From Lachnospiraceae bacterium (GTDB lineage Bacteria > Bacillota > Clostridia > Lachnospirales > Lachnospiraceae), in the NCBI GenBank assembly GCA_017626325.1, contig JAGAIZ010000075.1, positions 1-36,378 on the forward strand: DNA of 36,378 nucleotides, written 5' to 3'. The notes under the pieces were generated by a model. The model did not search any database. It was not told the DNA's origin and was given only the letters and a program-made list of their open reading frames with translations. Shown in pieces: positions 1-36,378 of this stretch. Positions within the stretch are counted from its first letter, which is position 1. Each line of letters opens with the position of its first letter. Both the position numbers and the translations under genes were made by a program.

Positions 1-3000
1 GTCAGCCCCTTCACAAACGGCACAAGCCGTGCCGCCAACGCTTCCGCAAGCTGCCGCTTCACCGTCAGCAGGGCATCCAGCGTATCGGGACACCGCTCTG
101 CCGCAGCCGCCAGACTGCCGCCTGCAAACAACTCCTCCAGGTCTTCCAGAAACCGCTTCATCCATGCCTCCAGATCTATATCCGTATAGTGCTTCCCTTC
201 GCCGCCGGACTCGATGCTGCCTGTCATAAGTCTCCGGGAAAAAGGCGCGGGCGCATACAGCTCCGGCGTGCGCACTGTCGCTGCTTCCCTGACTTCTACA
301 GGGAACACAAAAGGTTCTATCGAAAATCCGTCCAAATATTCCCGCGCCGGAATGCCGTATAACGCACCGTCGCCGGACGCCGGCAGAATCTCCGGCAGCG
401 CTTGTGCAAAATCATCCTCGAAGCCCTCTCTCCGGGCAATCCTGCAGGCCGCAGACCGCACGCCGCTGTCAGCGCACCGGGCGTCCGTACGTATTATCTC
501 CGCCGTCAGAGCGATTTCGAAGACTTCATCAGGAAGTCCGCTTCCATCCAGCATAAAGGACACCTCCAGAGACGGAGCCATCCCTCCTGCAGCCTGCCTG
601 TCTGTCGCCCTCTCCCCGCAGACCGTCTGATACACCGCCTGCGTAAAGCTTCTGTACGCGGCGATATCGTCCTCAGTAAACCGGTATACCGTATCGCCGC
701 TTATCGTACAGGTCAGGCAGACGGCGATCTCACAGGCAGCCTGCCGCATGACCTTCAGCGCCTGCTCCTTCGCCGCAGGCGTAATCTCCTCTGCAGGCAG
801 CGCAAAGCCAAAGCGTATTCCAAGCTCTGTCCGACCCCCTTGCTTTCGCACGCCATATTCCACCTTCGTATAAGGAATCTGATTCAGATCCGCAAGGAAA
901 TCATTGTAATCCGGCGTCAGCGTAAGCGTACCGGCTCCGGCATAATTTCCCAGCACATCCCTGCGGAAAAATGCAAGCGTAAAGCTCTTCCCCACCACAT
1001 CATAAGGCGACGCGTCTCCGGCAAGCAGACGATAGAGCGGAACAGCGGCGCCGTAATACATGGTATCGTCCTCTCTGTGTCCGGGCAGAATGGGCATGGA
1101 TTCCAGCAGCCGGCCATCCTGCGTCCTGGCCTGATAGCTCAGCACCTGGAACAATTCCTGCATCTTATTGTCCTCTGTAAAATCCGCTTCACAGCTAATC
1201 CCCACCGTCCCCACCGGCAGGGCGGGCAGCAGGACCTTTTCTGTCAGGCTCTCGAAGACAAGCTCGCGGTATGCGCCTGCCAGCACCACGCTGTTTAAGA
1301 AGCTGCCGCTTATCTTCCTCTCTTCCCATACTGTCAGCATATAGAGGCTTCCCCTGCCGTCACCGTCGAAGATACTGTCGGGAAGCCCTCCCACCACAAG
1401 CCGGAAGCCGCCGCCGATGACGGAGCCTTCCCACACCATCAGAAGGAACTGCTCCGGCGTATCCACGCCCGCCATATTTTCCAGACTGCCCCTGCGCAGT
1501 CTTCCCGCGTGGGTCTCCGTAGACAGATCTGTCCGCACGAGAAGAAGCTTTCCGGCATCCAGCGCCGCATACTGTGCCCGTCCCGTATCAAATCTGGTGG
1601 TGCGGTACAGAATCCGTATCTCCCTGATCTGCTCGTCCAGACAGGCATACAGTTCGCGGCGCGCCTGACAGGCGACGCCTGAGAATTCATACAGACCGTC
1701 TCCCGACCTGACAAGGGGCAGCTCTGTCAGAGACGCCCACGCAAACTCTGTCACCGTCTCCCCGCCGCTTCGAAGCTCCACCGTTTCTGTGCTGTTTCGC
1801 TCCAGATATCTACGCAGGTCTTCCGGGAGCATTCCCAGCAGTTCTCCTGTGCCTGCGCCGGAAGCTTTCCCGGCGCCCCCGGGCTTTCCGGTCACGCCGC
1901 CCAACACCGTACAGTTCTCCGTTATCTGCCAGCACTGACACGTCTCCAGAAAATCCGCCGTCTTCTCCGGTAACGGCAGGGCAGGCAGTATGCCGTCGGG
2001 CAGAGCCTGCTGCAGCATTTCACCGCTTAACACGGTCTCGCCGCCGGACATCACCTCCGCCCAACTGCAGACAGTCTTCTCATTTTTCTCTAATAAGAAC
2101 CGAAATTCTTCCATAGGCAGTTCCACCGGTATCTGCTGCCCCAACAATTGAAAGAGCGGCACGATCCCATCCCCTTCCGGCTGAGGAACCCGAAGTCCCT
2201 GCAGGAAGAACCGGGAGAGCGCCGCGCCCGTCTTGCGGTTCTTCTCCGCAGACAACACCAGAGCGCCCAGCGTCTCCTTCGTCATAGCATAAGGCGTCAC
2301 CGTTACCGTCTGCTTCTCTGTAAGATCTGCCGTTCCCGCCTGCAGCGCCGCCGCAAGCTCCGCCGCCGCAATCCCCGACTGTGCCGCCGTCACCGCGCCG
2401 GTCCGGAACACCGCATTGGTCAGCACCACATTTTTCCATGGGCTGATAATCGGCTGCTTCCACAGGAAATGCGCCGCCGTCATCTCCGTATAATCAGGAC
2501 AAAGCCTGAGAACCATTTCTTCCAGGGTATAATCCCCCAGAGAAACCGTCTCTTCCATAGAATACCACGCCGCCTTCACCGGATTGCGTCCAAGAAAACG
2601 CTGCCTGAACGCCTGCCAGCCTTCCGCCGTCTCCCCGTTTACCAGCGCCGCCGCTTTCGCAATCCGCACGACAGTATCCCCCGCCAGCGCCACATACTCT
2701 CTGCTCCATCCGGGAATCATAAGCCTGCGGCTGCCATATCCGGGGCTTTGCCAGTCGTACGGCAATCCATTCTCCGTAAGCACGCTGTCCGCATATCTGC
2801 CATACATTACCTCCGGCTGATACAGGCGCACGAAGAACACCGCCGCCGCTTCCTCCGCTCTCATGTCCGCCAGACTGTTATCGAAGCGGTATTCCCTCAT
2901 CTCCGCTGTGCCGTCCGCAGGAAGCATCGATATCTCCTTCACGTCCTCCCAGAGCTGCCCGGCCTCCAGCCGGAATGTCTCCTGCATCCTTTCCAGTGTT

Positions 3001-6000
3001 TCTCCCTGCCCTGTGACATAGCTGTAGCGCGGAATGCTGTCAATCCGCAGCAGTACCTCCGGATTGGCGGACACAAATTCCTCCGCCTCCGCACCGTAGC
3101 GCTGCACCAGCCCGCAGAAGCTGTCCGCCTCCACTGCAATCTCCCGGAATTGTCTGTGCATCTCTTCCACCAGTTCCGAGAGAAGCATTTTGCAGTAATC
3201 CGTCATAATGGCGGCGCACACAGCAATCCTTTCCTCCCTTCTTCCCCTGTTCGGGATCTCATGAAAAGGGTCGGCGTTCAAGCTTGCCAGATATTCGCTG
3301 ATTCTATGACAATACGCCTCTGTCACCGGATTACCGCCAAAGTCAAGCTTACGCCCGCCGCATACAATCTGAAGACAGGGCAGCATCGGAAAGAAGACCC
3401 CCTCCTGCAATCCGCCCTGCAGTTTCTCTTCCTGCTCTTCTATCTGAGCATCCGCACATACACGCAGATTTTCCGCAAAAAAAGCGTCAAAGTCCCCGTA
3501 GGTCAGCCGCTCCACCGCCTCCTTTGTCACAGACGCCGCCATCTCGTCCGTTATTTCCTCTTCGGAAAAGGCTGCCAGAATCCAGGCAAACAATAGCTTC
3601 GCAAACAAGTCGAAATCCGCTTCCGGCATAACGCTTAGGAATGCGGCGCAGTACTGCCCCTCTCCATCCACATTCGGATTACACACGGAAAACAACGGCA
3701 GCACGGATGCCCTGACCTGCCAGTCTCCTGTCTTGACACAGGCAAACAACTCCTTACGCTGTGCCGACCGGGCTTCCTGCTCCCACAGATCCCCCGCCGC
3801 CGACCGATCCCCTGTCGACCACTGCTCGTTCCGCACTCTCCCCGTTCTGAAACGCCCTTTCTCTTCCTGCGCCGCCCGCACTCTCTGCGATCTGAAACGT
3901 CCTTTCTCTTCCTGCGCCAGCTTCCAGGGCGCGCGCCCGTCCTCGCCGAAGGTAAAAGCTGTCTCCTGGTGGAAGGTAAAAGAGAATCTGATCTTAATGA
4001 ATAAAATCTTAACAGAAGCCGCCAGCTTCAAATGCAGCGTAAGCTGTACCACGGATTTCCGGTAGCTTTCGATGGTCAGGCTGCATACTGCCGAGACCTC
4101 TGCGGCAACAGAGATGGAAATAATCTTCCAATCGGCGCTCAGAAACAGCGTGCCGCTGATACCGGCGACGGCGCTGACACGATAATACAGCGCATCGTCC
4201 TGCGCCTTATCCTCCGGATGGAACACGGCAAACGCGCCCTCCAGAATCCCCGACACCGTCAGGGACACACCGCCCTTGATCAACCCTAAGTCAAAGGAAC
4301 GCCCCACACCCACACACAGACCGATGCCCAGCAGCACCACCGGCGTAAAGGCCCCGTTGGTGACTTCCGGGACACTTTTTACCGCATCTCCTGTGAGCGT
4401 GGCAAAGAGCAGGCCGCCCCGCCCCGTAAAGATACCGTATTCCAGACCAAAGGATCTGGTGAAATCAGCATCGTGCGGGAACCCCAGGTCTATCAGGAAG
4501 CTGCCGTTGGTATAAATCTCCAGAGAAATCTGCCCCAGAATAACAGACAATACGCCCAGCTCAAAGCGGGACATGGAATCAGGCAGCGTCACCGTACAGC
4601 GAAACATTCCCACCGAATCGCTGATTTTCTGATACATCAGCTCCAATTCCAGACCATTGAAGAAGTATAGCGGCGATTTCTCCGTGACATGCACTGTCAC
4701 TAACGCCCCATACAGCATCGGGTCGATCAATGCCGTCTCCAGACGGAACAGATCGCCGATGGTAATGTCCGCGCCGAACATCCAGAACGTCTGATCACTG
4801 TAAGCAATCTCCGGCGCGCCGCCCGCAGGCTTCAACTGCTCCCGCAGGGCACTCACAGTCTCCGCCACAGAACCGGAAGGCAGCTCCACCTGCAGATGAC
4901 TTCCCAGCCCCAGATAAGACACCTTCGTCTTCGTCCCGCCCGCCGCCGTATTGGCAGGCGGCCCGCCGTCCACAGCGTCCCAGGAAAGCGGATGCCCGAT
5001 ATCATAGGTCTGCTGCAGAAGACGGCCGGTCAGAATATACTCCACCTTCTTCTCCTCCACCAGATACCGAAGCCCGATGTCCTCGATCTCCATCAGCCCC
5101 GCGATAGAGAGCGCCGCGTGATACAGCACTGACGCCGTCTTCCTCGTGGCATTAAGCACCACTGAGAAATCAGACAGCCTGATCTTGTCCAGAAGATTCC
5201 AGGGCGACGGCAGACTGCTCTTTGCATTGGGATTCAGAAGATGGATGAACGCCAGCACGATATCGCCGAAGGTCATGCCGCCAAGGGACAGTCTGACAAG
5301 CTCCTCGCCCTCTTCCTTCGTATAGACGCCCTGCACATAGACCTGATTCCAGGAAACCCGGAACAGGAATTTCATTTGCTCCGTATAGAAATCATCCGCC
5401 TGTATCAGGAAACGCAGCGCGCCGATATCCAGATAGAACAGCGCGGACGCAGACAGCGAATCGTCCTGCTTCTGCACCAGCTTAATCCTTCCTCCTGTCC
5501 TGGGCCTGCAGCCCAGCACCTCAAACCAGAAGACGGAAAAAGAGGCGAACAGTTCAAATTCCCCCGCCGTGGGCGCAAACGAAAAGGACAACCCGTCAAT
5601 GACAATATCCGCCGCCGCTCCGGACGCCGTCTTATGGAACATGCCCGCAAGCAGGCTGCCGATGCTGACAGAATCCCCTACCAGCGCGCCGGAAAAGATC
5701 CAGTACGCATCATAAGACGCCCCCACCGAGAACTGAAAGCTCTCCGTTCCGGCTGTAAAGCCAAATACCCCCTGAAACGTAAAGGTATTCCCGGCCGGAC
5801 GCACCTGCGCCCTGACGCTGACAGAATCTATGGAAATCTCCAGACTGCCAATGGAGACGGAGAGAATGCCCGTGGCTGTAGCCGCAAGCTGATAGGAATG
5901 CGCCGACATATCGGCAGTTATGGAAAAATCCGCAAGGGGCTTCGCCCAACCATCCGGCACAGGCGCATGAAACGCCTCCGCCATATCCTGAAGCGTCATG

Positions 6001-7220
6001 GAAGTCTCCTGTGCGCTCTCCCGGTATAAGGCCAGATATCCTTCATAATACTGCGCCGGGAAATACCCCCTGACTCTGCCCCCAATCCGATAATCTCCGA
6101 ACGAAAGAGAAGCGGCGGCGGAGACTGTCAGCGTGGTGAAACGCTCCTTCTCCCCCTGGGTTGTCTCAGAGAAAACCGTGAAATCCGTAAGCGTAAGCCC
6201 CTGCACCGGCGTATGCCAGGGATGGGCAAGGCGAAACGTCAGCTCCACGTAATGAAGCTCCAGTCCCTCAGCAAGCGTCTGTCCCTTCTGCTGCAGCCGA
6301 AGGACGATTTTCTGCAGACCGAAGCCGTTCAGCACGGCAAAATCCGGCAGCATCAGATTCTCTGCCGGTATCCCAAACAAATCTCCGATATACTGCTCCA
6401 CATTCGCCGGTGTAAGCGCCGGCGCAAAAAAAGCCGCCGCATGGCAAAACGGCTGACGTTCCGCCGATATCCCCATCTGGAACCGCATGTTCTCCCCGCG
6501 CCGGTTGGTCAGGTCAAACAGAAGACAGGAAAGGATCTCCGGCTCTCCCCCATACAGGAAATCGGGCGCCGAAGTACGCAGCGCCAGCGTCACCTCAGCC
6601 CTCCCCAGGGGAAATGCATAATCTTTCATGCCGGTTTTAAAATTCAACTGATAGTATATCTGCGCCGCCTGCTGCCGCAATGGCTGACTCTGGACTGCCT
6701 GCGTCTGCACCGATCCCTCAAAAGCCATCACAGCGGGCAGCATTCCTCTAAGACTTTCCACACTGTCTGCCTGTGCCGCCCGCGCAGTACCGGATATCCG
6801 GTATCCGCCGCCAAGTAAATACCTGTTCGAATGCACTGTCAGCACCGGATAACATAGCTCAAACCCCGCAAACAGGTGTCCGTCGGGAATCAGGATTCCT
6901 CCGAAGCCGCACAGTTCCCGCAGGCTCCCGCAGCCATTCACGACAATCTGCACCTCATACACGACTCTGCCCTTTTCTTCCCAGAACGATGCCTTTAAGG
7001 TTCCGGGTCCGAAAGAAGCATACGGCGGAATATAGACAATCCCCTCTGCCGAAACCTTCCCTCCGGCCAATGTCACCGTGCAGTTTTCCACCATCATCTG
7101 TTCCTGTGACAAAGAACGCAGCAGATGCGCAAAGAAATTGTCGCATAATGTCTCATCGATCAACAGTGTTTTGCCGTCCAGTCTGCGGCAGAACGCCTCA
7201 TACAGCGTATTGATATCCAT
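1..7220 (-). CDS. Giant multidomain protein with LysM-like motifs, C-terminus missing (partial)
   Basis: Reading the minus strand from the ATG at 7220 gives an open frame with no stop to the left edge, at least 2406 residues. A GGGGAAGAGG ribosome site lies just before the start. The protein begins MDINTLYEAF and has no signal peptide. Residues roughly 300-1080 are beta-rich, with alternating hydrophobic strands (for example GIGLCVGVGRSFDLGLIKGG, around 4270). Two LysM-like motifs follow: YVTGQGETLERMQ near residue 1400 and YVALAGDTVVRIAKAA near 1505. A basic linker around 3833-3922 holds a 15-codon tandem duplication. It is the last visible gene of the five-gene run, 70 bases after the MBL gene. 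From memory, the strand-rich middle resembles very large LysM-containing bacterial and fungal hypothetical proteins; this is unverified. The function is unknown. LysM suggests binding to a glycan or to a particle, which is inference. Confidence 0.88.
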   Translation of the reverse strand, partial: MDINTLYEAFCRRLDGKTLLIDETLCDNFFAHLLRSLSQEQMMVENCTVTLAGGKVSAEGIVYIPPYASFGPGTLKASFWEEKGRVVYEVQIVVNGCGSLRELCGFGGILIPDGHLFAGFELCYPVLTVHSNRYLLGGGYRISGTARAAQADSVESLRGMLPAVMAFEGSVQTQAVQSQPLRQQAAQIYYQLNFKTGMKDYAFPLGRAEVTLALRTSAPDFLYGGEPEILSCLLFDLTNRRGENMRFQMGISAERQPFCHAAAFFAPALTPANVEQYIGDLFGIPAENLMLPDFAVLNGFGLQKIVLRLQQKGQTLAEGLELHYVELTFRLAHPWHTPVQGLTLTDFTVFSETTQGEKERFTTLTVSAAASLSFGDYRIGGRVRGYFPAQYYEGYLALYRESAQETSMTLQDMAEAFHAPVPDGWAKPLADFSITADMSAHSYQLAATATGILSVSIGSLEISIDSVSVRAQVRPAGNTFTFQGVFGFTAGTESFQFSVGASYDAYWIFSGALVGDSVSIGSLLAGMFHKTASGAAADIVIDGLSFSFAPTAGEFELFASFSVFWFEVLGCRPRTGGRIKLVQKQDDSLSASALFYLDIGALRFLIQADDFYTEQMKFLFRVSWNQVYVQGVYTKEEGEELVRLSLGGMTFGDIVLAFIHLLNPNAKSSLPSPWNLLDKIRLSDFSVVLNATRKTASVLYHAALSIAGLMEIEDIGLRYLVEEKKVEYILTGRLLQQTYDIGHPLSWDAVDGGPPANTAAGGTKTKVSYLGLGSHLQVELPSGSVAETVSALREQLKPAGGAPEIAYSDQTFWMFGADITIGDLFRLETALIDPMLYGALVTVHVTEKSPLYFFNGLELELMYQKISDSVGMFRCTVTLPDSMSRFELGVLSVILGQISLEIYTNGSFLIDLGFPHDADFTRSFGLEYGIFTGRGGLLFATLTGDAVKSVPEVTNGAFTPVVLLGIGLCVGVGRSFDLGLIKGGVSLTVSGILEGAFAVFHPEDKAQDDALYYRVSAVAGISGTLFLSADWKIISISVAAEVSAVCSLTIESYRKSVVQLTLHLKLAASVKILFIKIRFSFTFHQETAFTFGEDGRAPWKLAQEEKGRFRSQRVRAAQEEKGRFRTGRVRNEQWSTGDRSAAGDLWEQEARSAQRKELFACVKTGDWQVRASVLPLFSVCNPNVDGEGQYCAAFLSVMPEADFDLFAKLLFAWILAAFSEEEITDEMAASVTKEAVERLTYGDFDAFFAENLRVCADAQIEEQEEKLQGGLQEGVFFPMLPCLQIVCGGRKLDFGGNPVTEAYCHRISEYLASLNADPFHEIPNRGRREERIAVCAAIMTDYCKMLLSELVEEMHRQFREIAVEADSFCGLVQRYGAEAEEFVSANPEVLLRIDSIPRYSYVTGQGETLERMQETFRLEAGQLWEDVKEISMLPADGTAEMREYRFDNSLADMRAEEAAAVFFVRLYQPEVMYGRYADSVLTENGLPYDWQSPGYGSRRLMIPGWSREYVALAGDTVVRIAKAAALVNGETAEGWQAFRQRFLGRNPVKAAWYSMEETVSLGDYTLEEMVLRLCPDYTEMTAAHFLWKQPIISPWKNVVLTNAVFRTGAVTAAQSGIAAAELAAALQAGTADLTEKQTVTVTPYAMTKETLGALVLSAEKNRKTGAALSRFFLQGLRVPQPEGDGIVPLFQLLGQQIPVELPMEEFRFLLEKNEKTVCSWAEVMSGGETVLSGEMLQQALPDGILPALPLPEKTADFLETCQCWQITENCTVLGGVTGKPGGAGKASGAGTGELLGMLPEDLRRYLERNSTETVELRSGGETVTEFAWASLTELPLVRSGDGLYEFSGVACQARRELYACLDEQIREIRILYRTTRFDTGRAQYAALDAGKLLLVRTDLSTETHAGRLRRGSLENMAGVDTPEQFLLMVWEGSVIGGGFRLVVGGLPDSIFDGDGRGSLYMLTVWEERKISGSFLNSVVLAGAYRELVFESLTEKVLLPALPVGTVGISCEADFTEDNKMQELFQVLSYQARTQDGRLLESMPILPGHREDDTMYYGAAVPLYRLLAGDASPYDVVGKSFTLAFFRRDVLGNYAGAGTLTLTPDYNDFLADLNQIPYTKVEYGVRKQGGRTELGIRFGFALPAEEITPAAKEQALKVMRQAACEIAVCLTCTISGDTVYRFTEDDIAAYRSFTQAVYQTVCGERATDRQAAGGMAPSLEVSFMLDGSGLPDEVFEIALTAEIIRTDARCADSGVRSAACRIARREGFEDDFAQALPEILPASGDGALYGIPAREYLDGFSIEPFVFPVEVREAATVRTPELYAPAPFSRRLMTGSIESGGEGKHYTDIDLEAWMKRFLEDLEELFAGGSLAAAAERCPDTLDALLTVKRQLAEALAARLVPFVKGL

Positions 7221-7290
7221 AAGCCTCTTCCCCCGCCGGTACTCCGGTCCTTTTTATTCGTATCTCTCTTTGCAGCATAAAGCCCCGTTT

Positions 7291-9219
7291 CTATAGAAAT
7301 AATCTGTCCGGCGGCAGACAGCGGAGACTCTTGTCTGCTCCGGCAGCGGGCCGAAAATCCTGATTCTTCCTGTCCTGTCTGTCCGGATCTTTCGAATGAC
7401 AGACAGCTTCCCCGACATCTGCCGTCATTGTATCGCCCGCTCTGCCCTTCTCTCTGAAACCATGTCCGGTATTTTGCCTGGAAACAAACAACCCAGGTGT
7501 CGGTTCCGTCGGCTCCAACAACAAATCGATCTGATAATAGTCATAGCACAACACCTGCCCCTGTTCCGTCTCCCGGTACAGATTCCCCGTGTTATAAATA
7601 CTTTCACCGGTACCTTCTATCTGAAAGATAAATTCTTCGTTTCCGGTTTGCATGTTCGCACCCGCAAACTGATAGAACGAGAGTTCATGCCCGGCTCCCA
7701 GAAACGAATGCCCTGCAGCATTATTCAGATACTCCAGACGCGGAACATGATACGTGTCATTCTTCAGGCATTCACTGATATAGGTAGACACCTGTCCCAT
7801 GGCGTGATACAGATCTCTCAGGGGCTGATCCGATGCGATCCCCTCACTGCTGCATACGATATTCGTATGAAATGACCCGTGGTGCGGCGCGATCATGGAA
7901 GTGACACGGTAGGTAATGCCCTGCTCAAACAAATGCTGCTGTATGTCCAGCAGATTATGCACGGTTACATCCCCGGGGAAAAGAATTGTCTTAGGCGCAT
8001 TGGAATCTCTCTTATCATAACAGAAATGAACCACGGCAGCGGTTGCGTTCTTCTGTATGGCGTCGTCATCGCCGCTAATCCAGCGGATAACGATTTCCTG
8101 TCCGGCATCTCCTGTTTCGGCTGCAAACACATAGTTATACGACTCATTCTCTCTGCTGCCTACCAGAGACACCTGAAAATCTTCCACCCTGAAATAGGAA
8201 TAATACGGACAGACTGTACAGATACCGTATCCCATATTCTCTGCATAGCTTTGCATAAAATGAGTCAGCGCACAGTAGGTATCCTCCCCATTGTCGCCTC
8301 CCATGATAATATGCTCTATCGGGAAGTTCTGCTTATATGCATTCTTTTCCCACCGGTTTCTATTCCACACCTGCCAGACTGTCCGGCAGGGTTCCAGCGC
8401 TTCCGCGATATATCTGTCAGTCACTCTTACCAGCCACTGCACCACTATTGCGGCAAACAGTGTCTCCCCCAGCTCCTGAACTATCTCATACGCCGCCGCT
8501 TCCCTGACCTCCGACTGCCAGACAGGCAGATCCTCTGGCTCTGCTGCAGGCCTTATCGCCAGAGACTCCCCGTTCACATATGCATAGGACACAACCAGCC
8601 CTACCTCAGACGCCTTCACCAACCTGAGAAGCTCCGTCTCACAAATCATCAGATGGCATTCCAGGCAGAAGACACTGCTGTGTAATCTGCGGTCCTCTCT
8701 CATCAGGAATCTATTTGTGGTGAACTTCAAAAAAGCCTCTTCTTCATATTGTCCATTTTTCAAAGCCCGGACTACCTGCCTGCATTCTATCGCCGTATCT
8801 TCTTCCGCATAATCATAACGATACTCTATGAGATTATCCGCCAGCCATGTAATCTTTTTCTTTCCCCGCGCGGTGCAGCTCCAGATCTCCCCTTGCCGTC
8901 CGGCAATCCAACTCGTTGTGCCCGGCGTCGATTGCCAGCCGTTCAGCCTGCCGACCAGCCGCATCATCATATTATTATGGTCCGCGTCCTGATGAGAGCT
9001 CACCAGCAGATTCAGGCATCCGCCGCCCTGCACCACCTGTACAATATCCTCGATCAAAGCATCAAAATCAATCCCCATACCATTGTACGCCGGAAGGCAG
9101 CAAAAAGAAGAATAACCGCAGTCAATCACGGCGTTGTAGACTATGCTGTCGTCATGATAATGCAGCAGTGTGCACAGTCCGTGTCCTACCCGGTATATCC
9201 GAAGAAAATATTCGCTCAT
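7291..9219 (-). CDS. ComEC-type metallo-beta-lactamase-fold hydrolase
   Basis: This 642-residue cytosolic protein begins MSEYFLRIYRVGHG. The ATG at 9219 is chosen over in-frame starts up to 9330 because a GGAAAGGATGGGG ribosome site precedes it and the MBL fold begins immediately. Visible motifs are VIDCG (31-35), SHQDADHNN (75-83; metal ligands H76, D78, D80, H81), FPGD (414-417) and APHHGS (444-449). The SHxDADH / PGD / HHGS set is the signature of the soluble MBL domain of ComEC/Rec2 rather than of beta-lactamases. About 330 residues lie between the first and second halves of the metal site, far more than in the simple fold, so a large insertion is present (W-rich, residues 100-340). Known ComEC-type MBL domains act as nucleases or phosphodiesterases; the substrate here is unknown. 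It is fourth in the gene run, so a role in processing or controlling that system is inferred. Confidence 0.85.
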   Translation of the reverse strand: MSEYFLRIYRVGHGLCTLLHYHDDSIVYNAVIDCGYSSFCCLPAYNGMGIDFDALIEDIVQVVQGGGCLNLLVSSHQDADHNNMMMRLVGRLNGWQSTPGTTSWIAGRQGEIWSCTARGKKKITWLADNLIEYRYDYAEEDTAIECRQVVRALKNGQYEEEAFLKFTTNRFLMREDRRLHSSVFCLECHLMICETELLRLVKASEVGLVVSYAYVNGESLAIRPAAEPEDLPVWQSEVREAAAYEIVQELGETLFAAIVVQWLVRVTDRYIAEALEPCRTVWQVWNRNRWEKNAYKQNFPIEHIIMGGDNGEDTYCALTHFMQSYAENMGYGICTVCPYYSYFRVEDFQVSLVGSRENESYNYVFAAETGDAGQEIVIRWISGDDDAIQKNATAAVVHFCYDKRDSNAPKTILFPGDVTVHNLLDIQQHLFEQGITYRVTSMIAPHHGSFHTNIVCSSEGIASDQPLRDLYHAMGQVSTYISECLKNDTYHVPRLEYLNNAAGHSFLGAGHELSFYQFAGANMQTGNEEFIFQIEGTGESIYNTGNLYRETEQGQVLCYDYYQIDLLLEPTEPTPGLFVSRQNTGHGFREKGRAGDTMTADVGEAVCHSKDPDRQDRKNQDFRPAAGADKSLRCLPPDRLFL

Positions 9220-9304
9220 CGCACCCCATCCTTTCCGCCGCCGTTCTTTCCACACACAGCATAACAGACGCTTTACTCTTCCTGCCGCGCAGACGGATAC
9301 CGGC

Positions 9305-12079
9305 TTATCCTTCCTGCTCTTCCTCTGCATAACCGAAATACCAGCCTGTCCTGCCCTGGTCTCCGAACAGATACAGATCCGCGCTTTTGGGCGGCACGGA
9401 CAGTCCCAACAGCTTAAGCGACAGACTGTTCAGGCGAAACAAAGGCTTCTGATTCTCCGCCTGTACCAGAGAAATACTCTGAAACCCGACGCCCAGCAGA
9501 TTCTGCAGGGAGAACTCTCTGGCAAAAGCCCCGCCCGGGCAGACGCCGAAATAGAAATTCCCCTCTTTCCATGCGGCGATAAAATCAAAATACAACGCCA
9601 GGTCCGCGCCCAGCGCACCCGAACTGCCCAGCCGGAACCTGTGAACCACACCATTCCATCCCGCGCTGATTTCCCCCTGCTGCACCGGCGTCGTCACGGA
9701 AGAGAAGCCCAGCCCGTCCGGCGTGGCGGCGCTGTGATTTACCAGATAACGCTGCGGGACGGCGCCAAAGACCGCGGCAAGAGAATCCTGCCGCGCAGTT
9801 GACCGCTGCTGATAAAGCCGGAGATCCGCCGAATCCTCTCTGCCCCGGCAGCCCTCTGTGATAATCTCCAGACCGTCGAAGGCCAGCGCGTCATAAGAGA
9901 AAATATCGCATTCCTCCATCTGTGCCATATGAAGCCTCCCGCCCAGCCGGATGTGATTCTCTCCGTCCCTTGCCGCCATGGAGGCGCTTTCAATCTCTAT
10001 GGTCTCAACCGGCTTATGACAGCAGGCATAGGTAACCGGCCCCTCCAGCAGGAAACGGTATACTGCCACGCCGTTCTGCAGTTCCAGCCTGCCGCTTAAA
10101 ACCGCCCCTGCGGGCGAAACCAATTGTTCTCCCAGCAGGCTCTTTGGCAGCAGCTCCGTGCGGCTGGAGAACTCCGTCACATGGCTGCTGCCCAGTTTCA
10201 CCTGCAGCCCTACCGTCCTGCAGGTGCAGCCGCAATCCGTCTCGGCAGCCAGTATCCCCTCTGATTCATAGGCAATCAGCATATCCATCCGGGACGGCAT
10301 GACGCGAATCTGATTGTCTTCTACAACGACCCTGCTGCGCTTTACCGCTGCATATACACAGTCCAGACTGTCTTCTCCCGTCATGGCAAGCGCTCCCCAC
10401 ACCTCCGGCTGTACTTTATCCCGCTCTGCCCAGGCCCTGGTATGCAGCAGCAGCACTCCTTGGAATTGCCGGTCCGACACCAGCGAGATAAATTCCCGGT
10501 ATGCCTCTTTGATCTCACTCTTCTCATAAGCGCGGTTTATGAGTTCTTCCAATACGGCATTTCCCGAAAGCTTCTCCCTGACGGATAGCTGCTGCCCGTA
10601 TTTGATAATCAGGATCGCGTCATTCCATTCCTCCGGCTTCAGGCTTACCCGCCAGCCCTCTGCGGCAAGCGCAATCTCTCCGCTTCCGAATGCCGCATAC
10701 TCTTCTCTGGAAGTAATCACGACAAAGCAGTCCTTCGAAAGCAGCTTCTCCTTACCGGCAGGCGTGATATCATAGATTCTCACATCCGGCAGGAAGCTGT
10801 CAGAGGTCTGGGCGATCCCCAGCCAACGCCATGCGCTCTGCTCCATCCCCACGCAGAGTCCCTCCGGCGTCACCGCCACCATCCCGGCTTCCGTATCCTG
10901 CGCAGACCGTACCTCCCCGCCTTCCGTATCCTCCCTCTCACCTTGCCGCAGACTTTGCGCCTTACGGATTCCCTCCGCCAGAATGGCGTAGCGCTTACGA
11001 TACAGCAGATCATCCACCTCGTTCACCTTAAGGCGCTCCGAAAAATATGCGTTTTTCCATGGAAAACAGGGGAAGGCTTCCGTAGGCGTATCAAACACCG
11101 CCACAGGCGTCTCACAGGGCTGCAGGATACCGTCCTTCACCGCATAGAGAGGCGCTCCCTCCGGCATGGAATAATAGGCCCCGGTGAGAGACATCCACGC
11201 AGTCGTTGCGCCGTCATCCCACGCATCTTCCCCGATGAGGAAAGCCGCGTGTCCCGGCCGAAACGTAACCATATCGCATTCCGCCATATATTCCATGCCA
11301 TACAAGCCCAATAAAATTTCGCCGCCATTCCTGAGCCGGAAGCCGCCCTGAAACGTCAGATAGAACTCCTGCTGCCCCGTCCGGTACTGCTTCGCCGTGC
11401 CGTCATAATACACAGAGCCTGCCATGCGCGCGAACACCAGCGAAGCATCCTGAGCCGGGACAAGCGTATAAGCCCTGCCCAGTCTGTCAGTCATAGTGCC
11501 CGCATATTCCTCCGCAGGCAGCGTAATATAGGTCCTGCTGCCATCCCACAACTGCGCAGGGGACAGTGTTACGGCGAAATCGGCTCCGCCCTTGTAATAT
11601 AACAGGTGATCAGACAGAACCGCCGCACTCTTCATGCTCCTGCCATCTGTCCTGCCGTCCGCCTTCCTCTCTCCGGCATCCTCAGCGAACTGTCTGCCGG
11701 CAGGCATAACATAGGCTATCTTCGCGTCCAGCGCCGCAAACATTTCCGTCTCTCCACCGCCGTTGATTCTGAATTGTAATACCCCTGACTCTGTGGACAA
11801 AACAATTTCCGAAGTATGAAAACGGGTACCGCAGCGCTCGAAGCCGCCCCGAATGGTCAATGCCTGCTCCTCCCTGCCTGACAATTCCGTCAGATATATT
11901 TTATAAGCTCCCAGTTCCAGACAGCCCGGCAGATTGGCGGATATCCACCGCCACTGTCTGAAGCCGTCCGCCGGATTCTCAATCCACACAAACGTCTCTC
12001 TGTGATATTGGCGAAACAACTGCACCTGACGATAGAACGCTTCGTCCGGCACAAATCCTTCCGGGTAAAATTCATACAT
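9305..12079 (-). CDS. Large protein of unknown function (924 residues), third gene of the run
   Basis: I do not recognise a family. The ATG at 12079 follows AGAGGAAGGT. The protein starts MYEFYPEGFVPDEAFYRQ and ends YFGYAEEEQEG. It has no signal peptide and no clear membrane segment. It is rich in short beta-strand patterns and aromatic residues throughout, with a charged low-complexity linker near residues 370-400 and another near residue 140 (ERKADGRTDGR). The last 200 residues (from about VNHSAATPDGLGF) contain strand-like repeats such as DLALYFDFIAAWKEGNFYFG, similar in character to the beta-rich middle of the giant protein. It sits 123 bases after the FN3-like gene and 85 bases before the MBL gene. 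A structural or scaffold role is inferred from size, composition and neighbours only. Confidence 0.85.
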   Translation of the reverse strand: MYEFYPEGFVPDEAFYRQVQLFRQYHRETFVWIENPADGFRQWRWISANLPGCLELGAYKIYLTELSGREEQALTIRGGFERCGTRFHTSEIVLSTESGVLQFRINGGGETEMFAALDAKIAYVMPAGRQFAEDAGERKADGRTDGRSMKSAAVLSDHLLYYKGGADFAVTLSPAQLWDGSRTYITLPAEEYAGTMTDRLGRAYTLVPAQDASLVFARMAGSVYYDGTAKQYRTGQQEFYLTFQGGFRLRNGGEILLGLYGMEYMAECDMVTFRPGHAAFLIGEDAWDDGATTAWMSLTGAYYSMPEGAPLYAVKDGILQPCETPVAVFDTPTEAFPCFPWKNAYFSERLKVNEVDDLLYRKRYAILAEGIRKAQSLRQGEREDTEGGEVRSAQDTEAGMVAVTPEGLCVGMEQSAWRWLGIAQTSDSFLPDVRIYDITPAGKEKLLSKDCFVVITSREEYAAFGSGEIALAAEGWRVSLKPEEWNDAILIIKYGQQLSVREKLSGNAVLEELINRAYEKSEIKEAYREFISLVSDRQFQGVLLLHTRAWAERDKVQPEVWGALAMTGEDSLDCVYAAVKRSRVVVEDNQIRVMPSRMDMLIAYESEGILAAETDCGCTCRTVGLQVKLGSSHVTEFSSRTELLPKSLLGEQLVSPAGAVLSGRLELQNGVAVYRFLLEGPVTYACCHKPVETIEIESASMAARDGENHIRLGGRLHMAQMEECDIFSYDALAFDGLEIITEGCRGREDSADLRLYQQRSTARQDSLAAVFGAVPQRYLVNHSAATPDGLGFSSVTTPVQQGEISAGWNGVVHRFRLGSSGALGADLALYFDFIAAWKEGNFYFGVCPGGAFAREFSLQNLLGVGFQSISLVQAENQKPLFRLNSLSLKLLGLSVPPKSADLYLFGDQGRTGWYFGYAEEEQEG

Positions 12080-12202
12080 ACCTTCCTCTATTCCTGGCTG
12101 TCACTAATCTCCGGTAAAATGCCCGTTCCGGACATTCCCCTGCGGCAGCCCTTCTTACATGATGTTCACAGGAAATCATACAGGCTCTCCCTGCGGAAAC
12201 TT

Positions 12203-14608
12203 CTACCTTATCGTCTCGATACGGTCCCCTCCTGTCAGAAGCATTGCGTCGGCAGACTCCGCACAATCCATAAATACCGGGCAGTACACATGCGCCGCAT
12301 TCAGACGATACAGCCGCGTTCCCTGCGTGTCGTATCTGCCCGCCTGCCGTAGCAGCCCGGCAACAGAAGTCCCCGCCGGCACATGATAAAGCGTCTGGTC
12401 TACAAACACCGGAATCTCTATGGTAATGGTGCTTCTGCCCCGGAAAAAGGCAACGGCGTCCTGTTCGTCATTGGCAAGCCGCGCATCCTGCGCAATCGCA
12501 TTGACCTTATCCTGCAGCCCGCTGTAGGTATCGCCGCCCACCATAATCACATTTTCCGAAGGCTGGTAACAAAGCGGCAGCTCCGAAGTATAGTAGTTGG
12601 GCGGATACATCAGATACAAGAACGGATATCTGATCTGATGGGACAAATCCAGAATCCCCGCCTGCATCCAAAGCGGATTGGCATCTGCCCGCGCCGCCTG
12701 CGACATCCCCTGCAGCATACCGGAAACAAAGGGATTAAATACAATACAACCGTCATTCTCCCCCGCAAGAACCGTATACCGCGCCGTGTTCGCCAGCGTG
12801 TATCCCGATATGTCTTCTCTGCGCGGGTCTATCTGGCTCGTATACACTTCGGTCTCCACGCACAGCACGTCCCCCGGCAAAATTCTACAGAACCGTCCGC
12901 CCGGCTGAAACTGTCTGGACAGTAGTCCCACGTCTCCCAGACTGCATCTGCACAGCCGCCATACCGCGTCTGCAATCCGGTAAAACCCGCTTACCGTAAT
13001 ACAGTTATCCGCTCCGTTCTCCTGTTGGATGCTGTACAGGTTCCTGTAGAATTCGTCCAGTGCCTCCGCCGTCAGCAGACTGTCCGTATGCACTTCCAGT
13101 ACATACTGCGCATCCTGCAACTGCCGCGTTTCCTGCAAAGCCTGTTTTTCCCGCAATCCTTCTTCCCCCTGCACAGCCCGTTTTTCTCGCAGGCCCCGGT
13201 CTGCCTGCGCTCCCACAGGCTTCAGAATAATATTCTTAGCGGTATTGGATATCTCACCGCTCAAATGCGCAAGGAACAACTCTTCGGTAAATGTATGGCA
13301 GGCAACCCCTTCCGTTCCGGAATCCTGCCGATACCGGATGCTCACCGTCCCATCCCCGGCTTCACAGAAGAAGCCCTCACAATATGCGGAAACCGCATTG
13401 GATTCCGCGCCAAGGCACATCCTGCCCTCCGCTCTGAAAACCGGTCTCACACGCACCGTACCTGCCGTATCATTGGGCTTTACTATCCGGTCAGAACAAA
13501 CCCTCCCGTCCTGCACGTCCCGGAAGCCGCACAAGGGCGCCTGCACCTCATAGGTTACCGAAAGTATCGTATCCTGCTGCGTATAGTCCGCAGCCGTCAG
13601 GACAGGCGCGGCCAGCGGCAGGCAGGAAAGACCGTCGGAAGACAGGGAACCGGCTCCCTGACACACCAGTACCACGCTGACAAAGGCTTGTTCCAGGAAT
13701 ACCGGCTGTATCTGCTGTGCGGAAATGTCCGCCTGCACATGAAAAACATCACTTTCTGCTGTCAGCTTTGTCTCTGCTGTTTTCTTCTCTGCACCGCAGA
13801 TGTTTTCTTCCACAGTGACTTCCAGAGGCTCGGTCTGCAGCAAGGTAACGCCGTCCCGCACAAAGCGCAAGCTGGCTTTCAGGTTCTGTCTGTCGCTCTC
13901 GCTGCACGGAAACTGAAACCCAATATCCACCCGGGTAGTCTCTTCCCCGGCCTCCATACCCGCAATGGTCTGTCTGGCAATGGATGTCAGAGAAGCTCCC
14001 ATGGGGAAGAACCGCAGCGTACTGGCAAGCCCTACGAAAGCGCTGCCGTCCGTAGGATAGATCGTTACGCATAAGGGCTGACTCTTATCCACGGAATCGA
14101 GCACCAGATCCGCGCTCGTCATCTCAGAGTTGAATTCGTAGAACTTCTTCGTGCCGCCCTCTTTGTATACCTCACAATACAGATACATCTGCGCCGCCGG
14201 AAACGGTTCCCATGCAAGCTGCAGTCTGCCGGACTGATAGAAGCCCTGCAACGCCGTCACCCCGTCCGCCAGCAGTAACACCGGCTCGCTCTCCACCGTC
14301 TTATCATTGCTCTTCACAGATATGGTAACCGTATACTTCTTTCCTTTTTCCAAAGGACCAAGGTCAGTGCTGCCGCTTACCTTATTCTCCTGACTGACCG
14401 CAACGCTTCCTGTAATCCCGGTCTTACTGCCGTTCTCATAGACGCACGCCTCATAGACGCCGTCATATTCATATACCCTGCCGAAGTTCAGCGTCCACTG
14501 CAGCTTCACCTTGTATTTCTTATCACTGTCTTCAGGCCCGGACAGCACCGTGACCTTCTCGATTCCGATATCGGTTATGACTGTATTCTCCCATTTTTCT
14601 GATGCCAT
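12203..14608 (-). CDS. FN3-like multidomain protein (801 residues), second gene of the run
   Basis: The ATG at 14608 (MASEKWENTVITD) is preferred because GAGG lies six bases upstream; the frame is open 39 bases further. The N-terminal 100 residues and the next 100 look like two fibronectin type III-like beta sandwiches: KVKLQWTLNFGRVYEYDGVY, then GRLQLAWEPFPAAQMYLYCE. Further strand-rich segments follow to about residue 480. A charged linker near 500 carries the imperfect repeat GLREKxAxQ. The C-terminal 75 residues (IPVFVDQTLYHVPAGTSVAG onward, ending GGDRIETIR) form a compact separate module with the feel of a ubiquitin-like or SLBB-like fold, which is a guess. No signal peptide is present. 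It lies 148 bases after the Hint gene. The likely role is a structural or adhesive component of the same system, by inference. Confidence 0.85.
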   Translation of the reverse strand: MASEKWENTVITDIGIEKVTVLSGPEDSDKKYKVKLQWTLNFGRVYEYDGVYEACVYENGSKTGITGSVAVSQENKVSGSTDLGPLEKGKKYTVTISVKSNDKTVESEPVLLLADGVTALQGFYQSGRLQLAWEPFPAAQMYLYCEVYKEGGTKKFYEFNSEMTSADLVLDSVDKSQPLCVTIYPTDGSAFVGLASTLRFFPMGASLTSIARQTIAGMEAGEETTRVDIGFQFPCSESDRQNLKASLRFVRDGVTLLQTEPLEVTVEENICGAEKKTAETKLTAESDVFHVQADISAQQIQPVFLEQAFVSVVLVCQGAGSLSSDGLSCLPLAAPVLTAADYTQQDTILSVTYEVQAPLCGFRDVQDGRVCSDRIVKPNDTAGTVRVRPVFRAEGRMCLGAESNAVSAYCEGFFCEAGDGTVSIRYRQDSGTEGVACHTFTEELFLAHLSGEISNTAKNIILKPVGAQADRGLREKRAVQGEEGLREKQALQETRQLQDAQYVLEVHTDSLLTAEALDEFYRNLYSIQQENGADNCITVSGFYRIADAVWRLCRCSLGDVGLLSRQFQPGGRFCRILPGDVLCVETEVYTSQIDPRREDISGYTLANTARYTVLAGENDGCIVFNPFVSGMLQGMSQAARADANPLWMQAGILDLSHQIRYPFLYLMYPPNYYTSELPLCYQPSENVIMVGGDTYSGLQDKVNAIAQDARLANDEQDAVAFFRGRSTITIEIPVFVDQTLYHVPAGTSVAGLLRQAGRYDTQGTRLYRLNAAHVYCPVFMDCAESADAMLLTGGDRIETIR

Positions 14609-14756
14609 TTTAATCCTCATTTCTGAGCGGTTGCGGCGAAGCGGCAAACCTTACAAAGGTAAAATTGCAGTCCGCCATCCGGGCTATTTGTCTCCGCTCA
14701 GAAACAAATAGTCGGCAGATCTTTCCTGCGACGGGCGATTGATCCATCTATCACCC
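14609..14756 (-). other. Spacer between Hint and FN3-like genes with a small stem-loop
   Basis: This 148-base gap has no gene. It contains one perfect 8-bp inverted repeat, CTATTTGT at 14684-14691 and ACAAATAG at 14704-14711, without a T-run. It does not look like a terminator, so co-transcription across the gap is plausible. Confidence 0.4.
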
Positions 14757-16505
14757 TTATCCTTCCGGCAGTCTTCCGTTCTGCACCAGAAAATCCCCTG
14801 TCTGAAAACCATTCGCGAAGACGATCGACGGCGTGTCAAATTCCAGGTTATACACTTCGCATACCTCTTCCACAGTCTCCACCGCCGTCACGTTCTGCTC
14901 TTTGCCGTCCGCCGCAAGCATTTTATCGCCTGCCCGCAGCTTGTCCGCCAGCTTCCAGCCATCAGCAGTCAGGAAAGGATGATTTCCTGTGGCTTTGATA
15001 TTCTGACCGTTCTCCACGGTGATAAGCCTGCAGCCTGCCTCCATCCCTCTCCAGACATTCTTCACCCTGCCTGCCGCGGCGCATTCTCTGCCGCCTCCGC
15101 CGACTGCTGTGCAGACCAGATCGCCGATAGCGATTTCACGGATTCTCTTCCTGCCGCCGTCTGCCATCTCTATCATCGTATCCTTGTCCAGACAGCCCCA
15201 TTCTATGATCAGATAAGGCGCCCTGCCCTCCAGGACTTTTCCCTTCACCGGCTGGCCGGAAGTAATGCTGTAATGGCAGGGGTGAATATCGCTGTGCTCA
15301 TCGATTCGATAGAAGCCGTCAAACGTAAGCGTATAGGAATACTTAAGCTGCTCCCACATACCGGGATGTATGTAGCCCACATTCCAGGAACCCACGAAAT
15401 CATAAATAAATGACCGTTTTCCATTGGTGTCACAGACAATGGGCACCGCATACTCACTGTTATCCGCGCTGGACGCGATGACCCGCACGCCGTCGAAGTC
15501 TTCCTGCGTCACCGTACAGATAAGCTGTGACTTGTGATTCGCATCCTCATAGAACGCTCCCATATTGATGCCCAACTCTCCGTGCACAGGAACGCCCAGT
15601 ATCGGATAATTCCCCTGCCATGGGCTAACCTTGCCGAAATTACACAGATAATCCAGATCAGACGTATCGTCCGGCAGACGAAACAGCGCAATTTTGACGG
15701 TTTCTTCCGTCTCCCGAGACGCCAAGACCTCCCTGTGCGCATTCAGACCCAGACCCGCAGACATATTCTCATACATATCCGCCTCGCTCAGCGTATGCGC
15801 AAACGCCGGCGTATGATAGTTTCCTTCTTCAAAAACCAGATAATGCTCCTGCTTCTGGGGATGCACGATGGTGTGCGTCATCTCATAGCCCCGCTCATCC
15901 TCAAAAGCCGTCACCTCCACGCTGCTTCCCGACTGCTCCACCAGATCTGCGTATACCAGAACAGCTACTTTATCATTTACGTCAAATTTGTCCGCGAAAT
16001 TGCCCTCCGCACTGTAGGAGGCACGGGAGCTGTCCGTGACCGTCTGCGGCGCGAATCTGTTCATCAGACATTCTTCCTTCACATCGTACAAATCCGCATA
16101 CATGGTAATCTCACGGCATTTCTCCGCAAATCGGAGATTTGCTTCCAGATGAAACTGCCCTGTCTTATGGTCATACTGAAACGACGCGATTTCCAGACTG
16201 GAATAGATTGCACCTGTCCTCGGCGGTTCCCCGTTTTCACACAAAAAGGGAGCGCCGGTTCTTCCGATTCTGTCTGCCGGTTCCCTGTCTTCGCGCGAAG
16301 ACGAGACGCCGGTCATGCTTGCCAGCTTCCCGCTTTCACACAACAAGGAGACGGCAGTTTTGCCTGTCTTCTCTCCGTTTTCGCACAAAAAGGGAGCATC
16401 GGACATCTTCGCCGCCTCCCTTTTTACCATAAGTCTTGTGCCGGATTCTTTCATCTCCGCCAGAAGCCTGCCCGGGTATTTCGTTGTACCGTTTCGTCCT
16501 GCCAT
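14757..16505 (-). CDS. Protein with C-terminal Hint (intein-like autoprocessing) domain
   Basis: This is a 582-residue protein; the ATG at 16505 has AAGGAGG upstream. Residues about 1-90 are a low-complexity basic tail with imperfect repeats of a Cys-containing motif (APFLCENGE twice, VSLLCESGK once). Residues about 95-430 form an unrecognised beta-rich domain. A Hint domain occupies about 438-577: Cys438 after Trp-Gly, then DTMIEMADGGRKRIREIAIG, the block-B motif TGNHPFLTADGW near residue 506, LRAGDKM, and the end FANGFQTGDFLVQN, followed by only six residues (GRLPEG). Hint domains carry out an N-to-S acyl shift at the first Cys, giving splicing, cleavage or transfer of the upstream polypeptide. 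The end is Gln-Asn rather than His-Asn and the next residue is Gly, so it fits a bacterial intein-like domain better than a true intein. It is the first gene of the run. Confidence 0.9.
   Translation of the reverse strand: MAGRNGTTKYPGRLLAEMKESGTRLMVKREAAKMSDAPFLCENGEKTGKTAVSLLCESGKLASMTGVSSSREDREPADRIGRTGAPFLCENGEPPRTGAIYSSLEIASFQYDHKTGQFHLEANLRFAEKCREITMYADLYDVKEECLMNRFAPQTVTDSSRASYSAEGNFADKFDVNDKVAVLVYADLVEQSGSSVEVTAFEDERGYEMTHTIVHPQKQEHYLVFEEGNYHTPAFAHTLSEADMYENMSAGLGLNAHREVLASRETEETVKIALFRLPDDTSDLDYLCNFGKVSPWQGNYPILGVPVHGELGINMGAFYEDANHKSQLICTVTQEDFDGVRVIASSADNSEYAVPIVCDTNGKRSFIYDFVGSWNVGYIHPGMWEQLKYSYTLTFDGFYRIDEHSDIHPCHYSITSGQPVKGKVLEGRAPYLIIEWGCLDKDTMIEMADGGRKRIREIAIGDLVCTAVGGGGRECAAAGRVKNVWRGMEAGCRLITVENGQNIKATGNHPFLTADGWKLADKLRAGDKMLAADGKEQNVTAVETVEEVCEVYNLEFDTPSIVFANGFQTGDFLVQNGRLPEG
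14760..15194 (-). other. Hint domain coding segment
   Basis: This segment encodes residues 438-582 of the first gene in the run. The catalytic Cys codon is at 15192-15194 and the terminal Asn lies six residues before the stop. Key residues seen are Cys438, the Thr-Gly-Asn-His block and the Gln-Asn-Gly end. The expected second-last His is replaced by Gln, which could favour cleavage or transfer over splicing. Confidence 0.82.
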
Positions 16506-16778
16506 CGCATATCCTCCTTATTCTGCATTTTTATTTCCGGGGTAATACTTATAACAATACATGGTTGCCTTGACGATCTGTTTGTTTTAATAATTGATTT
16601 GATAATTTTGAAACGCAAAACGTAGAAATAAACTGATTTTATTGTATCAGCTTCCCGATACAGATGCAAGCGGGAACTATGGTGAATCAATCAATCCCAT
16701 AGTTCCCGCCTGTTTTGTGATCATATATTATGCAGTATTAATCATTGCATATGAAAAAATGTATTCTGGCAGCTTCGG
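16506..16778. other. Intergenic region before the five-gene run
   Basis: This 273-base AT-rich gap lies between the secreted-protein stop and the Hint gene start. It must hold the promoter of the large gene run, but I could not pick a -35/-10 pair with confidence. It contains a strong stem-loop (16670-16709) and a weaker one (TGTATC/GATACA, near 16644-16661). Confidence 0.5.
16670..16709 (-). terminator. Stem-loop after the large secreted-protein gene
   Basis: A perfect 13-bp inverted repeat, GCGGGAACTATGG at 16670-16682 and its complement at 16697-16709, has a 14-base loop. It lies about 70 bases beyond the stop of the 1617-residue gene. There is no good T-run on the minus side (a TGTTTTG follows on the plus side), so the terminator role is likely but not certain. 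Confidence 0.6.
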
Positions 16779-19700
16779 CTACTTCACGATAACCGGACAT
16801 GTAACCTCGGCATTCTTCTCGTTGCCTGCCTTATCACGGTAACGAACCGCCAGCTTTACTTTCCAGGTCTTACCGCTTGAGACAATGTCCCGCGCGCTGT
16901 ATTTATCACACAGTGCCAACGTGACGGATTTCGTTTCAGGATTATAGGTCACATCGTAAAACTCATCCGAATCCTCCGCCTGTATCTGCGTCGTGCGCAG
17001 CTCCAGATCTTCTGTGTAATTAAGCAGCCATACGTCTTCTATCGCCACGTCCTTCTTATTCAGAACCGCATCCAGCCGGATTTCCACCGTGCTGTCGACC
17101 TGTCTGTAGATTGTATTGTTCGCCGCAGACGCTTTCAGCTTCGGCTTACCCTGCTTAAGCTTGATAGAAAATACTTGGTCCGTTCTGACCTCATAACCAT
17201 CATAATCCTGTGTCTGTACGTAGAATACAGGCTTGACCTGATATGTGTTCTTCGTAGAGTAGCTTTCTCCCACTCTTGCGTACACGGTCAGCTTGCCGTC
17301 TTCCCATTCACAATCGAACAGATCGGCGTCTCTGCCTTCCAGCCAGCCGCCCTCAACCGTACCGGAAAGTCCTGTGAGTTTAGGCGTATAGGTGACACAG
17401 GTTCCTTCTCTGTCGAGTACGTCAATATTTCCTTTGGCCGTAACCTTCAGGCTCTTGCTGACAGGTACGTCCACCACCTTAAGATTCAGTACTGCGGATG
17501 CAATCGCACCCTTCTCATCATTGCCGACCGTAACCTTGAATTTATAGGTTCCCGTGTCCGCCTTGTTATTATTAAATCTGGCAATAATATCACCGCTGTC
17601 GTTCCAATACTGGAGCACCAGACTGTTGTCCGTCTTCAACGCTTTCTTCGACTTATCGTCCTGTCCGGTAATGGTCACCCAGTTGTAATCATCCTGCATC
17701 ACGCTGTTGCTGCATCCTTTCAGACGCAGGGAGGTTCTCGCCATCTGCGCACGGTATACGCCGCTGTTCTTATTCAGCGTAAGCGTCGATGCGCCGAAAG
17801 CAAGCTTCGGACTCGCGCTGCTTACCGAGACACTGTAAGAAACCGTAAGATACTCCGCCCAGTTTGCCTCCTTAATCTCCACATTGAACTTATCCGAACC
17901 CTTGTTGTAAGCGGCTCCCGTCTCCTGCAGTCTGGATACGATATCGCCGTCCGGCGTTACCAGAAGGTTATAGGTATTCTTGCCCTTTATGGTCTTTTCC
18001 TGGCTGCCGTCTTCCGTAAATTCGCTTACCGCCAGTTCTGTGTACTGTTTTTTGTTCTTATTGACTACATAGCGCGCCTTCGCCGGCTCAATTCTTTCAC
18101 CGGTTGCCTTATCGCTTACCACAAGCCAGGAATCCGTGTACCAGACCGCAGGATACAGCGTATCTGACTTGGCCGATAATACTAACGCAGGCTTCTTCGT
18201 CTCCGTGGATACTTTCAGTGTCTCGCTGAAGGTTCCCGCGTAGCCCGGTATCTTATATGTCAGCGTACCCTGATTGTTCTTCGCGTTTCCGTTTGCTTTC
18301 AGAGCGATATAATATGTGCCATCCTGCTCTTTCAGTTCAAAATCACACTGTTTATTCTTCTTCGGATTCTTGCTGTCCGTATACCGATTCAGCTTCAGAT
18401 CCTGAATCTCAGCGTCGCCGTTTACTTCCAGAACGCCCCAACCTTCTTCATCGGTATAGAAGAGGTTTACCTTGCTTGTCTGTCTGAACTTAACCGCCGG
18501 CTTAGTGTCCGCGATATTCAGCGTAAGGCTGATCGGATAGGTCGCCGGTTTTTCCTCATAACCGCCGTCTTCCCCGGTATTTTCCGGTTTCACGGTAAAG
18601 TTCAGCGTCACGGTATTTTTGCCCTTCTTCAGGTTCTTATCCGAAGCGGCTTTTCCAGTCAGGCTCAGGGTAACTTTATAATCATTATAGTTCTCTTCTG
18701 CCTGTCCGCTTATCTTTGTTACCTGTACCGCGAGCGCTGCCGTAGATTTCTTATTCAGCTTTAAGGAAGCGGCAAGATCCTGCGCCGTATCGATCGGATA
18801 CTTTTCGTGGGTACGTACTATGAATTCCGCACTCTGCTCTTCCATAGCCTTATTGATCGTCACAGAAGAAGCGCTGATAATCTTCGGCTCCCTGTCGACG
18901 AATTCCATGTAATCCCTTCTTACGGATTTCATTTCATCCGGCGCTGTGATCTTAATCCACGCCGTACCCGGTTTCTTGTTCTCACATGGAATTCTGATAT
19001 AAGTATAGACGAATCCGTCCTCTTCTTCGCCATATGTGCTTTCATAGACCGTATTTTTCGTAGTAAGCTTCAGGATCGACGTATCCTCGCTGGCCATCGT
19101 AAGCTTGCGCGTCCAGTCAAGCGTCTTCTTATCCGCATCCTCCTCACATACTCTGTAACACAGCCACATCTTACCATTATCGTCTGATTCTATCCATGGT
19201 CCTTCCAGCTTGTCAAAATCATACAAGGATCCTACGGTCACAGTAATCGTACAAGTATCCTTGAACGCTACCTTCTTCGTGTTCTTATCCTTCATGGATA
19301 CCGTGAAGGTCTTCTTCTCGGCTTTCCTCGTTTTACCTGTAATAGAACCCGTGTAAGTGTACAGGCTTCCCGACGCTTTACCAAGATTCTTCGGAGTAGA
19401 CGTCCATTCTACACTGTAACGCGCGTCCATTCTGTCGCGAACCGCATTATATTCCGTCTGATATGTCTCTCCTGTCTCGCCGTCAAGGTTTGTTATCTCA
19501 TAGCTTCTGCCAAGGGTAATGCAGTCGTTCTCGCTGATAGAAGACGGCGCCTCCCCGATGTCCGTTACCGCTCCCTGATCATCCTGATCAACGGATACGA
19601 TCGAAACGCCTGTCACAGTGACCATTCTCACCCACAGATTACAGGTATAAGTTTTCTTGCTGTCCGGCTCTGTATAGACTGCCGCAAACATATGCCTATC

Positions 19701-21632
19701 CGTGCCTTTGAACGAATCCAGACTCATATCCTCTTTCCACGCCCAATTGGCAGGTAGCTTGATATCGGAAAGCTTCGTATCAAGGTTGGTAACCGCGTAC
19801 AGATTCATGGCTTCTACCTGATCCTGTACGTCATCCCAGCTTAATTCCTTCGTTACGCTTATCGTACAGCTCGCCGCAGCTACCGTTTCCGCGGAAGCAT
19901 CCTCTCCATCGCCTGTACTGCGCATATAGGAAGCAGTAATGACAGCGGTTCCTTCTCCCACCGCCAGAACTTCGCCGTTAGGGTTTCCTTCGTCGCTTTC
20001 ATCGCCATTCTCATCATATTTCACCAGGGAAACCACGTTCGGGTCGCTGGTCGTCCACTGGATTTGATCAGGATTGCCCTGATCGCACTCCGCACCGGAA
20101 GGATAGAAACGCAGACGCAGATATTGTCGGTCGCATTCCTCCCTCTCCTCTCTTGCCGTCATGCTGATCTTATCTTCATCGAAGGCAATCTGAATCTCCT
20201 GATCAGACACTTTGGCACGGTGTACTTCCAGATAAGTCTGTTTGCCCGCATTGTATTTCACATAATAATAGAACTCTCCCGGCTCCCAGGCTGTCATAAG
20301 TCCATTTGCGTCGATGGAAGCAATGTCCGGATCTAAAGACGTCCATTTCGCGCCGCTGACATCAGAAGAGCCGCTGCGCTCCCCTGCCTTGAGCTGTTTC
20401 GTCGCCCCCGCCGGAACCGCCTCTTCATCCTCATATACCGGAGTCAGAAGATATTCGGTATTGAACTGTACTGCGTTTAAATCAGATATTTCAATACCGC
20501 GTTTGGGCGTGTATCCTTCTTCTGCGACAGCCACATACGACGCCTCGAAATCTTCTGTCCTTACTGTCGGATTACCTGACTTCAAACAGAATACCGCCGG
20601 GCTGTAGTTCTGTGTTCCCAGGCAACTGTCATATCCTGCAAATTTGCTGTCGTCTGATACCTCAGAAAAGAAATAAACAGATTCTGCCGGAATCGCGCTG
20701 TTTGCATTAAATTTCACTTTAACACCCTGATTGGCCAGAAGTGTCTCTGTATAGGTTACCTTAATATCGCTGGCAAAATATCCCGGCTGATGCAGCACAA
20801 AACCGCGCAGCAGATTCTCAGAATAGAATCCCAGTTGAAGCCATCCCCCTTCTGTGAGGACATCCACAGCCGCGTTGCCGACATCTTTACCAATAGACGG
20901 ACTGAGTGAAGCATCCATCCATGCTATGATTCCATCAAACTTCTCGCCACGGTCAGCCCAATACCTCAGAATAGCCGCAAATTCTTTATTGGTGGGCGAC
21001 TTATGATTCTGTTCCCAGATCTCACCGCTTTGTATGATCAGGAAACTCTCTCCATCACTATCATCCACATCGCCTACATAATTCAGTCCGCCATTGTCAG
21101 GCTCCGTCGTATTCTCAGATACCGTGTTCATGGATACAGAGTTCTCCTCTTCCTCCAGATAGACGTCTTCTTCCGTCTCTTCGGTATCCTCAGTAAGATC
21201 GCCTTCTTCTGCGTCCTCACCATCCTCTGTGACGCCGCCTTCTTCTCCGGCTTCACCATCCTCTGTGGCATCGCCCTCTTCTCCGCCGTCGTCCTCGGCA
21301 TCATCCGGATTTATCTCATCCTCCGAATCTGTCTCCTGATCTGTACTCTCATCAGGATTCTCGTCAACTGTTCCGTCTGAATCATCCCCGGAAGGTTCAG
21401 ACGCGTCTTCGCCGTCTTCCTCCCCGGACGCGTCAGGACTGTTATCATCGTCCGGATCATTTTCATCATCCGTCTCTGCATTGCCGTCAGGCATATCCTC
21501 ATTGAGGTTCTCCTGCACTACGTCATTCTCAGCCGCATACGACACCATGCCTGTCTGCGGAACCGAGGTCATGATCATAGCCGCGCACAGAAGCATTGTA
21601 AGCGCCTGCCGCACTTTACGAATATTCTTCAT
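16779..21632 (-). CDS. Large secreted protein with acidic repeat stalk and Big_2-like domains
   Basis: This is a 1617-residue protein. It starts MKNIRKVRQALTMLLCAAMI, a clear Sec signal peptide with cleavage near residues 33-34 (VSYAA). Residues about 40-165 are extremely Asp/Glu-rich with imperfect repeats of the form EEGxxTEDGE. Later segments match bacterial Ig-like (Big_2) patterns, for example WTSLDPDIASIDANGLMTAW and WTTSDPNVVSL followed by GEVLAVGEGTAVITASY. The rest is a series of lysine/threonine-rich beta domains. The C-terminus (EVTCPVIVK) has no LPXTG, no membrane anchor and no obvious cell-wall repeat. Such proteins usually act at the surface as adhesins or stalks; how it is held is unclear. 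A ten-G run lies inside the likely promoter. The start is the ATG at 21630-21632, with AAAGGAG about 13 bases upstream, rather far. Confidence 0.92.
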   Translation of the reverse strand: MKNIRKVRQALTMLLCAAMIMTSVPQTGMVSYAAENDVVQENLNEDMPDGNAETDDENDPDDDNSPDASGEEDGEDASEPSGDDSDGTVDENPDESTDQETDSEDEINPDDAEDDGGEEGDATEDGEAGEEGGVTEDGEDAEEGDLTEDTEETEEDVYLEEEENSVSMNTVSENTTEPDNGGLNYVGDVDDSDGESFLIIQSGEIWEQNHKSPTNKEFAAILRYWADRGEKFDGIIAWMDASLSPSIGKDVGNAAVDVLTEGGWLQLGFYSENLLRGFVLHQPGYFASDIKVTYTETLLANQGVKVKFNANSAIPAESVYFFSEVSDDSKFAGYDSCLGTQNYSPAVFCLKSGNPTVRTEDFEASYVAVAEEGYTPKRGIEISDLNAVQFNTEYLLTPVYEDEEAVPAGATKQLKAGERSGSSDVSGAKWTSLDPDIASIDANGLMTAWEPGEFYYYVKYNAGKQTYLEVHRAKVSDQEIQIAFDEDKISMTAREEREECDRQYLRLRFYPSGAECDQGNPDQIQWTTSDPNVVSLVKYDENGDESDEGNPNGEVLAVGEGTAVITASYMRSTGDGEDASAETVAAASCTISVTKELSWDDVQDQVEAMNLYAVTNLDTKLSDIKLPANWAWKEDMSLDSFKGTDRHMFAAVYTEPDSKKTYTCNLWVRMVTVTGVSIVSVDQDDQGAVTDIGEAPSSISENDCITLGRSYEITNLDGETGETYQTEYNAVRDRMDARYSVEWTSTPKNLGKASGSLYTYTGSITGKTRKAEKKTFTVSMKDKNTKKVAFKDTCTITVTVGSLYDFDKLEGPWIESDDNGKMWLCYRVCEEDADKKTLDWTRKLTMASEDTSILKLTTKNTVYESTYGEEEDGFVYTYIRIPCENKKPGTAWIKITAPDEMKSVRRDYMEFVDREPKIISASSVTINKAMEEQSAEFIVRTHEKYPIDTAQDLAASLKLNKKSTAALAVQVTKISGQAEENYNDYKVTLSLTGKAASDKNLKKGKNTVTLNFTVKPENTGEDGGYEEKPATYPISLTLNIADTKPAVKFRQTSKVNLFYTDEEGWGVLEVNGDAEIQDLKLNRYTDSKNPKKNKQCDFELKEQDGTYYIALKANGNAKNNQGTLTYKIPGYAGTFSETLKVSTETKKPALVLSAKSDTLYPAVWYTDSWLVVSDKATGERIEPAKARYVVNKNKKQYTELAVSEFTEDGSQEKTIKGKNTYNLLVTPDGDIVSRLQETGAAYNKGSDKFNVEIKEANWAEYLTVSYSVSVSSASPKLAFGASTLTLNKNSGVYRAQMARTSLRLKGCSNSVMQDDYNWVTITGQDDKSKKALKTDNSLVLQYWNDSGDIIARFNNNKADTGTYKFKVTVGNDEKGAIASAVLNLKVVDVPVSKSLKVTAKGNIDVLDREGTCVTYTPKLTGLSGTVEGGWLEGRDADLFDCEWEDGKLTVYARVGESYSTKNTYQVKPVFYVQTQDYDGYEVRTDQVFSIKLKQGKPKLKASAANNTIYRQVDSTVEIRLDAVLNKKDVAIEDVWLLNYTEDLELRTTQIQAEDSDEFYDVTYNPETKSVTLALCDKYSARDIVSSGKTWKVKLAVRYRDKAGNEKNAEVTCPVIVK

Positions 21633-21683
21633 AATGCTTTTCTTTCTCCTTTCTCACACCTGTTTTTACATAGGGCTAGTACT

Positions 21684-21714
21684 ATTTTACCCCCCCCCCA
21701 CCTACAAATATCAA
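21684..21714 (-). promoter_or_regulatory. Likely phase-variable promoter: poly-G tract in the -35/-10 spacer
   Basis: On the minus strand TTGATA (21709-21714) and TAAAAT (21684-21689) are separated by 19 bases, of which ten are an unbroken G run (plus-strand C at 21690-21699). A 19-base spacer is longer than the best 17, so losing two Gs would give an optimal promoter. The start of transcription would fall about 45 bases before the secreted-protein ATG. Slipped-strand change of such tracts is known to switch surface-protein genes in other bacteria. Confidence 0.65.
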
Positions 21715-21743
21715 GTGTTATTCTGTATGTTTTTTCGATTTTT

Positions 21744-22103
21744 CTATTCAGCGTATATTTCTAAAAATGATGTGATTTTCCCATATGTATATTCGCCCTC
21801 AGTCAAACCAAACTCCGGATCATAATATTTGTTATCATAAAACAGTGTCCAATGCGTATATCCCTCAATTGTATGGACTGTCAAAATCGAATACTTATAT
21901 GGAATAGGGTTTTTCCTGGAAATCCGTTTGTTTCTTTCAGCGTGACCAATACCATAAAAATCAAGTATTTCTATTAGTTGACCAATACTCGTAGCTCCAT
22001 CCGTTTTCATATCTTGAATTACTTCTTCAACACTTTTTCCAGCAATCATAGCAATACATGCTTGTCCACATGTTGAAAAAGTAGGCTGCATAATCAATTC
22101 CAC
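21744..22103 (-). CDS. Small C39-like papain-fold cysteine peptidase
   Basis: This is a short cytosolic protein of about 119 residues. The GTG at 22103 is preferred because GGAGGG lies seven bases before it; the upstream in-frame ATG at 22118 (which overlaps that site) has no ribosome site, and an ATG at 22091 is also possible. It keeps the C39-like pattern: a Gln shortly before the catalytic Cys in QPTFSTCGQACIAMIAGKS, and a later THWTLFYDNKYYDPEFG holding the His and Asp. Full C39 domains are about 130-150 residues, so this is near complete and stands alone, with no ABC transporter or bacteriocin gene beside it. It lies just upstream of the phase-variable promoter. The substrate is unknown. 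Base use is more AT-rich than in region 1. Confidence 0.75.
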   Translation of the reverse strand: MELIMQPTFSTCGQACIAMIAGKSVEEVIQDMKTDGATSIGQLIEILDFYGIGHAERNKRISRKNPIPYKYSILTVHTIEGYTHWTLFYDNKYYDPEFGLTEGEYTYGKITSFLEIYAE

Positions 22104-22204
22104 GTATTTACCCTCCATCGATTTTCATTCTCTGTTTTATCCATATCTTCTGCGAACCCCGATTCTTCACTCTCTGCAGCTCCCCGAAAAATGAGAATTG
22201 TTGT

Positions 22205-22990
22205 TCAGTTCTTTGTGTTAATCCTACTCCTTACAAGCACAGCAAATGGTGTGATTACCAGATACAGAACGGTCAGAATCACAAAGAATCCTATATCCGC
22301 ATCCAGAAACACATAAATGATATTAAAGCCAAAATGCAGCAGCACCGGGTAGATCAGATTATTATACCTTTCGAGAAAGATGTTCATCAATATGGTAATT
22401 GAAGTAATGACAACAATATTGGAAATGACATAAGGAACTGCCCTCCAGTCGGTAAACTCTGAATCCACGATCCAAAGCAACGTATGCCAGAAGCACCACA
22501 CCAAGCCCTGACAGACAGAGGATTTAAGGAAGCCGTATTTTCTGTTAAATTCCTCCCGCATAAAACCGCGCCATCCTAATTCTTCCCCTGTCGGTCCCGA
22601 AGTCAGGGAGAGAAAAATACTGAGCGGCAACGCTGTCGTTCCCAGCCGGATGTAGGACAGCATGGGCTTTCCCATAATAACGGAAAAAATAAACAACGCC
22701 AAAATACTAATCCCAAACGTAACAACAAAGGAACATAGCAACGGAAAAAGTTTTACCTTACCCGAAAAACACCGTTTCACAAAAACCGTTCTTGTTTCGT
22801 CCGGTCTGAAATGTTTCCAACCGATCAAAAGCAGATACGTTGGCGACCATGCGATCAGGTTACGAACAATCCACATAATAACGGGCGGTGCATGAAAAAC
22901 AAGACTTGCCGTACCCGCCACAAAAATAATGAGCGCCCAAACCAAAATATAGGAACTGATTATGTATTTTTTTAAATAATTTGTTTTCAT
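22205..22990 (-). CDS. CPBP-family intramembrane metalloprotease (Abi/CAAX type)
   Basis: This is a 261-residue protein with about seven hydrophobic spans; GAGGAGAT lies five bases before the ATG. The family motifs are all present: EELGWR (Glu136, Glu137, Arg141), WCFWH (His169) and HFGFN (His219, Asn223). These form the metal site of CPBP glutamic/metalloproteases in the membrane, which cleave prenylated or other membrane proteins and in some bacteria protect against self-made bacteriocins. It lies 120 bases after the TetR gene on the same strand. An inverted repeat in that gap resembles the TetR operator, so regulation by that TetR is likely. The substrate is not known. Confidence 0.9.
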   Translation of the reverse strand: MKTNYLKKYIISSYILVWALIIFVAGTASLVFHAPPVIMWIVRNLIAWSPTYLLLIGWKHFRPDETRTVFVKRCFSGKVKLFPLLCSFVVTFGISILALFIFSVIMGKPMLSYIRLGTTALPLSIFLSLTSGPTGEELGWRGFMREEFNRKYGFLKSSVCQGLVWCFWHTLLWIVDSEFTDWRAVPYVISNIVVITSITILMNIFLERYNNLIYPVLLHFGFNIIYVFLDADIGFFVILTVLYLVITPFAVLVRSRINTKN

Positions 22991-23044
22991 TCTGCCATCT
23001 CCTCTACTTATTTTTTTAACTTCATGCTTCTACTGTTTTCCTTT

Positions 23045-23069
23045 CAACAGACCGTCTGCCTGTCTGTTG
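23045..23069. promoter_or_regulatory. Inverted repeat before the CPBP gene, probable TetR operator
   Basis: Perfect 8-bp arms CAACAGAC (23045-23052) and GTCTGTTG (23062-23069) have a nine-base centre that itself contains GTCTG. It shares GAC/GTC elements with the operator in front of the TetR gene, suggesting that one regulator binds both. This is inference from pattern only. Confidence 0.45.
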
Positions 23070-23110
23070 AAGAGTACATAAAATAGCGGCTATAATGCCC
23101 TATCCTTGCC

Positions 23111-23749
23111 TTATCTGCCGCTATCTTGAAAAAGGGGCGTAATAATCGATTTCATGCTGTCACGCTCCTGATGCAGAAGCCGTTCCAGATTGTATATAAA
23201 TGCCTCTATCTTCCTCTGCCTTTCTTCCTCTCTGAGTTCCGCCAAATCATCAAATACCGTGTTGGCATACAAAAATGTCATTTCCGCAACTTCTTCAGGA
23301 TAATCCGTCTGGCATATCCCCTGTTCTATTCCCTCATTGATCAAGCCTGCAATGACCGGAACAATGCCGGACAACAAAGACTTCTCCATTTTCTGATGCA
23401 TGAGGGCATTCTGCGGCTTATGCATCTGTTTCAAAAGCTCCTGTCCCAAACTGTCACCGCCCACCTTCAGAGAAAGCATCATCATGACAAACCGCTGCAG
23501 CACAGGCACATTTTGCTGCGCCGCGACTGCTTCCGCTTTCTCGACAAGCCGGAACGTCATGCGGCTGATCATTGCGTCCAAAATTTCTTCTTTTGATTTA
23601 AAATGGTAGTAAAGCGTCCCCCTTGCAATGCCAACCGCATCCAGTATCTCGCCTGTGCTTGTGCCATCAAAGCCTTTTGTCCCAAACAGCTTTTCCGCTG
23701 CATCCAATATCTCATTTTTCCGTTCCTCCGCCTCTTTTACCACACGCAT
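23111..23749 (-). CDS. TetR-family transcriptional regulator
   Basis: This protein of about 212 residues has a classic TetR N-terminal helix-turn-helix: ILDAAEKLFGTKGFDGTSTG, then VGIARGTLYYHFKSKEEIL. The C-terminal two-thirds is the helical ligand-binding and dimer domain. The ATG at 23749 is preferred, with GGGAGG eleven bases upstream; the GTG at 23761 overlaps that ribosome site. It has its own strong promoter with an imperfect palindrome at the start site, which suggests that it represses itself. The downstream neighbour is the CPBP protease, a likely target. The ligand is unknown. Confidence 0.93.
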   Translation of the reverse strand: MRVVKEAEERKNEILDAAEKLFGTKGFDGTSTGEILDAVGIARGTLYYHFKSKEEILDAMISRMTFRLVEKAEAVAAQQNVPVLQRFVMMMLSLKVGGDSLGQELLKQMHKPQNALMHQKMEKSLLSGIVPVIAGLINEGIEQGICQTDYPEEVAEMTFLYANTVFDDLAELREEERQRKIEAFIYNLERLLHQERDSMKSIITPLFQDSGR

Positions 23750-23774
23750 GAAAGCTGTCACCTCCCGTCCTATA

Positions 23775-23789
23775 GACTGACTGTCGGTC
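23775..23789. promoter_or_regulatory. Probable TetR operator
   Basis: GACTGACTGTCGGTC is a 15-base palindrome with one mismatched pair. It lies two bases downstream of the -10 box, over the expected start of transcription, and resembles known TetR-family sites built on GAC/GTC half-sites. Confidence 0.6.
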
Positions 23790-23791
23790 TT

Positions 23792-23820
23792 ATTTTATCA
23801 TCAAGAAACTTCTCTGTCAA
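23792..23820 (-). promoter_or_regulatory. Sigma-70-type promoter of the TetR gene
   Basis: On the minus strand a perfect TTGACA (23815-23820) is followed after 17 bases by TAAAAT (23792-23797). Transcription would start near 23785, inside the palindrome. Confidence 0.75.
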
Positions 23821-23850
23821 TTCCATTTATACAAAACAGAACTTCAGGTC

Positions 23851-24786
23851 TTAAGCATGTAAACGGTGTATCAGCCGGTAAGCCATATCGCTTTCCGTTA
23901 TCAGATCCTCCGTGTGATTGAAGAAGACGATCCCGTCTGTGGGCGCGATAATCGTTTCCCTGACGCCTCCTTCATAAGGGTCTATAATCTCCGCCAGCTT
24001 ATGACCGTAACGAACATCCTCCCCGGCTTTCACAAGTCCCCGGAATATGCCGCCGCTTGTTACATGAATATTGGTCAGATCCTCTTCCATAATCACATGA
24101 CTGATATAGCCGCTGTGGCTCTCGTACCGGATGATGCCCATACGCGTTAAGAAGCGCAGAATCGCCGCCACCGCCTGACTTGCGCTCCTTTCATCCACCT
24201 CTGTATTTTTATTGGTATACAGGGAAAAAGCCGCCGTCATTTCATCCTGCCAGTTATAATTCAGCGTCTTGGTATCGATCGGTCTGGGTTTCCTGACCAC
24301 CACATAGGGAAGCCCGAACAGATTCGCCAGCGAGGTATTCTGGTATCCCGTCTCCATCATCCTGACATGGGGCACGAACTCCCCTGTCATGTAGAAGCTG
24401 GCAAGCTGGATACCATAGCTGTAATCCTTGATCTTCCCGAAGACGCCGCCTGCGATCCTGGAGGCTGTCTCTCCATAAGAGCTGCCCGGAAATCTGCGGT
24501 TAATGTCCGCATTCTCCACGCCCCAGAAACGTTTTCCTACATTCATGGAATAATTATTCACAACCGGAATCACCAGTACCTCCTTGCCGGAGCTGATACA
24601 GCCGTTGTTCTCCAGCTCCTTCAAAACGCGCACCAGTTGAGAGCATATGTATAACTGCTGAATCTCATTGCCCCGCATGGGTCCTAAAATGCAGGCCGCT
24701 TTATCGCCCTTTCCGAAGCGGTAGCCTCTTACCACCATCGGCTCCCTGTAAGGCGCCTCCATTCTGTAAATCTCATCTATAAACAT
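23851..24786 (-). CDS. M14 AstE/aspartoacylase-like paralogue lacking the zinc histidines (likely pseudoenzyme)
   Basis: This 311-residue protein clearly shares the fold of its upstream neighbour but has lost the active site. GIHGDE has become GPMRGNE: His is Arg38 while Glu41 stays. INRRFPG (Asn96, Arg97) is kept. The DIHAS zinc-ligand motif has become GIQLAS (Gln127), and the catalytic Glu of VVEMG is replaced in VVVRKPRP (Arg165). The C-terminal beta domain (TSGGIFRGLVKAGEDVRYGH, IIAPTDGIVFF) is intact, so the gene is not simply decaying. It starts two bases after the stop of the active paralogue, a tight translational pair. Possible roles are a partner subunit, a binding protein, or an enzyme with a changed metal site. 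Many sequence annotations would call this an active desuccinylase; the residues argue against that. Confidence 0.88.
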   Translation of the reverse strand: MFIDEIYRMEAPYREPMVVRGYRFGKGDKAACILGPMRGNEIQQLYICSQLVRVLKELENNGCISSGKEVLVIPVVNNYSMNVGKRFWGVENADINRRFPGSSYGETASRIAGGVFGKIKDYSYGIQLASFYMTGEFVPHVRMMETGYQNTSLANLFGLPYVVVRKPRPIDTKTLNYNWQDEMTAAFSLYTNKNTEVDERSASQAVAAILRFLTRMGIIRYESHSGYISHVIMEEDLTNIHVTSGGIFRGLVKAGEDVRYGHKLAEIIDPYEGGVRETIIAPTDGIVFFNHTEDLITESDMAYRLIHRLHA

Positions 24787-24788
24787 AG

Positions 24789-25739
24789 CTAAAACTTCCT
24801 TCCCTCAACAGTGTTACTTAAGATTCTGGCAAGCAGAGCTCCTTCGTATACAAACGGATACTCCCGCAGCGTAAAGACGATTCCCGCCTTCTTCGCCCGT
24901 ATTTCCTGTTTAACCGTTCCGGTCAATGCCTCTACAATCTCTCCGATCTTTTCTCCCTGCTGCACAAAATGCTGGTGTGAGATCTCAGGCAGGAAGATAC
25001 CCGCATGCTGTGCCCGGATGAACTCTACTTCTCCGTCCGTAGACACGGCAGGCTCCCGTACAGCAATGACCGGTCCGGTCCAAAGCCCCATTTCATGCAT
25101 CAGATGGAAGATGCCGTCCACGACCTGATCGCCGTACACCCTGTTCACCCGCATGCCAAGGCCCATCTCCACCACCAGCGCAGGAACCCCCAGCATATTC
25201 AGGGAATGCGCCAGAGTGGATTCATGTACTGTGGCGGACGCATTCAGCCATATCATATCCGTATTCAGAAGCTTCGCAAAAGGAAGGAGCTTCTGCCCGA
25301 ATTCAGAACTGATACGCACCTGCGGTATTTCCCTGACATATGTGTCAGATGCATGGATATCCAGACAGATATCCGCACCCGCGATGTCGTTCACAACGGC
25401 GGCAGCCACTCTTTCCATAACGGCTCCCTGCGACGACCCCGGAAAAATCCTGTTCATATCCATTTCCAGCTTGGGAACATTCCGGTTCGCCATGTCAATA
25501 CCCAGAGGGTTAAGCTGTGGATAGATATCCACGATCCCCTTAAGATGCTCCGGATGCTCTTTCAGTCTCCGTATCATCTCATAGCAGACATACTGTCCTT
25601 CCAGTTCGTCCCCGTGAATGCCCGATACGATAGCGATTCTTCCCTCTCTGCCGGTAGAATTCTCACATACGATTCTGTTTCTGTAGATTACCAGATGCTC
25701 CCCCACGGGAAGCTCTATGGAACATACCTTACTTATCAT
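24789..25739 (-). CDS. M14-family succinylglutamate desuccinylase/aspartoacylase-like hydrolase
   Basis: This 316-residue zinc hydrolase counts from the ATG at 25739; a TTG at 25763 is also possible, and neither has an ideally spaced ribosome site. Motifs are complete: GIHGDE (His42, Glu45), MNRIFPG (Asn96, Arg97), DIHAS (His129) and VVEMG (Glu191), matching the zinc ligands, substrate-binding Asn-Arg and general-base Glu of AstE/aspartoacylase. A C-terminal beta domain ends in IVFTLREYPFVYEGALLARI. The family removes an acyl group from an amino acid or a related amide; no arginine-degradation genes are nearby, so the substrate is open. It overlaps no gene and is followed at once by its inactive-looking paralogue, with which it is almost surely co-expressed. 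Confidence 0.9.
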   Translation of the reverse strand: MISKVCSIELPVGEHLVIYRNRIVCENSTGREGRIAIVSGIHGDELEGQYVCYEMIRRLKEHPEHLKGIVDIYPQLNPLGIDMANRNVPKLEMDMNRIFPGSSQGAVMERVAAAVVNDIAGADICLDIHASDTYVREIPQVRISSEFGQKLLPFAKLLNTDMIWLNASATVHESTLAHSLNMLGVPALVVEMGLGMRVNRVYGDQVVDGIFHLMHEMGLWTGPVIAVREPAVSTDGEVEFIRAQHAGIFLPEISHQHFVQQGEKIGEIVEALTGTVKQEIRAKKAGIVFTLREYPFVYEGALLARILSNTVEGRKF

Positions 25740-25791
25740 CCTGTAACAATACCTTTCTCTCAATGATTCATCAGATACCTTTTGCGGAAGA

Positions 25792-25818
25792 AAGGTGCTT
25801 CCTTATAGAAAGCACCTT
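25792..25818 (-). terminator. Stem-loop between TetR gene and M14 pair
   Basis: Perfect arms AAGGTGCTT (25792-25800) and AAGCACCTT (25810-25818) have a nine-base loop and are followed on the minus strand by TTCTTCC. It lies 24 bases after the TetR stop and probably ends or reduces its transcript. Confidence 0.55.
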
Positions 25819-25841
25819 CCATAACCTCTCTGCTATGTATC

Positions 25842-26423
25842 TTATTCTATAATCAATCCCTGCATGATATAGAGAAGCTGCTCATCCACCATCTTCTCCG
25901 TAATGCCGAAGGTCTGCGCGTCGATCTTCATTCCTTCCAGCACATACATAATATTGCTCGCCGCGCCCCTCGGATCCTCACAGTAGAACTCGCCGCTGGC
26001 AATACCCGCTTCAATCAGCTTTTCGAGTACTCTGACACCTGCGTCAAACTGCCTCCGAAGCATATTATTCTTATCGGTCGATTTATGTGCAAAAAAATAT
26101 TCATAGACCGCTACGGTCAACGTATTCTTTTTCCGCAGCAGTTCCTTCTTCTGCTCCTTGAGAAACAGTGTCAGAATATCTGCCGCCGTATCCTCCTGTG
26201 TGATATTCTCCGTAAACACGTCGTCCGTTTCGGCAGCATCCAGCTCCAACACTTCCAGGAAAATCTGTTCCGTACTGTCAAAATACAGATACAGACCGCC
26301 GCGGCTGATCTCGCAGGCTTCCACGATATCCTTCATGGTGACGTTCTTATACCCCTTCTCCATAAATACCCGTCTGGCTGTCTCTAATATATATTTCTTC
26401 TTCTGTACTGATTTCTCTCCCAT
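25842..26423 (-). CDS. TetR-family transcriptional regulator (second)
   Basis: This protein of about 193 residues begins MGEKSVQKKKYILETARRVF. The ATG at 26423 is chosen for the GAAGGAAGG just upstream; the first in-frame start at 26450 has no such site. The helix-turn-helix is typical: ARRVFMEKGYKNVTMKDIVE, then CEISRGGLYLYFDSTEQIFL. The rest is the helical ligand-binding domain. It is upstream of the M14 pair on the same strand, separated by a stem-loop, so it may control that pair. No clear operator palindrome was found in front of it. Confidence 0.92.
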   Translation of the reverse strand: MGEKSVQKKKYILETARRVFMEKGYKNVTMKDIVEACEISRGGLYLYFDSTEQIFLEVLELDAAETDDVFTENITQEDTAADILTLFLKEQKKELLRKKNTLTVAVYEYFFAHKSTDKNNMLRRQFDAGVRVLEKLIEAGIASGEFYCEDPRGAASNIMYVLEGMKIDAQTFGITEKMVDEQLLYIMQGLIIE

Positions 26424-26502
26424 ATGCCTTCCTTCTCCGATAGTCCTCATGTATTTCTATGGGCGTCACGCCGAATCTATGCATGCCCTCCGGCGGCTCT
26501 GT

Positions 26503-26590
26503 ATTCTCTGACTGCCCTGCATTCTCCGGCAGCCCTGCGCTCTGTGACTGCTTTCATTCTCTGACTGTCCTGCATTCCACTGCCACCCTG
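26503..26590. repeat. Degenerate 18-bp tandem repeat, about five copies
   Basis: Units start at 26503, 26521, 26539 (17 bases), 26556 and 26574. Copies one and four are nearly the same, ATTCTCTGACTGCCCTGC against ATTCTCTGACTGTCCTGC. The array ends on the base next to the stop of the 155-residue gene and fills most of the gap to the TetR gene. Confidence 0.65.
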
Positions 26591-27058
26591 TCAGGTTATC
26601 ATGGGCTTATCCCAGAATTCAATGTTCTCCTTCATCTTCTTAACGATGTTCAGAAAAATCTTATTCTGTACGGCTTCCGTCCACAGCCTGCCCTTCGTCA
26701 TGCCGCCCATTACATATTTAGACAGGATTCCTTTTAACACGTCCATATCTCTGATACCGGACCGGTCAATCATCCTCAGTTCATCCGCCACCGTGCGAAT
26801 CCGGTTTCTGGAATAAACATATGCGTAATTTCTGTCTAACAGCTTCGTCCTCTGCACCTCTTTAATAAAGCTCATCAATGTGCCGTCATATACCGGAAAC
26901 GTAATGGAATTCTCCCTGATTCCCGAACCTTCAAAGGTTTCCGACACCTTCTGTCCCGCTTTCTCTTCCAGCCAGGGAAGATACCGGATCAGCTTCTCCA
27001 CGTCCGGCTTGTAAGCATCTATAATCTGTTGTCTGTAAGCTATATCTTCTTTCTCCAT
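26591..27058 (-). CDS. Conserved-looking hypothetical protein (155 residues)
   Basis: I do not assign a family. The protein starts MEKEDIAYRQQIIDAYKPDV and has no signal peptide or membrane segment. Notable features are YLPWLEEKAG near residue 25, FPVYDGTLMSFIKEVQRT near 54, DRNYAYVYSRNRIRT near 75, and ILSKYVMGGMTKGRLWTEAV near 111. This mix of conserved-looking aromatic and Gly/Met patches suggests a real, folded cytosolic protein, and codon use matches the neighbours. A 14-base palindrome, TGACATACTTGTCA, lies 79 bases upstream (27137-27150) and could be an operator. The TetR gene lies downstream on the same strand. Confidence 0.75.
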   Translation of the reverse strand: MEKEDIAYRQQIIDAYKPDVEKLIRYLPWLEEKAGQKVSETFEGSGIRENSITFPVYDGTLMSFIKEVQRTKLLDRNYAYVYSRNRIRTVADELRMIDRSGIRDMDVLKGILSKYVMGGMTKGRLWTEAVQNKIFLNIVKKMKENIEFWDKPMIT

Positions 27059-27247
27059 CCCGGTTACTGCCTTTCCTCATGCGCCGCTGCACTCAATCCA
27101 GCCAGTCAAAAAAAACTGACATGCGTTCCTCTCTCGTGACATACTTGTCATTTTATTCTAACATACTTTTTTTAAAAGTACAGCACAAAATACTTTGAAA
27201 CTTCTTGTGCATATTGCCAAAACATGCTTTTCACGGCCTTCTATTTC

Positions 27248-27276
27248 TTGTAATTATTTTTGCTCAGTCTTATAAT
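27248..27276 (+). promoter_or_regulatory. Sigma-70-type promoter of the cNMP-binding-like gene
   Basis: TTGTAA (27248-27253), a 17-base spacer and a perfect TATAAT (27271-27276). Transcription would start near 27283, giving a leader of about 83 bases. Confidence 0.75.
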
Positions 27277-27328
27277 TAAAGTATCATGGGAGAAGTTCAT
27301 GAGATAATAAGTTACAAATCAGAAGGGG

Positions 27329-27349
27329 CATCTGCATTGCGTGCAGATG
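27329..27349 (+). promoter_or_regulatory. Leader hairpin just before the ribosome site
   Basis: CATCTGCA and TGCAGATG form a perfect 8-bp stem with a five-base loop in the leader. It ends one base before the AGGGG ribosome site, so it could affect translation or mRNA life. No T-run follows. Confidence 0.5.
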
Positions 27350-27365
27350 TAGGGGACTATAATAT

Positions 27366-29630
27366 ATGGCTTTAAAAGAATATCCGGCTGGCACACAGTT
27401 GGTTCAGAGCGAACAGAACATTACCGCTTTGCACGTCATTGCAAAGGGCGCCGTCCGTGCCGCTTATCCGGGCGGTGTTTTCTACTTATACAAGGGAGAT
27501 GTCATTGGCGTCTGTGAACTTTTCTTCGGCTCCTATTTCATTTCCTATCAGGCGGAGGAAGCCGTATCGCTCGCTTCTTATCCGTATTCCGCAGCGCAGT
27601 TGTCCAATATCATGCATTCTAATGCCGATATGGCTAACCTGATCGTCACCTCCATGTTCAGACAGCTCCAGGAGATTCTGGATCAATACGAGCTGGCGCG
27701 TTTCGACTGCGATAATTTCTATCACTATCTTACCGACAGCTACGACGAATATCTGTCCTTCTGTTCCAAACATGGTTTTTCGCCCAGAGCGCTTCCGGGG
27801 CTGGAATCTTTGTCCGAACTTGTATTGGAAGAAGATATTGACCGCTGGCTTGGCGGCTACTATTCCCAGCTTCATAGGATGGTGACCGGAAAGCCCATTA
27901 AAGGACAGGATCCTGATTTTCTGCTGGGGCTTGTCTTCAAAGCCAGCCAGGACGTTCATGAGGTAGTATCTGTCTGCCGTGTTTTATACGATTATAAAGC
28001 GGATATCTCCAATCTGCTGATGAATGAAAATCATTTGGATTTCTTCGATTTATACGCGAATCTTCTATATAAGATCGGCTCTAACGCCGACGATTCCACC
28101 AGCCTGATCGCCGCGCTGAGCACCATGATGATCCAGTTGGAGAGCCAGCCCTCCATCGATCAGACTATGTACCGCACACGAGTTGCCGAGTATAAGGACC
28201 GGCTCAATAACTTAAGCGAATACACACAGACCCAGCCCAATGATGAAGCCCAAGCGGATGAGATGCCTGATATCATGGATTCCCTGAATACGATCCTTAC
28301 CTATTCCGGCGTTGATGAAGAGACGGCTTCTTCCTTTAGAAACGCAATCGGCAAATACACTAAGATGCCTGACAAGAACAGTTCTGACGACGCCTCCAGG
28401 AAACTGCGGCTTACGATCACCAAGCTGTTCTATCAGATTTATGAAAAAGCATTTTTGAAAAGCCTGCATGACGCCTCAGTACCCAGGGTACTGCAGATGT
28501 TCTTCAACTTCGGCTACGTGGATGAACATCTCGCCGGCATGGATAACGCCGCTTATCTGTATTCTATTGCTGACAAGCTTCCTACGGATCCCGGTAAGAA
28601 AGTCTACAGCATTTATGAATGGCTGCATGCCATCTATACCGGACAGAAAATGCCCAGCCGCAATGAGTTTGACACCGACTATCTGGCTTATGTCCACGAA
28701 CTGAAAATGACCGGCAAGATCAGCGCTGCCGAAGAAACCAGCATGCAGAATGACAGGGAGAAACGTGTTCTTTTCGAAATGCACAATATGTTTCCTTGTG
28801 TCAACAAGATCTCCTTTGGACGTATCAGCAGTTTCTGTCCGGTCTTCTCAGAGCACAATATCCTGAAGGACCTGGACGCTTCCCTCGTATCGGCGGAGAA
28901 GATAGAAAACGCCTTTGCGCAGATTCGTTCCATTGATTTCAGCGCCTACTACCGCGATATGATCTACACCAATCCGGAACTTGGCATCGGCAAGGAATAT
29001 ATCGGCGTAGAGATTCTTCCCGATATTATCCTGATGCCTAATATCGGTATCCGCGGCGTTATGTGGCAGGAAATCGAAGGACGCAAGCGTACTACGCCGT
29101 CCCGTATGATGGTATCCATTTTCCAGATGGAAGATCTGACCAATATTCTGGTACGTCTGACCGCCGATTTCCGTTGGGAAATGTGCAAGCGTGTCCAGGG
29201 CGCCAGATGGAACGACGTCTCCGACGCTTCCCTTACAAGCGAATACTTCGACTATATCCAGTTCTATAAGAAAAACAGGGACCTGTCGGCGGATGCCAAG
29301 GATAAGATCAAGCTCAGTATGCAGAAAGCAAAGAACAGTTTCAAGGAAATGTTTATCAGGGATTACGAATCATGGATTCTCTACGAGGGTACCGGTTCTC
29401 CAAGATTAAACAAGATAGCCCGCGGCATTCTCTTCACCTACTGTCCTTTTGCCAAAGAGGTCCGCGAACGGCTGAAAGCCAATCCGCTCTATAAAGATAC
29501 TATGGATCGTTATGACATCAAGCTCAGCCAGAAGCTTCATCATTACGATAACCTGTTCCAAAAGCTTAAGAACATGGGCGCGGAGATACCCAGGGAAATC
29601 CAGGAACAGCGCAATTACCTGAGCAAATAA
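27366..29630 (+). CDS. Cyclic-nucleotide-binding-domain-like protein with long helical C-terminus
   Basis: This is a 754-residue cytosolic protein; the ATG follows AGGGG by ten bases. Residues 1-110 look like a CRP/CAP-type beta-barrel: MALKEYPAGTQLVQSEQNIT, HVIAKGAVRAAYPGG, and YKGDVIGVCELFFGSYFISY. The phosphate-binding cassette is not canonical, because the usual Arg-Ala pair is not seen, so it may bind another ligand or none. No helix-turn-helix follows; the remaining 640 residues are mostly helical and unrecognised, with an acidic linker near 290-310. It is not a transcription factor of the CRP type. It has its own promoter and faces the formate channel gene across a shared terminator. 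The role may be sensory or scaffolding, by inference only. Confidence 0.85.
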   Translation: MALKEYPAGTQLVQSEQNITALHVIAKGAVRAAYPGGVFYLYKGDVIGVCELFFGSYFISYQAEEAVSLASYPYSAAQLSNIMHSNADMANLIVTSMFRQLQEILDQYELARFDCDNFYHYLTDSYDEYLSFCSKHGFSPRALPGLESLSELVLEEDIDRWLGGYYSQLHRMVTGKPIKGQDPDFLLGLVFKASQDVHEVVSVCRVLYDYKADISNLLMNENHLDFFDLYANLLYKIGSNADDSTSLIAALSTMMIQLESQPSIDQTMYRTRVAEYKDRLNNLSEYTQTQPNDEAQADEMPDIMDSLNTILTYSGVDEETASSFRNAIGKYTKMPDKNSSDDASRKLRLTITKLFYQIYEKAFLKSLHDASVPRVLQMFFNFGYVDEHLAGMDNAAYLYSIADKLPTDPGKKVYSIYEWLHAIYTGQKMPSRNEFDTDYLAYVHELKMTGKISAAEETSMQNDREKRVLFEMHNMFPCVNKISFGRISSFCPVFSEHNILKDLDASLVSAEKIENAFAQIRSIDFSAYYRDMIYTNPELGIGKEYIGVEILPDIILMPNIGIRGVMWQEIEGRKRTTPSRMMVSIFQMEDLTNILVRLTADFRWEMCKRVQGARWNDVSDASLTSEYFDYIQFYKKNRDLSADAKDKIKLSMQKAKNSFKEMFIRDYESWILYEGTGSPRLNKIARGILFTYCPFAKEVRERLKANPLYKDTMDRYDIKLSQKLHHYDNLFQKLKNMGAEIPREIQEQRNYLSK

Positions 29631-29646
29631 CAAGTACTTTCCAAAC

Positions 29647-29712
29647 AAGCGGCATGAATCCCCTGAATAAACGGCATAAATTCTCTGAATAAACGGCATA
29701 AATTCTCTGAAC
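29647..29712. repeat. 22-bp tandem repeat, three copies
   Basis: Copies are at 29647-29668 (four mismatches), 29669-29690 and 29691-29712 (one mismatch). They lie in the short non-coding gap between the cNMP-like gene stop and the bidirectional terminator. Confidence 0.75.
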
Positions 29713-29716
29713 GAAC

Positions 29717-29789
29717 AACATATTAACGCAAACAAAACGGAAATCAACTGCCATGCCGGGCGCTGATTTCCGTTTTGTTTTAATATGTT
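29717..29789. terminator. Bidirectional rho-independent terminator
   Basis: A perfect 17-bp stem (29730-29746 with 29764-29780) with A-rich left and T-rich right flanks is extended after a small bulge by AACATATTA (29717-29725) pairing with TAATATGTT (29781-29789). It lies between two convergent genes and should stop transcription from both. Confidence 0.9.
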
Positions 29790-29823
29790 ACTTCTCTTAT
29801 TTTTAAATCGCTTCTCCTGCTCA

Positions 29824-30663
29824 TTACCGCTTCCAGTTCTTCCGGTAAATGAAGAAACACAGACACCCCAGAACAACAGAACCTCCTACGATATTTCCCA
29901 GGGTAACAGGTATCAGATTATGTACCAGTCCGCCGACTGAGACCGCCGCGCACTGTTCGGCGGTAATACCGTACAACTCCTCCGCTTTCGCCACATATTC
30001 CGGATTCGATGCCGCAAACATACCTGCCGGAATATAGTACATATTGGCGACACAGTGCTCATATCCGGCTACCACAAACGCCCAGATCGGGAAGAAAATC
30101 GCAAGCAGCTTACCGGCAATATCCTTGGCTGACGCGGCTGTCAGAATCGCCGCGCACACCAGCACGTTACACATAATACCGGACATAAATGCCTTGTCAA
30201 AAGACATCGTTGCCTTGGAAAGCGCTACTTTAATCGTATACGCGCCCAAAGCGCCGCCCGTATAATCGTACTGCCCGCTGTAATAAACCACAGCGTCTAT
30301 AACCAGCGCGCCAACCAGATTGCTCAGATAGACAACCACCAGATTGCGCAGCATTTTAACCGCCTTAAACTTCTTATCCAGCACCCCCATAATCATCAGA
30401 CAATTGCCGGTAAATAACTCTCCGCCGATCAGCACGATCATCATAAGCCCTACCGGGAAAATGCAGCCCGCCAGCGTCCTTGCCAGTCCGACGTCAGCTA
30501 TGCTGTGTACCGCCACGCTGCTGCTGGCGCCGCCGATCGCGATAAACGCCCCCGCCAGAATACCCAATAAGATCATCTTGCCAAGCGGCAGATTCGCCTT
30601 TACGACACCGGCATTAATATTGGCTTCTATCACCTCAGCCGGTGCATTCATATGTTCGTTCAT
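29824..30663 (-). CDS. Formate/nitrite transporter family channel (FocA/NirC type)
   Basis: This is a 279-residue membrane protein with about six transmembrane helices, the usual length for the family. Family patterns are clear: GGASSSVAVH, GGELFTGNCLMIMG, FVVAGYEHCVANMYYIPAG, the pore His in VGGLVHNLIPVTLGNIVGG, and a basic C-terminus YRKNWKR. FNT channels are pentamers that move formate, nitrite or hydrosulfide across the cell membrane; I cannot tell which substrate applies here. It has a good ribosome site (GGAGAGGAAAG) and appears to be a single-gene unit. Confidence 0.95.
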   Translation of the reverse strand: MNEHMNAPAEVIEANINAGVVKANLPLGKMILLGILAGAFIAIGGASSSVAVHSIADVGLARTLAGCIFPVGLMMIVLIGGELFTGNCLMIMGVLDKKFKAVKMLRNLVVVYLSNLVGALVIDAVVYYSGQYDYTGGALGAYTIKVALSKATMSFDKAFMSGIMCNVLVCAAILTAASAKDIAGKLLAIFFPIWAFVVAGYEHCVANMYYIPAGMFAASNPEYVAKAEELYGITAEQCAAVSVGGLVHNLIPVTLGNIVGGSVVLGCLCFFIYRKNWKR

Positions 30664-30726
30664 ACTTTCCTCTCCTTCTCTTTGTCTCTGACAATACCCC
30701 TGTACATCATTTCTATTGACGTAATG

Positions 30727-30755
30727 ATGTTACCATATCCGCGATTAGAAATCAA
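30727..30755 (-). promoter_or_regulatory. Possible promoter of the FNT gene
   Basis: On the minus strand TTGATT (30750-30755), a 17-base spacer and TAACAT (30727-30732). The -10 is weak and overlaps a GTAA/TTAC palindrome, so control by a regulator is possible. Confidence 0.4.
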
Positions 30756-30998
30756 TTCATGTACTAAAGTTTGTACATTTCATTTTTCTTCCTTTACTCA
30801 TGAGCAAAATGGTTTTAAAAAAAGAAGTTTTAAGTCGATTTTATCTCCTTTTTCGACTTGTTTCGCCAATATAGTGCTATTCTTCTGCAATATAATTATA
30901 GACTATTCCACAAAAAACCATTATATTATTTATAGACTTGATTACGGAAGTCAAGTCGGTAATAGCAATTCCGGAAGAATTCCCCTTTTACACAAGCG

Positions 30999-31031
30999 AA
31001 ACCACCGATAGCACGGAACTATCGGTGGTTT
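30999..31031. terminator. Strong terminator hairpin after the GH13 gene
   Basis: A perfect 13-bp stem, AAACCACCGATAG (30999-31011) with its complement at 31019-31031, has a seven-base loop. It lies 37 bases past the GH13 stop. The better T-run (TTTTGTTTT) is on the plus side, so it may work both ways. Confidence 0.8.
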
Positions 31032-31068
31032 TGTTTTACAGAAGAAATTGTATGAAGCAAGCAGACTG

Positions 31069-32910
31069 TCACTTAAGCACTAAGACAGAATACCCCGGCA
31101 TCTGTGCTGTTCCATTCTCCAGCGCAATCTGCTCTTCGCCGGTGACAAGCGCCGCCCTTATCCGCGCATTGTCTGTGACCGCCTCCCCATTCAGCGTAAT
31201 GGCGCTCAGGTTCAGCTTCACAGGCTCCGCTCCTGTCACAAACACGAGCAGAAGCTCAGAATCGTCATAAGTCTTACGAAGCACACATACGGAGTCTCCA
31301 TTGCCTTCCTCCACCATGTAGCTTCCTACGCCGTCCGGCGTCAGGCATTCCACATCGCCTCTGGCAATCTCAGGATTCTGGTTCCGCACCTTGATCGCCT
31401 TCTTATAATATTGATAGACAGAATCCGCATCCTTCTCCTGCTCTTCGAGGCTTTCGAACTTCATCTTTACAGCGTCCATATCCGCCGGGCCGTCGCACAT
31501 TCCCCGGGCGTCGTCGTCCATGCTCCAGTACATGGGCGCACGCTTGTTCTCATCCTTGCCGGAGCCTTTCATGCCCAGTTCTTCTCCATAATAGACGAAA
31601 GCGGAACCGCTCATAAAGAGATTCATGGCCCCGGCCATCTTGGTCTGCGCCGGGGAATCGTCGCCGGAATAATACCCCGCGCTTCTGCCCATATCGTGAT
31701 TCGTCGAGAAGGGCGCGTCGATATAGTCCTCATTGTACGCGCCGAAGGTCTCCGACAGTCCGGCCGCCGTCTCGCCGTATTTAGAAGCCTTAGAGCCATT
31801 TAACACCTTGGCGATAATGCCGTCCTTATCCGCAAATTCAAAGTTAAAGAGACTGTCGATGCCGCTGCCGTAATAAGGGGCATACTCCGCCAGTGAAAGC
31901 CATGCCTCCCCTACCAGATAAGCGTCCTCCCTCTGCGCCTTCACGGTATCACTGAACCAGGTGAGAAACTCTATATTAGACTGGGGCGCGCCGGAATAAT
32001 ACTCCTTCACCGCGTCCAGGCGGAAGCCGCCTACGCCCATATCCAGCCAGTACTGTGTAATATCCGCGATCTCTTCCTTCAACGCCGCACAGTCCAGATT
32101 GAAATCCGGCATTTCTGACCAGAACTGAGCCTCATAGTACCAGTCCGTGCCCTCTACAGCATAGTAACCGCCGCCCTGCTCTTTGGAGAAATGGTAATAA
32201 TCCACATAAGGGCATTCGCTGCTGTCAGGCTCTCCGTCTCCCAGTGCCTGCAAGTAAGCGCAGGCCTCCCGAAACCACGGATTCTCGGAAGAACTGTGGT
32301 TCAGCACCAAATCCATGATCACCTTGATGCCCCGCTTGTCGCACTCTGCAAGAAGCTCCTTAAAGTCCTCCAGCGTTCCGTACTGCTCGTCTATCTCATA
32401 ATAATCCGCCACATCATACTTATGATAAGTAGGCGAAGGATTCACCGGCATCAGCCAGATACCGTTACAGCCCAGATCGGAATCCGTAGCATCATCACCG
32501 TCGTTGATATAGTCCAGCTTCGAGATCAGCCCCTGCAGATCACCGATACCATCCCCGTCGCTGTCGCAGAAGGAATAGACGAAGACCTCGTAGTAGGTTC
32601 TGTAGTTATCGTCAATGATATTTAACGGGATCGTGTCCGTCACGTCCGACTGCACGATGTCCGCGCTGTCAGCAGAACCTTCGGCAGCACTGTCTCCTGC
32701 ACCTTCTTCTGTACTGTAGTCTGCGCTGTTTTCTGCGCCGTCATTTTGCTCCGACGCCTCAGCTCCGCCGGCAGGCATGCCGTCTTCCGTTCCTTCTGCC
32801 GGATTCTGCAAGATAACCGTCCGGCCCTGTCCCTCGCTGCCCCCGCAGGCGCATAACATCATAGAGACTGCCAGTGTGATCGCTGTCAATGTTGTAGTTT
32901 TCTTTCTCAT
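31069..32910 (-). CDS. Extracellular GH13 alpha-amylase-family lipoprotein
   Basis: This 613-residue protein has a lipoprotein signal: a basic start, a hydrophobic stretch and the lipobox LCAC with Cys22. Residues 23-95 are an acidic Gly/Ala/Ser linker that would lift the enzyme off the membrane. The GH13 barrel starts near YYEVFVYSFCDSDGDGIGDL, with a likely calcium loop in DSDGDGIGD. Conserved regions are DLVLNHS (200-206), GFRLDAVK with nucleophile Asp299, GEAW with acid/base Glu335, and NHD with His405 and Asp406. The family cleaves alpha-1,4 or alpha-1,6 glucans. Next to a MalEFG-type importer it most likely trims starch or maltodextrin outside the cell so the products can be imported. 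GGAGAGGAGAC precedes the ATG. Confidence 0.95.
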   Translation of the reverse strand: MRKKTTTLTAITLAVSMMLCACGGSEGQGRTVILQNPAEGTEDGMPAGGAEASEQNDGAENSADYSTEEGAGDSAAEGSADSADIVQSDVTDTIPLNIIDDNYRTYYEVFVYSFCDSDGDGIGDLQGLISKLDYINDGDDATDSDLGCNGIWLMPVNPSPTYHKYDVADYYEIDEQYGTLEDFKELLAECDKRGIKVIMDLVLNHSSSENPWFREACAYLQALGDGEPDSSECPYVDYYHFSKEQGGGYYAVEGTDWYYEAQFWSEMPDFNLDCAALKEEIADITQYWLDMGVGGFRLDAVKEYYSGAPQSNIEFLTWFSDTVKAQREDAYLVGEAWLSLAEYAPYYGSGIDSLFNFEFADKDGIIAKVLNGSKASKYGETAAGLSETFGAYNEDYIDAPFSTNHDMGRSAGYYSGDDSPAQTKMAGAMNLFMSGSAFVYYGEELGMKGSGKDENKRAPMYWSMDDDARGMCDGPADMDAVKMKFESLEEQEKDADSVYQYYKKAIKVRNQNPEIARGDVECLTPDGVGSYMVEEGNGDSVCVLRKTYDDSELLLVFVTGAEPVKLNLSAITLNGEAVTDNARIRAALVTGEEQIALENGTAQMPGYSVLVLK

Positions 32911-32938
32911 GTCTCCTCTCCTTCTGACTCTGCTTTAG

Positions 32939-33136
32939 GCATTTGCGAAACTCCTTCATCATTGTTGAAATTGCACAAATTGTATAACCAACACAGCCGC
33001 GCTTTCGCTCCGTTCCAGACGCAGCGGATACTAGGCTCGAAACAACCTCGCCAAGTACCGGCGTCTTCCAAGGGGCTTGCTTATGGTTATACAATTTGCA
33101 CAATTAAAGTTATGTTGTGAAGAGTTTCGCAAACGC
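32939..33136. repeat. Nested palindromic element, MITE-like or structured RNA
   Basis: Outer arms at 32939-32953 and 33122-33136 match at 14 of 15 bases. Inner arms at 32969-32990 and 33084-33105 match at 20 of 22. The spacings between outer and inner arms are nearly equal (15 and 16). Inside, AGACGC/GCGTCT (33017-33022, 33061-33066) encloses another imperfect stem at 33025-33060. The 10-base direct repeat CTTCTGACTC is found at 32921-32930 and 33136-33145, near the ends. The whole can fold as one long hairpin on either strand. Confidence 0.65.
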
Positions 33137-33163
33137 TTCTGACTCCGTTTATTCGCGCAATAA

Positions 33164-33192
33164 GACCGGCTGCACATAGGGTACAGCCGGTC
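33164..33192 (-). terminator. Terminator after the MalG-like permease
   Basis: Perfect arms GACCGGCTG (33164-33172) and CAGCCGGTC (33184-33192) have an 11-base loop and are followed on the minus strand by TTATT. It lies 35 bases past the permease stop. Confidence 0.75.
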
Positions 33193-33226
33193 ATTACTCT
33201 CATACCATCGGCACCAGCCAGGACGA

Positions 33227-34069
33227 TTAACCCTTTACGGAACCGCCTGTGATACCTTCTACATAGAACTTCTGCATGATCACGAACAGGATGGAGATCG
33301 GAATGGAAATGATCACGCCGCCTGCACAGAATACAGAGAAGTATTTATTGATCATGGACTTGCCCAGCATGTTGAACAGTCCGATCGCTACCGTCCAGTC
33401 TGTCGCCACACCGGAATTGAGCATCAGCTTCGCGAATACGAAGTCACCCCAAGGCATCAGGAATGCATTGATAACCGTATATACGATGATCGGCTTAGAC
33501 AGCGGGATGATAATTTTCCAGAAAATCTTCGCCTCAGAAGCGCCCTCCAGTCTCGCCGCCTCACTTAAGGAGACAGAGATCGTATCCATGAATCCCTTAC
33601 AGATCAGGAAACCAAGACCCGCGCCCGCAGAGTATACGATAACCATACCTACATGGCTGTTCGTCAAGCCGATTGTCTTTAAAGTAAAATAAACGGCAAT
33701 CATGGACAATACGCCGGGGAACATATTCAGAATAATACTGAAACTCATCAACTGCTTTCTGCCCGGGAAACGCAGCTTACTCATCGTATAACTTACCATC
33801 AATACCAGAATGGTAGAGATGACGCAGGTAAAGATCGCAATAATAAGCGTGTTCATAAACCATTTGTTATACTGCACGATGGAGTCGGAACGGAAGAACA
33901 ACTGCGCGTAGTTATCCAGCGTCCATGTATCCGGGAAGAAATGGGAAGTGTTGATTCCCTTATAACCGCTAAACGACGTAACAAACAGCCAGAGAATCGG
34001 CACCAGCCAGATGACTACCAGGAGAAGCAGAAAAACATGTCTTAAAACCAGATTTACTTTCTTTTTCAT
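33227..34069 (-). CDS. MalG-like ABC sugar transporter permease
   Basis: This 280-residue permease has about six membrane helices. The EAA loop that docks on the ATPase is clear: SLSEAARLEGASEAKIFWKI followed by IPLSKP. It ends in YVEGITGGSVKG, typical of MalG-type subunits. Its ATG overlaps the MalF stop by one base (TAATG), so translation is coupled. With the MalF-like subunit it forms the membrane channel for the nearby sugar-binding protein. No ATPase gene is in the window; a shared MsmX-type ATPase elsewhere is usual for such Firmicutes systems. Confidence 0.95.
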   Translation of the reverse strand: MKKKVNLVLRHVFLLLLVVIWLVPILWLFVTSFSGYKGINTSHFFPDTWTLDNYAQLFFRSDSIVQYNKWFMNTLIIAIFTCVISTILVLMVSYTMSKLRFPGRKQLMSFSIILNMFPGVLSMIAVYFTLKTIGLTNSHVGMVIVYSAGAGLGFLICKGFMDTISVSLSEAARLEGASEAKIFWKIIIPLSKPIIVYTVINAFLMPWGDFVFAKLMLNSGVATDWTVAIGLFNMLGKSMINKYFSVFCAGGVIISIPISILFVIMQKFYVEGITGGSVKG

Positions 34070-35496
34070 TATTGAAACTCCTCCTCCTTATCTCCTTTGA
34101 TTGTTCTTGTAAAGGTTATTAATGTAAACGCCGCACAGATGATGAATACGATGATACCAATTACGGATGCCATCTTGTAGTTGTAATACTCGTTGGTCAG
34201 ACGGAACAGCCAGGTAACCAGAAGGTCAACTTCTTTCGCGTTGGAGTTCGCCAGAAGCTGATCTGACGTTACGTATACATCCTGCGTCAGCAGATAGATT
34301 ACGTTAAAGTTATTGATATTCTTGACGAAGTCCGTAATCAGACTCGGTCCTGTTACGAATAACATGTACGGCATGGTAATCTTAACAAAGATCTGGAACG
34401 GATTCGCTCCGTCGATTCTCGCGCTCTCAATCTGATCCTCAGGAATGTTCATCAGGACACCCGTTGCGATCAGCATCTGATAAGGAACGCCGACCCAGAT
34501 ATTGATCAGAACGATCATTACCTTTGCCCATCCCGGATTGGTCAGGAACGGAATATAAGTTAAGTTGCTGCTTACTAAGCCTATGCTCTTTAAGAAATCA
34601 GTCAGTCCGATGCTGGAGCAGAAGGTATTGACGATACCGTTATCCGCGAAGAAGTTACGGACCAACAGCAAGGTTACGAACTGCGGTACCGCAATCGCGA
34701 TGATGAAGAGCGTTCTCCACATTTTCGGCAGCTTCGTCTTCTTATCGTTAATGAATTTAGCAAGTAAAATACCAAAGATATAGGTTGTAAAGGTGGCAAG
34801 CACCGCCCACTCTAATGTCCAAACTAAAACTTTCTTGAAAGAATATCCAAAGGTTACTGTTACGGAATTCGTAAACAGATTCTTAAAGTTTGACCAGCCA
34901 ACCCAAGTAAACAAAGCGTTCGGCGGCATATGCTGCTGATCGTAATTGGTAAACGCGACTGCCACCAGCACCAGAATCGGCAGGACATTCATCAGAATGA
35001 CGCCAATCGTCGGCAGGGTCAATAAAGTAATATGAAATTTTTCATTAAACATCGACTTCACATCTTCACGGAAATTGTTGATGTGCTCGCCGTTTTCCTT
35101 CTTAAACTGCAAACGGTATACCGCTTTCATGTTTGCGATCCAGAAGATGATAAATACCAGAATCAAAAATAACGAAATAATGGAATTTAACAGAATCAGG
35201 AATGAGTTATCATAATCATTGACGGTACTCGTCATCGTAAGCGGATCGAAAACCTGCTCAAACTGTACCGTACCAAGCGTTCCGAACTTCGCAAGGTTCG
35301 GCGCTGAATATCCGATGCACATGACTATGAATAAAACCTCCACCAACAGCATGATAATACCGTTGATGATCTGCTTCCTGGCAAAATAACCCGCACCCAT
35401 CACGATAGCAGAAAGCTTAACCCACACGTCTCCCTTAGCAAAGGCAGTTCCTAATTCTTTAAAATAATTTCCTATAGCGTTTAATGCCTTCTTCAT
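34069..35496 (-). CDS. MalF-like ABC sugar transporter permease
   Basis: This is a 475-residue membrane protein, longer than a minimal permease, like MalF/MdxF. It has an extra N-terminal part (FARKQIINGIIMLLVEVLFI), a segment between the early helices that probably faces outside, then the permease core. The EAA loop is ESARIDGANPFQIFVKITMP. The substrate is probably maltose or maltodextrin, judged from the GH13 neighbour. GAGAGGAG lies six bases before the ATG. It is upstream of and coupled to the MalG-like gene, and downstream of hairpins that probably keep its level below that of the binding protein. Confidence 0.95.
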   Translation of the reverse strand: MKKALNAIGNYFKELGTAFAKGDVWVKLSAIVMGAGYFARKQIINGIIMLLVEVLFIVMCIGYSAPNLAKFGTLGTVQFEQVFDPLTMTSTVNDYDNSFLILLNSIISLFLILVFIIFWIANMKAVYRLQFKKENGEHINNFREDVKSMFNEKFHITLLTLPTIGVILMNVLPILVLVAVAFTNYDQQHMPPNALFTWVGWSNFKNLFTNSVTVTFGYSFKKVLVWTLEWAVLATFTTYIFGILLAKFINDKKTKLPKMWRTLFIIAIAVPQFVTLLLVRNFFADNGIVNTFCSSIGLTDFLKSIGLVSSNLTYIPFLTNPGWAKVMIVLINIWVGVPYQMLIATGVLMNIPEDQIESARIDGANPFQIFVKITMPYMLFVTGPSLITDFVKNINNFNVIYLLTQDVYVTSDQLLANSNAKEVDLLVTWLFRLTNEYYNYKMASVIGIIVFIICAAFTLITFTRTIKGDKEEEFQ

Positions 35497-35543
35497 ACGA
35501 AACTCCTCTCAGAAGCAACTGCTGTTTCAAATACTTTCTCTTG

Positions 35544-35571
35544 AAAAAGGGGCGGGTGAAACACCCACCCC
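35544..35571 (-). terminator. Attenuator-like terminator between binding protein and MalF
   Basis: On the minus strand GGGGTGGGTG, a three-base loop and CACCCGCCCC are followed by TTTTT. It is a complete intrinsic terminator placed inside the operon, 47 bases before MalF, so only part of the transcription should pass. Confidence 0.8.
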
Positions 35572-35590
35572 TGATTAAATCTCCGATCAA

Positions 35591-35710
35591 GACTCTTTCT
35601 CAACCTGGAAGAATGCGCCAGCATTCTTCTGACTTAAAATCGTGGATTTTAAGTCTTTCTCAACCCGGAAGAATGCGTCAGCATTCTTCTGACTTTAACA
35701 TCGAAGATTT
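35591..35710. repeat. Two 60-bp tandem repeats carrying hairpins
   Basis: The copies 35591-35650 and 35651-35710 are largely the same. Each contains AGAATGC/GCATTCT, and the first continues into the perfect palindrome GACTTAAAATC/GATTTTAAGTC (35631-35655). They lie just after the binding-protein stop. Confidence 0.85.
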
Positions 35711-35715
35711 TAAGT

Positions 35716-36378
35716 CTATTCGACAGGCGCCGTGATACCTTCTACTGTTGTATCAAGCAGTGTCTGTAAGTCTGTTCCGTCCGGGTTACCGGATGCAAGA
35801 ATCTGACCTAATGTCTCTGCAGGAGACCAGAAGTTGCCGCCTACACGCTGAGGTGTTGCGTAAGCTGCCTGAGCTGCCAGTGCGGAGATAGCAGGGTTAG
35901 CCTGAACTGCATCGGAAGCTGCTGCCGCAAGGTTTGCAGGGCCAAGGCCTCTTGCTTCAAATCTTGCTGTCTGGGATGCTTCGTTGGTTAAGTACTCTGC
36001 AAGCAACATAGACCAGCCCACATTTGCGGAATGAGGATTTACACCTACTAATTTGTATCCGGAGTAAGAAGACATCTGGCAGTCCTTACCTGCTACCTGG
36101 AAGGTAGGAAGCTTAGTTGCCGCATAGTTGTCTCCCCATGCTTCTGCTGCTGTCTCTGCTCTCCATGTACCGTTTACACAAGCTGCGATAGTACCCTCAG
36201 CGATCTGAGTAGCCATATCTTCATCGCTCATATCAACTAATACGCCGGAAGCTGTTAAATCGATAATCGCCTGTGCTACGTCTGTAGCGCCTGCTGCGTT
36301 CCATGTACATGTGTTGGTTACGCCGTCGTCGTTTAAGGATAACTCATAACCTGCGCCCTGGAAGAAGGAGTAGATATA
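35716..36378 (-). CDS. MalE-like extracellular sugar-binding protein (partial, N-terminus beyond the right edge)
   Basis: The C-terminal 220 residues of a family 1 type solute-binding protein are present; the frame stays open to the right edge. Typical segments are YSFFQGAGYEL, GTIAACVNGTWRAETA, SYSGYKLVGVNPHSANVGWS, ARGLGPANLAA and a C-terminal helix ending GITAPVE. It captures an oligosaccharide outside the cell and hands it to the MalF/MalG-like pair downstream. Met codons within the fragment (for example at 36231) are internal, not starts. The signal peptide and lipobox should lie outside the window. Confidence 0.93.
   Translation of the reverse strand, partial: YIYSFFQGAGYELSLNDDGVTNTCTWNAAGATDVAQAIIDLTASGVLVDMSDEDMATQIAEGTIAACVNGTWRAETAAEAWGDNYAATKLPTFQVAGKDCQMSSYSGYKLVGVNPHSANVGWSMLLAEYLTNEASQTARFEARGLGPANLAAAASDAVQANPAISALAAQAAYATPQRVGGNFWSPAETLGQILASGNPDGTDLQTLLDTTVEGITAPVE

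Follow-up and report, generated by a model that had tools for sequence, protein, structure and literature searches.

In Neisseria meningitidis, a poly-G tract lies in the spacer between the −35 and −10 elements of porA, and one-base changes in this tract are described as altering transcription (PMC3899988, PMC7864442). Treponema pallidum tp0126, an OmpW homolog, likewise has poly-G between −35 and −10, is reported to be transcribed best at a spacing of 17 nt, and belongs to a genome with several poly-G tracts of at least 8 Gs, 76% of 17 tested tracts being clearly variable (PMC7864442). For meningococcal fetA, promoter tracts of 9C or 10C are described as giving high, 11C intermediate, and 8C or 12C to 14C low expression, and the predominant phase-variable length is reported to give intermediate expression (PMC13293289). 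G-tract slippage is also described as controlling a surface structure, the pilus, in Bifidobacterium breve (PMC9187656), and a 2025 review mentions inversions (invertible promoters) in C. difficile and Bacteroides and a repeat in Gardnerella (PMC11868660). Among the titles, abstracts, and passages listed from the open-access literature, none was found to describe switching by poly-G promoters in Lachnospiraceae or any other clostridial group.

A ten-G tract within a predicted promoter

Here, we analyzed a stretch of 36,378 nucleotides (hereafter, the window), which is contig C59 of an 88-contig, 3.11-Mb draft genome of a Lachnospiraceae bacterium. On its minus strand, a TTGATA/G10/TAAAAT module lies 51 bp ahead of an open reading frame (ORF) of 1617 aa, with the following features.

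21744..22118, minus strand: upstream ORF, 124 aa, matching phrog_4049 (function unknown)
21709..21714, minus strand: predicted −35 element TTGATA, 5/6 of TTGACA (from the sequence and the genus-wide pattern)
21708-21690, minus strand: spacer of the predicted promoter, 19 nt, TTTGTAGGT-GGGGGGGGGG, ending in G10
21700..21708, minus strand: non-repeat part of the spacer, nine bases, TTTGTAGGT (from the sequence)
21690..21699, minus strand: G10 tract abutting the −10, the proposed slippage site (from the sequence, shuffles, and genus pattern)
21684..21689, minus strand: predicted −10 element TAAAAT, 5/6 of TATAAT (from the sequence)
~21677, minus strand: predicted transcription start, ~7 nt past the −10 (placed from the −10 only)
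16779..21632, minus strand: ORF of 1617 aa with ATG at 21632, predicted large secreted or surface protein

The sequence-only reading had placed TTGATA and TAAAAT 19 bases apart with ten Gs between them, directly before a 1617-residue secreted protein; the arrangement is exact, and a simple repeat thus sits between the two predicted elements. The protein would be secreted or surface-exposed judging by its sequence, which begins with a signal peptide (called by inspection and a home-made rule) and continues with an acidic low-complexity linker and a Big_2 Ig-like domain (residues 403-453, E 5e-6); comparison with NCBIfam and PHROG returned no family for it at E 0.1. Since the upstream ORF stops 29 bp before the −35, the predicted promoter is intergenic. 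The tract had also been called the only long homopolymer in the window, which stands for G and C, the bases counted (it is the sole run of at least 7). By itself, the G10 tract is only mildly unusual, because dinucleotide shuffling of the window produces one in 9/100 cases; the complete layout (TTGA, a 15-21 nt spacer, at least G8, and TANNNT) appeared in 0/100.

Neither of the two closest homologs of the 1617-aa protein, one in G026 (46% identity) and one in G025 (41%), shows a G/C run of at least 7 in the stretches fetched, and the module is therefore not conserved with the gene. No ortholog of the G10 promoter was found when the upstream DNA was used as a query against 77 same-genus genomes, the query returning, besides itself, only short weak matches (11/77 genomes at E <= 0.01, its own included). 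Around the locus, we observed a 582-aa ORF next after the surface gene on the same strand (14757-16505, minus strand) with a C-terminal Hint/intein-type domain (PT-HINT, TIGR01445), a 679-aa ORF (7291-9330, minus strand) that resembles the MBL-fold protein of the anti-phage system 6A-MBL only weakly, at a score far under the cut-off, and a shift in G+C near the end of the surface gene (0.53-0.59 in window 1-16000 vs 0.44-0.51 in 16000-36000).

Across both strands of the draft genome, six runs of at least nine Gs were counted, three promoter-like and three in coding sequence.

C59, 21690-21699: G10, promoter-like, the tract described above
C49: G9, promoter-like, directly before TATAAT and ahead of a 120-aa ORF
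C43: G13, promoter-like, between TTGATA and TATTAC, before an FdtA-like gene and a DegT-type aminotransferase gene
C43: coding run inside the FdtA-like gene next to the G13 promoter
C49, 11796-11804 (G000:C49:11796-11804; L224:3797-3805): coding G9 in the gene of a GH53-domain surface protein of 2454 aa, shortly past its signal peptide; frame open
C3, 23872-23880 (G000:C3:23872-23880; L225:1873-1881): coding G9 close to the beginning of a glycosyltransferase-like gene; as assembled, the frame closes immediately past the tract

The 120-aa ORF on C49, which has a hydrophobic start and no Pfam family, precedes the gene of a secreted subtilase-domain protein. The glycosyltransferase-like name on C3 comes from inspection of the protein start and a similar start in a family-2 glycosyltransferase of G012, the remainder of the gene on its own having no Pfam family match. 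The coding G9 runs on C49 and C3 are candidates for translational switching, and all six runs can be read as belonging to putative surface-protein or surface-glycan genes.

Recurrence of the layout across the genus and beyond

A G9 run followed by TANNNT was found 147 times vs 15 for the reversed control when rows were summed over 61 genomes (the window's own and relatives), and 125 vs 13 times within the genus (37 genomes). TTGACA stood at 17-20 nt in only 5 of 26 such sites listed, so not all of them are promoters. The fuller pattern, TTGA with a 15-21 nt spacer ending in at least eight Gs and then TANNNT, gave 77 sites (the window's own included) in 37 of the 77 same-genus genomes, and 0 for the reversed pattern; as three of these sites fall within a longer same-strand ORF (home-made rule), not every one is a promoter. 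The stricter TTGACA/G9 form occurred in 30/77 same-genus genomes (one G6-only genome dropped) and in 6/391 genomes sampled from the class, one of them belonging to the genus. Since this leaves 5/389 class-sample genomes outside the genus, the genus is a hotspot for tract promoters; none of 14 genomes from other genera of the same family had this form. These main patterns catch only tracts touching the −10, and allowing tracts elsewhere in a TTGACA...TATAAT spacer added 12 matches in 11/77 genomes, one already among the counted sites.

Scanning GTDB genomes returned at least 118 stretches holding at least 122 sites, and many of the matches listed had Clostridia, Lachnospiraceae, or Bacilli in their titles; Treponema, Saccharibacteria, and others were also present. 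TTGACA-spacer-G9+-TANAAT was also seen in Moraxella, Streptococcus suis, Streptobacillus, S. orisratti, S. sciuri, and Gemella (L108, L123, L131, L154, L160, L196, L201), with a signal-peptide protein downstream at L131, L154, L196, and L201 (home-made rule). Viral contigs held seven sites. Three phage contigs (L307, L309, L308) are near-identical, two with TTGACA-N4-G12-TAAAAT before a gene called HNH-like by inspection and the third with a longer, interrupted tract; the two G12 stretches are identical. These sites are uninformative about switching.

To describe the genes behind the tracts, we used a home-made ORF and signal-peptide rule, the start rule for background ORFs being slightly different. 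An ORF began within ~320 bp at 70 of the 77 genus sites, and 63 sites were usable once 14 had been dropped (seven without an ORF and seven too far or cut short). A signal peptide was called downstream at 42/63 of them vs 19/96 other ORFs of the fetched same-genus stretches (Fisher P 3e-9). Outside the genus, among the GTDB matches listed, the proportions were 60/96 vs 94/490 in the background (P 1e-16), this set having been formed by leaving out five loci of same-genus genomes and then dropping 21/117 sites. A contrast in protein length (26/63 vs 2/96 with at least 1000 aa) was not relied on, since the fetched stretches are centred on the switched genes and the background is unfair; many of the 26 long proteins are cut by the stretch end. 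In a Pfam scan of 18 hand-picked examples, 13 had named domains, three had no family, and two had only domains of unknown function. The named ones comprised BspA-type leucine-rich repeats combined with Ig-like domains, solute-binding proteins, components of ABC transporters, a chemotaxis receptor, a protein resembling TadZ, an acyltransferase, a glycosyltransferase of family 2, a 4-alpha-glucanotransferase, and a zinc ribbon. The tract-controlled set thus appears, by predicted product, surface-biased rather than surface-only.

Tract length, spacing register, and the proposed switch

When the pattern allowed at least six Gs, the 60 tracts comprised one G6, one G7, three G8, 31 G9, 20 G10, and four G11, an order opposite to chance decay. 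Long, pure repeats were thus kept across loci: 55/60 sites had G9-G11 and 5/60 had G6-G8, where interruptions farther upstream would also appear, and when the sixth base counted from the −10 was free to differ from G, 57 of 59 tracts were pure at that position and two were interrupted (spacings 17 and 18). Slippage needs long pure tracts, which a mere G-rich spacer would not keep. One interrupted tract, with a single A within the Gs and a spacing of 17 (L316; G094:C93:11989-12017), has a pure G11 counterpart with a spacing of 18 (L302; G099:C7:62291-62320) in a locus 84.6% identical over 4 kb; both promoters precede a solute-binding lipoprotein (family assigned via a homolog in G023), and the interrupted one is possibly locked.

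Tract length differed between some relatives and was constant in most of the ortholog groups compared. Across 3942 compared bases (~4 kb; 95.7% identity) of G022 and G018, the latter with masked bases, the one indel fell in the tract (G11/G10), and G065 and G027 differed in their tract (G9/G10) and by one indel elsewhere. In another three close comparisons, of which one set two copies within G067 against each other, a single indel was seen in one and none in the other two, and the tract was unaffected in all three; the five close comparisons, out of 14 aligned pairs, thus contain four indels, two of them in tracts. Among five species, the promoter of a DUF6709 gene carries G9 in four and G7 in the remaining one. 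Within most ortholog groups, tract length does not change, as with G9 in four orthologs of the MKRTISVLLAAAM... gene. In a second architecture, seen in seven species (L318-L324, in G019, G095, G096, G012, G005, G098, and G010) ahead of a small lipoprotein that comes in two protein subtypes, G9 lies one to three bases behind TTGACA and is followed by TATATAAT; here the tract is invariably G9, and TATAAT follows at 19 nt in every case (an overlapping TATATA at 17 nt).

Across the 77 sites, the spacings were 16 (11 sites), 17 (9), 18 (13), 19 (40), 20 (3), and 21 (1). When tract lengths were permuted among prefixes, the expectation for spacing 19 was 21.4 sites, and the 40 observed were not attained in any of 20,000 permutations, though this test ignores shared descent, which could explain part of the excess; spacings 18 and 20 were depleted in the same permutation. 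Prefix and tract compensate for each other, 19 of 22 ten-base prefixes having G9 and 17 of 25 nine-base prefixes G10, although their lengths correlate only weakly overall (−0.17). Plain TTGACA...TATAAT pairs in the window's own genome (n = 47, one sequence counted twice) were spaced by 16 nt (16 pairs), 17 (15), 18 (2), or 19 (1), the rest by 13-14 or 21-23; as the reversed pattern gives 13, some of the 47 are chance matches. Plain pairs in the fetched loci peaked at 17. With a mode of 19 vs 16-17 in plain pairs, the commonest state of the tract promoters is two to three bases above the usual spacing. For promoters of such a type, the published optimum is 17-18 nt (PMC4235727, PMC7864442). Eight Gs had been proposed to give the ideal 17-base spacer; the arithmetic is right and plain pairs are usually 16-17 nt apart in this genome, yet 17 nt as sole optimum had to be corrected, since 31 of the 47 plain pairs split almost evenly between 16 and 17.

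Together, these observations lead us to read the G10 module as a phase-variable promoter, probably a slipped-strand switch of the porA/tp0126 kind (probability roughly 0.75). During replication, the G tract would gain or lose single Gs through slipped-strand mispairing, and each such change would alter the −35/−10 distance and with it promoter strength. The assembled G10 state, at 19 nt, is predicted to give low to intermediate transcription, which contraction towards 17-16 nt would raise, so that cells of one clone would show heritable, reversible differences in making the 1617-aa surface protein. This switch would be one of a genus-wide set whose targets are mostly surface proteins, lipoproteins, and transporters, together with glycan genes. 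The sequence-only suggestion of a switch is partly supported: layout, recurrence, long tracts, signal-peptide bias, and length differences between some same-genus species speak for it, and the constancy of most orthologous promoters compared speaks against it.

We take the surplus of sites at 19 to reflect selection on the state. The main rival, an unlikely one in our view, is a fixed weak promoter in which the G tract is structural (DNA stiffness or twist), long yet faithfully replicated, with 19 nt setting a low strength. It would explain why spacing 19 is enriched beyond chance rather than smeared, why one length is kept in most ortholog groups, and why the seven lipoprotein promoters of the second architecture all have G9 and 19 nt though their tract lies near the −35. 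A structural role, however, needs neither 9-11 Gs nor purity, yet G6-G8 and interrupted tracts are rare; spacings from 16 to 21 are all seen, tract length differs among some orthologs, and the bias towards signal-peptide genes also speaks against it. MerR-type activators act on 19-20 nt spacers, and a mechanism in which the 19-nt spacer is bridged or twisted by an activator or special factor, with the Gs as its site, would fit the mode of 19 nt shared by tracts abutting the −10 and tracts set near the −35; we consider it improbable, because the rest of the spacer varies by gene with no dyad evident by eye, the −35 and −10 are near consensus, and spacings of 16-18 are also common (33/77). A chance homopolymer, with the gene read from another promoter such as TGGACA-18-TATTAT (21851-21822, within the upstream ORF; 10/12 in a promoter scan that accepts only 16-18 nt spacers, the 19-nt G10 layout thus being absent from its list), gains something from the shuffles with G10 alone but is hard to credit against the empty shuffle count for the full layout, the 77 vs 0 sites in the genus, and an excess of promoter-like matches over the 10 kb scanned (24 vs 13.4 expected), by which a single match means little.

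Extending the slipped-strand switch to the whole genus is a more tentative step. It is possible that the genus has a promoter phasome, in which dozens of surface, nutrient-uptake, chemotaxis, and glycan genes have G9-G11 core promoters, and gut selection parks most of them off-optimum (19 nt, two to three bases over 16-17), default low, with an on-variant one to three slips away and interrupted copies locked near the optimum (17 and 18 nt). If switching is true, gut Lachnospiraceae create surface diversity by promoter-tract slippage. Tract lengths could be counted in existing metagenomic reads, which would make in-host switching measurable for many loci in parallel. Whether hosts select an off state could be tested directly through the excess at 19 nt.

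Relation to described switches

The porA product is a Gram-negative outer-membrane porin. Like porA, the locus described here has a G homopolymer between −35 and −10 before a predicted surface protein gene; unlike porA, the product is a predicted secreted Ig-like protein of Lachnospiraceae, the tract lies against the −10, and the site is one of 77 in its genus. With tp0126 it shares poly-G between −35 and −10 and a genome with several long poly-G tracts, but phylum and gene differ, and variation was measured in T. pallidum whereas our locus was read from one assembly. As in fetA, a homopolymer lies in the core promoter, and the off-optimum majority register resembles the intermediate fetA length; the tract here is poly-G, whereas fetA has poly-C and encodes an enterobactin receptor under iron regulation. 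The B. breve pilus switch likewise joins a gut commensal, a G tract, and a surface product, but the pilin tract lies between two ORF parts (a frame switch) and ours in a promoter. Of the two parallels drawn from the sequence, to phase-variable surface genes of Neisseria and Haemophilus, porA fits with its poly-G spacer, but Haemophilus hifA/hifB is described as having a TA dinucleotide repeat instead (PMC3899988). The mechanism itself is already known from porA, fetA, hifA, and tp0126, and what appears new against the open-access literature searched is the genus-wide scale and the preferred off-optimum register.
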